A stretch of 64,000 bases of DNA from Nitratireductor indicus C115. GTDB taxonomy: Bacteria > Pseudomonadota > Alphaproteobacteria > Rhizobiales > Rhizobiaceae. Below, piece by piece: positions 1 to 64,000 of the stretch (positions are counted from its first letter, which is position 1; each line of letters begins with the position of its first letter). The stretch spans positions 124,001-188,000 of the forward strand of contig NZ_AMSI01000010.1 of assembly GCF_000300515.1 (NCBI RefSeq), given 5' to 3'. The translations under genes were made by a program, and so were the position numbers. The notes beneath the pieces are model-generated. The model was not told the DNA's origin, did not search any database, and was given only the letters and a program-made list of their open reading frames with translations.

Positions 1-93
1 ACGGCTCGAATTCATCCAGAGACCTGCGGCAAACGGGCCTCAAGCCTCCCGCAAGCTTGATCTGGAAGAATAGTTTCCAACAAACAACGGACG
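1..93. other. Window edge without a supported gene
   Basis: All three forward frames either stop within this stretch or continue only as an out-of-frame shadow of the next gene. It may contain the last codons of an upstream flagellar gene: one frame is open from base 2 to a TAG at 71-73. That is too short to assign. Confidence 0.3.
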
Positions 94-648
94 ATGGAGG
101 ACGCCTTGGCGATTTCGCCTCCCGGCGACATTGTGCTGAACGTAGCCCGCGCGGCCGATCCCCAGAAGGTCGCGGCAGCCCGTGCACGCCTGGCAACGCA
201 TGGCGCCGTCACCGCTGGTTTCTCCGCGACCCTGGACGCCACACCCATACAAGGTGCGACGGTCAGGAAGCCTGCGCTTTCGCCGACAGAAACGAAGTTT
301 GAGGCGATGGTCCTGCAAAACTTCCTCCAATCGCTCCTGCCCGAAGAGACAAGCTCCGTCTATGGCGAGGGCATCGCCGGTGAGATGTGGCGCTCCATGA
401 TGGCTGAAAAGCTGAGCCAGACCCTTGCCGAACAGGGCGGCCTCGGCATCGCCAGCAAGGTGCTGACCGACTACACGGTCGAAGGCGACAAGAAGATGCC
501 GATCGGTGCTGTTTCCACCACAGCCGAGCAGCAGGAAGCCGGCAAACGCGCATTGATGTCCTCCGCCCTCCTCAACGAGATCGAGCGGCAGGCAGCCAAG
601 ACCCTGGGCATCGGCGTCAGCACGGCCCGCAAAGACGACAAGAGCTGA
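94..648 (+). CDS. flgJ: Rod-binding protein, FlgJ N-terminal type
   Basis: A 184-residue protein of the rod-binding family that caps or scaffolds flagellar rod assembly in the periplasm. Visible features are the start MEDALAISPPGDIVLNV and the core FEAMVLQNFLQSLLPEE followed by GEGIAGEMWRSMMAEKL and GGLGIASKVL, the usual signature of the FlgJ rod-binding half. There is no muramidase domain, which is normal for alphaproteobacteria that carry only the rod-binding part. It lies 22 bp before an FlgN-like gene and a one-TM protein gene on the same strand, so these look like the last genes of a flagellar operon. Function is inferred from family motifs. Confidence 0.8.
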   Translation: MEDALAISPPGDIVLNVARAADPQKVAAARARLATHGAVTAGFSATLDATPIQGATVRKPALSPTETKFEAMVLQNFLQSLLPEETSSVYGEGIAGEMWRSMMAEKLSQTLAEQGGLGIASKVLTDYTVEGDKKMPIGAVSTTAEQQEAGKRALMSSALLNEIERQAAKTLGIGVSTARKDDKS

Positions 649-670
649 AAGCCTGAAACGGAAAACCTTC

Positions 671-1087
671 ATGTATGATCAGATGACCACGGCAAAGTCC
701 GAGACCTCCCCCAACGCGGGCAAGCAGCACCATGGCGGCGCAAGCGCAATCGCCATCATGCGCCGTATCGAGGAAACGATCGACGCCGAGACCACAGCGA
801 TCCGCACCGATCCGGCCTTCGATCTGAAGGCTTCCAATGCCCGCAAGAGCCGTCATCTCTACGAGTTGAACAAGGCCCTGAAAGGCGCCAACGAGGAAGG
901 CCTCGCCTCCGCGCATCGCGATGCGCTGTTGCGGCTGCGCGCCAAGCTCGCCGCCAACGAAGCGACCATCAAGGCGCATATGAGCGCTGTATCGGAAGTA
1001 GCCGCGCTCCTGCGCGAAACTATCGAGCAGGCGCAGACGGACGGCACCTATTCCGAACGCGCCTTCGGACAGGCATCGCCCGCATGA
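671..1087 (+). CDS. FlgN-like flagellar export chaperone candidate
   Basis: A 138-residue, charged, Cys-free protein that should be almost entirely helical, for example around IMRRIEETIDAETTAI and LRLRAKLAANEATIKAHM. Size, composition and its place directly after the rod-binding protein gene fit an FlgN-type chaperone for hook-associated proteins, but similarity in this family is weak and the call leans on context. The ATG at 671 follows a GGAAAA sequence; a second ATG at 683 is possible. Its stop overlaps the next start by 4 bp (ATGA), so translation is probably coupled. Confidence 0.55.
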   Translation: MYDQMTTAKSETSPNAGKQHHGGASAIAIMRRIEETIDAETTAIRTDPAFDLKASNARKSRHLYELNKALKGANEEGLASAHRDALLRLRAKLAANEATIKAHMSAVSEVAALLRETIEQAQTDGTYSERAFGQASPA

Positions 1088-1611
1088 TCAAGTTCGTCCT
1101 GGCCGCTCTGTGGATTTGCGCCGTCACGGTAGGAACGGTGCTCTTTTCCTTTCAGTTCTCGCAGGCCAGGAACGAGGCTGCGCCCACTCCAGCCGCATTC
1201 TTCGGCGGGCTCGAGCATATCGCGACAGACATGATCTCCATCCCCGTTGTCCGCAAGGGCGGCGTGGATGGCTATTTCCTGACGAAACTCTCCTATTCCA
1301 TCGATTCCAAAAAGCTGAAGACACTCAGCGTGCCGGTCAACGCGATGCTGGTCGACGAGATATTCTCCTATCTCTACGCCAATCCGCAGATCGACTATGA
1401 GACCTCTGGCGGGCTCGATGTGGTGGCTTTCCGGGAAAGTCTGCGCGATGCGATCAACAAGCGCGTCGGCGACGAACTGATCCATGATGTCTTCATCGAT
1501 CAGGCCGACTACCTGTCAAAGGCGGAAATCCGGGCAAACACGCCCCGCCAGAAGATCGGCCTCGCAGAACCCGCCGCAAAGGCGGAAAAGCCCGCGCCGA
1601 AGGGGCATTGA
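1084..1611 (+). CDS. Single-TM flagellar-cluster protein of unknown role
   Basis: A 175-residue protein with one N-terminal membrane segment (about residues 3-25) and a soluble domain that should lie in the periplasm, ending in an Ala/Lys/Pro-rich tail. The stretch around VVAFRESLRDAINKRVGDEL faintly recalls the C-terminal half of FliL-like proteins, but the match is too weak for a firm name. It is translationally coupled to the FlgN-like gene (4-bp overlap). It is the last gene of the flagellar cluster in the window and meets the next gene tail to tail 29 bp later. I see no hairpin between the two. Confidence 0.6.
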   Translation: MIKFVLAALWICAVTVGTVLFSFQFSQARNEAAPTPAAFFGGLEHIATDMISIPVVRKGGVDGYFLTKLSYSIDSKKLKTLSVPVNAMLVDEIFSYLYANPQIDYETSGGLDVVAFRESLRDAINKRVGDELIHDVFIDQADYLSKAEIRANTPRQKIGLAEPAAKAEKPAPKGH

Positions 1612-1640
1612 GCCGGGTCTGGTCGCTCCATGCTGAAGAC

Positions 1641-2882
1641 CTAAACGAGCAGGCTCATCGGATTTTCGATCCCGCTTTTGAAAGCTGCAAGCCATTGCGC
1701 GCCGACAGCTCCGTCGACCGCACGATGATCCACCGACAAGGTGCAGGTCATCGCCTCCGAAAAAGCGATCGTATCGCCTCGCTCGACCGGCCTGCGGCTC
1801 ACCGCCCCCACGGCAAGAATGCCGCTCTGCGGCGGATTGATAATCGCCGAGAAGGCTTTCACCCCATACATGCCCAGATTGGAGATGCTGAAGCATCCGC
1901 CCTGATATTCCTCAGGCTTCAGCCCTCCATCGCGCGCCCGCGCGGAAAGAGACTTGATCTCATCAGAAAGGCTTCCGAGGCTTTTGCGGTCGGCATCGCG
2001 CACAATGGGGGTAATGAGCCCGCCTTCCGTTGCCACCGCCACTGAAACATCCACCGCATGCGGCCGCAGAAGAGCCTCTTCGTTCCATATGCACCGCATG
2101 TCCGGCACGGCCCGCAGGGCAAGAGCAACAGCCTTAACGACGAAGTCGTTGATCGAGATGCGAGCGCTTGCCTCGCGCCCTTCATTGCATTGCGCCCGCA
2201 ACGCTATCAGCGGCGCCATCTCGCATTCTGTTTCGAGGTAGAAATGCGGCACCGTCGTCTTCGCCTCGTGCAGGCGCCGGGCGATGGTGCGGCGCATGGA
2301 CGATAGCGGCAGCACCTCATAGTCCCCGATCCCGAGCGGGACATGAGCAGTAGCGTGCACAGACTGTTTTCCGGGCTCTTCAAGCGGGGGAATACGGGTA
2401 GACGATCGATCGGCCAGCGCATGTTCCACATCGAGGCGCACGATACGCCCTTTCGGCCCCGACCCGGAAAGACCCGAAAGCTCCAACCCGTGCTCTGCGG
2501 CAAGCCTCCGTGCCAGCGGAGAGGCCGAATGCCGAGGCACAGCCGGTCCGGAAGACCTTGCAGGCACGTTTACGGCGACAGGGCTGAGTTTGTCGGCTTG
2601 CGCCGCAGGCTTCGACGACGCCGGCATCTCGACATTTTCCTCGCCCTCGGCAAGGATCACCGCGATCAGCTGATTGACGCCCGCCCGCTTTCCGGCAGGC
2701 ACCAGAATGCGGCCGAGTTTTCCCGAACCGGGGGCTTCGATCTCCATCGTCGCCTTGTCTGTTTCAACCTCCGCTACGGGTTCCCCGGCTGCGACATCGT
2801 CGCCTTCCGCCTTCAGCCATTGCGCGATAACACCGTCTTCCATCCCCGCCGCAAGTGACGGGAGAACGATCTCGATAGCCAC
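1641..2882 (-). CDS. 2-oxoacid dehydrogenase E2, dihydrolipoyl acyltransferase
   Basis: The E2 component (413 aa) of a pyruvate/acetoin/branched-chain-type dehydrogenase complex; it carries the acyl group on lipoate and passes it to CoA. Domains in order: lipoyl domain with the modified Lys in ETDKATMEIEAP (K43), an Ala/Pro linker, a peripheral-subunit-binding domain (about 118-156, SPLARRLAAEHGL), and the acyltransferase domain with SVDHRAVDG near the C-terminus (H386, D390). It follows the E1 gene by 83 bp and is the last gene of the minus-strand operon. No E3 gene is present, so the general cellular dihydrolipoamide dehydrogenase is presumably used. Acyl specificity is unknown. Confidence 0.93.
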   Translation of the reverse strand: MAIEIVLPSLAAGMEDGVIAQWLKAEGDDVAAGEPVAEVETDKATMEIEAPGSGKLGRILVPAGKRAGVNQLIAVILAEGEENVEMPASSKPAAQADKLSPVAVNVPARSSGPAVPRHSASPLARRLAAEHGLELSGLSGSGPKGRIVRLDVEHALADRSSTRIPPLEEPGKQSVHATAHVPLGIGDYEVLPLSSMRRTIARRLHEAKTTVPHFYLETECEMAPLIALRAQCNEGREASARISINDFVVKAVALALRAVPDMRCIWNEEALLRPHAVDVSVAVATEGGLITPIVRDADRKSLGSLSDEIKSLSARARDGGLKPEEYQGGCFSISNLGMYGVKAFSAIINPPQSGILAVGAVSRRPVERGDTIAFSEAMTCTLSVDHRAVDGAVGAQWLAAFKSGIENPMSLLV

Positions 2883-2965
2883 TGAAATCTCCCTTTGGGC
2901 CGCATCGACCGGTGCACGTCAATCGACACAGGATGCGGCAAAAGCAAATAAGCGAACCGCTCCCC

Positions 2966-5152
2966 TCAGGCGTCGAGCGGCAAGCCCTGATCCGCCATGA
3001 GCGAACGCAAGGCCCGTTCGATATCCTGGGGACGGGCGCATGCGGCAGCCTCCAGAACCTTCGAGATGGAAGGAGAGGCTTCCGCCCCGTGAACCCGTTG
3101 CACCGGCTGGTCGAGCCAGTCGAAAAGCCGTCTCTGGATCTCGTCGGCAAGCCATCCGCCGTAGGATGTGCCAGCCGCCCCCTGCTCGACGATCAGGACA
3201 TTGCCGGTCTTGCGGACCGAGGCTTCGATGGTTTCCCAATCGAGACCCGCGCGGTCGAGGCTGCGCAGATCGATCACCTCCGCGTCAATGCCCAGTTCCT
3301 CGACGACGGCACGGGTTTTCTCGACCATGGCAAGATAGGTGAGGATTGTGGCCTTGCTGCCCTCGCGCACGACCCTGGCCTTGCCAAGCGGGATGAAGAA
3401 ATCGAAATCCTCTACGGGAGCCATGCCCTTGGAGGCATAGAGATCCACATGTTCAATGACCAGAACCGGATCGCGGCATAAAAGCGCCGAGTTCATCAGC
3501 CCCACATAATCGAAGGGCGTCGAAGGCGCCACGATGCGCCAGCCGGGCGCAGTCGCGAATATGCCCGCCGGGTCCATCGAATGCTGCGAACCATAACCCG
3601 TTCCCATGGCAATCTTGGTGCGCAGAACGAGCGGCATGTCGCTTTCCCCGCCAAACATGTGGCGTGCCTTGCCGATCTGGTTGAACACCTGGTCGGCGGC
3701 CACCCACATGAAGTCCGGATACATGAACTCCACCACCGGACGCACTCGTCCGTCGGCTGCCATTCCGGCGGCAATCCCCGTAAAGGCATTTTCGCTGATT
3801 GGCGTGCCAAGGATACGTCCGGGAAACCGGTCGGAAAGGCCGCGCGTCGCACCATTTGTGCCACCCTTCAGACGATGGACGTCCTCGCCCAGAACCACCA
3901 CCCTGTCATCGGTCTCCATGCGGCGGGCCATGACGTCGGCGACCGTGTCGATGAAGCGGACTTCTTCCAGCGCGCCGGAAAACCCGGCCTCTTCCGCGAA
4001 GCGCTTGCCTTCGAATTCGGAAAGGTCGCCACGAACGCCGAAATCGCGAAAATCCTCGTCGGGCCAGAGGGCTGGAACGACCCGCCGGACACCGTCCACC
4101 TCTTCGATCAGCTCGCCGGCGACCTCGTCCATCAGGGAAACGCAGCGCTGGCGCAACGCCTGCGCCGCCTCATCTCCGAGAATCTGGCGATCCCGCAAGG
4201 TCCGTCCCAGCGCGTCCAGCGGATCGCGCGCACGCCATTCCGCTTCCTCCGCCTTGCTACGGTAACCGAAGGCACTGCCAGGAAGCGCACCATTCTGGTG
4301 GAAATACCGATAAAGATCGGCCTCGATGATCGTCGGCCCCTCGCCAGCCCGCATGATGCGATTTGCTTCTTCGCAGGCGAGATAGACCGCCAGCGCATCC
4401 ATGCCGTCGACCTTGATCGAGGGTATGCCGAAGGCCGAGCCGCGCGATGAAAGTCGCGGTTCGGCCGTCACCTCATCCACATGCGTGGACACGGCATACC
4501 GGTTGTTCTCGATAAAGAAGCAGATCGGCAGCTTCCATGCGGCGGCCACATTCATCGTCTCCAGCACGGAGCCGATATTCGTCGCTCCATCGCCGAAATA
4601 GGTATAGACGACATTGTCGGTACCCGCATGCCGATGCGCCCAGGCAGCGCCGGCGGCCATGGGTACGCCACCGCCGACGATCGCGTTCGTGCCCAGATTG
4701 CCCGCTTCTTCCCAACGCAGATGCATGGAACCGCCACGGCCATGGCAAAAGCCCTGCGCAAGACCCATGATTTCGGACAAGGTCCTCGACGCAAGGTCGC
4801 GCAGATCGGCCCCGAAAGCGGCCGTTGGATCGAGCCCGTCCTGCGCAAGATAGGAAAGCGCCTTGGCGAGAAACTGGTGATGTGCCCGGTGCGATCCGTT
4901 CACCTGGTCGCCGGGTTTCATGGAAATGGCCGATCCCACCGCACCCGCTTCCTGACCGATAGCAGAATGCGCGGGACCGTGGACGAGCCCTTGCGCGGCC
5001 AGTTCCAGAACCTTCTCCTCGAAAGCGCGGATCAGATGCATCTGCACCAGCATGCTGCCGGCGAGCTTCGGATCGAGCGTCAGGCGGTCGTCTTCGCTGA
5101 CCCTCAGTTCCCGCCACGGGCTTTTCGGAGTGAGATCGAGATAGTCGGGCAT
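2966..5152 (-). CDS. 2-oxoacid dehydrogenase E1, fused alpha and beta subunits
   Basis: A 728-residue thiamine-diphosphate enzyme that decarboxylates a 2-oxo acid (or acetoin) and acylates the E2 lipoate. The alpha part (about 1-345) holds the TPP motif from GDGATNIG (187) to ENN (215-217). The beta part (about 370-728) has VVLGEDV, SENAFTGIAAGMA and the phenylalanine-rich FMYPDFMWVA. Both subunits are one chain, as in several rhizobial E1 proteins. The frame is open upstream to 5521 but that part lies inside the next gene; MPDYLDL at 5152 is the natural start. Whether it acts on pyruvate, acetoin or another keto acid cannot be decided here. Confidence 0.9.
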   Translation of the reverse strand: MPDYLDLTPKSPWRELRVSEDDRLTLDPKLAGSMLVQMHLIRAFEEKVLELAAQGLVHGPAHSAIGQEAGAVGSAISMKPGDQVNGSHRAHHQFLAKALSYLAQDGLDPTAAFGADLRDLASRTLSEIMGLAQGFCHGRGGSMHLRWEEAGNLGTNAIVGGGVPMAAGAAWAHRHAGTDNVVYTYFGDGATNIGSVLETMNVAAAWKLPICFFIENNRYAVSTHVDEVTAEPRLSSRGSAFGIPSIKVDGMDALAVYLACEEANRIMRAGEGPTIIEADLYRYFHQNGALPGSAFGYRSKAEEAEWRARDPLDALGRTLRDRQILGDEAAQALRQRCVSLMDEVAGELIEEVDGVRRVVPALWPDEDFRDFGVRGDLSEFEGKRFAEEAGFSGALEEVRFIDTVADVMARRMETDDRVVVLGEDVHRLKGGTNGATRGLSDRFPGRILGTPISENAFTGIAAGMAADGRVRPVVEFMYPDFMWVAADQVFNQIGKARHMFGGESDMPLVLRTKIAMGTGYGSQHSMDPAGIFATAPGWRIVAPSTPFDYVGLMNSALLCRDPVLVIEHVDLYASKGMAPVEDFDFFIPLGKARVVREGSKATILTYLAMVEKTRAVVEELGIDAEVIDLRSLDRAGLDWETIEASVRKTGNVLIVEQGAAGTSYGGWLADEIQRRLFDWLDQPVQRVHGAEASPSISKVLEAAACARPQDIERALRSLMADQGLPLDA

Positions 5153-5187
5153 TCTGGTCTCCGCAATTCGGTCGGATTGATACTGGC

Positions 5188-5958
5188 TCAGGCCGCCAGG
5201 AAGCCGCCATCGACCGGCAGGATGGCGCCGGTTACGTAGCTGGCGAGATCGGAAGCGAGGAATGCGACGGGACCGACCACTTCGTCGGCTTCGCCAATGC
5301 GCTTCATTGGCACACGGTTGAGAAACCAGTCCGCGCCGCCCGGTCGGGCAAGCTGCGCCGTCGCCATTTCGGACATCATGATGCCTGGCGCCACGGCGTT
5401 CACCCGCACACCGTGCGGCGCCAGATCGCGCGCCATGACCTGCGTGAGCGAACGGATCGCCCCCTTGGACACCACGTAGCCCGCTGTCGATCCGCCTGCG
5501 ACGAAACCCGCCACCGAGCACAGATGCACCACATTGCCTTTATGCGCCTTGAGAGCCGGCACGAAGGCATGCGAGACGTTGAAGGCGCCTTCCAGATTGA
5601 CGGCCATGACCTGGTCCCAGACCTGGGGAGCTTCCGGCTCGCCGAACGCAGCCCGGCCCGCCCGCCCCGCATTGTTGACGAGAATGTCGAGCCCGCCATG
5701 CCGTTCCTGATCGGCCTCAGCGAAGGCCTGCACCGCAGCGCGGTCGGTCACGTCCAGCGCAAAGCCTTCCGCCTCATGCCCCTGCGCGAGCAATGACGCG
5801 GCCGTGTGTCGCGCGTTGTCGCCGTCGATATCCACGATCGTGATGCGCGCGCCATGAGCCGCCAGGCCCGAGGCGATAGAGGCCCCAAGGCCACGCCCGC
5901 CACCGGTAACGAGAGCGCGCCGGCCTGCTAGAAGTAAACTCTGTATTTGACTGGTCAT
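5188..5958 (-). CDS. SDR-family NAD(P)-dependent dehydrogenase
   Basis: A classical short-chain dehydrogenase of 256 residues. The dinucleotide-binding motif TGGGRGLGAS is near the N-terminus, an NAG(R) motif follows (LVNNAGRAG), the catalytic Tyr and Lys are in YVVSKGA, and the C-terminus ends in VDGGFLAA. IVDIDGD after strand 2 carries an acidic residue, which favours NAD over NADP. A TTG at 5994 would add 12 residues; neither start has a strong ribosome binding site. It sits 35 bp upstream of the E1 gene in the sugar operon and probably oxidises an intermediate of that pathway. The substrate is unknown. Confidence 0.88.
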   Translation of the reverse strand: MTSQIQSLLLAGRRALVTGGGRGLGASIASGLAAHGARITIVDIDGDNARHTAASLLAQGHEAEGFALDVTDRAAVQAFAEADQERHGGLDILVNNAGRAGRAAFGEPEAPQVWDQVMAVNLEGAFNVSHAFVPALKAHKGNVVHLCSVAGFVAGGSTAGYVVSKGAIRSLTQVMARDLAPHGVRVNAVAPGIMMSEMATAQLARPGGADWFLNRVPMKRIGEADEVVGPVAFLASDLASYVTGAILPVDGGFLAA

Positions 5959-6037
5959 CTGACAACTTGCATCGGTTGTGGCCACATCGGCCAAGGTTCA
6001 AAGGTGGCGCGGTGCCGGATCGTTTCGCGTTGCGGCG

Positions 6038-6781
6038 CTAGACCATGTAGATGCCGCCATTCACCTGAATGGTTTCGCCAGTGACGAAACTCGCCGCCGG
6101 AGAGCACAGGAAGGCCACGACGGAAGCGACCTCCTCGGGAGCGCCAAGGCGGGCAAGCGGTGTCTGGGCGACGGAATCCGAACCGCGCCGAGCGATGAGG
6201 TCCCGCGTCATCGGTGTTTCGATGATGCCGGGCGCCACGGCATTCACCCGCGTCTTCGGCGCCAGTTCCCGTGCCAGGCTACGGGTCAGGGAGGTCAGCG
6301 CGCCTTTCGTCGCCGAATAATGGGCGTTGCTGAAAGCCCCCCGGTGCGCGGCAAGCGATGTCATGTTGACGAGCGAGGACCCTTCGCGCAGTGCCGGCAG
6401 CGCCCGGCGCGAGAGATAGAATACCCCGTCGAGATTAATGCCGATGGTGCGGTGCCAGTCGGCATCGCTCATCTCGGAGAACGCAACCGATTGGTAGATG
6501 CCGGCAGACGGGATCAGGAAATCGATGCCGCCGAAGCGGGAAACAGCAAGCTCAACGGTCGCTTCAGCCGATGACGGCTCGGAAGCATCGGCCTTGAGCC
6601 AGGCAATGCGATCCGTGTCGCCAAGCTCCATTGCCAGTTCCTGAAGCGCCGGCTCGTCGAGGTCGCTCAGAACGAGATTGGCCCCCGCGTGAAAGAAGAG
6701 CTTCGCCACGGCGCGGCCTATGCCGCCATTGGCTCCGCTCATGACAAGGGTCCTGCCCCCGAAATCGAATGTCACACCCAT
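6038..6781 (-). CDS. SDR-family dehydrogenase, second of two
   Basis: A 247-residue short-chain dehydrogenase with cofactor motif SGANGGIG, an acidic residue after strand 2 (SDLDEP, suggesting NAD), the active-site YSATK, and a C-terminal ITGET-like segment [11 protein letters not shown]. The NNAG motif is changed to IPSAG. The start follows an excellent ribosome binding site (GGGAGGAATTTC before ATG). It lies between the 106-bp palindromic repeat and the first SDR in the same operon. Two different SDRs in a row suggest two successive oxidations, for example of a sugar or polyol and a later hydroxy acid; that is inference. Confidence 0.88.
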
Positions 6782-6869
6782 GAAATTCCTCCCGGCTCGA
6801 GCCCGCGAGCCATCGGTTTGTTACGCATCGTGCCCTCCGAAAGCCCGCTCCGGTTTTCGGGTCGATGCG

Positions 6870-6975
6870 CTAGAGCGTTTCATCGTTTCATGGAAACCCT
6901 GAACCGCTCTATCTCTTTGTTTTTCTGCATTTATGCAGACGTCAGGTGATTCCACCTGACTGCGAAATGCTCTAG
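6870..6975. repeat. 106-bp compound palindromic repeat, Bru-RS-like
   Basis: The element begins CTAGAGC and ends GCTCTAG. It contains three hairpins: an imperfect long stem at 6873-6909 (GAGCGTTTCA against TGAACCGCTC), TCTGCA-TTTA-TGCAGA at 6924-6939, and GTCAGGTG-ATTC-CACCTGAC at 6941-6960. Length and nested palindromes recall the Bru-RS1/RS2 repeats of Brucellaceae (103 and 105 bp), but I cannot verify identity. It sits inside the operon, and its terminal CTAG supplies the TAG stop codon of the sugar ABC ATPase gene. It probably also forms structure in the operon mRNA. Confidence 0.7.
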
Positions 6976-8474
6976 TGCACTGCCGCGTACATGATCTTTT
7001 CCTCAGTTGCCTCGCCCGGCGAGAATTCCTCGACCACCCGCCCCATCCTGCTGACCAGGATACGGTCCGAAAGAACGAGGATTTCGGGAAGATAGGAGGA
7101 GATCACGAGAACGGCGATCCCGCTGTCGGCAAGTCCCTGGATCACCTTGTGAATTTCAGCGATCGCCCCCACGTCGACACCGCGCGTTGGCTCATCGAAG
7201 ATGACAAGACGCGGCTTCTGGGTGAGCGACTTGGCGATTACCACCTTCTGCTGGTTGCCGCCGGACAACTCCACAATGCGGGCATTGGGATTGATTGCGC
7301 GGATATGGAGAAGGCGCGACCATTCCTCGGTTACCTTGCGCTGCGTGCTGGCGCTTGCGATGCCGCCTGCGGGCGGATCGGTGACGATATGGCCCATATA
7401 GATGTTCTCGGCGATGGACATCTGCTCGAAGAATCCTTCGGCCTTGCGGTCCTCGGAGACATAGACGATGCCATCCATCACGGCGCGGTGCGGCTGGCGG
7501 TAGCGTACCGAACGCCCCATGAAGCGCAGTTCTCCACCATGGAAGATATTGCGCTTCAGAACGCCGGCGATGATCTTCGCGGTCTCCGTGCGCCCCGATC
7601 CGATCAGGCCGAAAAGCCCTGTCACCTGGCCGGCATAGAGCGAAAAGGAATTGTTGCGGACCATCGAACCCATGGAGAGGTTCTCAACGCTCAACACCTT
7701 CGGACCGGGCTTGCGGGCCTCCTCGTCGCTGCGCTTGTGGTAGAAGAGCTCGTCGGAAAGGCTGCGCCCCACCATCGACGCGATGATGCTGTCGCGGTCG
7801 AAGGTTTCCGTCTTGTTCGATGCAACGAGTTCGCCATCGCGCAGGATGGTGATGCGATCCGATATCGCCAATGCCTCTTCCAGCGCGTGGCTGATGAAGA
7901 CGATCGACACGCCGCGCTTGCGCAGCCTGTCGATGAGCGAGAAGAAATAGTGCTTCTCCTCCGGCGTCAGCGTGGCGGTCGGTTCGTCGAAGATGATCAC
8001 GCGCGCATTGAGACGCACGGCCCTGGCGATCTCCACGAGCTGCTTTTGCGCAGCGCCGAGCGTCGACACCGATGCCCATGGATCGACATTGAAGTTTAGG
8101 GAGGAGAGAAACTGCTGGGCTGCAATGTAGAGGCCACGCAACCGGTTGAAGAGTTTTTCTTCCCCCAGATAGAGGTTCTGGGCGACGGTCATGGAGGGAA
8201 CGAGGCTGGTTTCCTGGAACACCATGGCGATGCCGCGCTCCAGCGCCTCCGCCGGGTTCTGGAAATCGATGACCTCGCCGTCGAGCGTGATCGTCCCGTT
8301 CGAGCGTTGGGTCACCCCAGCGATCATCTTGGTGAGGGTGGATTTGCCCGCTCCGTTTTCACCCAGCAGCGCATGTGTCTCACCTTCATAGAGGGAGAAA
8401 TCCACATTCTTCACCGCGTAGACGCCGCGATATTCCTTGGAAACACCGCGCATTTCGATCAAGGGCGCCTTCAT
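6972..8474 (-). CDS. Sugar ABC importer ATP-binding protein (CUT2, RbsA type)
   Basis: A 500-residue double ATPase that powers a monosaccharide importer at the inner face of the membrane. The N-terminal cassette has GENGAGKST and LGAAQKQLVEIARA; the C-terminal cassette has LFGLIGSGRTE in place of a canonical Walker A and LSGGNQQKVVIAKSL with IFDEPTRGVDVGA. That asymmetry is normal for RbsA/MglA proteins. Its start overlaps the stop of the propeller gene by 4 bp (ATGA). The stop codon TAG lies within the terminal repeat sequence at 6972-6974, so repeat insertion may have set the present C-terminus (EEKIMYAAVH). Confidence 0.93.
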   Translation of the reverse strand: MKAPLIEMRGVSKEYRGVYAVKNVDFSLYEGETHALLGENGAGKSTLTKMIAGVTQRSNGTITLDGEVIDFQNPAEALERGIAMVFQETSLVPSMTVAQNLYLGEEKLFNRLRGLYIAAQQFLSSLNFNVDPWASVSTLGAAQKQLVEIARAVRLNARVIIFDEPTATLTPEEKHYFFSLIDRLRKRGVSIVFISHALEEALAISDRITILRDGELVASNKTETFDRDSIIASMVGRSLSDELFYHKRSDEEARKPGPKVLSVENLSMGSMVRNNSFSLYAGQVTGLFGLIGSGRTETAKIIAGVLKRNIFHGGELRFMGRSVRYRQPHRAVMDGIVYVSEDRKAEGFFEQMSIAENIYMGHIVTDPPAGGIASASTQRKVTEEWSRLLHIRAINPNARIVELSGGNQQKVVIAKSLTQKPRLVIFDEPTRGVDVGAIAEIHKVIQGLADSGIAVLVISSYLPEILVLSDRILVSRMGRVVEEFSPGEATEEKIMYAAVH

Positions 8475-9583
8475 TGCTTTTCTCCCCCGCGGCTTGCGTC
8501 CGGTTTCAGGCGCAGCAATGCATCGCCGCCGCGTGATGTGACGAGCAGGCCATCGGCTGTCGCAAGAGCGCTGGTGATACCGTGGCGGCTGCCATCCGCG
8601 CGGCTGTGATAGCTGCTGCGCGGTTGAAGCGCCCCGTCAAGCCGCACAAGCAGGCCATAGGATCGCGTCGGCGCCCAGGGCTTCAACACACCGAGCTGCT
8701 TCACCGCTCCGCCCTGCAGCGGTTCGCGGAAACTGCGTCCAGAACGCATGGCGGGAGCAACCCAGAATTCCGGCTCGACCTCGTTCAGCATCCGCTTGCG
8801 GAAAGTGGCCTCGCGCAGCACGAATTCGATGAGCTGGCTGCGCGGCGCAAAGCAGCTGAGCCACACATCGCCCTTATCCGCCTGGAGACACCCGGGATAG
8901 GCCGGAAGATTGTCGAGCAGCACCTTTGGCTGCTCCTCTTTCATGGCAACGCCCAAAAGCCGATGCCGCCATGCCTCGGCCACAACGATCTGGGTGCTCT
9001 CGGCTGAACGGACAAGAAGGCCGGACGGCCAGGCCAATCCGCTGGCCAGCCGGCGTGCCCGCGAGGGGTCGCCAGCCGGAACATGCCAGACCGTCCCATC
9101 GTGGCGGCGCTCCATGAGGTTGCGCGCCCAGTCCGAGGGGCCATGCCGCGCAGAACCGCTGGCAACCACCAACCCGCCATCGGCGGCAAAGGCAATGGCC
9201 GTGACGCAATGGGCGCCCGAAAAGGAATTCGCCTCGATCCGGCGCTCGCCGGAGGCATCGTCACGCAGGAGAATGCCCTGCCCCTCTAGGGCAATGGCGA
9301 TTCGTCCCGCGCCGTCGCTTGCAAGCGCGCTGATCGGCGCACCGAAGCTTTCCAGCATTTCCGTCCTGCCGTCGGCAGCCAGTCTTATCAGGCTGCCGCC
9401 GCTGCTGAACATCACCCGCCCGCCATACTCGATGAGATTGTCGGGCTCGGTCTGTTCGACAACACATTCGGCTGTATCGAGAACCGTATTCGGCTGGAAT
9501 GCCCCGTCGAGCGGCGGCACCGTGACGGCGGCCTCGCCTGCGCCGAAGAGGTTGTCGAAGGCCTTTTTCACGACAGCGATCAT
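8471..9583 (-). CDS. SMP-30/strictosidine-synthase-like propeller protein, diverged
   Basis: A 370-residue protein of the same beta-propeller family as the C-terminal half of the upstream fusion gene; for example VVAEAWRHRLLGV here matches FAETWACRISRFW there, and NLPAYPG matches DLPGYPDN. The Asn of the PDN segment, expected to bind metal in SMP-30/APMAP-type lactonases, is replaced (PGC), so it may have lost lactonase activity or act on something else. ATG at 9583 overlaps the fusion gene stop by 4 bp, which fixes the start; the open frame further upstream is a shadow. There is no signal peptide. It is cotranscribed with the sugar importer. Confidence 0.75.
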   Translation of the reverse strand: MIAVVKKAFDNLFGAGEAAVTVPPLDGAFQPNTVLDTAECVVEQTEPDNLIEYGGRVMFSSGGSLIRLAADGRTEMLESFGAPISALASDGAGRIAIALEGQGILLRDDASGERRIEANSFSGAHCVTAIAFAADGGLVVASGSARHGPSDWARNLMERRHDGTVWHVPAGDPSRARRLASGLAWPSGLLVRSAESTQIVVAEAWRHRLLGVAMKEEQPKVLLDNLPAYPGCLQADKGDVWLSCFAPRSQLIEFVLREATFRKRMLNEVEPEFWVAPAMRSGRSFREPLQGGAVKQLGVLKPWAPTRSYGLLVRLDGALQPRSSYHSRADGSRHGITSALATADGLLVTSRGGDALLRLKPDASRGGEKQ

Positions 9584-11700
9584 TTGCTCCCCCAATAGGC
9601 GGCCTGGCTTGTCCAGTTCGGGTCGGCATCGGGCAGCGGGTAGCAACCGATGCGATTGTTGTTGATGCCGCCAAGGTAGAGCGCACCCTTGTGCTCGCGG
9701 ATCGAGGTGATCTGCGGGTGGGACTGTCCGCCCAGATCCCACAGCGATTCCGTCACCGTTCCATCGAGCTTGAGCTTGAGCACGCAGCCCGTGTTCAGAT
9801 TTGGATAAAGCCATTCGTCCATGGCCACGCGCTGCGCCATGCGGCGGCGGAAGGCCGGCATCTTGAGACTGAGATCGAAGGCCGGTGAGCGCATGCCCGC
9901 AAGCGCCACCCAGAACGAACCGTCGGACGCCAGGTTGATATTGTCGGGATATCCCGGAAGGTCCTCGACCACCGGTTCCACCTGGCCCTTGCGCGGCCCG
10001 TCGAACCAGAAGCGGCTGATGCGGCACGCCCAGGTTTCGGCAAAAAGAAGGGACTCGCCGTCCCCCACCATGCAGATGCCGTTGGGAAACACCCGGCCCG
10101 TCAGGACCGTGCGTGTGGAACCGTTCCTGGGATCGTAGGCGATGATGCGGCCATTGCCGCGTGCTTCAAGCGCGTCCACCGCCCAGTCCGAAACGCCATA
10201 GCGGATCGTCGCCTCGGAGAAGAACACCCGACCGTCAGCGGCGATATCCAGATCGTCCGCCATGCGGATGCGGGAATCGTCGATGATCGAGAACAGGCTG
10301 CGATTGGTCTCGTCCGAGAGGCAGCGGATCTCCCGCTCGGGCGTAACCATGTAGAGCCCCATACCGGCCACGCAGGCATGGAGATTGTCATCCTTGTCGA
10401 AGGCCAGTCCCAGCGGGAAGCCCCCGAGATGGACGAAAACCTCAGATCGCTTGTAGTCGGGCGCGAGGAAGCGGATGATATCGCCCTGGCGCCCGCCCGT
10501 ATAGAGATTGTCCCTGGAATCGAAGATCATGTCCTCGGGGCCGTCCAGCTCTCCGAGCCCGATCGCGCCCACACCCCTGAAGCGGTCATTGACCGCATAG
10601 GGAGACGCCGAGCCCGCCTCGGTTTGCGGCGCGTCCGGCAAGTCGAAATAGGTCGGCGACACATAAACCCGCGACAGAAGCTTGTGGCGGTTCTTCAGCC
10701 AGCGGATATCCACCGCAACGGCAAGCAGCAGGAGGAGGCCGAGTACAAGCGGTGTCGAGCCGCTCGGCATGTTGAGCCGGATAAGGCTATTGGTCACCAG
10801 AAGCACAATGACCGTACCGATCAGCGCCTTGAAGATCGACCCGCGCCCGCCGCCGAGGCTGATACCGCCGAGGACGGCGGCGGTCAGCACCGTCACCTCT
10901 AGGCCGATGCCCGTATCCGGCCCGACACTGCCGAGGCGGGCCGCGTAAAACATGCCTCCTGCAGCCGCGAGCATGCCTGAGATCACATAGGTGAAGAATA
11001 CCGTGCGGCGCACGGAGATGCCGGCATTATAGGCCGAACGGCGCGAGCCGCCGACCGCCAGGATATGCCAGCCGAACCGCATGCGGCTCAGGACGACATG
11101 CGCGGCAAGCGCAACCGCAACCAGAAGCACGAAGTTCACGGGAATGCCGAACACATCCCCCTCGCCCAGAAAATACCAGGCGTCGGAATCCGTCATGGTC
11201 ATGGCGACCTTGCGCGCATAGGCCAGGATCAGAAGATCAACGACCGCGCGAACGATGATGAGCGTTGCAAGTGTCGTCAGGAAGGCGCGCAGGCGCAGAT
11301 AGCCGATCAGCACGCCATTGACGAAACCGACCAGCGCCCCAACGGCAAGCACCGCCGGAACGACCGCGTAGATCGGCCACCCGAGATAGTTGATCAGCGT
11401 CAAAGACACGAAATTGGCGAGCGCGAAGGTGGAACCGATGCTGAGATCGATCCCCCCGGCCAGCATGACGATGGCCAGGCCGATGGACAGGAAGGCCACT
11501 TCGCCCAGCTGGCGCGCGAGATCGGTGAAGCCGTTGAGGCTAAGGAAATTCGGAATGAGTCCCCCGAACAAGCCCAGAACGATCAGCAGGAAAGCGAAGG
11601 GGATCGCATTGTCGATCCAGTTCTTGGACAGAACTTCGCCCAGGAGATGGTCCGGGATCAGGCGGTATCGCCACTTCGCGTAGGATTCGGCAGCGGACAT
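9580..11700 (-). CDS. Sugar ABC permease fused to SMP-30-like lactonase domain
   Basis: A 706-residue fusion. Residues 1 to about 345 form an RbsC-type permease: many hydrophobic helices, and the family signatures MLAGGIDLSIGST and AAVLGGISLGGGRGSI. After a short linker (about 350-380) comes a six-bladed propeller of the SMP-30/gluconolactonase/strictosidine-synthase-like group: LDGPEDMIFD, LGLAFDKDDNL, FAETWACRISRF, DLPGYPDNINLASDG, with the expected metal-binding Asn kept. If the permease has the usual cytoplasmic C-terminus, the enzyme would sit at the channel exit. A TTG at 11745 is an alternative start. Propeller residues differ from classical gluconolactonase, so the substrate is open. 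Confidence 0.88.
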   Translation of the reverse strand: MSAAESYAKWRYRLIPDHLLGEVLSKNWIDNAIPFAFLLIVLGLFGGLIPNFLSLNGFTDLARQLGEVAFLSIGLAIVMLAGGIDLSIGSTFALANFVSLTLINYLGWPIYAVVPAVLAVGALVGFVNGVLIGYLRLRAFLTTLATLIIVRAVVDLLILAYARKVAMTMTDSDAWYFLGEGDVFGIPVNFVLLVAVALAAHVVLSRMRFGWHILAVGGSRRSAYNAGISVRRTVFFTYVISGMLAAAGGMFYAARLGSVGPDTGIGLEVTVLTAAVLGGISLGGGRGSIFKALIGTVIVLLVTNSLIRLNMPSGSTPLVLGLLLLLAVAVDIRWLKNRHKLLSRVYVSPTYFDLPDAPQTEAGSASPYAVNDRFRGVGAIGLGELDGPEDMIFDSRDNLYTGGRQGDIIRFLAPDYKRSEVFVHLGGFPLGLAFDKDDNLHACVAGMGLYMVTPEREIRCLSDETNRSLFSIIDDSRIRMADDLDIAADGRVFFSEATIRYGVSDWAVDALEARGNGRIIAYDPRNGSTRTVLTGRVFPNGICMVGDGESLLFAETWACRISRFWFDGPRKGQVEPVVEDLPGYPDNINLASDGSFWVALAGMRSPAFDLSLKMPAFRRRMAQRVAMDEWLYPNLNTGCVLKLKLDGTVTESLWDLGGQSHPQITSIREHKGALYLGGINNNRIGCYPLPDADPNWTSQAAYWGSK

Positions 11701-11803
11701 GTCGGGAAACTCGTCATCGAGGCGTCGCGCTCCGGAGGAGGACAACCCGGCTCAGCCAGGCTGCCTCCCCGCATCTGCGAGGCCGGTTTGCACTCGGTCG
11801 AAA

Positions 11804-12820
11804 TCAGAACGGCGCGTTGGCCACGTCGTCCATCGTCCAGCAGGAATTGGCGCGCATCGTATCCTTGAAGATGTCGCGGATCGGCGTGTAGATGGCGTAG
11901 GGTGCCTGGCCGGGTTCCAGATTGGCCTGCAGCACCTGCACGATTGCGTCGGTGAGGTCGCGTGCCTGGCCGAAGGCATCATAGCTGACATAGCCGCTGA
12001 ACGTTCCGTTCGCGATGCTGTCGCAGGCAGGCTTCTGACCGCCGCCATTCGTGAACAGCTTGATCGCATCGGTCTTGCCGGCTTCGCGGATTGCCGCAGC
12101 AACGCCCGCATCCATCACTTCCCAAAGGCCCACATAGGCGCACAGTTCGGGGTTCTGCTTGATGACGGTGGAGGCTACCGCATGAGCCTTCGTGGCATCC
12201 CAGTCAGCGGACTGGCTTGAAACGACCTCGATCTCCGGGTTCTCGGCCAGAACGTCCTCAATGGCGCTCATGGTGATGGCGTTGTTCGGGTTGGTCGGCG
12301 TACCCTGCATGATGGCGATCTTGCCGCTTCCACCCTTCTTCGGGCTGCACGCCTCGATGGCCATCCGTGCCTGGTGCAGGCCCACTTCGTACCAGTTCAC
12401 GCCCACATAGGCGTCGGTGGTGGCAACCGATTTGAGGTTGATCTGGATAACGCGGATGCCGGCTTTCTGGGCACGCGTCAGAAGGCGCGCATAGACCTGC
12501 ATGTCGGGATTGTGCACGATCAGGAGATCGGGCTTTTCGCTGATCAGCGTGGTCAGCGCCTGCGCGCCCGCATCGCTGCTCCAGTTGGGATCGCGCACGG
12601 AGAAATCATAGCCGAGGCGCGCAGCCTGCGTTTCCATACCCTTTGCCCAGACCTGCGGCAGGTCGAAGCTCATGGCGAGCGGAAGGAATACCACCTTCTT
12701 GCCCTTCATGGCTTCGTAATAGGCCGGGGCAAGCCCGTCGTCGAACTGCTCGGCATGGCCGTACCCCGCCGCCCCGATCATCACCAGTGCAGCAAAAGCT
12801 GCCTTCAACATATTCCGCAT
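11804..12820 (-). CDS. Sugar ABC importer periplasmic substrate-binding protein
   Basis: A 338-residue type I periplasmic-binding protein (RbsB/LacI fold) with an N-terminal signal peptide ending near GYGHAEQ. Typical elements are VVFLPLAMSFDLPQVWAKGM, LLIVHNPDMQVYARLL and VIQINLKSVATTDAYVGVNW. A good ribosome binding site (GGGAGGACGGTA) precedes ATG 12820; upstream codons in the same frame are not needed. It lies between the stand-alone permease and the permease-propeller fusion in the operon. The ligand is probably a sugar or polyol, but the binding pocket cannot be read from sequence. Confidence 0.9.
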   Translation of the reverse strand: MRNMLKAAFAALVMIGAAGYGHAEQFDDGLAPAYYEAMKGKKVVFLPLAMSFDLPQVWAKGMETQAARLGYDFSVRDPNWSSDAGAQALTTLISEKPDLLIVHNPDMQVYARLLTRAQKAGIRVIQINLKSVATTDAYVGVNWYEVGLHQARMAIEACSPKKGGSGKIAIMQGTPTNPNNAITMSAIEDVLAENPEIEVVSSQSADWDATKAHAVASTVIKQNPELCAYVGLWEVMDAGVAAAIREAGKTDAIKLFTNGGGQKPACDSIANGTFSGYVSYDAFGQARDLTDAIVQVLQANLEPGQAPYAIYTPIRDIFKDTMRANSCWTMDDVANAPF

Positions 12821-12851
12821 TACCGTCCTCCCTGAGTGTAGAAGCTGTATT

Positions 12852-13859
12852 TCAGATGTCCCCTTGCTGAGCGGTCTGCTCGTCACGCGGGTTTGCGATG
12901 CTGTCGACGATGATTGCGATGAGAAGCACCGCCCCCTTCACCAGGTTCTGCACGGTGAAGGACATATCCAGAATCGTCATTCCGTTGAGGAGAATGCCGA
13001 TCAGCAGCGTTCCGACGACGACATTGCGCACGCCTCCCTTGCCGCCGCTCAGGCCGATACCGCCGAGCACCACAACGAGGATGACGTCGTAGACCATCGT
13101 TGACTGGGCCACCCGGATGTTGACCGTCGCCAGAAGCGAAGCCGTGATCATTCCTGCTACGAACGCGATGAGCGAAGAAATCAGATATTGCAGCACCGTC
13201 ATGGGCCGCACCGGGATACCGGTGATGCGCGCCGCCTCGCGATTGTCGCCCATGGCGAAGATGAAGCGGCCACGGCGCGTGAAGCGCAGAAAGGCGAAGG
13301 CTGCAAGAGCGACCGCCGCAAACCAGATGACCGGAAGCGGAATGCCCAGAAATTGCCCCGAAAGGGCGCGCAGCCAGGCGGCATCCTCCGGAAGATAGAT
13401 CACATCCAGATCGACCAGCGCCAGCCGACCGAAACCATAGATGACGGTCGACATGGCAAGCGTTGCGAAGATGGCCGGAATTTCGACATAGGCGACCAGA
13501 AACCCGATGACCAGACCGACCACCGCCGCAAAACCGAGCCCCAGCAGGACAGCGCTCACCGGGCCGGTGCCACCGTTCATGAGAGCGATCGTCCAGGCCG
13601 TGGACATGGCCATCGTCGTGACCATTGCGAGATCGATGCCGCGTCCGATGACGACAATGCCCATCGCGATGCCGAGAATGCCCAGGATGGAAACGTTCTG
13701 GATCAGCGAGAGGATGTTGTCGGCATCGAGGAACCCCGGCAGAAGGATCGAGAACCCGGCGAAGAACACGACTGCGATCAGGAAAACGATGCTTTCCTGC
13801 GTCACCCGGAATCGCGCAGTTGCGCGTCCACCGGCCTGAGCCGTACCGATCTCCGACAT
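12852..13859 (-). CDS. Sugar ABC importer permease (CUT2, RbsC type)
   Basis: A 335-residue polytopic membrane protein with the family signatures GIAMGIVVIGRGIDLAMV and VVVLGGIGLSGGKGGVRN. The ribosome binding site GGGAGGGAAT before ATG 13859 supports the start. It is the first gene of the minus-strand operon, and its promoter region faces the divergent FadR-type regulator. With the permease-propeller fusion it gives the importer two different permease chains, suggesting a heterodimeric channel in which only one subunit carries the enzyme domain. Confidence 0.92.
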   Translation of the reverse strand: MSEIGTAQAGGRATARFRVTQESIVFLIAVVFFAGFSILLPGFLDADNILSLIQNVSILGILGIAMGIVVIGRGIDLAMVTTMAMSTAWTIALMNGGTGPVSAVLLGLGFAAVVGLVIGFLVAYVEIPAIFATLAMSTVIYGFGRLALVDLDVIYLPEDAAWLRALSGQFLGIPLPVIWFAAVALAAFAFLRFTRRGRFIFAMGDNREAARITGIPVRPMTVLQYLISSLIAFVAGMITASLLATVNIRVAQSTMVYDVILVVVLGGIGLSGGKGGVRNVVVGTLLIGILLNGMTILDMSFTVQNLVKGAVLLIAIIVDSIANPRDEQTAQQGDI

Positions 13860-13965
13860 ATTCCCTCCCCCGAACGGCCGCGCCTGCAGCGTTCGTAGAA
13901 CTCAAAATCCAGCCGGCTAAAACAATCGCCGACGCTCCTCGGGAAGGGTGGATACAGGAAAGCAG

Positions 13966-13978
13966 CTTGTCTGACAAG
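13966..13978. promoter_or_regulatory. Candidate FadR-type operator
   Basis: CTTGTCTGACAAG is a perfect 6-bp inverted repeat around one base and fits the FadR-subfamily pattern TnGTnnnACnA. It lies in the divergent region between the sugar operon and the regulator gene at 14075, so it could control both. No binding data are implied. Confidence 0.55.
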
Positions 13979-14074
13979 TAGGCAAGTATCTCATCATGTG
14001 ATTTGGCTTGCCTTCGCGCTTTGGCAGAACCTATTGTTGCGCGCGGAAGAACGAGATGATGGAATTTGCAAGCA

Positions 14075-14815
14075 ATGAGCCCAACCAACGGCAACAACCG
14101 GCGGCTGAACCCGCCGCGCAGCTACGCCAGCAAAGTGGCGGATATCCTGCGCGACGAAATCCAGCGCGGCGTGTTTCGTCCGGGCGAAAGGCTGCCCACG
14201 GAAGTGGTTCTGGGTGAGACCTTCGGCGTCAGCCGTGCTGTGATTCGCGAGGCGATCTTCGCTCTCAAGCAGGATGGCATTGTGGAAAGCTACCAGGGGC
14301 GTGGCATTTTCGTTGCCCAGTCATTGCCCGAGGCGACTTTTCGCCTGGCCCGTGCGGAACTGAATGATTCCGACGAGATCGACCGTGTTTTCGAGTTTCT
14401 CCTGGCCCATGAAGCGGCTGCCGCAGCCCTTGCCGCCGAAAGGCGCAACGAGGCCGACTTGAGCCGCATCCGCATGGCGTTGGAAGCCATCGATCATGCC
14501 ATAGAACGCGGAGAAAACGGTATCGAGCAGGACATGGCGTTTCATTCCGAGATTCTGGCGGCGACGAAGAATCATCTCTTCGTCTCTTTCGGCGCCTTTC
14601 TGGAAAATCGCGTGCGCCATCTGATCCGCGAGGCGCGCGCCAACAGTTCGCGCAAGGGGCTCACGCAATATGTCCAGGAAGAGCACCGCGCCATCTATGC
14701 AGCCATAGCCGATGGCGACAAGGAAGCCGCCCGCAACGCAGCCGAAACCCACCTTGCCAATGCCGCGGCCCGCCTGCGCGTGTACAGCGCTGTCACCCCC
14801 GTTCCGGCACGATAG
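14075..14815 (+). CDS. FadR-subfamily GntR transcriptional regulator
   Basis: A 246-residue regulator with an N-terminal winged helix (about 15-80: GERLPTEVVLGETFGVSRAV then VESYQGRGIFVAQ) and a helical FCD ligand domain. In the FCD part FHSEILAATKNH and the EEHRAI...ETHL histidines are the usual metal-binding positions for carboxylate effectors. The ATG at 14075 gives a normal N-terminus; a TTG at 14066 would add three residues. It is divergent from the sugar operon and probably represses that operon and itself until an acidic pathway intermediate binds. Confidence 0.88.
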   Translation: MSPTNGNNRRLNPPRSYASKVADILRDEIQRGVFRPGERLPTEVVLGETFGVSRAVIREAIFALKQDGIVESYQGRGIFVAQSLPEATFRLARAELNDSDEIDRVFEFLLAHEAAAAALAAERRNEADLSRIRMALEAIDHAIERGENGIEQDMAFHSEILAATKNHLFVSFGAFLENRVRHLIREARANSSRKGLTQYVQEEHRAIYAAIADGDKEAARNAAETHLANAAARLRVYSAVTPVPAR

Positions 14816-14904
14816 AGCAGTCACCACCTCCCCTGAACAGAGGATAGGCTCCCCGTTTCCTTCTCTCTAGGATTTCCCAAATCATCCTGCCGGGGGACGG
14901 GCTT

Positions 14905-15591
14905 ATGAAATTGAGGGCAATTGCGCCTGTGGCGGCTGCGATCTTCGTCGCAGCATGCCAGACGACCGATTCTGGAAGCAAGCTTGCAGAATCTGAGGCA
15001 GCGGTGGAGGCACCTCCCGCCGCAAGCGCACCGGTCGCAACGGCATTCGCGCCGACCGCGACCGCTTCCCCCGCTCAATGCGCCATGCGTATCGCCGGAC
15101 CTCCGCCCAAGCCGAATAAGGGTTCCGATTTCGCCGCCAACATGGGCAAGAATCTCGCGCGCAACGTCGGCCGCAATGTGCTCGCCAACGCAATTGGCGG
15201 CGGCAGGTTTGGCGGAAGCGTCGCCGCGCAGGTGGTCCGCACGGAGCAGGACCTGCACGGCACCTGGAGCTTCACCGATGGCTCGCCCCAATGCGGATGC
15301 GAGGCACGTGTCGCAACCGGAGCCGGCGTTGTACCGGTCGGCTTTTTCCGCAACAGCGGCTACAAGCTGAAGGATGCGAAGAGCGGCTCCATCCGCCCCG
15401 CAGGTTGCTCCAATCCGCTTCTCTCCCAGATGGCCAGCTTCGCACTCGGTTATTCCTTTACCGGTTATGACGCCGAACTGGTTATTCAGACAGCGGATGG
15501 TCGCGGGGTCGGCAAGCTCAAGCGCGATGGTGTCGACTATTTCTCTGGAACGCTGGCCGACGGATCGCCCGTCGTGATGTGGCGCCGCTAG
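14905..15591 (+). CDS. Predicted lipoprotein, unknown function
   Basis: A 228-residue exported protein with a lipobox: the leader MKLRAIAPVAAAIFVAAC puts the lipidated Cys at residue 18. A low-complexity Ala/Pro/Thr spacer follows to about residue 55, then a domain with six or so Cys residues (CAMR, QCGCEA, GCSN) that could form disulphides in the periplasm. I do not recognise the family. It stands alone between the FadR-type regulator and a convergent gene. Confidence 0.75.
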   Translation: MKLRAIAPVAAAIFVAACQTTDSGSKLAESEAAVEAPPAASAPVATAFAPTATASPAQCAMRIAGPPPKPNKGSDFAANMGKNLARNVGRNVLANAIGGGRFGGSVAAQVVRTEQDLHGTWSFTDGSPQCGCEARVATGAGVVPVGFFRNSGYKLKDAKSGSIRPAGCSNPLLSQMASFALGYSFTGYDAELVIQTADGRGVGKLKRDGVDYFSGTLADGSPVVMWRR

Positions 15592-15662
15592 GGCATTTTG
15601 CAGCCAAGCGTAGCCACCTGACATCCGCACAATCGCGGAATGCGATCCGATCCAACATCGCT

Positions 15663-15694
15663 CCCCCGCAGGCTCCACCGCGCGGGGGCGTTTT
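15663..15694 (+). terminator. Candidate intrinsic terminator after the lipoprotein gene
   Basis: CCCCCGC at 15663-15669 pairs with GCGGGGG at 15682-15688, followed by CGTTTT. It lies 72 bp after the lipoprotein stop and before the convergent gene end at 15790. The loop is 12 nt, so this is a moderate candidate. Confidence 0.5.
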
Positions 15695-15789
15695 CACATG
15701 CATCGGCAACAAATGAGGGCACACCTGTCCACCAGGCGACGCGGGCCGGATCGCGGCACATCAGCCGCGCAGTTACAGGGATGGAGAGA

Positions 15790-16209
15790 CTATCGGCAAC
15801 GCCGGAAAACGCGGGGGTCGTTCCAGCCGGCACGCCCCGTCATCGGATCGACCGTATAGCTGAAGAAGGCATCCGGCTCCGTCCACACGGCGAGAATGCT
15901 TGCGCCCTGTTCGGGCATCCAGGTCGTTCGCCCTTCGAAAGCGTTGAGTTCAAAGGAAATTTCCCTCCCCTCGCTCGACCGGAAAATCAGCCCGCCCTGA
16001 CCGGCGGCTTTCAATTCCACCGGGCGCTCACAATCCACTACCGGCTTTCCGTTGATCATTCCCTCGCCTTCGGGAAAGCCGATGGACCACTTTCCAACGA
16101 ACGGAGCTGCCACGCCATTTGGAATATTATCGGCGCCTTTTCTCGGAAACTGCGCATGCGCGGTTGACGCAAAGACAACCAGTCCCACGACGATACCCCA
16201 TTTTTTCAA
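15790..16209 (-). CDS. Small exported protein, unknown function
   Basis: A 139-residue protein starting at a TTG. The start is supported by GGAGG seven bases upstream and by a clean signal peptide, MKKWGIVVGLVVFASTAHA, cleaved before Gln20. The mature part contains FVGKWSIGFPEGEG and DCERPVELK, resembling small secreted beta-barrel proteins of the protease-inhibitor type, but I cannot name the family. An in-frame ATG at 16260 would spoil the signal peptide and is rejected. It is followed by a convergent lipoprotein gene. Confidence 0.7.
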   Translation of the reverse strand: MKKWGIVVGLVVFASTAHAQFPRKGADNIPNGVAAPFVGKWSIGFPEGEGMINGKPVVDCERPVELKAAGQGGLIFRSSEGREISFELNAFEGRTTWMPEQGASILAVWTEPDAFFSYTVDPMTGRAGWNDPRVFRRCR

Positions 16210-16397
16210 GACACCGCCTCCATCAGTCCGGTTCGAATTCACCGGAACCCGCTCGGCCACGAGATAAACGAAAACGCAAAAACACCGGCAAAACCTATGG
16301 TTAGCCGATTTCCATTTCCGGGTCGCCAGGCAAAAAAGTCCTCTTTTTCGCCCGTAGAACCCGCATTGAAACTAGGCAGAACCGCCCTTCTATGGCA

Positions 16398-16413
16398 TCC
16401 CCTATTTAGGGGA
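16398..16413. promoter_or_regulatory. Palindrome just before the kinase start
   Basis: TCCCCT-ATTT-AGGGGA is a perfect 6-bp inverted repeat 15 bp before the kinase ATG and next to its ribosome binding site. It could be an operator or a translation-controlling hairpin. No factor can be named. Confidence 0.3.
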
Positions 16414-16428
16414 ATGGGGAAGTAAACA

Positions 16429-18618
16429 ATGGCGTTAGCCTCCGGAAGCCATTCGGGGATTCTTCTGGGTATTCGCCCATCGCCAATCGTCATTCTGACG
16501 GCTGCGCTGGGGATTGCTCTGCTTGCCACCGGCATCAGCCTCTATCTTGTCGCGAGCCAGTCATGGCTGGGCGTAAAGTTAGGACTGGATACGGACGGCG
16601 CGGTTGTCATCGAGTCCCTTCAACGTGCTGATATTCCTATCCAGATCATGCCCGGCGACCGGCTGCAGGCGATCGGCTTTCCCGGCAGTGAGCCCATTGC
16701 GTTGCAACCCCTCGACATCACGGAAGAACCCGACACACTTGAGACCTATGATTTGCTGAACACGTTCCTGTCTCGTCAGGAAGCGCTGAGCACTATTCTG
16801 GCTCAGCCGATCGTGGTCCTTCACTTACGGAATGCGAGAGACGAACCCTATGAGGCGGCTGTTTCGCCTACCGATGGAAGAGCGCTCTCCTCACTGCCGC
16901 CGGAATACTGGATTCAGATTGCCGTTGGCATAGCAGGCATGCTGATCGGGGCTTGGATTCTTGCCCTTCGCCGACGCGATGCGAGCGCACTCTGCCTGTT
17001 CCTGACCGGCCTTGGCTTGATGATCTCCGCCCTTGCCTCTTCGATCTACACAACTCGTGAACTGGCGATCCAGGGCGAGCTCTTCCGCGTTCTGGGGTTC
17101 ATCAACCAGTCGGGTACGTACAGTTTTGGGGCTGCGCTGATCTGTCTCTTCCTGAACTATCCCAACCGCATCGTCCCGCGCGGTGTTCCGCTGTTGATAT
17201 GGACGGTTTCGCTCATCTGGATCGTGGCCAACCAATTCCAGCTGTTTCCTTCTCAGGCGGCGGGAACCTATGGCCTGATGGCCATCGATTTCGCCCTTAT
17301 CGGCATCTGCATCGCAATCCAGATCTACCTGTCCCGCAAGAACCCGCTTGCCCGCGCTGCGCTCGGCTGGTTCGGCCTGTTCGTGCTTTGCGGCACCGGG
17401 GTCTTCGTCTTCGCCATCGCAGCCCCCCTTCTTCTCGGCCTGGAGCCCGGCATGTCCCAGGGGCAGGCCTTCGGCATCATCCTCCTGATCTATGTCGGGC
17501 TTGCTCTTGGCGTTGCACGCTATCGCCTCTTCGACCTCGGCACCTGGGCCTTCCGGTTGGGAACCTATTTCCTGGGCGCCCTTTTGCTGATCGGGCTTGA
17601 TGCTTTCCTGATTTACGGCGTGGCGATAGAACGCGCGCCGGCCTTCGGCATCGCGCTCCTGACCGTGGCCCTCATTTACCTTCCCTTCCGCGATTATCTT
17701 GGTCGGCGTCTACGAGGCGGCGAAGCCCTGAATTCCAGCCGCTTCCGGCAGATCGTCGATATCGCGCTGACCCGCGCTGGCAGGGAACAGACAGGCGAAT
17801 GGCACAGATTGCTGAACGACTATTTTAACCCGCTGACGCTTGAGAGCGCAGATTGGAGCGCATCGGCGGCCCTCATCGACGATGGCCTCGCTCTCATGAT
17901 CCCCGGACACCGCACCTTGGAGCCCCTGAAGCTCTCCTATGCCAATGGCGGACGCCGCCTCTTTTCGCAGCAGGATGCGGAACGGGCACAGGAACTGATC
18001 GACCTGATGCGCCATGCACTGGACAGCCGCGATGCGCATGAACAGGGCGTGAAGCAGGAGCGCGGGCGTATCGCCCGTGACCTGCATGACAATATCGGAG
18101 CGCAGCTTCTGCGCACGCTGCACAGCAACGACCCGCAACGCAAGGACGCGATTGTCGGAGAAACCCTTGCAGACCTGAGAGAGATCATCAGCAACGCACA
18201 AGGGCATGGCATAGGCCTTGATGAAATTCTTGCCGAGTTGCGTTTCGAAACCGACGAAAGACTTGCGCTGGCGGGCCTTCATCTGGAGTGGGCGGCAGAC
18301 TGCTCGTCCGCGACTGCCGTTAGCGCCGGACTTGCCCACACATTGCGCTCGATCATACGCGAAGCGGCAAGCAACACGATCCGCCACGCCCGGGCAACGG
18401 GATTGAAGGTGGAGATTTCCGAGCGGCAGAACCGGATCGACCTGCTCATCATTGATGATGGCATAGGCTTCCCGGACGAAACCCTCCAATCGAGCCGCGG
18501 GTTGAACAATATCAACCTGAGAACCTTGACGCATGGCGGCAGCGTCGCAATTTCCGGGCGCAACGGCGCTCGTATTGAAGCCAGTTTCCCAATGGAAAGG
18601 AGCGCCGTGAATGGTTGA
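16429..18618 (+). CDS. Polytopic sensor histidine kinase (NarL-system type)
   Basis: A 729-residue membrane kinase. After TM1 (about 14-36) comes an external domain of about 120 residues with a PDZ-like GDRLQAIGF segment. About ten further hydrophobic segments run from residue 162 to 425, followed by a dimerisation helix and an HPK7-type phosphoacceptor box RGRIARDLHDNIGAQLL (His553). The ATPase domain has NTIRHA and DDGIGF. The start has ribosome binding site GGGGAAG. The stop overlaps the response regulator gene by 8 bp, so the two form a pair. The signal is unknown; the multi-helix sensor suggests membrane or lipophilic input. Confidence 0.9.
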   Translation: MALASGSHSGILLGIRPSPIVILTAALGIALLATGISLYLVASQSWLGVKLGLDTDGAVVIESLQRADIPIQIMPGDRLQAIGFPGSEPIALQPLDITEEPDTLETYDLLNTFLSRQEALSTILAQPIVVLHLRNARDEPYEAAVSPTDGRALSSLPPEYWIQIAVGIAGMLIGAWILALRRRDASALCLFLTGLGLMISALASSIYTTRELAIQGELFRVLGFINQSGTYSFGAALICLFLNYPNRIVPRGVPLLIWTVSLIWIVANQFQLFPSQAAGTYGLMAIDFALIGICIAIQIYLSRKNPLARAALGWFGLFVLCGTGVFVFAIAAPLLLGLEPGMSQGQAFGIILLIYVGLALGVARYRLFDLGTWAFRLGTYFLGALLLIGLDAFLIYGVAIERAPAFGIALLTVALIYLPFRDYLGRRLRGGEALNSSRFRQIVDIALTRAGREQTGEWHRLLNDYFNPLTLESADWSASAALIDDGLALMIPGHRTLEPLKLSYANGGRRLFSQQDAERAQELIDLMRHALDSRDAHEQGVKQERGRIARDLHDNIGAQLLRTLHSNDPQRKDAIVGETLADLREIISNAQGHGIGLDEILAELRFETDERLALAGLHLEWAADCSSATAVSAGLAHTLRSIIREAASNTIRHARATGLKVEISERQNRIDLLIIDDGIGFPDETLQSSRGLNNINLRTLTHGGSVAISGRNGARIEASFPMERSAVNG

Positions 18619-19246
18619 GCGTCTGCTGATCGTGGAGGACGTTGCCGAAGCCCGCGCCTGGCTGGTCTCAGTTGCGCAGAACGCCTTTGCGCATGCCCGC
18701 ATCACCACCGCGCAAAACGTGGCGGAAGCCTGCGCCCAGCTGCAGGCCGACGATTTCGACATGGCGCTTGTGGACCTCGGCTTGCCGGATGGGTCCGGCC
18801 TCGACATCATAAGGCGGATCGGCCAGCGCTCTCCCCGCACCGTCTGCATCGTCACCACGGTTCTGGGCGAGGACGCTCATATCGTTTCCGCCCTTGCCGC
18901 CGGTGCGCAGGGTTATCTGCTGAAAGGACAACCGGCCGAGCAGCTCAGCCGGCAACTCGTTCAGATAGAACATGGTGTCCCGGCCCTCTCGCCAACCATT
19001 GCACGGCGCATCATGGAACATTTCCAGCGCACAGGGCCTATCGATAACGAGACGGAACAGCTCACGCCGCGCGAGGTGGAAGTGCTGACACTCATAGCCA
19101 AGGGACTGCGCAATTCCGATGTCGCGATAGCGCTCGGTCTGGCCGAAACCACCATCGCCACGCACATCAAGACCATCTACCGTAAGCTCGGCATTTCCTC
19201 CCGCGCTGAAGCCGCTCTTCACGCAAATCGCATGGGCTTGACCTGA
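18611..19246 (+). CDS. NarL/LuxR-family response regulator
   Basis: A 211-residue regulator. The receiver domain has the phospho-acceptor Asp55 in MALVDLGLPDGSG. The C-terminal LuxR helix-turn-helix has LTPREVEVLTLIAKGLRN and ATHIKTIYRKLGISSR. It is translationally coupled to the upstream kinase, its likely phosphodonor. Target genes are not evident; the nearby small envelope genes on the opposite strand are possible but unproven targets. Confidence 0.92.
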   Translation: MVERLLIVEDVAEARAWLVSVAQNAFAHARITTAQNVAEACAQLQADDFDMALVDLGLPDGSGLDIIRRIGQRSPRTVCIVTTVLGEDAHIVSALAAGAQGYLLKGQPAEQLSRQLVQIEHGVPALSPTIARRIMEHFQRTGPIDNETEQLTPREVEVLTLIAKGLRNSDVAIALGLAETTIATHIKTIYRKLGISSRAEAALHANRMGLT

Positions 19247-19273
19247 ACGCGGCCTATCCGCCGTTCGAACCGG

Positions 19274-19897
19274 TCAGGGATAAGCAGCAGGCCGCGCTTC
19301 CGACAGACACTTTGTCAGGCGAAAGATTCCACGTGGAATGGGATCGCGATCAGCCGAACGATCTTCAGTCAGCGCCTGAGGTTCATACCAGAGGGTCAGG
19401 CCGATCTCCGGCATCATCACCATCGGCGGAGCCGTCATACCCGATGCGGGTGGTTCGAACAGAAACCCAAGCTTTTCGTCCAATGCGTAAAACCGCAGGG
19501 AAACCAGCACCTCGTTGATGAGACCTTCATCCATCCGGCGCGTTTCAAGCAGAAGCGCCGGCCCGTTTTCCCTTGCAGCTTCGGCCCGCGGATCGCTGAC
19601 CGGAATAAGCGTCATGCCGCTATAGCCGTTCGAGACCGAAAAACTGAACCAGTAGGTCCTCTGCACGGTCGTAAGGTAGAGATAAAGATCGGAAGCGATC
19701 GACGCCCTGCCGCGGGAAGGGACAAACCCCACCTCAAGCGGTCCCTCGTCGCTGTCCAGCCGGTAGACCGCACGTTCCGCCGGGCAGGTCAGCCCTCCTT
19801 CACCCGCTGCCGCTGCCCCAGATGAAGCAAGCAGAACAACCAATGCGGCGGAGAACCGTTTTCTCAACCTCGAGTGCGGCAAATTCTTCACCGTCAT
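19274..19897 (-). CDS. Exported protein, unknown function
   Basis: A 207-residue protein with a long basic N-region (KNLPHSRLRKRF) followed by a hydrophobic segment and a likely cleavage site near AAAAGEGG. The mature part has two Cys residues (LTCPAE and TKCLSE) that could form a disulphide. It starts one base after the stop of the upstream small membrane protein gene, so the two are one transcription unit. I do not recognise the family. Confidence 0.7.
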   Translation of the reverse strand: MTVKNLPHSRLRKRFSAALVVLLASSGAAAAGEGGLTCPAERAVYRLDSDEGPLEVGFVPSRGRASIASDLYLYLTTVQRTYWFSFSVSNGYSGMTLIPVSDPRAEAARENGPALLLETRRMDEGLINEVLVSLRFYALDEKLGFLFEPPASGMTAPPMVMMPEIGLTLWYEPQALTEDRSADRDPIPRGIFRLTKCLSEARPAAYP

Positions 19898-19898
19898 T

Positions 19899-20162
19899 TC
19901 AGCGCAACGCGATGGGCACGAGCCCCGACAGAAGTAGGAGAAGCACGGTCGTCGAAAAAAGCCGCCATCGCACCGAAAAATAGCGCGGCTCCGTGAGCGC
20001 TCCTCGAAATGCCCTCAGCGTCGCCCGCAATCCCGGCATGACACTGCCAGTTGCCACCACCGCATCGTTTCTCAACGCAAACAGAAAACGGAAGGCAAGG
20101 AATGCCCAGACGGTAAAGAGCATCCCCTGACATGCCAAAAGAACAACAGCTGCCTCGCTCAT
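19899..20162 (-). CDS. Small two-TM membrane protein, unknown function
   Basis: An 87-residue protein with two hydrophobic segments (about residues 5-27 and 65-85) separated by a basic stretch (ATLRAFRGALTEPRYFSVRW). MSEAAVVLL at 20162 is chosen because a purine-rich GGGGGATCAGG precedes it and it begins directly with the first membrane segment; the longer open frame upstream runs through a terminator hairpin. It is coupled to the exported protein gene downstream (one-base spacing). Confidence 0.6.
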   Translation of the reverse strand: MSEAAVVLLACQGMLFTVWAFLAFRFLFALRNDAVVATGSVMPGLRATLRAFRGALTEPRYFSVRWRLFSTTVLLLLLSGLVPIALR

Positions 20163-20190
20163 CCTGATCCCCCGCCCCTTCAAGAAACAC

Positions 20191-20228
20191 GACTGCGGAC
20201 CTTCGGCGCCAGCCGAAGGTCCGCAGTC
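20191..20228 (-). terminator. Strong hairpin terminator after the flavoprotein gene
   Basis: A perfect 17-bp inverted repeat (GACTGCGGACCTTCGGC and its complement) with a 4-nt loop. On the minus strand it is followed by GTGTTTCTTG. It lies 82 bp beyond the flavoprotein stop and separates it from the small membrane protein gene. Confidence 0.75.
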
Positions 20229-20309
20229 ATCTTGCCCAAGCCCCGGACGCCCGAAAATTAGCCGGTTGAAGGGGTTGCCCACATACCCGGTTCGGGGGAG
20301 GAAGCCTGT

Positions 20310-21203
20310 TCAGAACACCAGAGAGCGATGGATGGAGGTGGCGGCCATCACACCGTCCGCGCAGGCGAAGGTGACACTGTGGGCGCCGCGCGTGATATCA
20401 CCAGCCGCATAGACATCCGACACGGATGTCTTCTTCTCCCCATCCGTCCGGATAAAACGACCGAACGGGGTTTCCTCCACGGCGCAACCGAGCTTGTCGC
20501 CGATATCACTGTTGAAGCGATTGCGCGGCCCCAGATAGAGGGCGTCGAGCGGCAGTGCCCTGCCGTCATCGAATTCGATCTCCGCAAGTGCCTGACCATC
20601 GCCATGCACTGCTGCAACCGCCGCCGGCTCGATGGCGACGCCCCGCTCCTTGAGTTTTGCCAATGTTTCGTCATCGGGCATGGGTGAGCCGTTCAGGAAA
20701 TAGGTGGTTGGCCCCCATTCGGAAATCAGGATGGCCTGATGGGTCGACATGGGCGACACACTCAGAACGCCGAGGCGTTGGCCGCTGAATTCGAAGCCAT
20801 GGCAATAGGGACAATGGATGACCGATTGTCCCCAATGCTCCGCCAGCCCGGGAATTTTCGGAAGTTCATCCGAGATGCCATAGGCAAGAACAAGCTTGCT
20901 ACCCGAAACCATATCGCCGCTCTGCAACTGGACGACGAAACCATCGCCGTCCCGCTCCACGCTCACAGCCGCGTCACTGACGAAACTGACGGTCGGATAG
21001 GCTGAAACCTGATCGCGCGCAGCAGAAAGCATCGCACCGGGTTCGCTGCCATCCTGTGTAAGAAAGCCATGGGAGTGCTTTGCAAAGCGATTTCGCGGCT
21101 TGCCTGTGTCGATGACACAGGCTGAACGCCGTGCACGGCCAATATAGGTTGCGGTGGCAAGCCCGGCAAAGCTGCCGCCGATGATGATTGCATCATGATG
21201 CAT
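20310..21203 (-). CDS. Thioredoxin-reductase-like NAD(P)/FAD oxidoreductase
   Basis: A 297-residue flavoprotein with the FAD motif [19 protein letters not shown], the redox motif CPYCHG ([12 protein letters not shown]) and the C-terminal FAD motif VYAAGDIT. The TrxR-type NADPH motif GGGDSA is not evident; a diverged [10 protein letters not shown] stands in that place, so the physiological donor or acceptor may differ from true thioredoxin reductase. [10 protein letters not shown] at 21203 overlaps the Rrf2 gene by 11 bp, so the regulator probably controls this enzyme. Confidence 0.85.
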
Positions 21204-21660
21204 GAACGGTCTCCAGATCCTGGTTCCGAACGCCACGAGAAACGAGGCGCCGATGGAAATCCGCGCTCAGCATGGCAAGCGTCACCTCACCGAAACGAGC
21301 AAGCAACAAGGCCTCCGCATCATCGAAAGCCTTGTTGAGCGCAGCGTTCACCGCCTCTTCGACGATGCAACCGGGCATCTCTGTACGGTTGCCCATGGCA
21401 AGCAGGGACGGCGAACCGAGCGCGGTGTAGATGTCGCGCAAGGTCACCTGCGAAAGATCGCAGGCGATGGTCCACCCTCCGCCATGCCCCTTTTCGGAGC
21501 GGACATACCCTTCATCCCTCAATCCGCCCATGATCCTGCGGATCACGACCGGGTTTGTGTTCATGGCTCTTGCGAGCACCTCGGAGGTAACGGGCGTGTC
21601 GTATTCCGCCATGTGCAGGAGCACATGCAGGACACCGGAAAGTTTGCTGTCGCGCTTCAT
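21193..21660 (-). CDS. Rrf2-family transcriptional regulator
   Basis: A 155-residue regulator with the Rrf2 winged helix ([20 protein letters not shown], then [13 protein letters not shown]). Only two Cys are present (in TIACDL and MPGCIVEE), so it lacks the three-Cys iron-sulphur ligand set of IscR/NsrR and is more likely a thiol-based sensor. It is overlapped by a thioredoxin-reductase-like gene, a pairing that suggests control by thiol oxidants or electrophiles. The start at ATG 21660 is just downstream of an ACGT repeat. Confidence 0.87.
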
Positions 21661-21675
21661 GAAACTTTATATGTT

Positions 21676-21686
21676 ACGTGAAACGT
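21676..21686. promoter_or_regulatory. Possible Rrf2 operator
   Basis: ACGT-GAA-ACGT lies 16-26 bp upstream of the Rrf2 start in an AT-rich stretch (ACTTTATATGTT). It is short and common enough to be chance. Confidence 0.25.
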
Positions 21687-21723
21687 GTCCCGTCAAGATG
21701 GCTTTGCAAAATCGGCTGGAAAC

Positions 21724-21756
21724 AAAAAAGGCCGAGCGCAACCCGCCCGGCCTTTT
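21724..21756 (-). terminator. Intrinsic terminator after dpaL
   Basis: On the minus strand AAAAGGCCGGGCGGG... pairs GGCCGGGC with GCTCGGCC and runs into TTTTTTG. It starts 21 bp after the dpaL stop. Confidence 0.8.
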
Positions 21757-21776
21757 GCCTCGGAAAAACAACGTGT

Positions 21777-22964
21777 TCAGGCGCGGATATCGCCGGGCCT
21801 CAGACCTGTCAGTTTTTCATAGAGCGCCGGATCGGTCGCCCCTTCCGTATTGACGAGGAAGATGCGCGAGGTGCGGTCAAGCCGGAGCATTTCCCGCGCG
21901 GTGTCATCCTTCAAAGCCCGCACGAGGCCAGCAAGGCCAACGCCGCCGCTTTCCCCCGCGACAATGGCCGGATCTCCGGCAACGGGTTTGCCCAGCCTTT
22001 TCATCGCCGACACGGCATCATCCTCATCGACGGTCATGAAGCCGTCGGCAACACGCGACAGAATGCGCCAGGCCACAAGCGACGGCTCGTAGCATTCGAG
22101 CATTGCCATGACCGTCGCCTCGCCATCCTCGATCTTCACGATGCGATCGGCCCGGGCCGTTTCGAGCACGCAGGCCGCACGCGCCGGCTCCACGACCACG
22201 AAGCGCGGGCGCTCCTCGCCGAACACGACGGCCAGATGACCGGCAATGGCAGCAGCCACACCGCCCACACCCGCTTGGATAAAGACATGTGTCGGCGTCT
22301 CGGGCATGGCGCGCAGCGCTTCGCGCAGGAGAGGCACATATCCTTGCATCACGAGCCCCGGAATACGCTCGTAACCCGGCCATGCCGTGTCGGAAACCAC
22401 GGTCCATCCGTTCCGTTCGGCCACACGGCTCGCTTCGGCAACGGACTCATCGTAATTGCCCTCGACGCGGATTACATCAGCTCCGAAACGGGCAATCTCG
22501 TCAGCCCGTTTCTGGCTGACACCCGAATGAACGAAGATCATGGCCCGGGCACCGATCAGACTTGCACCCTGTGCCACAGAGCGCCCGTGATTGCCGTCCG
22601 TTGCACAAGCCACCGTCAAGCCGGCTGAAACCGCCCTCACCTCCGGCGATTGCAGTTCAGCCACATCCACGCTTCGCCCGAGCTGCTGCGAGGCTTCCTC
22701 CAGCGCAAGGCGAATGACCGCATAGGAACCGCCAAGCGCCTTGAAACTGCCGAGCCCCAATCGAAGCCCTTCATCCTTGATATGGATCGAGCCGACACCG
22801 AGCTGCCCCGCAAGGCTGGGTAGAGCCCGCAGCGGCGTTTCCGCATGGCCTTCCCGAAAAGACAGAAAACGCTCCGTCTCCATTGCGGCTTCGGTTCCAA
22901 GAAGAGCGGCGTCGCCCTGCAGGAGCGGTTTGCCGTAATCGGCAGTACTGTTGGCAATGAACAT
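21777..22964 (-). CDS. dpaL: Diaminopropionate ammonia-lyase
   Basis: A 395-residue fold-type II PLP enzyme that converts 2,3-diaminopropionate to pyruvate and ammonia. The Schiff-base lysine lies in GLGSFKALGGSYAV, the phosphate-loop equivalent is VACATDGNHGRSVAQGA, and QAGVGGVAAA and GESGGVGLAGL complete the cofactor pocket. Family length is about 400. It lies 120 bp downstream of pxpA on the same strand and ends at a strong terminator. Other ammonia-lyases of this fold (threonine, serine) are less likely given the TDGNHGRSVA and length pattern, but substrate is inferred. Confidence 0.85.
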   Translation of the reverse strand: MFIANSTADYGKPLLQGDAALLGTEAAMETERFLSFREGHAETPLRALPSLAGQLGVGSIHIKDEGLRLGLGSFKALGGSYAVIRLALEEASQQLGRSVDVAELQSPEVRAVSAGLTVACATDGNHGRSVAQGASLIGARAMIFVHSGVSQKRADEIARFGADVIRVEGNYDESVAEASRVAERNGWTVVSDTAWPGYERIPGLVMQGYVPLLREALRAMPETPTHVFIQAGVGGVAAAIAGHLAVVFGEERPRFVVVEPARAACVLETARADRIVKIEDGEATVMAMLECYEPSLVAWRILSRVADGFMTVDEDDAVSAMKRLGKPVAGDPAIVAGESGGVGLAGLVRALKDDTAREMLRLDRTSRIFLVNTEGATDPALYEKLTGLRPGDIRA

Positions 22965-23084
22965 GGGAATTCCTGAAACTTCACATCCAGAGGGTCGCGC
23001 GTCCTTTGCGACATCATTGTCATGACGGCCGGTTGCAACGACGTTGTGCGTAGTTCGACAAGCTCAACGCCGTTGCCATAGACT

Positions 23085-23861
23085 CTAGGCGTCGATGCCC
23101 AGCATCTGCGGAATGGTGACGACCTCAATACCGCGCTCGACGAATTTTGCCCGCACGGCCTTCATCACCGGAACCGCGGTCGGCTCGTCGCCGTGGATGC
23201 AGAAGGTGTGAACCTCGGCAGGAATGCGCTTGCCGTTGACGGAGAACAGCGCGCCCTCTTCCAGTATCCGCACCACCTGCTCGCTGGCTTCCTCAGGCGA
23301 ACGGATCACGGAGTTCTCGAGTTCGCGCGACAGCATCTTGCCATTGTCGTCGTAACGGCGATCCACATAGGATTCATTGGCCACACGCAATCCGAGCTGT
23401 TCACCGGCGCGGGTCATCTGCGAACCGACATTGGCAACGAAGACGAGCTCAGGATCGGCAGCCTTGATGCCACGTCCCACCGCCATCGCGATATCGATGT
23501 CGTCATGCGCCATGTTGTTGAGCGCACCATGCGGTTTGACATGCGTGACGCGAGCACCGCGCGAAGCGGCAAGCGCCTGCAGGGCGCCGATCTGATAAGT
23601 CACCGAATATTCGAGGTCGAGCGGGTTCATGCGGATCTGTCGGCGTCCAAAACCCCAGACGTCGTTGAAGCCGGGATGTGCGCCGATGGAGACGTTCTCG
23701 CGCTTCGCGAACTCCACCGTCTGCACCATGATCGTTGGATCGCCGGCATGCATTCCACACGCGATATTGGCTGAGCCGATGAGGCGCATAAGCTCCTCGT
23801 CATTGCCCATTTTGAATTTTCCATAGCTTTCGCCAATATCGGCGTTGATATTGATTTTCAT
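23085..23861 (-). CDS. pxpA: 5-oxoprolinase subunit A (LamB/YcsF family)
   Basis: A 258-residue PxpA-family protein with the hallmark start MKININADIGESYG and ANIACGMHAGDP, HPGFNDVWGFGRR, HVKPHGALNN. In PxpABC the three subunits cleave 5-oxoproline to glutamate with ATP. No pxpB or pxpC is in the window, so either the partners are elsewhere or this orphan acts on another lactam. The ribosome binding site GGAG before ATG 23861 fixes the start. It is divergent from a LysR regulator and is followed by dpaL. Confidence 0.88.
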   Translation of the reverse strand: MKININADIGESYGKFKMGNDEELMRLIGSANIACGMHAGDPTIMVQTVEFAKRENVSIGAHPGFNDVWGFGRRQIRMNPLDLEYSVTYQIGALQALAASRGARVTHVKPHGALNNMAHDDIDIAMAVGRGIKAADPELVFVANVGSQMTRAGEQLGLRVANESYVDRRYDDNGKMLSRELENSVIRSPEEASEQVVRILEEGALFSVNGKRIPAEVHTFCIHGDEPTAVPVMKAVRAKFVERGIEVVTIPQMLGIDA

Positions 23862-23940
23862 ATTGAATCTCCGACCCGATGCCGCTTCGCAATCATCTTT
23901 TCTGTGCTTGCAGCGGCAATCTGTCAGCGATTGATTGCTG

Positions 23941-23955
23941 TGTCCAATGCATTTA
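23941..23955. promoter_or_regulatory. 15-bp motif shared with the TTT system 1 upstream region
   Basis: TGTCCAATGCATTTA occurs here, between pxpA and the LysR gene, and again at 28209-28223 upstream of tctC of TTT system 1. It contains the AATGCAT half-site of the adjacent palindrome. Confidence 0.5.
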
Positions 23956-23969
23956 AGATTGCCAACTAT

Positions 23970-23984
23970 ATGCATTCAATGCAT
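23970..23984. promoter_or_regulatory. Candidate LysR operator
   Basis: ATGCATT-C-AATGCAT is a perfect 7-bp inverted repeat that fits the LysR T-N11-A pattern. It lies 27 bp upstream of the LysR start and within the divergent pxpA promoter region. Confidence 0.55.
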
Positions 23985-24010
23985 CGATAAAATGCCGGGA
24001 AAACAACACC

Positions 24011-24922
24011 ATGCTTGAGCTCAAGGAGCTGCAGAATTTCGTCGCCGTGGCCGAACGGCTGAGCGTTTCGGGAGCCGCCAAGGTCGTGCACTTGAGCCAG
24101 CCGGCGCTCTCCCGCCAGATACAGGCGCTTGAACGCAAGCTCGGCGTCAAATTGTTCGAGCGCATCGGAAAGCGGTTGGTTCTGACGGCCGAGGGCGATG
24201 ACCTCCTCATGCATTCGGCCCAGCTTCTCGATCAGGCGCAGGCGCTCATCAACCGGGCCTACGGGCTGGAGCACGGCCATGTCGGCCTCCTGCGCATCGG
24301 CGCCTCCCCGCAGACCATTTCCGGCCTCATCTCGCCGGTGATGACGGAGTTTGCCCGCCTCTATCCGAACGTGAACCTCGTCATAAGCGAGGCGCATAAC
24401 GACGCCCTTGTCGAGCTCGTCGAGAATGGTGGAGTGCATATGGCCGTGGCGAGTCGCACCAACACCTGTAATCTCGTCGGCCGCGAACTGTTCAAAGCGG
24501 AGCTCTTTGCCGTGCTTCCTGAAAGCCACCCCGCCAAGGGGGCCCGCACGATCGACATCCGGGAACTCGCCGACGACCGGTTTCTTGTTCTCAGGCGCGG
24601 CTTCCTGACCCGCCAGCTCTTCGATCATGCATGCGCCGGGGTCGGCATACGCCCGCGCATCATGCTGGAAAGCGACAGCACGCACACCCTGATTTCACTG
24701 GCACGCGACGGGCATGGCATCGCCGTGGTCTCATCCTCTGCACGCGAGGTCCACCATCTCGACAATTCGGCAGCCCTTGTCTCGGCAGGCCACACGATCA
24801 GCGACATGGTCTTCGCTCTTTGGCACCCCAACCGTTACCGGCCGGCAAGTCTGCCCGCCTTTGTCGATCTCCTGGAACTCCATGCCGATTTTCGCGGCAA
24901 GGGGCTGACACCCATACCCTAG
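24011..24922 (+). CDS. LysR-family transcriptional regulator
   Basis: A 303-residue regulator. The N-terminal winged helix is about residues 1-60 (ELQNFVAVAERLSVSGAA, LSRQIQALERKLGVKLFER) and a periplasmic-binding-like effector domain follows. It is transcribed away from pxpA, with a matching palindrome in the shared promoter region, and a related half-site lies upstream of TTT system 1, whose tctA gene is convergent with this one. It probably activates pxpA-dpaL and the transporter in response to the imported compound. Confidence 0.9.
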   Translation: MLELKELQNFVAVAERLSVSGAAKVVHLSQPALSRQIQALERKLGVKLFERIGKRLVLTAEGDDLLMHSAQLLDQAQALINRAYGLEHGHVGLLRIGASPQTISGLISPVMTEFARLYPNVNLVISEAHNDALVELVENGGVHMAVASRTNTCNLVGRELFKAELFAVLPESHPAKGARTIDIRELADDRFLVLRRGFLTRQLFDHACAGVGIRPRIMLESDSTHTLISLARDGHGIAVVSSSAREVHHLDNSAALVSAGHTISDMVFALWHPNRYRPASLPAFVDLLELHADFRGKGLTPIP

Positions 24923-24927
24923 AAAAG

Positions 24928-24955
24928 AAGGCCCGCCGGATGGGCGGGCCTTTCA
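24928..24955. terminator. Bidirectional intrinsic terminator
   Basis: AAGGCCCGCC at 24928-24937 pairs with GGCGGGCCTT at 24943-24952. T-rich sequence follows on the plus strand and an A/T-rich tract follows on the minus strand. It sits between the convergent ends of the LysR gene and tctA. Confidence 0.8.
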
Positions 24956-24964
24956 TTCTTTTTC

Positions 24965-26476
24965 TCAGACGCCGGTCTGTTGCGCCTGTGCGAGCTTGCC
25001 CGCCGGTTTGATGAAGAAGATCGCCGCAGCCACCGACATCACCAGAAAACCGATGGCGATGGGGTGATGCAGAATCGCCTCCAGTCGATGATTGGTGACG
25101 ATGATCGATTGACGCAGCGACAGTTCGAACAGCGGCCCGATCACGAAGCCGATCAGGAACGTGACCACCGAATAGCCGTAGCGCTGCATGAAGTATCCGA
25201 CCACGCCGAGCACCACCATCGCATAGACCGAGAACATCGCATGATGTTCGAGGAAGGATCCGAGCGTGCAGAAGACGATCACCATCGGAATGATGATGAC
25301 AGCCGGAACGCTGCCGATCCGTGCGAAGAAGGTCAGCCCCACGCGGCCCACGATCAGCATGCAGAAGCTCGCCACGAGCATCGAGACATAGATGCCGTAC
25401 ATCAGGCGCGGATGCTGCTCGAAGACCAGCGGGCCCGGCACGACGCCATGCATCATGAACGCGGCAACAAGGATCGCCGCCGAAACACTGCCCGGCAGGC
25501 CGATGGCAAAGAGCGGGATGAAGCTTGCGGGCAGCACCGCATTGTCCGCAGCCTCCGTTGCGGCCACGCCCTTGATATCGCCTTCGCCATAGCGGTCGCC
25601 CGGCTTGGCGAATTTCTTGGCAACGACATAGGCCAGGAACGCGCCGATCGTGGGTCCCAGCCCCGGAATGATGCCCGCAGCGATCCCCACCAGCGTCGAG
25701 CGGACAGCCGTCGGGGCTACCTCGCGAACCTCTTCCAGAGAAACACCGTTATCGTCCGGCAGGAGCTCCATCTTCTGGATTTCCTCCCCGGTCTTGCGCG
25801 CCCGTATATAGGCTTCCGCCTGGACCAGCATTTCCGTGAAGGCCAGCATGCCGACGGTGGCAGACACCAGCGGTATGCCGTCGAAAAGCTCGATCATGCC
25901 GAAGGTCAGGCGCGGGGTGGCGCTTTCCGGGTCGAGCCCCACAGTCGCAAGCAGGATGCCGAAAATGCCCGACACCAGTCCTTTGGTAAGCGAGGTGCCG
26001 GAAAGAGCCGCGATGAAGGTGAGCGCAAAGATCATTACCGAAGTCATCTCCACCGGCCCCATCTTCAGGGCGAAGGAGGCAAGCGGCATGGCAAGCGCGA
26101 TAAGCACCAGCGTCGATACCATGTCGCCGAACACCGAAGAATAGAGCGCGATCTTGAGCGCCTTCGCGGCCTTGCCCGCCCGTGCCAGCGGATAGCCGTC
26201 ATAACAGGTGGCCGCCGAACTCGGCTCGCCCGGCGTGTTGAGCATGATGGCGCCGGTGGCGCCACCCGCCGCACTCGCCTTGGTCACGCCGACCAGAAAT
26301 GCGATAGCCGCGATGGGTGTCATGTAATAGGTCAGCGGAACCGCGACCGCGAGTGCCGCCGGCCGGCTGAGCCCCGGCACCACGCCGACGATATAGCCAA
26401 GCAGGATGCCGCCGAACACGGCGGCGATGGCCGTCAGAGAGAAGGCATCGCCCGCACCGAGAAGAATGTTTTCCAA
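24965..26476 (-). CDS. tctA: TTT transporter large permease, system 1
   Basis: A 503-residue TctA-family protein with about twelve membrane segments, the large subunit of a tripartite tricarboxylate transporter driven by an ion gradient. Signatures are GILLGYIVGVVPGLSR, GAIMLNTPGEPSSAATCYDG, VGIAAGIIPGLGPTIGAFLA and the repeated PxS/GLP loop FIPLFAIGLPGS. Gene order is tctC-tctB-tctA on the minus strand, and tctA starts two bases after tctB ends. It is clearly more distant from the TctA proteins of systems 2 and 3 than these are from each other. Confidence 0.92.
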   Translation of the reverse strand: MENILLGAGDAFSLTAIAAVFGGILLGYIVGVVPGLSRPAALAVAVPLTYYMTPIAAIAFLVGVTKASAAGGATGAIMLNTPGEPSSAATCYDGYPLARAGKAAKALKIALYSSVFGDMVSTLVLIALAMPLASFALKMGPVEMTSVMIFALTFIAALSGTSLTKGLVSGIFGILLATVGLDPESATPRLTFGMIELFDGIPLVSATVGMLAFTEMLVQAEAYIRARKTGEEIQKMELLPDDNGVSLEEVREVAPTAVRSTLVGIAAGIIPGLGPTIGAFLAYVVAKKFAKPGDRYGEGDIKGVAATEAADNAVLPASFIPLFAIGLPGSVSAAILVAAFMMHGVVPGPLVFEQHPRLMYGIYVSMLVASFCMLIVGRVGLTFFARIGSVPAVIIIPMVIVFCTLGSFLEHHAMFSVYAMVVLGVVGYFMQRYGYSVVTFLIGFVIGPLFELSLRQSIIVTNHRLEAILHHPIAIGFLVMSVAAAIFFIKPAGKLAQAQQTGV

Positions 26477-26477
26477 C

Positions 26478-26939
26478 CTAGATCCCCGTTTTCTGGATCA
26501 GGAACAAAAGCACCGCGACCAGAACCGGTAGCAGCGAAAGCATGAGCAACCGTCGCTCGCCGAGCACAAGAAGCACGAGCAGCGCAAGGATTGCCCCGCC
26601 GATAGCCCAGCCCAGATAGGCAATTGCCGCGATACCGGCCGCAGTCGCGGCGATCATGGTGAGTGCATAGTGGATCGGTGCATCGTCGCCGGGTTCCGGC
26701 GCCGGTGTCGAGATCAATGTCGAGATGAAGCGAAACAGGGTCAGAAGACCGATTGCCGCCGAACAGACCGTCGGCACCAGTTGCGGCGAAAGACCCAGTT
26801 CGCCGCCCGAACTCGTCTGGGCCGGGATGATCCAGAAGATCATGGCCAGACTGGCGCCTCCAACGACAATCAACTCGCCGAGGGCTTTCCTGAACTGGGG
26901 CAAGCGCGAAACGCGCCTGCCCTGAATGTCGCCGTTCAT
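26478..26939 (-). CDS. tctB: TTT transporter small permease, system 1
   Basis: A 153-residue TctB-family membrane protein with four hydrophobic segments (LIVVGGASLAMIFWIIP, AIGLLTLFRFIS, ALTMIAATAAGIAAIAYLGW, AILALLVLLVLGERRLL), the normal size and topology of the small TTT subunit. MNGDIQG at 26939 is preferred: it leaves a one-base spacer to the tctC stop and an ordinary N-terminus; the longer frame upstream overlaps tctC. Confidence 0.82.
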   Translation of the reverse strand: MNGDIQGRRVSRLPQFRKALGELIVVGGASLAMIFWIIPAQTSSGGELGLSPQLVPTVCSAAIGLLTLFRFISTLISTPAPEPGDDAPIHYALTMIAATAAGIAAIAYLGWAIGGAILALLVLLVLGERRLLMLSLLPVLVAVLLFLIQKTGI

Positions 26940-26940
26940 C

Positions 26941-27888
26941 TTACTTGCTTGCTTCGACAGCCGCTTTGAACTGGTCGCTCTGCTTGTGAATGAGCGTGGA
27001 AATCTCCTCACCCACCGGCACGAACGAACCCATGTTCCGCTTTTTCAGCGTTTCCAGCAACTGCGGGTCCTTGGCTGCCGCGCCGAAGGCTTCCGTCAGC
27101 TTGGCCTTGACCTCGTCCGGCGTGCCCTTGGGGATCAGGAAGAGCACCATGTTCATGCTGGAAATGTCGTAACCCAATTCCTGCAGGGTCGGCGTATCGG
27201 GAAAGCCCTCGATGCGCTCGTCGCCGAAGACCGCCAGAACCTGAAGATTGCCCGCTTCGGCCTGCGCGTAGTAGGTGCCGGAGCTATAGGCGAAGTCCAC
27301 ATGGCCACCCAGCGTCTGGGCCACCGCTTCCGCGCCGCCCTTGGTCGGCGTCGGATTGAGCGTGACACCTTCCTGCTTGGAGATCATTCCGACCACCACG
27401 CGGTCCACCGAAGTGGTGGAAGCATAGCTCATCGGCTCGCCCTTGGACTTGGCTTCGGCAACCGTGTCGGCGAAGGTCTTCCAGCCGCGGCTGGGCAGCG
27501 AGATCAGCGCTTCGGGAAACACGCCGAAAGCCGCGATATAATCGAAGTCGTCAACGTTGAAGGCGAGATCCTGCGTATGCGGATCGAAGGTCAGCGTCGT
27601 CGAGGTGGTCGCAACGATGTTGTAGCCATCGGCTGGCATCGCCTTGAGTGCGGTCGTTGCAAGACCTCCGCCGGCGCCCGGCTGGTTCTTGATCGCGACA
27701 GGCTGGCCAAGGCTTTCGCCAAGCGCGTTCGCTGCCGCGCGGCTAACCGTATCGACGCCGCCACCGGCGCCAAACCCGACGATGATCGTCACCGGCTTCT
27801 CCGGATACTCGGCCATGGCGGGCACAGCACCCGTGGCAACCAAGGTCAGCGCGCTGAGCCCCAACAGCATTTTGGGAAGTAAATTCAT
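26941..27888 (-). CDS. tctC: TTT transporter substrate-binding protein, system 1
   Basis: A 315-residue TctC/Bug-family periplasmic binding protein with signal peptide MNLLPKMLLGLSALTLVATG...AMA, then the family signature YPEKPVTIIVGFGAGGGVDTVSR and QPVAIKNQPGAGGG. It is the first gene of the tctCBA operon; ribosome binding site GGAG lies eight bases before ATG. The 485-bp region upstream holds motifs shared with the pxpA/LysR region. The ligand is likely a carboxylate, but Bug proteins vary widely. Confidence 0.92.
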   Translation of the reverse strand: MNLLPKMLLGLSALTLVATGAVPAMAEYPEKPVTIIVGFGAGGGVDTVSRAAANALGESLGQPVAIKNQPGAGGGLATTALKAMPADGYNIVATTSTTLTFDPHTQDLAFNVDDFDYIAAFGVFPEALISLPSRGWKTFADTVAEAKSKGEPMSYASTTSVDRVVVGMISKQEGVTLNPTPTKGGAEAVAQTLGGHVDFAYSSGTYYAQAEAGNLQVLAVFGDERIEGFPDTPTLQELGYDISSMNMVLFLIPKGTPDEVKAKLTEAFGAAAKDPQLLETLKKRNMGSFVPVGEEISTLIHKQSDQFKAAVEASK

Positions 27889-28208
27889 AACTTGTCTCCG
27901 GATTCTTCTGCTTGGATGATCGAATACGAAGAACTGGTCGCCGGGCCCCTAGTGTGCCCTGCCGCTTGGTGTATGCATGAGACGTCCACACCCTGCCCGA
28001 AGGCTGCGAGTGCACCCGTTTCTCCTGGAGATGCACTGGTTGTGTTTATTGTTGTTCCCCACCAAGGTTTCGCGTTTTCGATTGTCACTAAACGCACCAC
28101 CAGCTCCATGAAAGGGATGGCTTTCCGCCATTCCGCAATGGGCCAAAGCCCTGGAACGCAAGGGCTAATGCCTTGCATCTCCATTGTTGAACCACCCGGC
28201 GGCGCATC

Positions 28209-28223
28209 TGTCCAATGCATTTA
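28209..28223. promoter_or_regulatory. Second copy of the 15-bp AATGCAT motif
   Basis: TGTCCAATGCATTTA is identical to 23941-23955 in the pxpA/LysR region. It lies about 320 bp upstream of the tctC start. Confidence 0.5.
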
Positions 28224-28236
28224 TTCGGATATCTGT

Positions 28237-28251
28237 CATGCGTATGACGCA
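28237..28251. promoter_or_regulatory. Palindrome upstream of TTT system 1
   Basis: ATGCGT-ATG-ACGCAT is a perfect 6-bp inverted repeat 13 bp from the shared AATGCAT motif, consistent with a second binding site of the same or another regulator. Confidence 0.35.
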
Positions 28252-28272
28252 TAAGACAGATCAACGGAAAAA

Positions 28273-28304
28273 ACCGGCGCGCACCCTTCCGGGATGCGCG
28301 CCGG
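28273..28304 (-). terminator. Intrinsic terminator after TTT system 2
   Basis: On the minus strand GCCGGCGCGCA pairs with TGCGCGCCGGT across an 11-nt loop and is followed by TTTTTTCC. It lies 70 bp after the tctC stop of system 2. Confidence 0.85.
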
Positions 28305-28373
28305 CAAATCGTTGACTCACTTGGGTTTTGAAACGCTTCAGGGGTTTTGGTACGCTCCCGTGCGGCAGGTTTC

Positions 28374-29327
28374 TCAGTTCACCCCGGCTTCCTTGGCCAC
28401 CTTCGCCCACAGGTCGATTTCCATATTGACCTGTTCGCCAAGCTCCTCGGGCGTTGAGCCGATGACCTCGCCCTGTGCCTCGACGGTTTCGAGCACCTTC
28501 GGATTCTTCAGCGCCTCATGCAACGCGGTATTGAGTTTGGCGACGATTTCCTTCGGCGTTCCCTTTGGAGCGGCAAAGGCGAACCAGGCCGCGAGTTCAA
28601 TCCCTTGAACGCCCTGTTCCTCGAATGTTGGAATGTCCGGATTAAAAGCCTGCCGCTTGGCCGTGCCGACCGCCAGCGCCTTCACATCCTTGCCATCCAC
28701 TGCCCCCTTCAATCCAAGATAAGTGTCGACCATGAAGTCGATCTCGCCGGCCCTTGTCGCGGTCAGAACGGCAGAGCTGCCGCCATAGGGCACGTGCAGG
28801 AGATCAATGCCCACCTGCTGCTTGAAAAGCTCGGCAGCAAGCTGCGTCGAGGTGCCGGCACCCGGCGAGCCATGATTGAGCTCGCCGGGATGCTCCTTGG
28901 CGTAGTCGATGAAGCCCTCGAGATCGTCGACCGGCAGCTTGTTGCTGATTGCGATCACGTAGGGCGCCCGCGTGGCCAGCATGATCGGCTCGAAATCACG
29001 CGCATAATCGAAATCGAGATTGGGTTGAGTGGTCGGATAGACGGCAACTGTCGCGGTATGGAACAGCAGCGTATAGCCGTCCGGATCGGACCGAGCCACG
29101 AACTCCGCTCCAACGGCGCCCCCTGCCCCGGCACGATTTTCAATCACCACCGGCTGCCCCAGGGCCTCACCGAAAGGCGTCGCAATAACACGCGCGAGCG
29201 TATCGGTAGCCCCGCCTGCGGTGTAGGGCACCACAACCGTGACCGGTCGGACAGGATAGTCCTGCGCCATGACCGGGCCGGCAAAAAACGCCGCCGTGGC
29301 CAGCGCGATAAAACTTCTACGGATCAT
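28374..29327 (-). CDS. tctC: TTT transporter substrate-binding protein, system 2
   Basis: A 317-residue Bug-family binding protein with signal peptide MIRRSFIALATAAFFAGPVMA, then DYPVRPVTVVVPYTAGGATDTLARV and QPVVIENRAGAGGAVGAEF. GAGGAGGAGAGACA before ATG 29327 is a strong ribosome binding site, so the frame upstream is not used. It is the last gene of a tctB-tctA-tctC operon and is followed by a strong terminator. It is a relative of the system 3 TctC at 35963. Confidence 0.92.
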   Translation of the reverse strand: MIRRSFIALATAAFFAGPVMAQDYPVRPVTVVVPYTAGGATDTLARVIATPFGEALGQPVVIENRAGAGGAVGAEFVARSDPDGYTLLFHTATVAVYPTTQPNLDFDYARDFEPIMLATRAPYVIAISNKLPVDDLEGFIDYAKEHPGELNHGSPGAGTSTQLAAELFKQQVGIDLLHVPYGGSSAVLTATRAGEIDFMVDTYLGLKGAVDGKDVKALAVGTAKRQAFNPDIPTFEEQGVQGIELAAWFAFAAPKGTPKEIVAKLNTALHEALKNPKVLETVEAQGEVIGSTPEELGEQVNMEIDLWAKVAKEAGVN

Positions 29328-29361
29328 TGTCTCTCCTCCTCGTTGATATTTGGCTTGCGGA

Positions 29362-30900
29362 TCAATCGAACCCCGTCGATCCAAGCGAATTCGAACGGCG
29401 ATCCCTCGCGCGACCGATGAAGCCGGCGAGCGGCGACCAGAACGACCAGACCAGTGAAACGACAGAGAGCACGGCGCAGGTGGCTGTGATGGGGCTGTCC
29501 ACGAAAGTCAGCCAGTCTCCCCGCGACAGAAGCAGCGCCCGGCGCATGTTTTCCTCGATCATCGGTCCCAGGATGAAGCCGAGCAGAAGCGGTGCGGCCG
29601 GAAAGCGGGCGATCAGCATGAACGTTCCCACAAGGCCGAAGCCGAGCATCACAAAGATGTCGAAGACGTTGTTCCGGATGGTGAAGACGCCGATGCAGAT
29701 GAAAAACAGCATCGCGATGTAGAGCGCGTCGTAGGGAATGCGCAGGATTTGAACGAACAGGCCGATCAGCGGTAGGTTGAGCGCCAACAGGATGATGTTA
29801 CCGACCCAGAAGCTGGCCACCAGCCCCCAGAAGAGCTGGGGTTGTTCCAGAACCAGCGTGGGGCCCGGCACGATGCCGTGAATGATCAGCGCACCCAGAA
29901 GAACCGCCATCACGGAATCGCCCGGAATGCCGAGGCTGAGTGTGGGGATGAACGCCGACTGCACCGACGCATTGTTGGCCGCTTCGGGCGCAGCAATGCC
30001 CTGGACGACGCCGGTTCCAAACCGTTCGGGATGACGCGAGGCACGCTTCTCAGCCGCGTAGGCCATGAAGGAGGCGATGGTGGGTCCTGCCCCCGGCAAG
30101 ATGCCGCAAAGACATCCGATCAGCATTCCGCGCACCGTCGAGGGCGTGGAATCCCGGATATCCTGCCGTGTCGGCATCAGGCTCGCATAGGTGACCTTGT
30201 CGATCTTGTATGGCTCGCCCGAATAGCGCAGCAGATTGCTGAGGATTTCGGCCACCCCGAAGAGCCCCATCGCCAGCGCAACGATGCTGAGGCCATCCGA
30301 AAGTTCCAGAATTCCGAAATTGAAGCGCTGCACACCGGAATTCACATCCATCCCGACAATGCCCAGAAGGACACCCACCACCACCATGGCAAGCCCTTTC
30401 AGCGCAGAACCGCGCGAAAGCGTCGAAGCAGCGATCAGGCCGAAGACGGCGATGGAGAAATACTCCGCCGCCCCGAATTCGAGCGCGAAGCGCGCGATGT
30501 AAGGCGTCAGGAAGATCATCACCAGGATCGAGAAGGATCCGCCCACAAAAGAGGTGATTGTCGTAAGAGCAAGCGCCACGCCCGCCCTGCCGTTCTTGGC
30601 CATGGGATGACCGTCAAGGCAGGTCACCGCATTGGCTGAAGTGCCGGGAATATTGAGAAGGATGGAAGCCGTCGAGCCCCCGTATTGCGCGCCGTAGAAG
30701 ACGCCGGCCAGCATGATGATCGCAGTGGTCGGGTCCATGTAGAAGGTGATCGGCAGGAGCATCGAAATCGTCGACAGCGCCCCGATGCCCGGCAACAGGC
30801 CGATAATCGTTCCGAGCGTCACGCCGATAAAGCAGAACAGGATATTGTCCCATTGCAGCGCCACCGCGAATCCAGCTTCGAGATTCGTAAGGATTTCCAT
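29362..30900 (-). CDS. tctA: TTT transporter large permease, system 2
   Basis: A 512-residue TctA-family permease. Signatures are [40 protein letters not shown] and [13 protein letters not shown]. It is much closer to the system 3 TctA (40365) than to system 1; long identical blocks such as [20 protein letters not shown] and [20 protein letters not shown] are shared. The ATG at 30900 is preceded by AAGGAAAAGGG; a GTG at 30909 is possible. It lies between tctB and tctC of the same operon. Confidence 0.92.
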   Translation of the reverse strand: MEILTNLEAGFAVALQWDNILFCFIGVTLGTIIGLLPGIGALSTISMLLPITFYMDPTTAIIMLAGVFYGAQYGGSTASILLNIPGTSANAVTCLDGHPMAKNGRAGVALALTTITSFVGGSFSILVMIFLTPYIARFALEFGAAEYFSIAVFGLIAASTLSRGSALKGLAMVVVGVLLGIVGMDVNSGVQRFNFGILELSDGLSIVALAMGLFGVAEILSNLLRYSGEPYKIDKVTYASLMPTRQDIRDSTPSTVRGMLIGCLCGILPGAGPTIASFMAYAAEKRASRHPERFGTGVVQGIAAPEAANNASVQSAFIPTLSLGIPGDSVMAVLLGALIIHGIVPGPTLVLEQPQLFWGLVASFWVGNIILLALNLPLIGLFVQILRIPYDALYIAMLFFICIGVFTIRNNVFDIFVMLGFGLVGTFMLIARFPAAPLLLGFILGPMIEENMRRALLLSRGDWLTFVDSPITATCAVLSVVSLVWSFWSPLAGFIGRARDRRSNSLGSTGFD

Positions 30901-30918
30901 CGCTTGCACCCTTTTCCT

Positions 30919-31365
30919 TTACCAGGAGATGGCATCGACCGGCAGGCCGAGCCCCTTGATGAAAAGGCCCCACCCCATGAGCGGCAGGATGACCGCCGTA
31001 ATGACGACACGGCGCAGATGGGGTTGCGGATGTGCAAAGGCGGCGATCACCACAAGCGCCACCGTGGCCGGCACGAGACCGAAGGGTTCCAGCAGCACGC
31101 CCCACGCAAGAATGCTGCCGAAGACGGTTGCGAAGACACGCGGCTTCAGGGGCGTTTCTTCCTCCGGCTCCTCATTGGTGAACAGGAAGACAAGCCCTCC
31201 CAGAAGCACAAGCAGAAGCCCTGCAAGCAAGGGGAAGTAGCCCGGCCCCATCCGCGTGACCTGTCCGAGCGGATAGGAAAGAGATTGTAGGACAACGAAC
31301 ACGCCGAGCCCGGCGAGGATCGCCCCACCGGCAAGGTCATGCGGACACCGCGATCTGAAATTCAC
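30919..31365 (-). CDS. tctB: TTT transporter small permease, system 2
   Basis: A 148-residue TctB-family protein with four membrane segments, including LAGGAILAGLGVFVVLQSL and MGPGYFPLLAGLLLVLLGGL. The GTG at 31365 is chosen because GAGGAGGAAACAA sits right before it and it gives the usual TctB length; the open frame to 31509 lacks these features. It is the first gene of the system 2 operon and is divergent from a LysR gene. Confidence 0.85.
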   Translation of the reverse strand: MNFRSRCPHDLAGGAILAGLGVFVVLQSLSYPLGQVTRMGPGYFPLLAGLLLVLLGGLVFLFTNEEPEEETPLKPRVFATVFGSILAWGVLLEPFGLVPATVALVVIAAFAHPQPHLRRVVITAVILPLMGWGLFIKGLGLPVDAISW

Positions 31366-31512
31366 TTGTTTCCTCCTCGCCTGCGTCGCTGCCTTCTGAA
31401 CGGGCCGGGCATCTGTCGCCCTCGCGGCTCCCTTGAGGGTGCCTTCAGCGTCGCGTGCAGGGATTATTCGCAACAGGGTCGTCCGCAATAAACGGGCAAA
31501 ACCCGACAACTA

Positions 31513-31520
31513 TCTTTGCA
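31513..31520. promoter_or_regulatory. TGCAAAGA half-site between TTT system 2 and its LysR gene
   Basis: TCTTTGCA, the complement of TGCAAAGA, is the same half-site seen in the system 3 region at 39787-39794 and 38667-38674. It lies about 150 bp from the tctB start and 70 bp from the LysR start. It is short, so evidence is modest. Confidence 0.3.
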
Positions 31521-31588
31521 TTCCATGAAACGCCGCTTTCCCATTTCCTCCATTTTTCGCAGGTCCGACGATCTGCTAGATCAGCGGC

Positions 31589-32485
31589 ATGGACGAGTTC
31601 CGGTCGATGCAGGTTTTCGTTTCAGCCGTTCAGGAGGGCAGCTTCTCAGCAGCCGGCCGACGGCTCGGGCTGTCGCCCGCCTCCGTGTCCCGATTGATCG
31701 GCACGCTTGAGGATCGTCTCGATACGCGCCTTCTCAACCGGACGAGCCGGGCGCTCACCCTGACTGAAGCGGGCGAAAGCTATTTTGCCGAGGCGACCGG
31801 CATTCTCCAGCGCGTCGCCGCAGCCAACGAACGCGTCCGTTCCTTCGGCGGCCACCCCAAGGGCACTTTGCGCGTTCACTCCCGCATCTTCGTGGGGAAC
31901 CAGTTTCTCGTTCCTCTCATCCCTCGCTTTCTCGCGGAAAACCCGGATCTGACGGTCGAGCTGATGCTCTCTAACGAGGAATGCGATCTGGTGGACCAGA
32001 ATGTCGACGTGGACATACGCGTCGGCAAACTGCGCGACAGTTCCTATGTGGTCCGCAAGCTCAAAGAGAGCGAACGCGTCGTGGTGGCAAGCAATGCCTA
32101 TCTGGAAAACCACGGCGCGCCGCGAACCCCAGAAGACCTCGCCAATCACAATTGTCTCGCCTACCGGCTCAACCTCGGCCAGTCCGTCTGGGCCTTTCAG
32201 GACACTGCGGGAAATCGCACGGACGTAACGGTGAGAGGCAATTTTCGAACCGACTTCGGTCCGGCTCTGCGCGGGCTGGCGCTCGACGGCGTGGGACTGT
32301 GTCTGATGTATGAGTGGGCCGTGCGCGAGGATATCGAGCAGGGGCGGCTGAACAGGCTCTTTAGTGACTATCACGTCAGCCATGTCGGCTTCGACAACGG
32401 ATTATACGCGGTCTTTCAAAGAAGCCGCCACGACGCCCCCAAGACGAGACGCTTTGTCGACTTCATCGCCAACGCATTCCGTTGA
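31589..32485 (+). CDS. LysR-family regulator of TTT system 2
   Basis: A 298-residue LysR protein. The winged helix has VSAVQEGSFSAAGRRLGLSP and RLIGTLEDRLDTRLLNRTSR; the effector domain includes LRVHSRIFVGNQFLVPLI. It is a clear paralogue of the LysR at 41895 (shared GSFSAAGR, GLSPASVSR, LLNRTSR). It is divergent from tctBAC and its stop lies 26 bp before the CMD-like gene, so it may be cotranscribed with the downstream catabolic genes. Confidence 0.9.
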   Translation: MDEFRSMQVFVSAVQEGSFSAAGRRLGLSPASVSRLIGTLEDRLDTRLLNRTSRALTLTEAGESYFAEATGILQRVAAANERVRSFGGHPKGTLRVHSRIFVGNQFLVPLIPRFLAENPDLTVELMLSNEECDLVDQNVDVDIRVGKLRDSSYVVRKLKESERVVVASNAYLENHGAPRTPEDLANHNCLAYRLNLGQSVWAFQDTAGNRTDVTVRGNFRTDFGPALRGLALDGVGLCLMYEWAVREDIEQGRLNRLFSDYHVSHVGFDNGLYAVFQRSRHDAPKTRRFVDFIANAFR

Positions 32486-32511
32486 GTGCCCACCCGGGAG
32501 GAACAAACCAC

Positions 32512-33273
32512 ATGGCAGCAATGATCGATCGCGCCCGGCTGAAAACCGAAATCATGGAAGCCCGCGGCTACTGGCATCCCTTCCATGAGGGTCTTCTGGA
32601 GCTCGCCCCGGACTATCTGGAGGCCTATCTCGCCTTCCAGGATGCGCCGGCACGTTCAGGCAGGCTGGAACCCAAGGTGCGTGAATTCATCTACATCGCT
32701 GCCGATGGCGCCGTCAGCCACCTCTACACTTCAGGGCTTAAACGGCATATCGAGATGGCGCTGGACAAGGGAGCGACACCGCTCGAGGTTCTCGAGGTGA
32801 TCGAACTCACCATGTTCACGGCGCAGGCGCCCCACGAGATGGGGCTGCGCATTCTCGCGGAGGAAATGCAGCAGGCCGGTCTCCAGCAGGATACGATGGC
32901 CAGGCCTCTCACCCCTGACGAGGAACGGCGCAAAAGGGCCCATATCGAAGCGACGGGAAGCTGGCCCGCCTGCGGCGACACGCTGTTCCGCATTGCCCCC
33001 GATTTCGTCGACGCCTTTCTGGCCTATTCGGCCATTCCGCTCCGGTCCGGTCCGCTTCCCGCCAAGGTCAAGGATTTCATCCTGATCGCCGTCTGTGCCG
33101 CCCCTACCACGCTTGATGCCGAAGGAACCCGCCGGCATATTCGCTCTGCCCTGGGACACGGGGCAACGGCCGAGGAAATCGCTGAAGTCCTGCAATTGAC
33201 CAGCGCCATCTCGATCCACACCTGCACAGCCGCAATACCTGCACTGATGGAAGCAATCGAACAGGAGAGCTGA
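32512..33273 (+). CDS. Tandem carboxymuconolactone-decarboxylase-like protein
   Basis: A 253-residue protein made of two AhpD/CMD-type helical domains (about residues 20-115 and 140-245). Each has the expected core (VREFIYIAADGAVSHL... and VKDFILIAVCAAPTTL...), the GLKRHI/GTRRHI histidine, and the EVLEVIELT / EIAEVLQLTS helix. The CxxC pair of peroxidatic AhpD proteins is missing in both, so an alkylhydroperoxidase role is unlikely. The start at 32512 has ribosome binding site GGGAGGAAC. Context with a crotonase and GMC oxidoreductase suggests a catabolic role. Confidence 0.82.
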   Translation: MAAMIDRARLKTEIMEARGYWHPFHEGLLELAPDYLEAYLAFQDAPARSGRLEPKVREFIYIAADGAVSHLYTSGLKRHIEMALDKGATPLEVLEVIELTMFTAQAPHEMGLRILAEEMQQAGLQQDTMARPLTPDEERRKRAHIEATGSWPACGDTLFRIAPDFVDAFLAYSAIPLRSGPLPAKVKDFILIAVCAAPTTLDAEGTRRHIRSALGHGATAEEIAEVLQLTSAISIHTCTAAIPALMEAIEQES

Positions 33274-33389
33274 GCTTTGCGCCCGGTGAAAAGCTGCTTG
33301 TCATGACGGCTTCTCCCCCGCGCATCGGCGAAGCGCTACACCTCTGGTCCCAGCCGGCAAATGTGCGGAAAGTCCCGCGAGGAGGACAG

Positions 33390-34175
33390 ATGACGACCCT
33401 ACCCGAATTCGCCACGGTGCAATCACGGATCGAAGATGGCATCGCCATCGTCACCATCAACCGCCCCCCGGTGAACGCGCAGAACCGATTGTTGCGCGAG
33501 GAAGTCATCCAGCTTTTCGACATGCTGAGCGATCTCGACGAAGTGCGGGTCGTGGTGCTGACCGCCACCGGCCGTATCTTCTCGGCCGGTGCCGATATCA
33601 AGGAGCGCGCGGGCTTCGAGGAAACGCCCGGACACTACATTGCCCACAACCGGCTGACCCGCGAGTTCTTCTACGCAGTCTCCGATTGCGCAAAACCGGT
33701 GATTGCAGCGGTTAACGGTCCCGCCTTCGGCGCAGGCTTTGCGCTGATGCTGTCCTGCGACATCATGTTTGCCAGCGAGGATGCGTATTTCGTCATGCCT
33801 GAAATCGACGTCGGCCTTGCGGGCGGGGTGAAGTTCATTGCCCGTCACTTCGGCAAGTCACGTACCGCGGCGATGTATCTGACGGGGCGTCGTTACCCGG
33901 CTACTGAACTCTATCGCCTTGGCATCATCGAGGCCGCTCTGCCTGAAGAGGAAATGTGGGCCGAGGTCATGAAAATGGCGCGCGAGATCGCCGCCAAGAG
34001 CCCTTTGGCCATACGCAAGATCAAGCGGGCCATGCAGATCATCGACGAGATGCCCGAACGCGAAGCCTATCGCTACGAGCAAAGCGTGACGGTGGAGCTC
34101 TCCCACACGGAAGACGCCCGGGAAGCCCAAAGGGCCTTTGTCGAGAAGCGGCCGGCACACTTTAAGGGCCGCTGA
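33390..34175 (+). CDS. Crotonase-family enoyl-CoA hydratase/isomerase
   Basis: A 261-residue crotonase-fold protein with the CoA/oxyanion motif FSAGADIKE and AAVNGPAFGAGFALMLSCDI. Compared with true enoyl-CoA hydratase, the second catalytic Glu in VMPEIDVGLAGG is present but the first (GGGCELA in the family) is replaced by Ala (GAGFALM). It could therefore be an isomerase, hydrolase or other crotonase rather than a hydratase. GAGGAGGACAG before ATG 33390 fixes the start; the earlier in-frame ATG at 33303 is not preferred. It lies just before the GMC oxidoreductase gene. Confidence 0.85.
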   Translation: MTTLPEFATVQSRIEDGIAIVTINRPPVNAQNRLLREEVIQLFDMLSDLDEVRVVVLTATGRIFSAGADIKERAGFEETPGHYIAHNRLTREFFYAVSDCAKPVIAAVNGPAFGAGFALMLSCDIMFASEDAYFVMPEIDVGLAGGVKFIARHFGKSRTAAMYLTGRRYPATELYRLGIIEAALPEEEMWAEVMKMAREIAAKSPLAIRKIKRAMQIIDEMPEREAYRYEQSVTVELSHTEDAREAQRAFVEKRPAHFKGR

Positions 34176-34191
34176 AAAAGGCATGAGATCA

Positions 34192-35826
34192 ATGACTTCG
34201 ATGACAGACCGGATTCAAGACTTCGGGCAGTTCGACTATATTGTGAACGGCGGCGGTTCGGCAGGGTGCGTTCTTGCCAACCGGCTCTCTGCAAACCCGC
34301 GCAATCGCGTGCTTCTTCTGGAAGGCGGCGGCCAGGATAACTGGATATGGTTCCATATCCCGGTCGGCTATCTTTTCGCCATCGGCAATCCCCGCGCGGA
34401 CTGGATGTTCCGCACCCAGGCGGAAGAAGGCTTGAACGGCCGCTCGCTCGCCTATCCACGCGGCAAGGTGCTGGGCGGTTCCTCCGCCATCAATGCCATG
34501 ATCTACATGCGCGGCCAGGCCGATGACTACAATGTCTGGCAGCAGGAAGGCCTGCCAGGCTGGGGGTGGGACGATGTATTGCCCTACTTCCTGAAACATG
34601 AGGATCATATTGACGGGGCAAGTGCATTCCATGCCGCCGGCGGCGAATGGAGGGTCGAGCATCCGAGAATTCGCTGGAAGATACTCGACACGATCCGGGA
34701 TGCGGCCGAAAATGCCGGCATTCGCAAGATCGATGATTTCAACCGTGGCGATAATGAAGGCTCCTCCTATTTTCAGGTGAACCAGCGTGCCGGCCGACGT
34801 TGGAGCGCAGCACGTGGTTTCCTGAAGCCCGCAGCTCACAGGCCCAACCTGCAGATCGTTTCCAACGCAACCGTCAAAAAGGTGGAGTTCGAAGGCAGGC
34901 GTGCTCGCGCCGTGATCTTCGAACAGCAAGGCATCTGGCGGCGCGCCATCGCGAATGGAGAGATCATCCTGTCGACCGGCGCCGTTGCTTCCCCCGTCAT
35001 ACTTGAAGCCTCCGGCATCGGAGATGGTGCAAGACTCTCCTCCCTCGGGATTGAAACCGTTCAGCACGCACCCGGCGTCGGCGAGAACCTGCAGGATCAT
35101 CTGCAGATACGGCCGATCTTCAAGGTTCAAGGCGTGCCGACCCTGAATAGCCTTTATGCCAATCTCTTCCGCCGCGCGATGATGGGACTGGAATATGCGT
35201 TCCGGCGCTCCGGCCCTCTCACCATGGCGCCCTCCCAGCTTGGCGCCTTTGCCCGCTCATCGGACGCATTCGACAGGGCCAATCTGCAGTTTCACTTCCA
35301 GCCGCTCTCCCTCGACGACTGGGGCAAGGGCCTGCACCCCTTCGATGCTTTCACCGCCAGCGTGTGCAATCTGCGGCCCACAAGTCGAGGCAGCATCCAT
35401 ATGGTCCGCGACGACCAGGGAGCCGCTTTGCCGGAAATTCGCCCCCGCTATCTCTCGAGCGAGCAGGATAGGCAGGTGGCGGTGGATTCTCTCAAGTTGG
35501 TGCGCCGCATCGTCGAACAGCCCGCGCTAAAGCCTTATGGTCCGGTCGAGTTCCGTCCCGGCCCCGATATCCGCTCGGATACTGAGCTTCTGAAAGCAGC
35601 CGGCGACCTGGGCACCACCATCTTCCACCCAGTCGGGACGGTAAAAATGGGCCGCAACGACGATCCGATGGCCGTTCTGGATGAAAGGCTGCGCGTGCGC
35701 GGTGTTGACCGGCTGCGCGTGATCGATGCCTCCATCATGCCGTCCATCACTTCGGGCAATACGAATTCACCAACCATCATGATCGCCGAAAAGGGAGCGG
35801 CGATGATCCTGGAAGACGCCATGTGA
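34192..35826 (+). CDS. GMC-family FAD oxidoreductase (choline-dehydrogenase-like)
   Basis: A 544-residue GMC flavoenzyme that oxidises an alcohol. The FAD motif is [30 protein letters not shown] and [17 protein letters not shown] are the two GMC signatures. The C-terminal active-site His lies in [10 protein letters not shown] and the Asn in [16 protein letters not shown]. An Asn replaces the usual second hydrophobic residue before the Gly-rich loop. Several start codons are close together (34183, 34192, 34201); 34192 gives the best spacing to an AAGG sequence. It follows the crotonase gene closely, so both are probably cotranscribed. Substrate unknown. Confidence 0.9.
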
Positions 35827-35962
35827 GAACGTGGCTAAACACCGCAAGGGGCGGAAATTTGCGGAAAGTAAAAAGATGTTTGACGGTTTTTGCAAATTGA
35901 GTTCGCTTTCCACCCTGCCTTAGGCTCCCGGAAAACAACGACAACACAACGAGGAGGAAAAC

Positions 35963-36943
35963 ATGAACAGGCGATCTGTCATCAAGGCAGCAACGATGGC
36001 TCTTGCGACGATGCCGATTTTGGCCGGCACGGCCTTCGCACAGGACGGCGCCAACTGGCCGCAGAGGCCGGTTACCATGATCGTGCCCTACAATCCCGGC
36101 GGCTCCACCGACGCCGTCGCACGCTTCATCGCTCCGATCCTTTCCGAAAAGCTCGGCCAGCCTTTCGTCGTGGAAAACAAGCCAGGCGCTTCGGGAACCA
36201 TTGGCACCGATCTCGTCGCCAAGGCGGACCCGGATGGCTACACCTTCCTCGTGCACACTTCCGTCATCGGCATTCACCCGGCCTTCAAGTCTAACCTGAC
36301 CTATGACACGCAGGCCGATCTGTCGGCTGTAAGCGTCATCGCCAATGGCCCGTTCGTTTTGAACGTGAACCCTGAACTGCCGGTCAACAGCGTCAAGGAG
36401 CTTGTCGACTACGCCAAGGCGCATCCGGGCGAGTTGAATTTCGGTTCGGCGGGCGCGGGGTCTTCCGGCCATCTGATCACCGAACTGTTCATGGAATCCA
36501 CCGGCACGGACATGGTGCACATCCCCTATGCCGGCGGCGGCCCTTCGCAAGTCGGTCTGATGGGCAATGAGGTCCAGCTGGTTTTCGACACATTGACCTC
36601 CGTCCCCTTCATTCAGGAGGGGCGCCTGAAAGCGCTCGCCGTGACCACCGACAAGCGCTGGGCCGGCCTTCCCGATGTTCCGACCATGGAAGAGCAGGGC
36701 TTCGGAGAATCCGCAGCCGCCATCTGGATCGGAGCCTTCGCCCCCGCAGGTGCGCCGGATGCGATCGTCGAGAAAATGTCGGGCGCAATCGCCGACGCGA
36801 TCAAGGACAAGAAGGTCGTCGACCAGCTCTTCGGCGTCGGGCTTGTCCCCGTTGGCAGCACGCCGGCAGAGGCCAAGGGACAGCTGGACAAGGACATCGA
36901 GCGCTGGAAGGCGCTGGCCGCGTCCGGCGTGACGCTGGAATAG
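35963..36943 (+). CDS. tctC: TTT transporter substrate-binding protein, system 3
   Basis: A 326-residue Bug-family binding protein. The leader MNRRSVIKAATMALATMPIL contains a twin-Arg-like RRS and ends near AFAQ. Then comes WPQRPVTMIVPYNPGGSTDAVAR and QPFVVENKPGASGTIG. GAGGAGGAAAAC before the ATG is a strong ribosome binding site. The tctB and tctA genes of the same set lie 3 kb downstream, with four catabolic genes in between, so transporter and enzymes appear to share a regulon. Confidence 0.92.
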   Translation: MNRRSVIKAATMALATMPILAGTAFAQDGANWPQRPVTMIVPYNPGGSTDAVARFIAPILSEKLGQPFVVENKPGASGTIGTDLVAKADPDGYTFLVHTSVIGIHPAFKSNLTYDTQADLSAVSVIANGPFVLNVNPELPVNSVKELVDYAKAHPGELNFGSAGAGSSGHLITELFMESTGTDMVHIPYAGGGPSQVGLMGNEVQLVFDTLTSVPFIQEGRLKALAVTTDKRWAGLPDVPTMEEQGFGESAAAIWIGAFAPAGAPDAIVEKMSGAIADAIKDKKVVDQLFGVGLVPVGSTPAEAKGQLDKDIERWKALAASGVTLE

Positions 36944-37017
36944 AAACCTATCGAAAAGGGCCGGGCACGCTGCGGTGCGTCCGGTCCCCTCACCCGCGAA
37001 AAGCAGCGATCGGAAAG

Positions 37018-37719
37018 ATGCAGAACAGCAATACCGTGGTGTTTGCCGGCCCAGTCGAGGCTGCCCGGCGAAAAGAGCTCGAACAAGCCTTTGGCGACAT
37101 ATCGATGCGGACGCGGTTCGTTTCCTATGGCGAAACCGATAGCGTCTTCAAAGATCGGGAAACGCCCCGATTTCTGATCACCCTGCCGGCGCCGGCAACG
37201 TGCGGTTCTTTCGAGACGCTCGACATCGGCGCGCTCGACGCTCATTTCGACATCGAACTGCACGGCCGGTTCGATGCAGCCCAGTCCTGCTTGAAGGCTG
37301 CCGGCGAGGCCGGCTGCGCGCTCCTGCATATCGTCGATGCCGACGGATTGATCGGCGGGCAAGGCAATAGCCTTGGCGCAACTGCGGCAATGGCCGCGCT
37401 TGGCCTTTCCCGTTCCATTGCGCTCGATCATCGCGACAAGCCCATCCGTTCAAACGCCCTGGCGCTCGCACCGGATTGGGATGCCGAAGACCTTGCCGCG
37501 CTCTCCGCGTTCCTCTTCACAGGTAAGGGCGGTGAAATGAGCGGCCAGGTTCTGGCTCTGTCGAAAAACACCGTCCACATCTGCAGTCAACCCCGCCCCT
37601 TGCGCGTCGGCCACCGTGAAAACGGCTGGCGGCAGGAAGAGGTCGCTGCCCTCGTGAGCACCTCCTGGCAAGGCGCGCTTCTCGCACACGAAAGCGCCAG
37701 CGAGGCATTTTCCCTATGA
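37018..37719 (+). CDS. SDR-fold protein lacking the catalytic residues
   Basis: A 233-residue protein with the C-terminal half of an SDR: GLSRSIALDHRDKPIRSNALAL and GEMSGQVLALS line up with the SDR helix and the IRVN / ITGQVL segments. The YxxxK catalytic pair is not there; the segment reads GNSLGATAAMAAL. The N-terminal Gly-rich cofactor loop is missing too. It overlaps the following intact SDR by 4 bp. A pseudo-subunit paired with an active SDR is known from BbsC/BbsD of benzylsuccinate beta-oxidation, and the same arrangement is likely here. Confidence 0.65.
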   Translation: MQNSNTVVFAGPVEAARRKELEQAFGDISMRTRFVSYGETDSVFKDRETPRFLITLPAPATCGSFETLDIGALDAHFDIELHGRFDAAQSCLKAAGEAGCALLHIVDADGLIGGQGNSLGATAAMAALGLSRSIALDHRDKPIRSNALALAPDWDAEDLAALSAFLFTGKGGEMSGQVLALSKNTVHICSQPRPLRVGHRENGWRQEEVAALVSTSWQGALLAHESASEAFSL

Positions 37720-38654
37720 TCAAGGATCTGTTTCTTTCCGGAAAGACCGCCATCGTCACAGGCGGTGGAGGCGGGATCGGCCGTGCCATTGCACTTGGCC
37801 TGTCGCACGCCGGCGCGAACGTACTGGTCAACGACCTTGGCGTATCGGTCTCGGGCGATAGCGAAGCACGTAACCCAGCCGACACGGTTGTGGAGGAAAT
37901 TGAAGCGCAGGGTGGAAGGGCATCGGCCAATCACGGCAGCGTCGCGGAAGCGAAGGCCACTGAAAAAATGGTCGAACAGGCGTTGGATACCTTCGGCTCC
38001 ATCGACATCGTCATCAACAATGCGGGCATCATCCGCATGGGCGAGTTCCCGCAGATGAGCCGCTCCGACTGGGAAGCCGTATTGCGGGTGAACCTGCAAG
38101 GCAGTTTCTATCTGAGCCGTGCGGCGGCTCCCCATTTTCGTGCGCAGGCAGGCGGCGCCTATCTTCATCTCACATCGGCCAGCGGCCTGATCGGCTCCAC
38201 CAGCCAGGCAAACTATGCCGCCTCCAAGCTCGGTATTGTCGGCCTCTCACGTGCCATCGCGCTCGATCTGGGCCAGCATGGTGTCCGTTCCAATTGCCTT
38301 GCACCTTCCAGCACGAGCCGCATGACGGAGCTCACCGACAATGCGCGAAAACACCTGATGAGCCCTGAGAAATACGAAGCGCTTAAGCGCATGCGAGCCG
38401 CATCCGCTCCAGAACGCATCGTGCCTCTGATCGCCTATCTGGTGAGCGACCGCGCCCGCGGCATCAACGGACAGGTCTTCGGTGCTCGCGGCAACGAGAT
38501 CTACCTCTACGGTCAGCACCGTCCCGTGCGCATGATGCACGCTGCGGAAGGCTGGACGCCGGCGCAGGCAGATGAACGCCTGCCGGCCGGTCTTGGCGCA
38601 TTCGCAACACCACTGGAAGTGATCACCGACGTCTTCACCTGGCCTCCCGCCTGA
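37716..38654 (+). CDS. SDR-family 3-hydroxyacyl-CoA-type dehydrogenase
   Basis: A 312-residue SDR with TGGGGGIGRAIAL, NNAGI, catalytic YAASK (QANYAASKLGIVGL), and a long C-terminal extension (QVFGARGNEIYLYGQHRPVR ... GWTPAQADERL) typical of the dehydrogenase part of type 2 multifunctional beta-oxidation enzymes. NDLGVS after strand 2 fits NAD. It is translationally coupled to the pseudo-SDR and followed by two hot-dog proteins, as in a broken-up MFE-2 module. It probably oxidises a hydroxyacyl-CoA. Confidence 0.88.
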   Translation: MIKDLFLSGKTAIVTGGGGGIGRAIALGLSHAGANVLVNDLGVSVSGDSEARNPADTVVEEIEAQGGRASANHGSVAEAKATEKMVEQALDTFGSIDIVINNAGIIRMGEFPQMSRSDWEAVLRVNLQGSFYLSRAAAPHFRAQAGGAYLHLTSASGLIGSTSQANYAASKLGIVGLSRAIALDLGQHGVRSNCLAPSSTSRMTELTDNARKHLMSPEKYEALKRMRAASAPERIVPLIAYLVSDRARGINGQVFGARGNEIYLYGQHRPVRMMHAAEGWTPAQADERLPAGLGAFATPLEVITDVFTWPPA

Positions 38655-38664
38655 CTTTACTGAA

Positions 38665-38674
38665 TCTGCAAAGA
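38665..38674. promoter_or_regulatory. TCTGCAAAGA motif upstream of the hot-dog genes
   Basis: TCTGCAAAGA is identical to 39785-39794. Both copies are preceded by CTGACTTTA (38651-38659 and 39760-39768), at spacings of 5 and 16 bp. It lies between the SDR stop and the first hot-dog gene. Confidence 0.35.
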
Positions 38675-38760
38675 TCATCTGCCGTTTCCTGTTGTTAAGC
38701 CCTTCCCGGCCCGGTGCTACGAGGGAATGAACACCAAAGAGAAGGCAGAAAGGAACTGCA

Positions 38761-39204
38761 ATGGCTACCGGAGGAGTGGTTACGGACCTGGACGTTGGAG
38801 ATGTCCTGGGACCCGTGGAATTCACCTTGAGTCCCTTCGTCGTGCGCGAATATTCGCACGCCGTCGAGATGCATCATGAGTGCTTCCAGAGTGCGAATGA
38901 GCTGTTCATGCCCCCGACGCTCATCCATCTCGACAAGCTGCGTCTCTACAATCACGCCTGCCCCGGCGGCACCGGCCCAACGGCACGCATCCACTATGAA
39001 TACGATGCGGAAGTCCTTGCTCCCGTCCGGCCCGGCGACCGCCTCTCCGTCTCGGGCGAGGTAAAGGAGCGCTACACGAAGAAAGGGCGCGAATACGTGC
39101 TGATCGAAATGCAGCTGAAACGCGTTTCTGATGGAGAACTGCTGGTTCGCTACTTCGACCGGGTCATCCTGGCCTACAAGACCCGCGACGAACAGGCAGC
39201 GTGA
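38761..39204 (+). CDS. Hot-dog-fold protein, MaoC/FAS1-dehydratase-like, first
   Basis: A 147-residue hot-dog protein. TLSPFVVREYSHAVEMHHEC and PPTLIHLDKLRLYN match the N-terminal half of FAS1-like MaoC dehydratases, and EVLAPVRPGDRLSVSGEVKE is the usual central strand segment. The D-x-N-P-x-H hydratase motif is not present. With the next gene it would form a heterodimer in which each chain supplies half of a double hot-dog. Ribosome binding site AAAGGA precedes the ATG. Role presumably hydration of an enoyl-CoA for the SDR pair. Confidence 0.75.
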   Translation: MATGGVVTDLDVGDVLGPVEFTLSPFVVREYSHAVEMHHECFQSANELFMPPTLIHLDKLRLYNHACPGGTGPTARIHYEYDAEVLAPVRPGDRLSVSGEVKERYTKKGREYVLIEMQLKRVSDGELLVRYFDRVILAYKTRDEQAA

Positions 39205-39214
39205 GGAGGAAGCC

Positions 39215-39682
39215 ATGACAGGACAACCGATGAACCCGATCACGCTGGAACCCGGCACCGAGTTTCGCACCCGCCCCCGCGCCATGACCCGCGAACGCAT
39301 GCGCTGGTATGTGGATGCTCAGCCAACCATCGCTGCAGATGACGGGCGCGTTCACACGCAGCCGCCGACAATCCACGACGACGACGAGTACGCCCGCTCG
39401 CAAGGTCTGCCGGGCATCATTGCCGACGGCATGATTTCGACCAACTGGATTCAGGGTCTTCTGGTCGATGTGTTCGGAGCGCAGTTCGCCTGCCGCAGCC
39501 GCCTGCAGACCAAGTATATCGCGCCCATCTATGAGGATCAGATCGTGACGGCCTGCGCGCGGGTTGCAACGGCCACGCGCAACGAAAACGGCGCAAGCGT
39601 ATACACGCTTGAAGTCTGGTGCGAGGATGACACGTCCAAGAAGCTGACCGTCGGAAGCGCGATGGTGGAACTGCCGGTCTGA
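39215..39682 (+). CDS. Hot-dog-fold protein, MaoC-dehydratase-like, second
   Basis: A 155-residue hot-dog protein. PPTIHDDDEYARSQGLPGII and ADGMISTNWI match the active-site loop and helix of MaoC hydratases. The catalytic His is kept (IHDDDEYA), but Asp and Asn of the D-x-N-P-x-H motif are replaced (QPPTIH), so hydratase activity is doubtful or uses another base. GTGAGGAGG lies before ATG 39215; the frame upstream lies inside the previous gene. It ends in a terminator before the TTT system 3 permease genes. Confidence 0.78.
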   Translation: MTGQPMNPITLEPGTEFRTRPRAMTRERMRWYVDAQPTIAADDGRVHTQPPTIHDDDEYARSQGLPGIIADGMISTNWIQGLLVDVFGAQFACRSRLQTKYIAPIYEDQIVTACARVATATRNENGASVYTLEVWCEDDTSKKLTVGSAMVELPV

Positions 39683-39708
39683 CCGGTGTTCTGAAACCAC
39701 ATGAAACG

Positions 39709-39732
39709 GGCGGCATCGTGTGCCGCCTTTTT
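39709..39732 (+). terminator. Intrinsic terminator after the hot-dog genes
   Basis: GGCGGCA-TCGTG-TGCCGCC followed by TTTTT. It starts 27 bp after the stop codon. Confidence 0.85.
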
Positions 39733-39740
39733 CATTTCCG

Positions 39741-39758
39741 CTCTTCTCATGAGAAGAG
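39741..39758. promoter_or_regulatory. Perfect 18-bp palindrome
   Basis: CTCTTCTCATGAGAAGAG is fully self-complementary with no spacer. It lies between the terminator and the tctB start of system 3, where an operator is expected. Confidence 0.4.
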
Positions 39759-39774
39759 CCTGACTTTAAAAGAA

Positions 39775-39793
39775 CTTTGCAATTTCTGCAAAG
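39775..39793. promoter_or_regulatory. Candidate LysR operator before tctB of system 3
   Basis: CTTTGCA-ATTTC-TGCAAAG has perfect 7-bp arms and lies about 115 bp upstream of tctB. The right arm is part of the decamer found at 38665. The LysR encoded at 41895 is the likely binder. Confidence 0.45.
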
Positions 39794-39907
39794 AACGTTG
39801 TCAACGTTTTGCGGTTTTTGGATGGTTCGATCCGTATCACATTGTGATCCTTTCAACTGGCGTCCGCGCCAGCCCGAAAAGCGCAAGGCCTTGGGAGGGG
39901 CAATTTC

Positions 39908-40348
39908 ATGCGTCTGATTTCTGGGAGGTGGTCCGACACGATCAGCGGCGGGATGATCGCCCTGTTCGGGGCCGGCGTGTTGCTCGAGGGAGCACGCTAC
40001 CCCATAGGCACGCTCAATCGCATGGGTCCCGGCTATCTGCCCATCGTAGCCGGCGTGGTGCTCCTGGCACTTGGCATTGCCATCATATTCGTCGGCGATG
40101 GCGGCATCGGCGAGACACCGCGCAACATGCGCGCTCCGGCCTTCATCTTTTCCGGCCTCATCATGTGGGGCCTGCTCGTTGAGCGGGCAGGACTTGTCAT
40201 TGCGACGGCAGCCCTCATCATCCTCGCCGCCCTTGCGCATCCGAAGCCAAATCCCCGGCGTGTCCTGATAACGCTTGTAACCCTGCCGCTCGCTTCGGTG
40301 GCGGTCTTCATCTACGGCCTCGGCCTGCCCATCAAACCTTTCTTCTAG
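39908..40348 (+). CDS. tctB: TTT transporter small permease, system 3
   Basis: A 146-residue TctB-family protein with four membrane segments: SGGMIALFGAGVLLEG, YLPIVAGVVLLALGIAIIF, PAFIFSGLIMWGLLVERAGL and ATAALIILAALAHPKPNP. The motif ARYPIGTLNRMGPGYLP is shared with system 2 TctB (LSYPLGQVTRMGPGYFP). GGGAGGGGCAATTTC precedes the ATG. tctA follows after 16 bp. Confidence 0.9.
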   Translation: MRLISGRWSDTISGGMIALFGAGVLLEGARYPIGTLNRMGPGYLPIVAGVVLLALGIAIIFVGDGGIGETPRNMRAPAFIFSGLIMWGLLVERAGLVIATAALIILAALAHPKPNPRRVLITLVTLPLASVAVFIYGLGLPIKPFF

Positions 40349-40364
40349 GGCGGAGCAACTCCCG

Positions 40365-41876
40365 ATGAACTTTCTTTCCGACTTCCAGGCCGGCCTCGGC
40401 ATTGCCTTGCAGTTTGACAACCTTCTCTATTGCTTTGCCGGCGTTGCACTTGGCACGGTCATCGGAATGTTGCCGGGCATAGGTGCCCTGTCGACGATCT
40501 CCATGCTCCTTCCCCTGACGTTCTACATGGAACCGACTGGCGCCATCATCATGCTGGCAGGTATCTTCTACGGTGCACAGTATGGCGGCTCCACCGCCTC
40601 CATCCTCATGAATATTCCCGGCACCGCCACCAATGCGGTGACCTGTCTCGACGGCTACCCCATGGCCAAGAACGGCCGCGCCGGCGTTGCCTTGGGAATG
40701 ACCACGATCGTTTCCTTCATCGGCGGCTCCTTCTCCATCCTGCTCCTGATGTTTCTTGCCCCGCTGATCGCCGATGTCGCGATCTCTTTTCAGGCGCCTG
40801 AATATTTCGCAGTCATCCTGTTTGGCCTCGTCGCTGCCTCAACAATGGCGAGCGGTTCCGTCGTGAAGGGTCTGGCCATGGTCACCGTCGGCATCGTTCT
40901 CGGCCTCGTCGGCCTAGACCTCAACACGGGCGTGCCGCGTTTTCAGTTCGGTTTCGTCGAGATGTCGGACGGGCTGAGCATCGTCGCGCTTGCCATGGGC
41001 CTCTTCGGCGTGGCCGAAATCCTCTATAATCTGATGAACACCGACGGCAGCCCGTTCAAGGTTCAGGACGTCACGATGCGGTCGCTGATGCCCACGAGAC
41101 AGGACGTCAAGACGGCAACCGCTCCCACGATCCGCGGCATGATCATCGGCGCCGCTTGCGGCATTCTTCCCGGAACCGGCGCAACCATCGCCTCCTTCCT
41201 CTCCTATGCGACGGAAAAGCGCCTCTCCCGGCATCCGGAAAAATTCGGCACCGGCATCATCGAGGGCATCGCAGCACCGGAAGCCGCCAACAATGCTTCG
41301 GTTCAATCGGCTTTCATCCCGACGCTGAGCCTCGGTATCCCCGGTGATGCGGTGATGGCCGTCATGCTGGGCGCGCTGATGATCCACGGCATCGCACCGG
41401 GGCCCGCGCTTGTCACCCAGCAGCCGGAGCTGTTCTGGGGGCTGATCATGAGTTTCTGGATCGGAAATCTTTTCCTTCTCCTCCTGAACCTGCCGCTGAT
41501 CGGGTTGTTCGTGCGCATCCTCAAGATCCCTTACGATGCGCTCTATATCGCGATGCTCGTCTTCATCTGCCTTGGCGTGTACAGCATCCGCAACAACGTG
41601 TTCGATATCTTCGTTGTGGTGTTTTTCGGCATAGTCGGTGTCGCCATGATCCTCGGACGCTACCCCGCCGCTCCGCTCCTGCTCGGCTTCCTGCTCGGTC
41701 CGATGCTTGAGGAGAACATGCGGCGTGCCTTGCTGGTTTCGCGCGGCGACTTCTCGATCTTCGTCCATGGACCGGTATCGGCTACATTCATCGTTTTGTC
41801 GGTGCTCGTTCTGGCTTACGGCCTCGGTCGACCGGCAATGGGTTTCTTGCAGAAGATGCGAAGCAGGCCGGCCTGA
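40365..41876 (+). CDS. tctA: TTT transporter large permease, system 3
   Basis: A 503-residue TctA-family permease. Signatures are [38 protein letters not shown] and [18 protein letters not shown]. It is a close paralogue of the system 2 TctA at 29362. Ion-coupled carboxylate uptake with the system 3 TctC and TctB. It is followed at 18 bp by a LysR gene, probably in the same transcript. Confidence 0.93.
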
Positions 41877-41894
41877 CACGGCAAGGGAGGAGAC

Positions 41895-42854
41895 ATGCGC
41901 GCAGACGATCACGACGTTTTCCGGATTCCCGGACGGACCATCCACCACAGCCCAAGCCTGCGCGATATGGAGCTGTTCGTCACCGTCGTTCAGAACGGCA
42001 GTTTCTCCGCCGCCGGTCGCATGATCGGCCTGTCTCCGGCTTCCGTCTCGCGATACATCAACGCATTGGAGGACAAGCTTGGCGTACGCTTGCTGAACCG
42101 TACCAGCCGCAAGCTCTCGCTCTCGGAAGTGGGCGTCATGTTTCACCAGCGCGCCGAGCAGATTCTCTCCGATGTCCGCGAGATGAGCGCTGAAATCAGC
42201 CAGGAACATCTCTCGCCACGCGGCACGCTGAGAGTGCATTCGCGTATTCTCGTCGGCGAGGAATACGTCGTTCCGGCGCTTCCCGGCTTTATCAGCCGCC
42301 ATCCCGATATCCGCGTCGATCTCACCCTTTCCAACGAGGTTGTCGACCTTGTCGAACAAAATATCGATGTGGACATCCGCATCGGCCATCTGGCGGATTC
42401 CTCCCTCATTGCCCGCCGCCTCGTCACCAGCGAACGCGTGCTCTGCGCATCACCCGCCTATCTGGAAAACCGCCGCCCGGTGAATTCACCGCAGGACCTG
42501 TTGCACCACAATTGCCTCGCCTATCGCGTCAATCTGGGTGACATCGCATGGCGTTTCCTCGACAAGGCCGGAGAGCTGAGCGAGGTCGCCATTTCGGGAA
42601 GCATGCTGACCAATAGTGGGCCCGCGCTGAAGATCGCCACCCTGTCGGGCCTAGGCATCTCCCTCATGCCCGACTGGTCGGTGCGCCAGGAGATGAACGA
42701 GGGTCGGCTGGTGCGGCTTCTGCCCGACTACCGCATCAGCTTCACCTCCTTCGATAATGCCGTCTATGCCGTCTATCCGCCAACCCGGCACCTGCCGGTC
42801 AAGGCCCGTGTCTTCATCGATTATCTGGCACGGATATTCCAGGATACGCCGTAG
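41895..42854 (+). CDS. LysR-family regulator of TTT system 3
   Basis: A 319-residue LysR protein with about 23 extra residues before the winged helix (SPSLRDMELFVTVVQNGSFS, GLSPASVSRYINALEDKLGV). It is a paralogue of the LysR at 31589. GGGAGGAGAC before the ATG supports the long N-terminus. Placed at the end of the tctBA operon, it probably responds to the imported compound and acts on the TGCAAAG sites nearby. Confidence 0.9.
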   Translation: MRADDHDVFRIPGRTIHHSPSLRDMELFVTVVQNGSFSAAGRMIGLSPASVSRYINALEDKLGVRLLNRTSRKLSLSEVGVMFHQRAEQILSDVREMSAEISQEHLSPRGTLRVHSRILVGEEYVVPALPGFISRHPDIRVDLTLSNEVVDLVEQNIDVDIRIGHLADSSLIARRLVTSERVLCASPAYLENRRPVNSPQDLLHHNCLAYRVNLGDIAWRFLDKAGELSEVAISGSMLTNSGPALKIATLSGLGISLMPDWSVRQEMNEGRLVRLLPDYRISFTSFDNAVYAVYPPTRHLPVKARVFIDYLARIFQDTP

Positions 42855-43006
42855 CGTTGCTCACGGAAGGTGCCCCCGCGGGCTTTTCAGATTCTGTAAA
42901 AAACGTGCTCGACATATGGGTGTTATCGGGTCTGGAAGCGGATGTTAGCAAATGATGCCGGTTCATTTCCGGCGCATCAGCAACGCAAGAGACCCGACCC
43001 CAGTCC

Positions 43007-44224
43007 ATGCAGAATATTCTTGATGACATTACCGTTCTCGACTTCTCCAGAGTGTTTGCAGGCCCTGCCGCAACACAGGTGCTGGGCGACATGGGCGCGA
43101 ACGTCATCAAGATCGAACCGCCGGCAGGCGATGAAGCGCGCTATTATGGTGTTACCAAGGAAAAGCTCGCTGAGCTTGGAGGCGTCAGCCCCTCCTTTCT
43201 GGCCCTCAACCGCAACAAGCGTTCGCTGACCCTGGATCTGCGCAATGAGAAGGGCAACCGCATTGCCCGCGAGCTGGCGGATCGCGCGGATGTCGTCGTG
43301 CACAATTTCCGACCGGGCGTCATGGAGCGCCTGGGCCTTGGTTTCGATACCCTGTCGCAAAGCAATGAACGCCTCGTCTACGCAGAGTTTTCCGCCTATG
43401 GCCGAAAAGGGCCGCTCGCCCATATCGGCGCCAACGATCTTGCGCTCCAGGCGCATAGCGGACTGATCAGCATCACCGGCGAACCGGATCGCCCGCCCGT
43501 TCGTTGCGGTACGGCGATCGTCGACCTGCATGGCAGCCTGGCGCTGGTCGCCGGCATCCTGGGCGCGCTCCTGCATCGTCACACGACAGGCCGCGGCCAG
43601 CGTGTGGAATCCTCGCTGTTGCTGAGCTCGGCTCATTTGATGAGCTATTTCTACACCGAATACTGGATGGACGGCACAGTTCGGAAACCCATGGGCACGG
43701 CCAACCATTTGAGCGTACCCAATCAGGCATTTCCCGCGCGCGACGGCGAGGTGGTCATCATCGCCAGCACGGACGAGATGTGGAAGAAATTTGCACACGC
43801 CATCGATGCCGATACGCTCGATCTGCCCAAATTTGCCCGTGTGTTCGACCGCCGCCAGAACCGTGTGGAACTGATCGCCGCTGTTTCGGCACTCACAACC
43901 CAGATGACATGCGCGGAAATCATCGACCGGTTGGGCGAGGCGAAGGTGGTGGTCGCCAAGGTCAATTCAGTGGGTGAGGCAGCAGACAGCGAACAACTCG
44001 AGGCCGTCGACGGCAAGATCATGCTTCAGGCCGGCGCACACGAATTCCCGAGCGTGGCTTCGCCATTCCAGTTTTCCGAGGTAGACATCAACGCAGCGAA
44101 ATCCCCCCCATCGCTTGGCGCTAACACACACGATATCCTGCACGAACTCGGATATGATTCCGCCACGATAAATTCCCTTTCCAATGCCGGTGCCTTCGGT
44201 CGTCTGCCGGAGGCTGCCGAATAA
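43007..44224 (+). CDS. CaiB/BaiF-type (class III) CoA-transferase
   Basis: A 405-residue family III CoA-transferase with the N-terminal signature ITVLDFSRVFAGPAATQVL and GANVIKIEPPAGDEAR. The catalytic Asp is likely in AIVDLHGSLALVAGILGAL, followed by TTGRGQRVESSLL. It would activate an imported carboxylic acid by CoA transfer from a cell acyl-CoA, providing the substrate for the SDR and hot-dog genes. The ribosome binding site is weak. The start region of the next gene overlaps no part of it; 16 bp separate them. Confidence 0.9.
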   Translation: MQNILDDITVLDFSRVFAGPAATQVLGDMGANVIKIEPPAGDEARYYGVTKEKLAELGGVSPSFLALNRNKRSLTLDLRNEKGNRIARELADRADVVVHNFRPGVMERLGLGFDTLSQSNERLVYAEFSAYGRKGPLAHIGANDLALQAHSGLISITGEPDRPPVRCGTAIVDLHGSLALVAGILGALLHRHTTGRGQRVESSLLLSSAHLMSYFYTEYWMDGTVRKPMGTANHLSVPNQAFPARDGEVVIIASTDEMWKKFAHAIDADTLDLPKFARVFDRRQNRVELIAAVSALTTQMTCAEIIDRLGEAKVVVAKVNSVGEAADSEQLEAVDGKIMLQAGAHEFPSVASPFQFSEVDINAAKSPPSLGANTHDILHELGYDSATINSLSNAGAFGRLPEAAE

Positions 44225-44240
44225 TACGGAGCCCGAAACC

Positions 44241-45212
44241 ATGACCGGAACGCCCTTGAAGGCCGTTATCCTCGACGACTATCAGGGGGCAGCCCTTGCC
44301 GCAGGGGACTGGTCGAGGATCGCGCCTCAGGTCGAGGTCACGGCGCTGCAAGAACATCTTCCATCGCCGGAAGCTCTCGCAAAGGCAGTCGGCGACGCAA
44401 CGATCCTGATCGCCATCCGTGAACGCACGCCGCTCCGCGCGGAACATTTCGACCGACTGCCCGCGCTCAAGCTCGTCATCACCTTCGGACTGGCGAACGC
44501 CTCCATCGACCTTGCTGCCGCAAGCGAGCGTGGCATCGTCGTTTGCGGGGCGGATGGGGCTGGTGAGCCGACCGTTGAAATGACCTGGGCCCTGATCCTC
44601 GCATTTTTCCGCAACATTCCGCAGGAGACGGTGGCAATGCGCCAAGGCGGGCGATGGCAGCAGACCATCGGCATCGGCCTGCAGGGAAAAACGATCGGGC
44701 TCGTGGGCTTCGGACGCGTCGGACAAGGTGTGGCACGCGTTGCCGCAGCCTTCGGCATGAAGCCTCTTGCCTATACGCCGAACCTGACAGCGGAAAGGGC
44801 GGCCAAGGCAGGCGCGGAATGCGCGCCGGACCTGGATACGCTGCTTGATCGGTCCGACATTGTTTCCCTGCATGTGCGCCTGAACGCCTCGACCCGCCAC
44901 ATGATCGGCGAACGGCAATTGGGCCGGATGAAGCCAGGCGCCCTGCTCGTCAACACCTCGCGCGGGCCGGTGGTGGATGAAAAGGCTCTCCTTGATGCAT
45001 TGGCCGCCAAACGCATCGGCGGCGCGGCACTCGACGTATTCGATATCGAGCCGCTGCCGCTGGATCATCCGTTCCGGACCATGGACAATGTACTGACCAC
45101 GCCACATATCGGCTATGTCACCCGCGAGAACTACGAGAGCAACATCGCCGACGCCATAGAAGGCATAGCCTGCTGGCTTTCCGGCATGCCGGTCCGCCGC
45201 CTGAACGGCTGA
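44241..45212 (+). CDS. D-2-hydroxyacid dehydrogenase, NAD-dependent
   Basis: A 323-residue enzyme of the D-isomer 2-hydroxyacid family that interconverts a 2-hydroxy acid and a 2-oxo acid. The Rossmann motif is GLVGFGRVGQGVAR. The catalytic triad is visible as Arg241 (VNTSRGP), Glu270 (DVFDIEP) and His289 (TTPHIGYV). MTGTPLKAVILDDYQG at 44241 is the natural start. It may be cotranscribed with the CoA-transferase. Candidate substrates include glyoxylate/hydroxypyruvate-like acids; not resolved. Confidence 0.9.
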   Translation: MTGTPLKAVILDDYQGAALAAGDWSRIAPQVEVTALQEHLPSPEALAKAVGDATILIAIRERTPLRAEHFDRLPALKLVITFGLANASIDLAAASERGIVVCGADGAGEPTVEMTWALILAFFRNIPQETVAMRQGGRWQQTIGIGLQGKTIGLVGFGRVGQGVARVAAAFGMKPLAYTPNLTAERAAKAGAECAPDLDTLLDRSDIVSLHVRLNASTRHMIGERQLGRMKPGALLVNTSRGPVVDEKALLDALAAKRIGGAALDVFDIEPLPLDHPFRTMDNVLTTPHIGYVTRENYESNIADAIEGIACWLSGMPVRRLNG

Positions 45213-45215
45213 TGG

Positions 45216-45815
45216 TCAGGCGAGCGCCCGCTTGACGGCCGGGCGCTCCATCATACGCTCATGGAAGGCTTTGAGGCGGGGCGTGAGCGGTAGGTCGTAA
45301 CGCGGTTGCCAGTGGACGAGGTAGAACACGGCCATATCCACGATCGTCATGTGGCCGAAGAACCATTCCTTTTCGCCAAGCTGCTCCTCCAGCCTCTCGA
45401 AGCCGACCGTCAGCACTTCACGCCCGCTCTTGCGCACTTCCTCCTGACCTTTGGGGTCCTGACAGAAGCGGTCCGGCCTCATAGCAAGCGTCGCGCCCCG
45501 CATATGCAGCGTCGAGACCACATAATCGAGAAGTTCGAGCGCATCGATATCGCCTTCGGGCCCGTCGGGAAGAAGGTTCTTTTCCGGAAATTGGCGCGCC
45601 AGCCACAGAGCGATCACCGGAAACTCGGTCAAAAGCCGGCCGTCGGGCCGCAGGAGAGCCGGCACCTTGGCTTTCGGATTGAGCTTCATGTAGGCGGGCT
45701 GGCGGTGTTCACCGCTTTTCAGGTCGACGTTCACGGTTTCAAACGGAGCGCCGATCTCCTCCATGAGAACACGAATGCCAAGGGAACATGCGCCGGGCGA
45801 ATGGAAAAGTTTCAT
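45216..45815 (-). CDS. Glutathione S-transferase
   Basis: A 199-residue GST. The N-terminal thioredoxin domain has the SPGACSLG loop, where bacterial beta/chi-class enzymes keep Ser/Cys active-site residues, and PKAKVPALL with the cis-Pro. The C-terminal helical domain follows from about residue 85. GGAGGTTTC precedes the ATG. It is convergent with the dehydrogenase gene (3-bp spacing) and monocistronic in appearance. Role unassigned; GSTs next to catabolic genes may detoxify electrophilic intermediates. Confidence 0.88.
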   Translation of the reverse strand: MKLFHSPGACSLGIRVLMEEIGAPFETVNVDLKSGEHRQPAYMKLNPKAKVPALLRPDGRLLTEFPVIALWLARQFPEKNLLPDGPEGDIDALELLDYVVSTLHMRGATLAMRPDRFCQDPKGQEEVRKSGREVLTVGFERLEEQLGEKEWFFGHMTIVDMAVFYLVHWQPRYDLPLTPRLKAFHERMMERPAVKRALA

Positions 45816-45987
45816 GAAACCTCCTCAAGCCTGAGACCCCTCCCATAGGGGTCTCCATTGTTCGCACAGGTCATCGAGGATTTCGAGCACCAGCCTCAAC
45901 TGGACCAATCGGCAGATATCCGTGCCTGCCCCGCACCGCAAACCGGAACCGCAATGCTGCAAAAGTGTCTGGCCCCGGCGTTTGAGA

Positions 45988-47139
45988 TCAGCCGATTGCA
46001 ATCTCCTTCTGCATGACAATCGCCCCGGCGAAATCGCCGATCACCGGATCGAGATCGCCAAGCCCGGCGGATTCTGAAAGCGTAACGCGGCCATCCGACA
46101 GCGTATCGAAAACGGATTGCGAGACGTGGCTGCGCATGGGGTTCTTGTTGAAGTCGACTTCCACATAACCGCTCTTTGCCCCGGCTGCCGCCTTGAGGTG
46201 CAGAGAAGCGAGAAGACCGATCCCCCCACCCAGCCAGTGAGGGCAGAATTGCCGTCCCGTCGCCTCGGCTTTACGGGCAGCCCGCAACCCCTGCCCAAGC
46301 CCACCCCATTTGCCGATATCGGGCTGCAAAAAGCCCAGCGAGCGCTTTTCGGGAAGCGTCTCGAAATCATTCCAGGAGGAGAAGTTCTCACCCGCGGCAA
46401 GCACCACTCCGGTTTCCCGCGCGATGCGCGCCCAGTCGGCATCCGGTTGATCATGAGCGATGGGTTCCTCGAGCCAGAGAAGTCCTGTTTCACGAACATC
46501 GCTGGCAAAGGCTATCGCCTCATCCGCGCTCCACGCCTGATTGGCATCCGCCATCAGCGCGATACGCTCGCCAATGACATCGCGCACTTCATGAAGATTA
46601 AGCCGGTCCAAAGCTCCGTCAAAACCGACCTTCACCTTGCAGCCGGCATATCCGGCGGCCACGGCACGCGCGGCCGTCTGCGCCGCACCGTGGGGATTGA
46701 TGCCGCTGGCATAAACGGCGACGCTGCGCCCGCTGCCTTGAGACAGATGCTCATGCAGGGGCTTGCCGGCGCGCCGGGCAGCAAGGTCCTGAAGCGCACA
46801 CTCAAGTCCGGCAATACATTGGGCGAGCGGCCCCGGCTCACCTGCCTGAATTGCCAGAATGCGCAGTTTTGCCGAAAGAGCCTCCCAAAGGGCTTCCGGC
46901 TCATCGAGAAGGCCGCTTTCGCCAGCCAGCGGCAGCACCGCGCTCTCAAGAAGGCGCGCGCGATGCTCCGCCCCTACGGAGGGGTAATTGCACCAGACCT
47001 CGCCCCAGCCGACATGCCCGTCCCCATCCTCGATACGGATCGCGATGGAGGGCCGGTCATACATGGTGCCGAATGAGGTGCGAACGGGTGTCTCGACGGG
47101 AATACGGTGCACGAGAATACGCACATTCATCCGGTTCAT
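45988..47139 (-). CDS. Mandelate racemase/muconate lactonizing enzyme family
   Basis: A 383-residue enolase-superfamily enzyme. The KxK acid/base pair (K168, K170 in GCKVKVGFDG), metal ligands D198 (ADAN), E224 (WLEEP) and E251 (GENFSS), D274/K277 (QPDIGKWGG) and H301 are visible, so it should be active in alpha-proton abstraction from a carboxylate (racemase, cycloisomerase or dehydratase). GGAGG lies 11 bases before ATG 47139. It follows the ABC binding protein gene on the same strand but across a terminator-like hairpin. Confidence 0.88.
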   Translation of the reverse strand: MNRMNVRILVHRIPVETPVRTSFGTMYDRPSIAIRIEDGDGHVGWGEVWCNYPSVGAEHRARLLESAVLPLAGESGLLDEPEALWEALSAKLRILAIQAGEPGPLAQCIAGLECALQDLAARRAGKPLHEHLSQGSGRSVAVYASGINPHGAAQTAARAVAAGYAGCKVKVGFDGALDRLNLHEVRDVIGERIALMADANQAWSADEAIAFASDVRETGLLWLEEPIAHDQPDADWARIARETGVVLAAGENFSSWNDFETLPEKRSLGFLQPDIGKWGGLGQGLRAARKAEATGRQFCPHWLGGGIGLLASLHLKAAAGAKSGYVEVDFNKNPMRSHVSQSVFDTLSDGRVTLSESAGLGDLDPVIGDFAGAIVMQKEIAIG

Positions 47140-47187
47140 GGCTGGTCTGCCTCCTTGTTGCATTACGGGCACCGTGCCCAAAAATAT

Positions 47188-47213
47188 GCGGCCGGGCACG
47201 AATGCCCGGCCGC
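47188..47213 (-). terminator. Hairpin with T-tract between two cluster genes
   Basis: GCGGCCGGGCA-CGAA-TGCCCGGCCGC is a perfect 11-bp stem; on the minus strand it is followed by ATATTTTTGG. It lies 9 bp after the binding protein stop and could end or attenuate the importer transcript before the enolase-superfamily gene. Confidence 0.7.
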
Positions 47214-47221
47214 AGGCCGTA

Positions 47222-48229
47222 TCAGCCGGCCTGTTCGAGGAACAGGCTGGGATCGAAATATCCATCGGCCATCACCGGATTGCTGATACCGCCGATGTCC
47301 ACGTAGAAGTTGGTGACCCTGTCGAGCCAGCTGGTCACGGTGCCGTCCTTGTACATCTTGGCCCAGTCCGGCGTCGAAAAGAGCTTTTGCGCGCCATACT
47401 GCTCGCGCAGATCCTCGATGGGCACGTCGGAATAATAATCCTTCTGGAGTGCCGTCAGCGAGGCATCGGCATCCTCGATCAGGTCCTTGTTGGCGGGCAT
47501 CCAGGCCTTGATGACGCGGCCGAGCACATCCTTGTTGCCATCGAAATAATCGTTGCGGGCAGCCCATCCGCCGACGATTGCGGCCTCGGGATAGAATTTC
47601 GAGGCATCGACCAGCATCTTGGCGTCGGGCAGCTGCTTCTTGATCTGCACATTGAACGGCACCCAAAGAGCCACCGCAGGTACAGCACCCGACATGAAGG
47701 CCGTGACTGCATCAGGCATGCGCTGATTGACGATGGAGATGTCCTTCTTCGGATCGATGCCGTTGGCTTTCAGCGCGGTATCGAGGAAGACATGCGCCGT
47801 CGTTCCGATGGAGGTCGCGATCTGCTTGCCCTTCAGGTCCTCGAAGGAGTTCACGCCCATGGCGGGGTTCACCCAAAGCTGGGCAGTCGCATATTCCACA
47901 TTGTTGATGAGGAACACCTTGCCCTGCCCGCGCGCCGGGAAATTCGACACGACGGCACCCGTGGCCAGCATGTCGAGCGATCCGCCGACCATGGCCTGGA
48001 AGAGTTCGAGACCCGTATAGAAGCGCGTGAAGGTCGGGTTCAGACCCTGCTCCTTCCAGTATCCCTTCTTGTCCGCCGTCCAGATGTGCCCGTCGACGGC
48101 CAGCGTGTGCAGGTATCCGACACGGATTTCGTCTTCCGACCCCTGCGCACGCACGATTGCCGGCGCTGCCAGCATGGCTGCGCCGCCGGCTGCGGCCGAT
48201 TGCAGGAAAATGCGTCTGTTCAGTTTCAT
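47222..48229 (-). CDS. ABC importer substrate-binding protein (TauA/SsuA type)
   Basis: A 335-residue periplasmic protein with a twin-arginine leader (MKLNRRIFLQSAAAGGAAM...PAIVRAQ). The mature part follows the nitrate/sulfonate/taurine-binding NMT1 fold: RVGYLHTLAVDGHIWTADKK, MVGGSLDMLATGAV and LKGKQIATSIGTTAHVFL. GGGAGGAGTAGC before ATG 48229. It is the third gene after the permease and ATPase. The ligand could be a sulfonate, pyrimidine precursor or aromatic carboxylate; the family is broad. Confidence 0.9.
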   Translation of the reverse strand: MKLNRRIFLQSAAAGGAAMLAAPAIVRAQGSEDEIRVGYLHTLAVDGHIWTADKKGYWKEQGLNPTFTRFYTGLELFQAMVGGSLDMLATGAVVSNFPARGQGKVFLINNVEYATAQLWVNPAMGVNSFEDLKGKQIATSIGTTAHVFLDTALKANGIDPKKDISIVNQRMPDAVTAFMSGAVPAVALWVPFNVQIKKQLPDAKMLVDASKFYPEAAIVGGWAARNDYFDGNKDVLGRVIKAWMPANKDLIEDADASLTALQKDYYSDVPIEDLREQYGAQKLFSTPDWAKMYKDGTVTSWLDRVTNFYVDIGGISNPVMADGYFDPSLFLEQAG

Positions 48230-48275
48230 GCTACTCCTCCCAGTTTTGCCGCTGCCGGGCAGCGGACGGAAACGG

Positions 48276-49103
48276 TCATCGAAGCGCCTGTTGCTCGGCA
48301 TACTGCTTCATGACCTGCTCGCGCAGATGGATGCGCAAATCGATGAACTCGCGGGAATCCAGCAGGCTCTTGTCCCGCGGAAATCCGAAGGGAATGTCGA
48401 TACTCTCGACGATGCGCGAAGGGCGCGCCGAAATCACGATGACCCGGCTCGACAGATAGATCGCCTCATCCACCGAATGGGTGATGAGCAGCGCCGTCTT
48501 CCGTTCCGCCTGCAGGATCTGGTGCAGCAATTCGTGCATGTCGCTGCGCGTTTGCGCATCGAGCGCGCCAAAGGGCTCGTCCATGAGAAGGAAATGCGGG
48601 TTCGCCGCATAGGCGCGTGCCAGCGCCAGCCTCTGCCGCATGCCGCCCGAAAGGTTTTTCGGCCAGGCATTGCGGAAGTCGGACAAGCGCATCAGATTCA
48701 TGTATTTTTCGGTGATCTGGCGGCGCTCGTCCTTTGGAATGTGCCGCTTGATCGCAAGATCGAGGCCGAAGCGGATATTCTTCTCCACGGTCAGCCAGGG
48801 AAACACCCCGTATTCCTGGAACATCACGCCGCGATCCGGCCCCGGCCCCTCCACCGGCTTGCCTTCGAGCAGCACCTCGCCCGAGTTCGGCTTCACGAAA
48901 CCGGCGAGCATGTTCATCATCGTCGTCTTGCCGCAGCCGGACGGGCCAACGAGGGAAACGAAGTCCCCCTCCCGGATATCGAAGCTCACATCGTGAACGA
49001 CTTCCACGTCGCCATAATGCTTCGACACATTCTGGAACCGCACCTTCACCTCATGGTCGGTGCCGGTTTCGTTCTGCATGCGCACAGCGCTTTCCCCGTT
49101 CAT
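48276..49103 (-). CDS. ABC importer ATP-binding protein (TauB/SsuB type)
   Basis: A 275-residue ATPase with Walker A GPSGCGKTT, signature LSGGMRQRLALARA, Walker B LLMDEPFGALD and switch His in LLITHSVDEA. C-terminal LREQVMKQYAEQQALR is typical of the TauB/SsuB group. Its start overlaps the permease stop by 4 bp (ATGA). It is the energy unit of the importer encoded by 47222-49864. Confidence 0.94.
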   Translation of the reverse strand: MNGESAVRMQNETGTDHEVKVRFQNVSKHYGDVEVVHDVSFDIREGDFVSLVGPSGCGKTTMMNMLAGFVKPNSGEVLLEGKPVEGPGPDRGVMFQEYGVFPWLTVEKNIRFGLDLAIKRHIPKDERRQITEKYMNLMRLSDFRNAWPKNLSGGMRQRLALARAYAANPHFLLMDEPFGALDAQTRSDMHELLHQILQAERKTALLITHSVDEAIYLSSRVIVISARPSRIVESIDIPFGFPRDKSLLDSREFIDLRIHLREQVMKQYAEQQALR

Positions 49104-49864
49104 TGGGCCTCCCTTTCCTGCCAGTCGAGGAACTGACGCGATGCCCAGCGAAGGATCGTGTCCATCATCAGCGCGAAGAAACCGATGGTGATGATGCCGG
49201 CATAGATGGTCGTCAGGTTGAAGAACGCGCTGGCATTCTGGATCACCGCGCCGATGCCGTTCTGTGCCGCGACCAGCTCCGAGGCGACGAGCGTCGCCCA
49301 GGCAACGCCAAGCGCCACACGCGTCGCCGTCAGCACATGGGGCAAGGTCAGGGGCACGATGATCTTGGAGAACACCTCCCAGTCCGTCGCCCCGAGCGTG
49401 CGCGATACGCGGATGAACAGCGGGTTCGTCTGCGACATGCCCTCATACATGACGATGACGCCCGAAAAGAACGCGGCATAGAAGAGGATCGCCACCTTGG
49501 CCACTTCTCCGATGCCCAGATAGACGATGGCCAGCGGAATGAGCGCGATGGGCGGCAGGGCGCGAAAGAAGTTGATAAGCGGATCGACAAAGCGACGGAT
49601 GCGCTTGTCCCAGCCGATCAGGAAGCCCACCGGCACGGCAAGCAGCATGCCAAAGAGAAGCCCCAGCAGAACGCGACGCACCGACATCCATATGTCGATG
49701 AGAAAAGTGCCCTCGACACTGCGCTGCCAGATATCGGCAAAGACGAGGTGCGGCGGGGGCAGAAGCCCCTGGTCCACAAGGCCGCTCCAACGCACGCCAT
49801 ACCAGAGTGCGATCACCACCACGAACGGCAGTAGTCGCCACCCGAATTCCGTCAGTCGCTCCAT
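49100..49864 (-). CDS. ABC importer permease (TauC/SsuC type)
   Basis: A 254-residue inner-membrane protein with about six segments and the EAA-type loop FIRVSRTLGATDWEVFSKIIVP. GGAGGAG before ATG 49864 lies inside the end of the regulator gene, whose stop abuts this start, so regulator and importer form one operon. Confidence 0.93.
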   Translation of the reverse strand: MERLTEFGWRLLPFVVVIALWYGVRWSGLVDQGLLPPPHLVFADIWQRSVEGTFLIDIWMSVRRVLLGLLFGMLLAVPVGFLIGWDKRIRRFVDPLINFFRALPPIALIPLAIVYLGIGEVAKVAILFYAAFFSGVIVMYEGMSQTNPLFIRVSRTLGATDWEVFSKIIVPLTLPHVLTATRVALGVAWATLVASELVAAQNGIGAVIQNASAFFNLTTIYAGIITIGFFALMMDTILRWASRQFLDWQEREAQ

Positions 49865-50638
49865 TCACTCCTCCGTAGGCGATAAGGCCGCGGGACCGGC
49901 CTCAGCGATATTGAAATCGAAATCCAGCCGCACATATTCGCCGGGATAGCGCGCATGCGTGTGTGCCACGACGCGTCCCTCCCCATCGGCTATGGTCCGC
50001 AGGATTTCCACGACGGGCGCCCCCAACGCCACGCCAAGCGCATTCGCCGTTCTCTCGTCAGCAATGGAAAACGTGACCCGCTGCCGCGCGGTCGCGATCC
50101 GCTCTCCATGCCTTTCGACCAGAACGCGAATGACGGGTGCGGTCTGAAAGCGCTCGCGATCGGTTTCGAACACGTCTTCACGCAGGAAGATGTCGATCAG
50201 GCAGTAGGGCTCCTCCCCCCTGCTGTGCACACGCTCAAAGCGCATGTAACCGCCATGCGCCTCGCCCGCCTGCACATCGCGGATGCGCTCCCCCTCCTCC
50301 CGCGCAATCGGTGCAATCATTTTCGGGCTGACGTTCTCCAGCCCTGTGACGAGGTCTTTCCATGTCGTCGGCAAGCCATATGACCGCCGCTCGGGAAGCT
50401 GCGCCCGCACAAAGGTTCCCTTGCCGCGATAACGCTCGATCAGGCCTTCGCCTTCAAGCACGTCCAGCGCTTCGCGGATCGTCGCCCGCGACAGGCCAAA
50501 CTCGGCCTGGAGCACCTCGATAACGGGAATCTGGTCGCCCGGAAGCCAATCGCCATTCTCCACCTTCAGGCGAATCTGACCCGCCGCCTGCATGTAGAGC
50601 GGCTGCCTGGAGCGGATATAAAGCTCAGCGTTGGTCAT
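49865..50638 (-). CDS. HutC-subfamily GntR regulator
   Basis: A 257-residue regulator with a winged helix (about 10-75: GDQIPVIEVLQAEFGLSRAT, YRGKGTFV) and a UTRA effector domain (about 95-240). It is the first gene of the importer operon and so probably autoregulates and controls uptake. Its ATG abuts an 8-bp-arm palindrome and has no room for a normal ribosome binding site, which suggests a leaderless or nearly leaderless mRNA, or an operator overlapping the start of transcription. Confidence 0.9.
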   Translation of the reverse strand: MTNAELYIRSRQPLYMQAAGQIRLKVENGDWLPGDQIPVIEVLQAEFGLSRATIREALDVLEGEGLIERYRGKGTFVRAQLPERRSYGLPTTWKDLVTGLENVSPKMIAPIAREEGERIRDVQAGEAHGGYMRFERVHSRGEEPYCLIDIFLREDVFETDRERFQTAPVIRVLVERHGERIATARQRVTFSIADERTANALGVALGAPVVEILRTIADGEGRVVAHTHARYPGEYVRLDFDFNIAEAGPAALSPTEE

Positions 50639-50660
50639 AAAGTACGTATATGCGTACTTT
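50639..50660. promoter_or_regulatory. Operator-like palindrome abutting the HutC-type gene start
   Basis: AAAGTACG-TATATG-CGTACTTT has perfect 8-bp arms and ends at the base before the ATG. It is the likely binding site of the encoded regulator. Confidence 0.6.
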
Positions 50661-50779
50661 TAGACTTTTGCAAAAGGAATCTCCCGCCCCCGCCTTGCGG
50701 GGACAGACAGGCAGTTGGGAATTATGGAGTCAGAGTTCGGATAGAACAGCCCGGACAGACCGTCCGGACCAATCCTCAA

Positions 50780-52036
50780 TCAGGCCCATTCGCCTTTGCG
50801 GAACACCGGCACCCGGCTTCCGTCCGGGCGCACGCCGTCGATATCGACCTCGCCCGACCCGATCATCCAGTCGATGTGAATAAGGCTCTTGTTCCCGCCC
50901 TGCGCGGCGATCTGTTCCGGCGAAAGCGAGCCACCGTCGACGAAGCATTTGGAATAGCATTGGCCAAGCGCGATGTGGCATGAGGCATTCTCATCGAACA
51001 ACGTGTTGTAGTAGAGAATGCCGCTGCTGGAGATCGGCGAGGAATGCGGCACGAGCGCCACTTCGCCGAGACACCGCGCACCTTCATCCGTATCGAGCAC
51101 ACGGTTCAGCACATTCTCGCCACGCGACGCCTTCGCCTCGACGATGCGTCCGCCCTCGAAGCGCACGGCGATCTCGTCGATCAGCGTTCCCTGATAGGAA
51201 AGCGGCTTGGTGCTCACCACATGGCCCTCGACCTTCAAGGCATGCGGCGTGGTGAAAACCTCTTCCGTCGGGATGTTCGGATTGCAGATGACGCCATTCT
51301 TCGCGGTCGAAGCCCCGCCCTGCCACAGGTGACCGTCTGCCAGACCAACGGTCAGATCAGTGCCCGGGCCCGTGAAATGCAGTGCCGCAAAGCGCTCGTC
51401 ATTGAGCCAGTTCATCCGCGCGTGCAGCGCTTCGTTGTGCGCATCCCAGGCAGCCACAGGATCGGCGACGTCCACCCTTGATGCCGCGAAGATCGCCTCG
51501 GCAAGCTTGTGGACCGCCACGTCATCCGGCTCGCCCACAAACACCTGCTTCGCCCATGACAGACCGGGAAAGGCAACGATATTCCAGTTGATGTCGAAAC
51601 CGGCGATCTTCTCCAGCGCCGGCTGATAAGCGATCGAATTGGCTTTGTTGGCGCGAGCCACCTTCTCCGGATCCTCTCCGGAAAGCAGCATCGGATTATC
51701 GCCGACAATCGCAAGCCGCGCCGTATTGGCAGAAAATGCCTTCGCCATCCCTTCATAGAGCCAGGAGGGAGCACGGTCGAAGCTCTCCTCTGCACCGTTG
51801 CGGAAACGGTTCAGCGTGATCTCCTCATCCGAGAGGATCGGCGTGACGATCCCCGCGCCGGCCTTATAGGCATGTTTGGCGATCAAGCGCACGAGGGGCA
51901 GCGCCGCCGCGGGCGCAGTCAGGAGCAGGTCCTGCCCCTTCTGCAGTCCGAGCCCAACCTTGACGGCGACCTCGGCCAGCCGGTCGAGCTTCACGGGGTC
52001 GATGGTCTTTGTGGTCTGCTGCGATTGATCGTTCAT
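50780..52036 (-). CDS. M29-family leucyl aminopeptidase (AmpS/PepS)
   Basis: A 418-residue metallo-aminopeptidase of family M29 that releases N-terminal residues from peptides in the cytoplasm. Conserved blocks are HFTGPGTDLTVGL, NIPTEEVFTTPH, LVPHSSPISSSGILYYNTLF, DENASCHIALGQ and HIDWMIGSGEVDIDG, which contain the Glu/His/Asp metal ligands. MNDQSQQTTK at 52036 gives the family length of about 410; the open frame upstream to 52267 is not coding. It is followed by the HutC operon on the same strand after 141 bp. No close functional link is evident. Confidence 0.92.
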   Translation of the reverse strand: MNDQSQQTTKTIDPVKLDRLAEVAVKVGLGLQKGQDLLLTAPAAALPLVRLIAKHAYKAGAGIVTPILSDEEITLNRFRNGAEESFDRAPSWLYEGMAKAFSANTARLAIVGDNPMLLSGEDPEKVARANKANSIAYQPALEKIAGFDINWNIVAFPGLSWAKQVFVGEPDDVAVHKLAEAIFAASRVDVADPVAAWDAHNEALHARMNWLNDERFAALHFTGPGTDLTVGLADGHLWQGGASTAKNGVICNPNIPTEEVFTTPHALKVEGHVVSTKPLSYQGTLIDEIAVRFEGGRIVEAKASRGENVLNRVLDTDEGARCLGEVALVPHSSPISSSGILYYNTLFDENASCHIALGQCYSKCFVDGGSLSPEQIAAQGGNKSLIHIDWMIGSGEVDIDGVRPDGSRVPVFRKGEWA

Positions 52037-52332
52037 GGCCTGATCCTGTAATTTCGTTTTTCGGGCGGCACGAAGCACCGCCCCAGTGCTTGCGCGATCA
52101 GCCGTCGCTTCGCAAGTCACAATAAAGCGTTTCGACCCGGCCAGTTCGCCCAAAAGCCAGCGCCTGCTTGACAGGGATGCGGATGCCAAGCAGGATTCCC
52201 CTGTCAAAAAAGGAGAGGTCGGTGCGGTTAGCCTGGCTCCCGCCAAAGCGGGTCCTGACCTTCGCAAACGCGACGAGTCCCATGGCCTTGAACACCCCGC
52301 AAATCCGCGCGGGTGAAAGAAGAGGTTATGAG

Positions 52333-52755
52333 ATGCAACAGCAGATTTCCGTCATCACACTCGGCATTGAGGCAATCGAGCGGTCGCGCGATTTCTATAC
52401 ACGGGGCTTCGGCTGGAAGCCGGTCTTCGAAAACGATGAGATCGTCTTCTACCAGATGAACGGATTTGTTCTGGGTACCTTTCTGAAAACCGCGCTGGAG
52501 ACGGATATGGGCCGTTCTGGCCTCATGCAGCCCGGCGCATTTTCACTGGCGCACAACCTGGCCCGCGAAGAAGATGTCGAGCCGTTGATGCGCCAGCTTG
52601 CCAATTCCGGCGGGCGCATCCTTCGGCCCGCAGACAAGCCACCCCACGGAGGATTTCGCGGTTATGTTGCCGATCCCGACGATCACGCCTGGGAAATCGC
52701 CTGGAATCCCTTCTGGCAGATCGATGCCGGTGGCCATGTGATATTCGGCCTCTGA
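52333..52755 (+). CDS. VOC-superfamily protein
   Basis: A 140-residue vicinal-oxygen-chelate-fold protein with two beta-alpha-beta-beta-beta units: ITLGIEAIERSRDFYTRGFG and FRGYVADPDDHAWEIAWNPF. Metal ligands of true glyoxalase I are not all in place (no His in the first strand), so catalytic status is unclear. The ATG at 52333 follows AAGAAGAGG. The 296 bp before it, up to the aminopeptidase start, show no gene or strong structure beyond a small CCCGC/GCGGG hairpin at about 52240. Confidence 0.8.
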   Translation: MQQQISVITLGIEAIERSRDFYTRGFGWKPVFENDEIVFYQMNGFVLGTFLKTALETDMGRSGLMQPGAFSLAHNLAREEDVEPLMRQLANSGGRILRPADKPPHGGFRGYVADPDDHAWEIAWNPFWQIDAGGHVIFGL

Positions 52756-52789
52756 GCCGCTCAGCGGACCGGGCGAAATTCGTCCGGCC

Positions 52790-54202
52790 TCAGCGGCGGT
52801 CCGGCTTGGTTCCCTCGATCTGACCGCCCGGGATAAACCAGGCCAGAAGTGAGCCGCAAAGCGCGAAAAGCGCCGCCAGCAGAAAGACCCAGGAAAACCC
52901 GTCCGCCACCGCGGCAGAGGAGGCGACCACCAGGCCGCTCGCCGCAGCTCCCAGGGATGCACCAAGCGAACGGGTCAGAAGCACACTGGCTGACGCGATG
53001 CCGAGCATGCGGTCTCCCGCCTCGATCTGCACCACCAGTTGGACCACCCCCATCACCGTACCCAGCATCAACGCGACAAGCCCAAACAGACCGACGAGAA
53101 CACCAGTCTGCATCTGCACCGTAAAGAGCCCGACCGTCAGCAGAAGCAGAAACGCCAGTGCGAGCCCTGCCGCCGGGAAAAGCGTCATCCGCCCGGTCCG
53201 GCTGACGAGATAGCCCGTCAACATGGAGCCCAGCCCGACGCCGAGGGTGACCGGCAAAAGCAGAAGCCCGGCACCCGCAGCCGAAAACCCGCGCACCGCA
53301 CTGAAATAGACAGGGATAAAGGTGAAAAGCGAAACATAGAGCGCCCCATGAAACAGCGCCAGCAGGCAGCTCATGCGGATTGTTCCATTGCGCAGGAAGA
53401 CCACCGGAAAAAGCGGATGAGCGGTGCGGCTTTCATTGCGGAAGAAGAGAAAGGTCAGCAACGCTGCCCCCAGGATCAGACCAGCCCGCGCCCAGCGCGG
53501 CTGAAACAATCCGATGCCTGGAGCAGTCAGCGAAATGAGAAAAGCCAGCATCGCCGCGAGCAGAACCACACTGACACCATCGATCCGCAACGGATCGCGG
53601 GGGCGCTGACGAGGCGGCAGGCGGGATATGAGAAACAGGCCCAGAAGTCCGAGCGGCAGGTTCACTGCGAAGATGGCCCGCCAGCCAAAGGCTTCCGTCA
53701 TGAAGCCGCCAATCACCGGCCCCATCGTGCTTGCGCTCATGCCGACGGTGGCGAGGTATCCCTGGTAACGCGCCCGTAACCGCGGCTCGAATGCCTGGCT
53801 TACCAGCGCCTGCGTGAGCGCAATAAGCCCCCCGCCGCCAAGCCCCTGAACGGCCCGCGCCGCCACCAGCCATCCGAAACTCGGCGCCAACATGCATGCC
53901 GCGCTGCCGACCATGGAAATCACCAGCGAGATGAACATCATCCTGCGCCGGCCCAAGGCGTCGCCAAGCCTTCCATAGAGCGGAGCCGAGATCGCATTGG
54001 CCGCGAGATAGGCGATTACCACCCAACTCACCAGTTCGAACGAGCCGAAAGACTGAGAGATGTCGTAAAGCGCCGTGGAAACGATGGTCTGGTCCATCAT
54101 GCCGAGAAGCAGTGGGACGGCAACGCCAAGAAAAAGCACGACGACCGTAGGTCGCCGCACCTCTTCTTCAGGTTCCTCGCTGTTCAACTGCGGCTCCTCC
54201 AC
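52790..54202 (-). CDS. MFS drug/metabolite efflux transporter (DHA2, EmrB type)
   Basis: A 470-residue major facilitator with about 14 membrane segments. Motif A is YGRLGDALGRRRMMF, the motif-D1-like segment is LGMMDQTIVSTALYDIS, and motif C lies in AFGWRAIFAVNLPLGLLGL. The acidic N-terminus (EEPQLNSEEPEEEVRR) is cytoplasmic. It ends the minus-strand branch of the right-end cluster, 16 bp after the FAD monooxygenase. It may export a toxic product of that pathway. Confidence 0.9.
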   Translation of the reverse strand: MEEPQLNSEEPEEEVRRPTVVVLFLGVAVPLLLGMMDQTIVSTALYDISQSFGSFELVSWVVIAYLAANAISAPLYGRLGDALGRRRMMFISLVISMVGSAACMLAPSFGWLVAARAVQGLGGGGLIALTQALVSQAFEPRLRARYQGYLATVGMSASTMGPVIGGFMTEAFGWRAIFAVNLPLGLLGLFLISRLPPRQRPRDPLRIDGVSVVLLAAMLAFLISLTAPGIGLFQPRWARAGLILGAALLTFLFFRNESRTAHPLFPVVFLRNGTIRMSCLLALFHGALYVSLFTFIPVYFSAVRGFSAAGAGLLLLPVTLGVGLGSMLTGYLVSRTGRMTLFPAAGLALAFLLLLTVGLFTVQMQTGVLVGLFGLVALMLGTVMGVVQLVVQIEAGDRMLGIASASVLLTRSLGASLGAAASGLVVASSAAVADGFSWVFLLAALFALCGSLLAWFIPGGQIEGTKPDRR

Positions 54203-54217
54203 CCAAAATGGCTGGGC

Positions 54218-55432
54218 TTATGCCGTCTGAGGCAAAGCCGAAGTTTGCAGCTGTTCCTGCGCGTCATATTCGTAAACCCAGTTGGCGCCGAGCCCACTGG
54301 TCTGCGGATTGACGAGGCTGCGCCAGCGATAGCCGAGATCGCGCTTGATCCGCGCAAACCGCGAACTGAGGTGGTAAGTGCGCCCGCGCTCGCGCGATTC
54401 AAGCTGCACCCGCGTGGTGCGGGGCCTGCGAAGGCTCTCGTAACGCTGCAATGCCTCGCCGGGAGAAGCCGCATCGGCAAGAGACCCCGCGAGCACGAAA
54501 CCATCTTCGATGGCCATGGCCGCCCCCTGCGAGAGGAACGGCAGCATGGGATGCGCTGCATCGCCCAGAAGCGTCATGTGGCCAACCGTCCAGGACGGCA
54601 TCGGATCACGGTCGAAAAGCCCCCATTTGAACACCTCGTCCGCTCGCGAAAAGAGCTTCTGAAGATTTTCGTGCCAGCCCTTGAAACCGGCCAGAAGCTC
54701 ATCGCGGCTTGAAGGTACATTCCAGGATTCCGCCACCCAGTCCTTGGTCTCAAGGACTGCAACGATATTCACTGCCCTGCCTGCAGAGACATAATAGGTC
54801 ACCACATGCCCTTTCGGTCCGAGCCAGAACGAACTGTCGGGGCTCACGAAATCGAATGGCGGCGTGTCGAACGGAACGACCGCGCGCCAGCACATATTGC
54901 CGGTAAAGCGCGGCGGCTCGTCTCCGAAAAGGGTCTTGCGGATGGTGGAGTGGATTCCATCCGCGCCGACGATAACATCGGCCTCGAACTCGCTGCCATC
55001 GGCAAAGCAGGCCACCGCCGTCTTCCCTTCCTGGCGGGCACCGGTGCATTGCACGCCCAGGGCCGTCTTCGACAGATCGACCTTGTCGAGGAGAATCCTG
55101 TGCAGATCCGCCCTGTGGACATGGAAGAACGGTGCGCCATAGAGGCGCGGGCAATCGCGCGCCAACGGTGTACGCCACATCTCGCGTGCCGATTTCCAAT
55201 CGCGGCCGATGATGTTCTGCGGCAGGAAGCTGACCGCTTCCAGCTCGTCGAACATACCGAGCGCGCGAAGGATTTTCACGGCGTTCGGCGTCATCTGGAT
55301 ACCGGCACCCACTTCGCCGAAAGCAGGCGCTCGCTCGAAAATATGTGCCTCGATACCATGAGCGCGCAGCGAGGCAGACAAGGCAACACCTCCGATCCCG
55401 CCACCGACAATTCCGACCTTTAACTTCCGCAT
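54218..55432 (-). CDS. Single-component FAD monooxygenase (salicylate-hydroxylase-like)
   Basis: A 404-residue class A flavoprotein monooxygenase. FAD motif GIVGGGIGGVALSASLRAHG, DG motif VIVGADGIHSTIRK and the GD motif GDAAHPMLPFLSQGAAMAIED are intact, with FNAD(P)H-dependent aromatic hydroxylation as the usual reaction (salicylate, 3-hydroxybenzoate, 6-hydroxynicotinate types). It lies downstream of the DppBC-like permeases and upstream of the MFS pump. An ATACAAT-type site at 55484 lies in its promoter region. The ribosome binding site is weak. Confidence 0.9.
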   Translation of the reverse strand: MRKLKVGIVGGGIGGVALSASLRAHGIEAHIFERAPAFGEVGAGIQMTPNAVKILRALGMFDELEAVSFLPQNIIGRDWKSAREMWRTPLARDCPRLYGAPFFHVHRADLHRILLDKVDLSKTALGVQCTGARQEGKTAVACFADGSEFEADVIVGADGIHSTIRKTLFGDEPPRFTGNMCWRAVVPFDTPPFDFVSPDSSFWLGPKGHVVTYYVSAGRAVNIVAVLETKDWVAESWNVPSSRDELLAGFKGWHENLQKLFSRADEVFKWGLFDRDPMPSWTVGHMTLLGDAAHPMLPFLSQGAAMAIEDGFVLAGSLADAASPGEALQRYESLRRPRTTRVQLESRERGRTYHLSSRFARIKRDLGYRWRSLVNPQTSGLGANWVYEYDAQEQLQTSALPQTA

Positions 55433-55483
55433 TCTCTACATCCAGGGTTCTGTCCGTATCCGGGATTTCGGTATAACGAACTC

Positions 55484-55500
55484 ATAATATTGTATACGAC
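55484..55500. promoter_or_regulatory. ATACAAT-type site 1, before the FAD monooxygenase
   Basis: ATAATATTGTATACGAC, which on the other strand reads GTCGTATACAATATTAT. It shares the ATACAATAT core with sites 61023 and 61951. It lies 52 bp upstream of the gene start. Confidence 0.5.
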
Positions 55501-55549
55501 TTAGGTGAGATTTCCGCATCGAGCCGGACGTCAACACCCGGCTTCGCGG

Positions 55550-56437
55550 CTAGCGCGCTCCTCCCCTCAAGCGCGGGTTGAGCACATCCGTAAGATGGTC
55601 TCCGAAGACATTCAGGGCCGCGACGGTGACCAGAATCCCAAGCCCCGGGAAAACAGCCATCCACCAGGCGCGTGTCAGGAATTGCTGCGCCTCGTTGAGC
55701 ATCAGGCCCCAGCTGGGATTGGAGGCATCGCCGAGCCCCAGGAAGCTCAGCCCTGCTTCAAGCAGGATCGCAGAGGAAACCTGCATGGTCATGGCCACGA
55801 TCAGCGGCGGCATGGCATTGGGCAATATCTCCGAAAAGATGATGGCGCGGGTGGACTGCCCGCCCGAGCGCGCGGCAAGCACATATTCCCTCTCGCGCAG
55901 GCTCAGGAATTCGCCGCGTGTGATGCGCGCCACTTCCGGCCAGCCGAGCAGGCCGATGGTCATGATGATGAAAACGACATTCGTACCGAACAGCGCAATC
56001 ACAAGCAGGGCGAGAAAGAAACGCGGGATCACCTGAAACAGTTCGGCGATGCGCATCAATACGATATCGACGGCTCCCTTCATGTAGCCGGCGATCGCGC
56101 CGAGCGTGACACCGATGATGCAGGAGGTGAGCGCGGCAAGAACACCAACCGAAAGCGACATGCGCGCCCCATAGGCAAACCGGCTGAAAACATCGCGCCC
56201 CAAATCATCGGTGCCCATGAGATAGGTCAGCCCCGGTGGCGCGAAGGAATCGGCTCCCATCGAGTTCACGTCGCCGAGGAATGGCGGAACGACGAAGGCG
56301 AAGACCGCGATCACGACGAGCGTAACGAGCGCAACAAGCGAAGGCCCGTCGAGCCTCAGCGCGGAGATTCCGGCCGAAATCGTCGAGAACGCTCCCCGGC
56401 GAAGAACGACTGCAGTGTCTGAATTCTTGACGCTCAT
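55550..56437 (-). CDS. Peptide-type ABC importer permease (DppC)
   Basis: A 295-residue permease with the OppC signature: a long N-terminus before TM1, FLGDVNSMGADSFAPPG, LMGTDDLGRDVFSRFAYGAR, and the loop RGEFLSLREREYVLAARSGG. ILPNAMPPLIVAMTMQVSSA closes the signature. MSVKNSD at 56437 leaves a one-base spacer after dppB. Partner of the binding protein at 59279 and the ATPase at 63006. Confidence 0.92.
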   Translation of the reverse strand: MSVKNSDTAVVLRRGAFSTISAGISALRLDGPSLVALVTLVVIAVFAFVVPPFLGDVNSMGADSFAPPGLTYLMGTDDLGRDVFSRFAYGARMSLSVGVLAALTSCIIGVTLGAIAGYMKGAVDIVLMRIAELFQVIPRFFLALLVIALFGTNVVFIIMTIGLLGWPEVARITRGEFLSLREREYVLAARSGGQSTRAIIFSEILPNAMPPLIVAMTMQVSSAILLEAGLSFLGLGDASNPSWGLMLNEAQQFLTRAWWMAVFPGLGILVTVAALNVFGDHLTDVLNPRLRGGAR

Positions 56438-56438
56438 C

Positions 56439-57470
56439 CTACTTAAGCCCCACACGCGGATCGAAGATACTGTAGACGATGTCGACAACGAGATTGGTGA
56501 TGATGATGCCGATCGAGACGAAGACGAACATGCCCATGAGCAATGGATAGTCGCGGGCATACATGGCGTCGTACATGAGCCGGCCCAGTCCCGGCCAGCC
56601 GAACACGATCTCGGTCAACACCGCGCCAGCCAGAATGTCCGTTACGTTCAGGCCGAACACGGTAATGATCGGCAGCACGCCGTTGCGGAAAGCATGGAAC
56701 ATCACACGCCGCTCGCTGAGCCCCTTGGCGCGGGCCGTGGTGATATAGTCCTGGGAAAGCGCATCGCGCATGGACGCCCGCGCATAGCGGAAATTGATCG
56801 CAAGATAGCGCATGCCAAGCACGCATGCCGGCAGGAACAGGTGCAGGAGGACGTCACCGGCATAGGCGAACCCCTCATAGACATGCCGGCTGCTGGTCAT
56901 GCCGCTGGTGGGAAACCAGCGCAGATTGAGCGCGAAGACCACAAGCGCGATCTGGGCCAGCCAGAAAGCCGGCACCGAATAGCCGATCACGGCGAGAATG
57001 GAACCGGCACGGTCGAAAACGGAACGCGGCTTGCGCGCCACCAGAACGGCAAGCCCAACCCCAAGCACGGTGAACACCAGAAGCGAACTCAGCATGAGAA
57101 GCACAGTGGCCGGAATGCGCGCGGCGATAAGGTCGACCACATCCGCCTGCATCACATAGGAATAGCCAAGGTCTCCCTTGAAGACGGAGACGAGATACTC
57201 CCAGTACTGAACATAAAGCGGCTGATCGAGGCCGAGCTTGGCATAAAGAGCCGCGACCTGCTCTTCGGTCGGCGCCGTTTCGCCCACCAGAATGCTGATC
57301 GGGTCTCCCGGCGCGATATGCACGAGAAGAAAATTGACCGTGATGACGCCGATCAGCATGGGGATGGCGCTCAGGATTTTGAGACCGATGTAACGAAGTG
57401 TGCGGAGCCTGCCCGCCAGGCCCCTTTTCTCTCCGGCCGGCGACGCCGAATTCACAATATCTGCGGACAC
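56439..57470 (-). CDS. Peptide-type ABC importer permease (DppB)
   Basis: A 343-residue permease of the OppB group: IPMLIGVITVNFLLVHIAPGDP, ARASMRDALSQDYITTARAK and FGWPGLGRLMYDAMYARDYP. The GTG at 57470 is chosen because AGAGGAAGGTTC lies just before it; upstream codons in frame are a shadow. It is the first gene of the minus-strand branch and faces the oxygenase gene across a 372-bp promoter region with two ATACAAT-type sites. Confidence 0.9.
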   Translation of the reverse strand: MSADIVNSASPAGEKRGLAGRLRTLRYIGLKILSAIPMLIGVITVNFLLVHIAPGDPISILVGETAPTEEQVAALYAKLGLDQPLYVQYWEYLVSVFKGDLGYSYVMQADVVDLIAARIPATVLLMLSSLLVFTVLGVGLAVLVARKPRSVFDRAGSILAVIGYSVPAFWLAQIALVVFALNLRWFPTSGMTSSRHVYEGFAYAGDVLLHLFLPACVLGMRYLAINFRYARASMRDALSQDYITTARAKGLSERRVMFHAFRNGVLPIITVFGLNVTDILAGAVLTEIVFGWPGLGRLMYDAMYARDYPLLMGMFVFVSIGIIITNLVVDIVYSIFDPRVGLK

Positions 57471-57538
57471 GAACCTTCCTCTCGCATTTTTGGGTTCCCC
57501 GGCGCGCACTCGACACACGCTCGTTTTTGATTGGCAAG

Positions 57539-57552
57539 ATTGTATAACGTAT
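57539..57552. promoter_or_regulatory. ATACAAT-type site 2, before dppB
   Basis: ATTGTATAACGTAT (other strand ATACGTTATACAAT). It lies 69 bp upstream of the dppB start. Confidence 0.45.
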
Positions 57553-57728
57553 TTCGACAACAGCACAATCGCGCCGAACACACAAGTCCCAATTTCTTCC
57601 AAGCGCAGGGAGGACCAGATTTAATGCATTGATTTTAAACGTGATATTTTTTCATAGCCAAGGCAGCCGGCATACGAAATCGAAACGCCCCGCTTGACAC
57701 TCGCTCAAAATCGACCTTAGATCATTTC

Positions 57729-57750
57729 GTGCACAATATACATTATGCAC
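57729..57750. promoter_or_regulatory. ATACAAT-type site 3, before the oxygenase gene
   Basis: A 22-bp near-palindrome: GTGCACAATATAC followed by ATTATGCAC, with two mismatched pairs. It contains ACAATATAC as at 61023 and lies 93 bp upstream of the oxygenase start. Confidence 0.5.
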
Positions 57751-57842
57751 AAAATGCCGGAGCCGCAGGACGCGACGGCCAAGAAAGCGCCCGGCCTCCC
57801 TGCAAGCGGCACGGGACATTCCAAGAGAGGGTTTTACGCAAG

Positions 57843-59189
57843 ATGAGTAATCGGCAACTGAAAATCGGGCTCAGCCTGGTATCGAACGGTACGCATCCGG
57901 CTGGCTGGAGGCTGCCGGAAGCCCGCGCCGATGCAGCGCTCGACTTTGCCTTGTGGAAGGAAATGGCCCAGGCGGCCGAAGCAGCCAAGATCCACTTCAT
58001 CTTTCTGGCCGACGGCATTGCGGTACGCACGGCCGCCAGCGATGACGATGCATTGAGCTACAGCGGCCGCATCGACCAGTTCGAGCCCCTCACCCTGATT
58101 GCGGGTCTCTCGGCCGTGACCGAACGCATTGGCTACATTGCCACGGCATCCACGACCTATAACGAGCCGTATCACATCGCGCGCAAATTCGCCTCGCTCG
58201 ATCACATCAGCGGCGGGCGCGTGGGCTGGAATGTGGTGACATCCTGGAGCGAGGCGGAAGCCAGGAATTTCAGCCGCGACAAGCATCTGGAACACTCGAT
58301 CCGCTACGGTCGGGCGGAGGAATTCGTCGATGTCGTGCGCGGTCTTTGGGACAGCTGGGAAGACGATGCCTTCTGCCGCGATAAGGAAAGCGGGCGTTAT
58401 TTCGATCCCGCAAAGATGCATGTCCTCAATCACGTGGGCGAGGACTTCTCCGTGCGCGGGCCACTCAACATCGCTCGCCCGCCCCAGGGCTATCCGGTCA
58501 TCGCCCAGGCAGGTTCCTCCGAGCCCGGTCAGGAACTTGCAGCCCGCACCGCCGATCTCGTCTACACCGCCAAGCAGCGCCGCGACGATGCGGCAGGCTT
58601 CTACAAGGGGCTTAAGGCGCGCTTCCCCAAATACGGCCGCTCACCCGATTCCGCGATCCTGATGCCCGGCATCATGCCGGTCATCGGCAGGACCATGGAG
58701 GAGGCGCAGGAAAAATATGCCCGCATCCAGAACCTTATTCATCCCAAGGTGGGGCTGGCCATGCTGGCGCGCACATTCGGCGATTTGTCCGGCTACCCGC
58801 TCGACGGCCCCCTGCCCGACAATCTGCCTGAGCTGAATGGTGTGAAAAGCCACCGTGAGCCCCTTCTGCGCATGGCGCGCCAGGAAAACCTGTCCATTCG
58901 TCAGCTCTACATGCGCGTGACCGGTGCCGCTGGCCATCTCCAGCTCTGCGGCACACCCGAAAGCATCGCCGATACGATGGAAGACTGGTTCAACGCCGGC
59001 GCCTGCGACGGCTTCAACATCATGGCGCCCTATTTCCCGGACGGGCTCTATGAATTCCTCGACCAGGTTGTGCCTGTTCTTCAGCGCCGCGGCCTCTTCC
59101 GCGCCGACTACGAAGGCACCACGCTGCGCGAAAATCTGGGCATTGCCCGGCCGGCCCATCCGGCCACCAAGATCAGGAACTCCGCCTGA
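57843..59189 (+). CDS. LLM-class FMN monooxygenase (NtaA/EmoA/SnaA/DszA family)
   Basis: A 448-residue oxygenase that uses reduced flavin supplied by a partner reductase. Blocks typical of the nitrilotriacetate-monooxygenase group are FWLADG-like FIFLADGIAVR, DPLTLIAGL-like FEPLTLIAGLSAVT, TASTTYNEPYHIARKFASLD, SGGRVGWNVVTSW and YPVIAQAGSSEPGQELA. Length fits NtaA (about 450). Known members act on NTA, EDTA, pristinamycin IIB or dibenzothiophene sulfone, so substrate is open. The cluster has the reductase partner, a peptide-type importer and a GntR regulator, as in NTA/EDTA gene clusters. Confidence 0.9.
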   Translation: MSNRQLKIGLSLVSNGTHPAGWRLPEARADAALDFALWKEMAQAAEAAKIHFIFLADGIAVRTAASDDDALSYSGRIDQFEPLTLIAGLSAVTERIGYIATASTTYNEPYHIARKFASLDHISGGRVGWNVVTSWSEAEARNFSRDKHLEHSIRYGRAEEFVDVVRGLWDSWEDDAFCRDKESGRYFDPAKMHVLNHVGEDFSVRGPLNIARPPQGYPVIAQAGSSEPGQELAARTADLVYTAKQRRDDAAGFYKGLKARFPKYGRSPDSAILMPGIMPVIGRTMEEAQEKYARIQNLIHPKVGLAMLARTFGDLSGYPLDGPLPDNLPELNGVKSHREPLLRMARQENLSIRQLYMRVTGAAGHLQLCGTPESIADTMEDWFNAGACDGFNIMAPYFPDGLYEFLDQVVPVLQRRGLFRADYEGTTLRENLGIARPAHPATKIRNSA

Positions 59190-59208
59190 GAGCGGAAACC
59201 AAGGAATA

Positions 59209-59234
59209 CCGGTGGCCGGCCGTCCGGCCATCGG
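59209..59234 (+). other. Stem-loop between oxygenase and binding protein genes
   Basis: TGGCCGG-CCGT-CCGGCCA, extended by a further four pairs (one G-U) to an 11-bp stem. No T-tract follows. It may stabilise or process the mRNA so that the binding protein is made in excess. Confidence 0.5.
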
Positions 59235-59278
59235 GAAAGCATGACTTCATAACAAGCAAGCAAAACTGGGGAACATTG

Positions 59279-60940
59279 ATGAGTAACGATATGAGAAAGC
59301 GCGACCAGTTCGACATTCCCGGAGCGGGCCTTTCCCGCCGCGCCATTCTGCAAGGCATCGCAGCCCTTTCCGCAACACCCTTTATCGCCATGCCCGGCAT
59401 GGCGTTCGCAGCCGGCGAGCCCCGCTATGGCGGCTCCTTCATCGTCGGCTCCGGCAGCGAACCACGGCATCTGAACCTGAACATCACCACGGATTCGAGC
59501 ACCAAGCTGATCTCGAACCCGGTCTTCAGCAAGCTCGTCGGCCTCAAGACGGATTTTACGCCTGTCGCCGACCTCGCGAAGTCGTGGAAGATTTCCGAAG
59601 ACGGTCTCGTCTACACCTTCACCCTGGAGGAAGGCGTGAAATGGCACGACGGCGAACCCTTCAGTGCAGATGACGTGAAATTCACCTTCGAGAAAGTGCT
59701 CTTCGAATACCACAATATCGGCAAGGCGCTTGGTCAGTATGTCGCCTCCATCACCACGCCCGATCCGGCAACCGTGGTCTTCACGCTGAAGTCTCCCAAC
59801 GACGTGTTCCTGACCTTCATCGCCAGCCAGAGCTACATTCAACCCAAGCACCTTTACGACGGCACCGACATCATGACCAATCCGGCAAACACGGCGCCGG
59901 TGGGAACGGGACCGTTCAAATTTTCCGAATGGGCACGTGGCCGCGAGGTCGTGCTGATGCGCAATGAGGATTATTTCCGTAAGGACCGTCCCTATGTGGA
60001 CCGCATCGTTTCCCGCTTCATTCCCGAAGCATCTTCGCGGGTGCGCGCACTGGAGGCTGGAGAAGTCGATTACCTTGCCTATTTCGACCTTCCGCCCTCC
60101 ATGGTCGGCACGCTGCGCGACAATCCGGATATCACCGTGGTCGGCGAAGGGCATAATGCATGGGGATCCATCGTCGAACTCATGATGAATCTCGACAAGG
60201 CGCCTTACAACGATGTGCGCGTGCGCCAGGCGATCACCCACGCCATCGACCGCCAGTTCATCATCGACAAGGCGAATTTCGGCCTCAGCAAGGTGGCCAC
60301 AGGCCCGATCTCCAGCCAGATCGCCTGGGCCTATAATCCCGACACCCGCCAGTATCCCTACGCTCCGGACACCGCCAACAAGCTCCTTGACGAAGCGGGG
60401 CTTGCCAGGGATGGCAACGGCGTCCGCTTCAAGGCGGGTATTGTGGTCACCCGGACGATCGAAGCCAATGTGAAGTCGGCGCAGATCATTGCCGAGCAAC
60501 TAAAGAATGTGGGCATCGATGCGGAGGTGCTCGCGATCGACGATGCCTCCTCCAGCGAAACCGTCTATATCAAGCGCAGTTTCGACATGTATGTCCAAAG
60601 CCTCACCACCGGCCCCGATCCGGCAATGGGCATGCAGCGCCAGTACATCTCGTCCAACATCCGGCCAATTCCCTTTACGAACGGCATCGGCTATCGCAAT
60701 CCGCAGGTCGACGATCTTCTGATGAAGGCTGCCTCGAACCCGGACCGGGTGAAGCGTGCAGAGCTTTACAAGGAGGTTTCCGCCGTCATTTGCGAAGATG
60801 CCGCCCTTGTGTGGTTGTACGAGAACGCTGCATTCTCGGCATTCAATTCCGCCTTCGGAAACCTGCATAGCTGGGCAGCGGAATCGAACTACAATTACGG
60901 CGACGTCTTCTGGAAGGAAGGCGAGGAAAAGCGCGCCTGA
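59279..60940 (+). CDS. Peptide-type ABC importer substrate-binding protein (DppA/OppA)
   Basis: A 553-residue extracytoplasmic binding protein (SBP_bac_5). The leader MMSNDM/RKRDQFDIPGAGLSRRAI... contains Tat-like SRRA and ends near AFAAGE. Then GGSFIVGSGSEPRHLN, TLEEGVKWHDGEPFSADDVKF and APVGTGPFKFSEWARGREVV, the family signature. It pairs with DppB/DppC-like permeases on the other strand and with the fused ATPase at 63006, giving a complete importer split over two divergent branches. Confidence 0.92.
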   Translation: MSNDMRKRDQFDIPGAGLSRRAILQGIAALSATPFIAMPGMAFAAGEPRYGGSFIVGSGSEPRHLNLNITTDSSTKLISNPVFSKLVGLKTDFTPVADLAKSWKISEDGLVYTFTLEEGVKWHDGEPFSADDVKFTFEKVLFEYHNIGKALGQYVASITTPDPATVVFTLKSPNDVFLTFIASQSYIQPKHLYDGTDIMTNPANTAPVGTGPFKFSEWARGREVVLMRNEDYFRKDRPYVDRIVSRFIPEASSRVRALEAGEVDYLAYFDLPPSMVGTLRDNPDITVVGEGHNAWGSIVELMMNLDKAPYNDVRVRQAITHAIDRQFIIDKANFGLSKVATGPISSQIAWAYNPDTRQYPYAPDTANKLLDEAGLARDGNGVRFKAGIVVTRTIEANVKSAQIIAEQLKNVGIDAEVLAIDDASSSETVYIKRSFDMYVQSLTTGPDPAMGMQRQYISSNIRPIPFTNGIGYRNPQVDDLLMKAASNPDRVKRAELYKEVSAVICEDAALVWLYENAAFSAFNSAFGNLHSWAAESNYNYGDVFWKEGEEKRA

Positions 60941-60952
60941 CAAAGTGACCCG

Positions 60953-60982
60953 ACCTTCTCCCGGCACCTGCCGGGAGAAGGT
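60953..60982. repeat. Perfect 14-bp inverted repeat, dispersed-palindrome type
   Basis: ACCTTCTCCCGGCA-CC-TGCCGGGAGAAGGT, 12 bp after the binding protein stop. There is no clear T-tract. Palindromes built on CCTTCTCCC...GGGAGAAGG are widespread repeats in rhizobial genomes, so this may be a REP-like element doubling as a 3' barrier. Confidence 0.55.
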
Positions 60983-61022
60983 GGTCACAGCTGGCCACAG
61001 CCCTCTGGTTGACGCTAGTTCC

Positions 61023-61036
61023 TATACAATATACGA
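61023..61036. promoter_or_regulatory. ATACAAT-type site 4, before the GntR gene
   Basis: TATACAATATACGA. It lies about 90 bp upstream of the GntR start, consistent with autoregulation. Confidence 0.5.
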
Positions 61037-61125
61037 AATTCTGACAAAGAATCGACGATAAGAACCCTGTCGAACCCCGGCAATTTCGCGGTCAGGCGAC
61101 GGCAGTTCAGGGTAGGAGAGCGCAC

Positions 61126-61887
61126 TTGGCGGGCAAGGAAAAAGCGGGACGAAGGCAGCCGGCGGCACGCAGAAGAACCGATGGCAGCAGGACGCGCATC
61201 GTCTCCAAGGAGCCGATTCATGAGCAGATCTTGCCGCATATCCGGCGCGACATCGTACTGAATCGCTGGGCGCCCGACGAACGTCTGCCGGAGATGGAAC
61301 TATGCGAGGAATTCGGTGTCTCCCGCACCCCCCTGCGCGATGTGCTCAAGATTCTCGAGGTCGAGGGGCTCGTCATGCTCGTGCCCCATATCGGGGCCGT
61401 CGTCACCCCGCTCAATCCCCCTGATCTCGCCGAAAAGCTGGAAGCAATGAGCGGGCTCGAGCAGATTTCGGCGATGAAGGTCGCCGAACTGCAACCGCCA
61501 GCCGCGCTTCGCGAGATCAAGCGGGTGCACAAGGCCATGGAAGAAGCGGCCAGAAACGGCCAGACCAGCAAATATTATGCGTTGAACGACGAATTCCATC
61601 GGGCCGTCGTTCTGGGCAGCGGCAATTCGACCATTGCCAAGATGCATGAAACGGTGATGTGGCATGTGAGCCGCGCCCGCAACTACGCCAATGAACGCGA
61701 ACCCCTGAATCAGAGCGCGGCAGAGCACCACGATGCAATCGTCGACGCTTTGGAAAAGGGCGATCCGGAAGGGGCCGCCCGCGCCATGCGCAACCACCTT
61801 GCAGAGGTGATCGCCAATGTGCTCGACCGCGTAACGGCCCCGACTTCGCGTGCAACCGATCAGGAAATGGAAGACACGGCGGCCTGA
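61126..61887 (+). CDS. GntR/FCD regulator of the monooxygenase cluster
   Basis: A 253-residue regulator that starts with TTG, supported by GGTAGGAGAG upstream. Basic N-terminal tail (KAGRRQPAARRRT), winged helix about 28-90 (LPEMELCEEFGVSRTPLRDV, VPHIGAVVTPL), FCD domain with metal-type residues NDEFHRAVV and AEHHDAIVDAL / MRNHLAEV. It sits between the binding protein and reductase genes; five ATACAAT-type sites surround the cluster, making it the obvious local regulator. Confidence 0.88.
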   Translation: MAGKEKAGRRQPAARRRTDGSRTRIVSKEPIHEQILPHIRRDIVLNRWAPDERLPEMELCEEFGVSRTPLRDVLKILEVEGLVMLVPHIGAVVTPLNPPDLAEKLEAMSGLEQISAMKVAELQPPAALREIKRVHKAMEEAARNGQTSKYYALNDEFHRAVVLGSGNSTIAKMHETVMWHVSRARNYANEREPLNQSAAEHHDAIVDALEKGDPEGAARAMRNHLAEVIANVLDRVTAPTSRATDQEMEDTAA

Positions 61888-61950
61888 TGGCCGTCGTGAA
61901 TGCAGGGAACCAATTATCCGGATTGACTGGCATGCCGGTCAAGATAAAAT

Positions 61951-61964
61951 ACAATATACAATAT
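61951..61964. promoter_or_regulatory. ATACAAT-type site 5, before the reductase gene
   Basis: A tandem ACAATAT-ACAATAT in an AT-rich stretch (61944-61967). It lies 46 bp upstream of the reductase start. Confidence 0.5.
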
Positions 61965-62010
61965 TTCCGGTCCTGCTCCTTTAGTTTCAGTGCCTTCAAA
62001 AGGGAACATC

Positions 62011-63009
62011 ATGACCAGACAAGAAAAACCGGAAATCCTCGAACAGGGTGATCCGGCCGAAGATGCCAAAGCTTTCCGCAGGACGCTGGGGCAGTTTGCA
62101 ACCGGCGTCACGGCCATTACCACAGCGACGCCCGACGGCCCCGTAGGGGTTACGGCAAACTCCTTTTCCTCCCTCTCGCTCGATCCTCCCCTCGTGCTTT
62201 GGTCAATCGCCCGAACCTCCCGCAGCTTCGGCGCCTTCAGCGAGGCGGCGCACTTCGCCATCAGCATACTCGGCGAAAACCAGATCGACGTATCGCAGAA
62301 ATTGTCCAGTTCCAGCGACGATAAGTTCAACGGCCTGGAATGGTCGCCCGGCAAGGGCGGCAGCCCGGTCATCGCCGGGGCGCTGGCAACCCTGGAATGC
62401 GCGACGGAAACTGTCCATGACGGTGGCGATCACATCATTCTCGTCGGCCGTGTGCTCCATCATCAGCGCTTTGCAGGCAAGCCCCTTCTGTACGCGCAGG
62501 GCCAATACGGCGTCGTGGACGAGCACCCTGCCTTCAGGACCTTGGCGAACGCGGCAGCACCGGTTGGCGACACGGGACCGGCATTGGCCGAGCAACCCCT
62601 GACCACACTTCTCTATCTTGCTCATCATTATTCCTCCGCAGCGTTCGACCAGCATCGCCGCGAGGAAAACATCTCGCTTGCGCAAAGCCGCATTCTTTCC
62701 GAACTGAGGCGCCGGCCGCATCTTTCCAGGACGGCGTTGATCGGCCGCGTCTACCTCACGGAAGAAAAGGTGAACGAGGCACTGGAGCGCCTTGCCCAGC
62801 GCGCGCACATCGAAACCGACGCGCAAGGGCTGGTTTCGCTGACGGAGTCCGGGCATGCCGTTGCCGCTTCCATCCGGCGAAGGGTCACGGCTTATGAAGC
62901 CGAGCAATTCGCCGGCATACCCGAAGACAAGCTTGCCATTACACGGGATGTGCTGATCCGTTTCATCAACGGTCTTGCCCACCCCAACGAGACGGATCAT
63001 GCGGCATGA
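62011..63009 (+). CDS. Flavin reductase with MarR-like C-terminal domain (NtaB-like)
   Basis: A 332-residue protein. Residues 25-185 are a flavin-reductase-like split barrel (FRRTLGQFATGVTAITTATP, GVTANSFSSLSLDPPLVLWS). Residues about 205-325 form a winged helix of MarR type (ILSELRRRPHLSRTALIGRV, LTEEKVNEALERLAQRAHI). NtaB of nitrilotriacetate monooxygenase has similar length. In p-hydroxyphenylacetate hydroxylase C1 a MarR-like tail senses the substrate and gates flavin reduction; the same could hold here. The ATG at 62011 follows AAAAGGGAAC. The stop overlaps the next ATG by 4 bp. Confidence 0.87.
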   Translation: MTRQEKPEILEQGDPAEDAKAFRRTLGQFATGVTAITTATPDGPVGVTANSFSSLSLDPPLVLWSIARTSRSFGAFSEAAHFAISILGENQIDVSQKLSSSSDDKFNGLEWSPGKGGSPVIAGALATLECATETVHDGGDHIILVGRVLHHQRFAGKPLLYAQGQYGVVDEHPAFRTLANAAAPVGDTGPALAEQPLTTLLYLAHHYSSAAFDQHRREENISLAQSRILSELRRRPHLSRTALIGRVYLTEEKVNEALERLAQRAHIETDAQGLVSLTESGHAVAASIRRRVTAYEAEQFAGIPEDKLAITRDVLIRFINGLAHPNETDHAA

Positions 63010-64000
63010 CGAAGGAAACATCGGCAATGGAACCGCTGCTATCGGTTCGCGATGTCACGATCAATCTTCCGGCGGGTATGGAGCGAAGCTATGCCGTTAA
63101 GGACATATCCTTCGACCTGAAACCCGGAGAGATACTCTGCATCATCGGTGAATCCGGATCGGGCAAATCCGTCACAGCCAACGCAATCATGGGCATTCTC
63201 TCGCCCGCCATCCGCGTCGCCGGCGGCGACATTCATTTCAAGGGCATGAACCTGCTGACTGCCGACAAGCAGACTTTGCGAAATATTCGCGGCCGTGCCA
63301 TCTCGATGATTTTCCAGGATCCGCTGTCCTCGCTCAATCCGGTCATGACCATTGGCGAGCAGATCACCGAAGTGATGGCGGCGCATAATGTGGGCACCCC
63401 CGCAAGCCGCATGGAAAGAACCATCGGGCTTCTTCATGAGGTTGGCCTGCCCGACCCACACCTGATCGTGCACCAGTATCCGTTTCGCCTGTCAGGCGGG
63501 CAACGCCAGCGCGTCATGATCGCCATGGCCCTCGCGCTCGACCCCGACATCCTGATCGCGGACGAGCCGACAACCGCACTCGACGTGACGACCCAGGCTC
63601 AGATTCTCGAACTGATCCGCACCATCCAGCGCCGCAAGAACACCGGCGTGATGTTCATCACCCATGATTTCGGCGTGGTCGCGGAAATCGCCGACCGGGT
63701 TATCGTCATGGAAAAAGGTCATCTGGTCGAACAGGGGCCTGCCGCAAAGGTGCTCAACGCGCCGGAGCACCCCTACACCCGCCGGCTGATTTCAGCCGTC
63801 CCCAAGATGGCGGAGGAAGATCGCAAGAAGGGGGATGAGCCTGTCGTGGTGCTGGAAACCCGCAACCTTTGCAAGGTCTATCACAGCGGTGGTTTCCTGG
63901 CACGCGGGCGCACCGTGCGCGCGGTAAACGATGTCAGCCTGACCGTTCGCAAGGGGCAGACGCTCGGCATTGTGGGCGAGAGCGGATCGGGGAAATCCTC
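63006..64000 (+). CDS. Peptide-type ABC importer ATPase, fused DppD-DppF (partial)
   Basis: At least 331 residues; the frame runs off the window. The first cassette has Walker A GESGSGKS (48-55), LSGGQRQR (162-169), [13 protein letters not shown] and switch FITHDFGV, and ends with the OppD-type tail [14 protein letters not shown] second cassette then starts ([14 protein letters not shown]) and reaches its own Walker [10 protein letters not shown], at the window edge. So both ATPases are one chain. It overlaps the reductase stop by 4 bp and completes the importer with the binding protein and DppBC. Confidence 0.92.

Follow-up and report, generated by a model that had tools for sequence, protein, structure and literature searches.

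A strictosidine-synthase-like propeller fused to a sugar-type ABC permease in a conserved importer operon, with a putative role at the channel exit

In a 64,000-nucleotide stretch of the Nitratireductor indicus C115 genome (the window; contig NZ_AMSI01000010.1, positions 124,001 to 188,000) one minus-strand frame joins an ABC permease to a propeller domain, which raises the questions whether the joined gene is real, what its importer carries and what the propeller does. Coupling between an enzyme and an importer has as a rule to be deduced from separate proteins, whereas this gene builds it into a single polypeptide, and an enzyme-like and a metal-less propeller adjoin each other. The gene and its parts are:

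9580..11700, minus strand: fused permease-propeller gene, 706 aa (open frame, Pfam domains, homologue alignment)
10666..11700, minus strand: permease part, residues 1-345 (BPD_transp_2 at 61-327; hydropathy)
10603..10704, minus strand: linker, residues 333-366 (conserved in the alignment)
9583..10602, minus strand: propeller part, residues 367-706, strictosidine-synthase-like (SSL_N, Str_synth and SGL; structure-sequence match)

As originally predicted, the translation runs through permease and propeller for 706 residues with no stop inside the frame, and all Pfam domains score over their cut-offs: BPD_transp_2 (E 3e-41, 141.8 vs 26.8 bits), SSL_N at residues 367-411, Str_synth at 482-568 (E 1.6e-16, 60.6 vs 25 bits) and SGL at 414-602 (40.7 vs 26.3 bits). 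The placement of the propeller in the SMP-30 superfamily stands, but within it the strictosidine-synthase-like group is the better fit, given the higher Str_synth score. Six blades are expected from the family, and the top-scoring solved chain is 8kg3; the permease part gave no match to sequences of solved structures at E 10. Hydropathy averaged over the family gives ten hydrophobic peaks in the permease part; four of them follow a strongly basic loop (residues 205-233) and a K/R-rich tail comes next, so that the C-terminus is predicted to be cytoplasmic, in agreement with the original proposal.

For comparison, an alignment of 88 rows was built from the window protein and 87 distinct homologues 640-760 aa long. 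The linker measures 31-34 residues in all rows, Tyr346 is invariant (88/88), and mean conservation is higher in the propeller than in the channel (0.76 and 0.66, respectively; 62 rows below 90% identity). The fusion is present in 37/199 genomes of the same family, including its own, and was matched, fused and at full length, in other genomes and on complete plasmids; it is conserved in many Alphaproteobacteria and in some other Proteobacteria. A propeller-only query against 398 genomes of the phylum and a permease-only query against 289 genomes of the class (the two samples share some genomes) returned close homologues that were fused in 17/17 and 9/9 cases, respectively, with no unfused one among matches of at least 52% (propeller) or 47% (permease) identity; the outcome named originally as grounds for rejecting the fusion, most homologues being two separate proteins, was accordingly not observed. 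The frame of one relative (L104) is broken.

The neighbourhood in the window is as follows:

1641..2882, minus strand: E2 acyltransferase (TIGR01349 barely over cut-off, 446.5 vs 445 bits)
2966..5200, minus strand: E1 alpha/beta 2-oxoacid dehydrogenase component in a single frame (E1_dh, Transket_pyr, Transketolase_C)
5188..5994, minus strand: short-chain dehydrogenase (Pfam)
6038..6781, minus strand: short-chain dehydrogenase (Pfam)
6972..8474, minus strand: RbsA-type double ATPase (two ABC_tran stretches)
8471..9583, minus strand: second propeller-like protein, 370 aa, metal site lost (sequence, match, model, ligand count)
11804..12820, minus strand: periplasmic binding protein (Peripla_BP_4, E 2e-43)
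12852..13859, minus strand: second permease, unfused (BPD_transp_2, E 2.5e-28)
14066..14815, plus strand: divergent GntR/FCD regulator (Pfam)

The operon encodes an RbsABC-type ABC importer whose two permease halves differ from each other. Of 72 fetched loci, 66 have the order permease, binding protein, fusion, second propeller and RbsA, and the remaining six are cut by contig ends; a second permease and RbsA accompany the fusion wherever the contig extends far enough.

With respect to the cargo, CoA-enzyme markers (52 proteins from the window's own genome) lie near 15/20 fusion loci compared with 1/40 ordinary sugar-permease loci; the enriched types are acyl-CoA ligases, enoyl-CoA hydratases, CoA-transferases and acyl-CoA dehydrogenases. 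An earlier count, biased since its markers were drawn from the fusion loci themselves, gave 15/20 vs 2/40, and with these markers aldehyde dehydrogenases (3/20 vs 3/40), short-chain dehydrogenases (3/20 vs 8/40) and thiolases (1/20 vs 2/40) showed no clear enrichment. The CoA markers make a plain sugar an improbable cargo. The five marker-free loci (L155-L159) belong to the least similar fusions (53-57% identity), suggesting that the CoA context marks part of the family; two of the five carry HMG-CoA genes. A CoA marker is likewise lacking in 15/49 long genome-contig loci. Of four annotated plasmid loci inspected, just one had a sugar-lactone context, and a Pantoea locus has sugar- or polyol-like surroundings. 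At L097 the thiolase neighbour passes the 3-oxoadipyl-CoA thiolase model. A hydroxycinnamate pathway (ligase, hydratase and aldehyde dehydrogenase) was considered and rejected: the best models of the three neighbours differ and are below cut-off.

A more specific lead comes from the fetched operons L158 and L159, where the importer lies between a degradative HMG-CoA reductase and an HMG-CoA lyase. In L158 the order is HMG-CoA reductase, permease, binding protein, fusion, second propeller, RbsA and HMG-CoA lyase; the reductase matches TIGR00532 ("degradative", 430.6 vs 260 bits) and the lyase PRK05692 (403.8 vs 246 bits). Both genes occur together in 5/20 fusion loci and 0/40 controls, and the reductase lies within 8 kb of a fusion in 7 of the 12 genomes having both; no reductase turned up at the 72 genome-contig loci, and the window's genome has its copy away from the fusion. 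This flanking points to mevalonate or its lactone as cargo in those operons. In view of the CoA-enzyme counts and of the mevalonate degradation genes at some loci, the sugar or sugar lactone proposed originally is not borne out in that form. The cargo probably differs between subgroups; a lactone, for one of them mevalonolactone, is quite possible, and mevalonate may also enter as the open acid, making hydrolysis needless.

As to what the propeller does, the residues at its putative metal site are:

10534..10536, minus strand: putative metal ligand 1, E389 (88/88 rows)
10255..10257, minus strand: putative metal ligand 2, D482 (D in 78 and N in 10 of 88 rows)
10081..10083, minus strand: putative metal ligand 3, N540 (88/88 rows)
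9940..9945, minus strand: D586-N587, putative metal ligand 4 and its neighbour (each 88/88 rows)
9718..9720, minus strand: H661 (87/88 fused rows, one gap)

We take E389, D482, N540 and D586 to be the metal ligands from the ligand roles in the superfamily and from the alignment. The full set (E, N/D, N, D) is present in 88/88 fused propellers, so that, judged by these residues, the fused propeller has an intact hydrolase-type metal site. The PDN segment, which had been singled out at the start for its retained Asn, corresponds to P585-D586-N587. H661 was found in 0/17 standalone relatives and is thus specific to the fused group among the rows compared. T665 (T in 87/88 rows, one gap) aligns with the column of the strictosidine synthase catalytic Glu, which we take to be Glu309; this Glu being absent, Pictet-Spengler chemistry is ruled out. 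According to the excerpted text of PMC4215206, the great majority of strictosidine-synthase-like proteins retain the four ligands and are likely to be hydrolases.

The second propeller-like gene, which with its lost metal site did not figure in the original prediction, starts in overlap with the stop codon of the fusion (ATGA). It matches the fused propeller at 27%, and its predicted model is mostly beta (mean pLDDT 88.5). It carries 0-2 of the four ligands in 87/88 rows and hence does not qualify as an N6P hydrolase; the odd row with four (P_L098) comes from a fused propeller lying at the end of a contig. The N587 column is here mostly Arg (Cys in the window's own copy) and the P662 column mostly His, Arg and His occurring jointly in 81/88 rows. 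On its possible origin by duplication of the fused propeller, the comparison has long branches. A hydropathy scan gave no segment in this protein and none in the binding protein either, and is thus uninformative about location.

We lean, tentatively, towards the fused propeller being an exit enzyme that opens an ester or lactone, with the metal-less propeller as a non-catalytic partner. Pointing this way are the four ligands in all rows, the conservation, the predicted cytoplasmic C-terminus, the CoA markers, the constant fusion, the superfamily trend toward hydrolysis and the RhaK precedent described below, and the mevalonate link adds confidence; hydrolysis itself and the geometry at the channel exit we infer. 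The binding protein would deliver an ester or lactone, RbsA would power its passage via both permeases, and the propeller beneath the channel exit would open it to a (hydroxy)acid that is trapped in the cell and passed to CoA-dependent catabolism. The cargo would be mevalonate or mevalonolactone where the HMG-CoA genes flank the importer, while in other subgroups the acid would become a CoA ester via a ligase or CoA-transferase; the second propeller may dock on the complex or sense the acid product. A bolder version, which we regard as doubtful, makes transport and the first catabolic step one cycle: substrate would pass from the channel straight into the hydrolase propeller of the permease, and the paired pseudoenzyme propeller would read the acid product and set the pump rate.

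It is also conceivable, with appreciably lower probability than the exit enzyme, that the propeller pair is regulatory, binding product or acyl-CoA to slow or license transport (trans-inhibition), catalysis being unneeded for uptake. The near-fixed linker and invariant Tyr suggest mechanical coupling, the second propeller is retained with its Arg and His despite at most two ligands in nearly all rows, and in RhaK, according to the excerpted text of PMC9025865, the role in transport can be separated from the kinase. The conserved metal site is compatible with such a use, but a pure sensor has no obvious need for four hydrolase ligands kept so strictly. We consider it unlikely that the propeller is just a common cytoplasmic hydrolase, tethered to the membrane for reasons of dosage or co-expression and uncoupled from the channel: standalone relatives do exist (23 matches at 31-39% identity in the 398 phylum genomes), and an importer gene lies within about 1.5 kb in 0/19 of those fetched, but close homologues are never unfused and linker length and residues are constrained. 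Very unlikely, too, is a scaffold for the second propeller or the ATPase with a merely structural metal; the presence in each operon of two propellers, of which one lacks the metal ligands, would suit it, but the conserved ligands, the fusion-specific H661 and the superfamily trend toward hydrolysis (excerpted text of PMC4215206) argue against it. A sequencing or assembly artefact joining two genes can be dismissed, refuted by the fused copies in family genomes, other fetched loci and plasmid records.

Under the exit-enzyme reading a single machine may handle both uptake and the first chemical step, and direct hand-over from channel to active site becomes testable, with mevalonate or mevalonolactone in the HMG-CoA-flanked subgroup as a concrete first substrate candidate. 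The data also suggest that "sugar ABC transporter" labels at fusion loci are often mistaken on cargo. If the bolder version is true, a large unnamed transporter family would couple the uptake of esters or lactones to their hydrolysis, mevalonolactone being the substrate of one subgroup.

Among known systems, the importer resembles the RbsABC/AraFGH type (CUT2) in its permease family, RbsA-type double ATPase and Peripla_BP_4 binding protein, and BPD_transp_2 in such an operon identifies the permease as RbsC/AraH-type. It differs in its pair of dissimilar permeases, of which one ends in a propeller, in its additional propeller gene and, in many loci, in its CoA-enzyme neighbours; moreover, none of the NCBIfam permease models listed reached its curated equivalog cut-off (best 166.4 vs 398 bits), with ribose, arabinose, allose, galactose and AI-2 as the sugar equivalogs tested. 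With the strictosidine-synthase-like/N6P superfamily the propeller shares the Str_synth, SSL_N and SGL domains (40/40 members scanned; Str_synth at E 0.01) and the four ligands, but here it is joined to an ABC permease and has the fused-group H661. SMP-30/gluconolactonase, the name given in 10/16 plasmid records, shares SGL, here a weaker match than Str_synth. Membership in the paraoxonases/arylesterases was rejected, Arylesterase (PF01731) being matched by 1/40 members (E 0.0038). No published description was found in the literature searched on the fusion. Mevalonate degradation uses HMG-CoA reductase and HMG-CoA lyase, the two enzymes flanking the importer in L158 and L159, and we know of no described mevalonate system that includes this importer. 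A close parallel in principle is the rhizobial kinase RhaK, which, according to the excerpted text of PMC9025865, is required for rhamnose uptake and contacts the ATPase RhaT through its ends; with RhaSTPQ, as here, a catabolic enzyme is tied to an ABC importer, but RhaK is, as described there, a separate kinase, whereas the propeller is part of the permease chain itself.

The 706-residue fusion protein is encoded by a single open frame on the minus strand (9580-11700), and Pfam domains of both halves bear out the one-frame permease-propeller fusion of the original prediction. The top-scoring solved chains for its propeller were 8kg3 (Os06g0623700 protein) and strictosidine synthases. The gene is part of an operon-like row of an unfused permease, a binding protein, the fusion, a 370-aa protein (the second propeller), RbsA, two short-chain dehydrogenases, an E1 alpha/beta frame and an E2 scoring narrowly over the mitochondrial-type PDH E2 model; a GntR regulator gene is divergent from the importer row.

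Residues 61-327 of the fusion: BPD_transp_2 (Pfam, over cut-off)
Within residues 367-602 of the fusion: SSL_N, Str_synth and SGL (Pfam, all over cut-offs)
8471-9583, minus strand: second propeller, 370 aa
6972-8474, minus strand: RbsA
2966-5200, minus strand: 2-oxoacid dehydrogenase E1 alpha and beta domains in one frame (744 aa)

Elsewhere in the window, CoA-type catabolism is represented by a GMC oxidoreductase adjoining an enoyl-CoA hydratase (33303-35826, plus strand) and by a family III CoA-transferase (43007-44224).

That the fusion is an artefact is ruled out by its presence in 37 of 199 same-family genomes (E 1e-60 or better, the window's own counted), at 72 fetched loci and on 16 plasmid records matching at E 1e-80 (80% or more of the query is covered in 15; Pantoea and Paraburkholderia among them), of which 10 carry the annotation 'SMP-30/gluconolactonase/LRE family protein'. 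The 72 loci, found with six peptides from both protein halves and hence biased toward fused relatives, are by record title mainly from Alphaproteobacteria, with some Betaproteobacteria and a few MAGs labelled otherwise. As predicted, the domain pair lies with a second permease and RbsA: permease, binding protein, fusion, second propeller and RbsA are ordered on one strand in 66 loci, and the other six run into a contig end. Nor are the homologues mostly two separate proteins. A propeller query against 398 phylum genomes gave 17 matches at 52-100% identity, every one within a frame of 707-840 aa. A further 23 matches, at 31-39%, come from outside the importer system: 21 have frames of 354-438 aa, the remaining two measure 620 and 956 aa, and the 19 that were fetched have no importer gene within about 1.5 kb. 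Nine weak partial matches, in fusion-bearing genomes, fit the second propeller. With the permease as query (289 genomes of the class), nine matches reach 47-100%, each of them fused, and another, at 35%, is unfused. One of 95 complete frames (101 loci) is broken, in Pseudophaeobacter leonis (L104:8001-9410), where the frame stops early at 469 aa through decay or an assembly error, with the second propeller and RbsA still present. A Dongia sp. MAG packs three fusion genes into one 19-kb stretch, with a second-propeller gene after each.

The fusion alignment comprised 88 distinct rows of 640-760 aa (the window and 87 of the 101 loci, identical and shorter rows left out; a few truncated by contig ends, 62 below 90% identity). 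In the alignment average the permease half has ten hydrophobic peaks (those at 76 and 94 poorly separated), a strongly basic loop at 205-233 (6.2 K/R vs 0.1 D/E) followed by four of the peaks, and a tail (331-366) with 5.4 K/R. The positive-inside rule is a guide to topology, and we take the basic loop to occupy the coupling-loop position of RbsC-type permeases; on these grounds the permease C-terminus, as originally proposed, and thus the fused propeller are predicted to be cytoplasmic. The linker measures 31-34 residues in all rows and Y346 is invariant.

We take E389, position 482, N540 and D586 to be the metal ligands of the fused propeller, from recall and the alignment. Since E389, N540 and D586 are each conserved in 88/88 rows and position 482 is always D (78) or N (10), all fused rows have the complete putative set, as do 15 of 17 standalone relatives (two of the 19 were left out for length). 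H661 is present in 87/88 fused rows vs 0/17 standalone rows, and at the column presumed to hold the catalytic Glu of strictosidine synthase the fusion has Thr. Passages of PMC4215206 describe a superfamily with four conserved metal ligands, which the great majority of strictosidine-synthase-like proteins retain as likely hydrolases.

The second propeller has at most two of the four ligands in 87/88 rows, the sole exception (P_L098) being in fact a fused propeller that sits at the end of a contig. The N587 column holds Arg in 82/88 rows (Cys in the window's protein) and the P662 column His in 86/88. The window's protein gave no Pfam match, but family members tell otherwise (34/51 match Str_synth at E 0.1), and its structure model is mostly beta (mean pLDDT 88.5). 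A conserved stretch (residues 289-296), part of it modelled with low confidence when alone, would fit a partner-binding loop. With start codons picked by script, the fusion and second-propeller genes overlap by exactly 4 bases in 66/97 measured pairs, and the second-propeller and RbsA genes by 4 bases in 58/96 and 1 base in 13/96, which implies that the three are probably translationally coupled. In a tree of 55 rows fused and second propellers each form one clade (100/99 and 94/92), their branching order relative to standalone relatives being unsure.

Recurrent neighbours at 73 loci (the 72 and the window) are acyl-CoA synthetases (26), short-chain dehydrogenases (22), AraC regulators (21), aldehyde dehydrogenases (13), family III CoA-transferases and enoyl-CoA hydratases (10 each) and acyl-CoA dehydrogenases (9). 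The window's own genome supplied 52 marker proteins for a comparison of 20 fusion loci, hand-picked from 59 match rows of the same-family search (one per genome), with 40 hand-picked loci of other RbsC-type permeases. These controls come from 27 genomes, among them 19 of the 20 behind the fusion loci, and six control stretches were below 17 kb. Any CoA enzyme was found at 15/20 vs 1/40 loci (Fisher p 4e-9, a guide only because the genomes are related): AMP-binding at 10 vs 1, enoyl-CoA hydratase 12 vs 0, CoA-transferase 5 vs 0 and acyl-CoA dehydrogenase 4 vs 0. As the five loci without a marker (L155-L159) have some of the lowest identities among the fusions (53-57%), the CoA-enzyme context characterises a part of the family. 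A CoA marker is present at 34 of the 49 genome-contig loci that span at least 17.5 kb; among the other 15, L041-L043 resemble the window, with close copies of its E1 frame and E2 at the importer. Matches to this pair at L057 and L091 are weak (28-37%), and on a Rhizobium sp. ACO-34A plasmid an E2 is annotated at the importer.

A Pantoea plasmid locus with polyol-type genes and D-arabinono-1,4-lactone oxidase counts against one CoA-type cargo. In Sulfitobacter the locus includes genes of the AMP-binding, acyl-CoA dehydrogenase and enoyl-CoA hydratase types, and on Paraburkholderia plasmid p22B1P2 (L255) the importer has nearby genes for CoA-transferase, MaoC dehydratase and CoA ester lyase, a set to us reminiscent of C5-dicarboxylate (itaconate/mesaconate) degradation. 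Because these contexts differ, the cargo is predicted to differ between loci and to vary across the family.

One of the five marker-free loci, L158, has on one strand a degradative HMG-CoA reductase, permease, binding protein, fusion, second propeller, RbsA and HMG-CoA lyase, reductase and lyase each over the curated cut-off.

L158:4480-13569, one strand: importer with flanking HMG-CoA reductase and HMG-CoA lyase

Its gene content suggests that this operon is likely for uptake of mevalonate or mevalonolactone. In a post hoc test with probes from L158, both enzymes occur together at 5/20 fusion loci (L143, L150, L151, L158, L159) vs 0/40 controls; in the 72 genome-contig loci the reductase is in none and the lyase in three. 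An independent search found the degradative reductase in 31/199 family genomes, 12 of them also with the fusion; in seven of the 12 (G019, G042, G064, G083, G121, G155, G178) it is at most 7.4 kb from a fusion gene, on the same strand in six. In the window's genome it is on a different contig from the importer. The lactone that mevalonate can form fits a lactonase-type propeller, but mevalonate imported as the open acid would need no hydrolysis.

Most likely, the fused propeller is a putative metal-dependent hydrolase at the channel exit, which would open an ester or lactone imported through the channel, and the resulting acid would be trapped in the cell and handed on for CoA-dependent breakdown. 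The main competing reading has the propeller act as a sensor or gate; by analogy, the RhaK case in rhizobia indicates that such enzyme-importer coupling exists in this group. The conserved metal site points to catalysis, the metal-less twin to an added sensing or docking role. Catalysis and sensing or docking may also go together.

Full-text literature searches found no published description of the fusion protein; its parts are each already known, the fused protein is already in databases, and we file the system as a variant of the CUT2-type importer. According to passages of PMC9025865, the rhizobial catabolic kinase RhaK interacts with its importer's ATPase and is required for uptake, i.e. 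a catabolic enzyme is coupled to an ABC importer, as we propose for the fusion.
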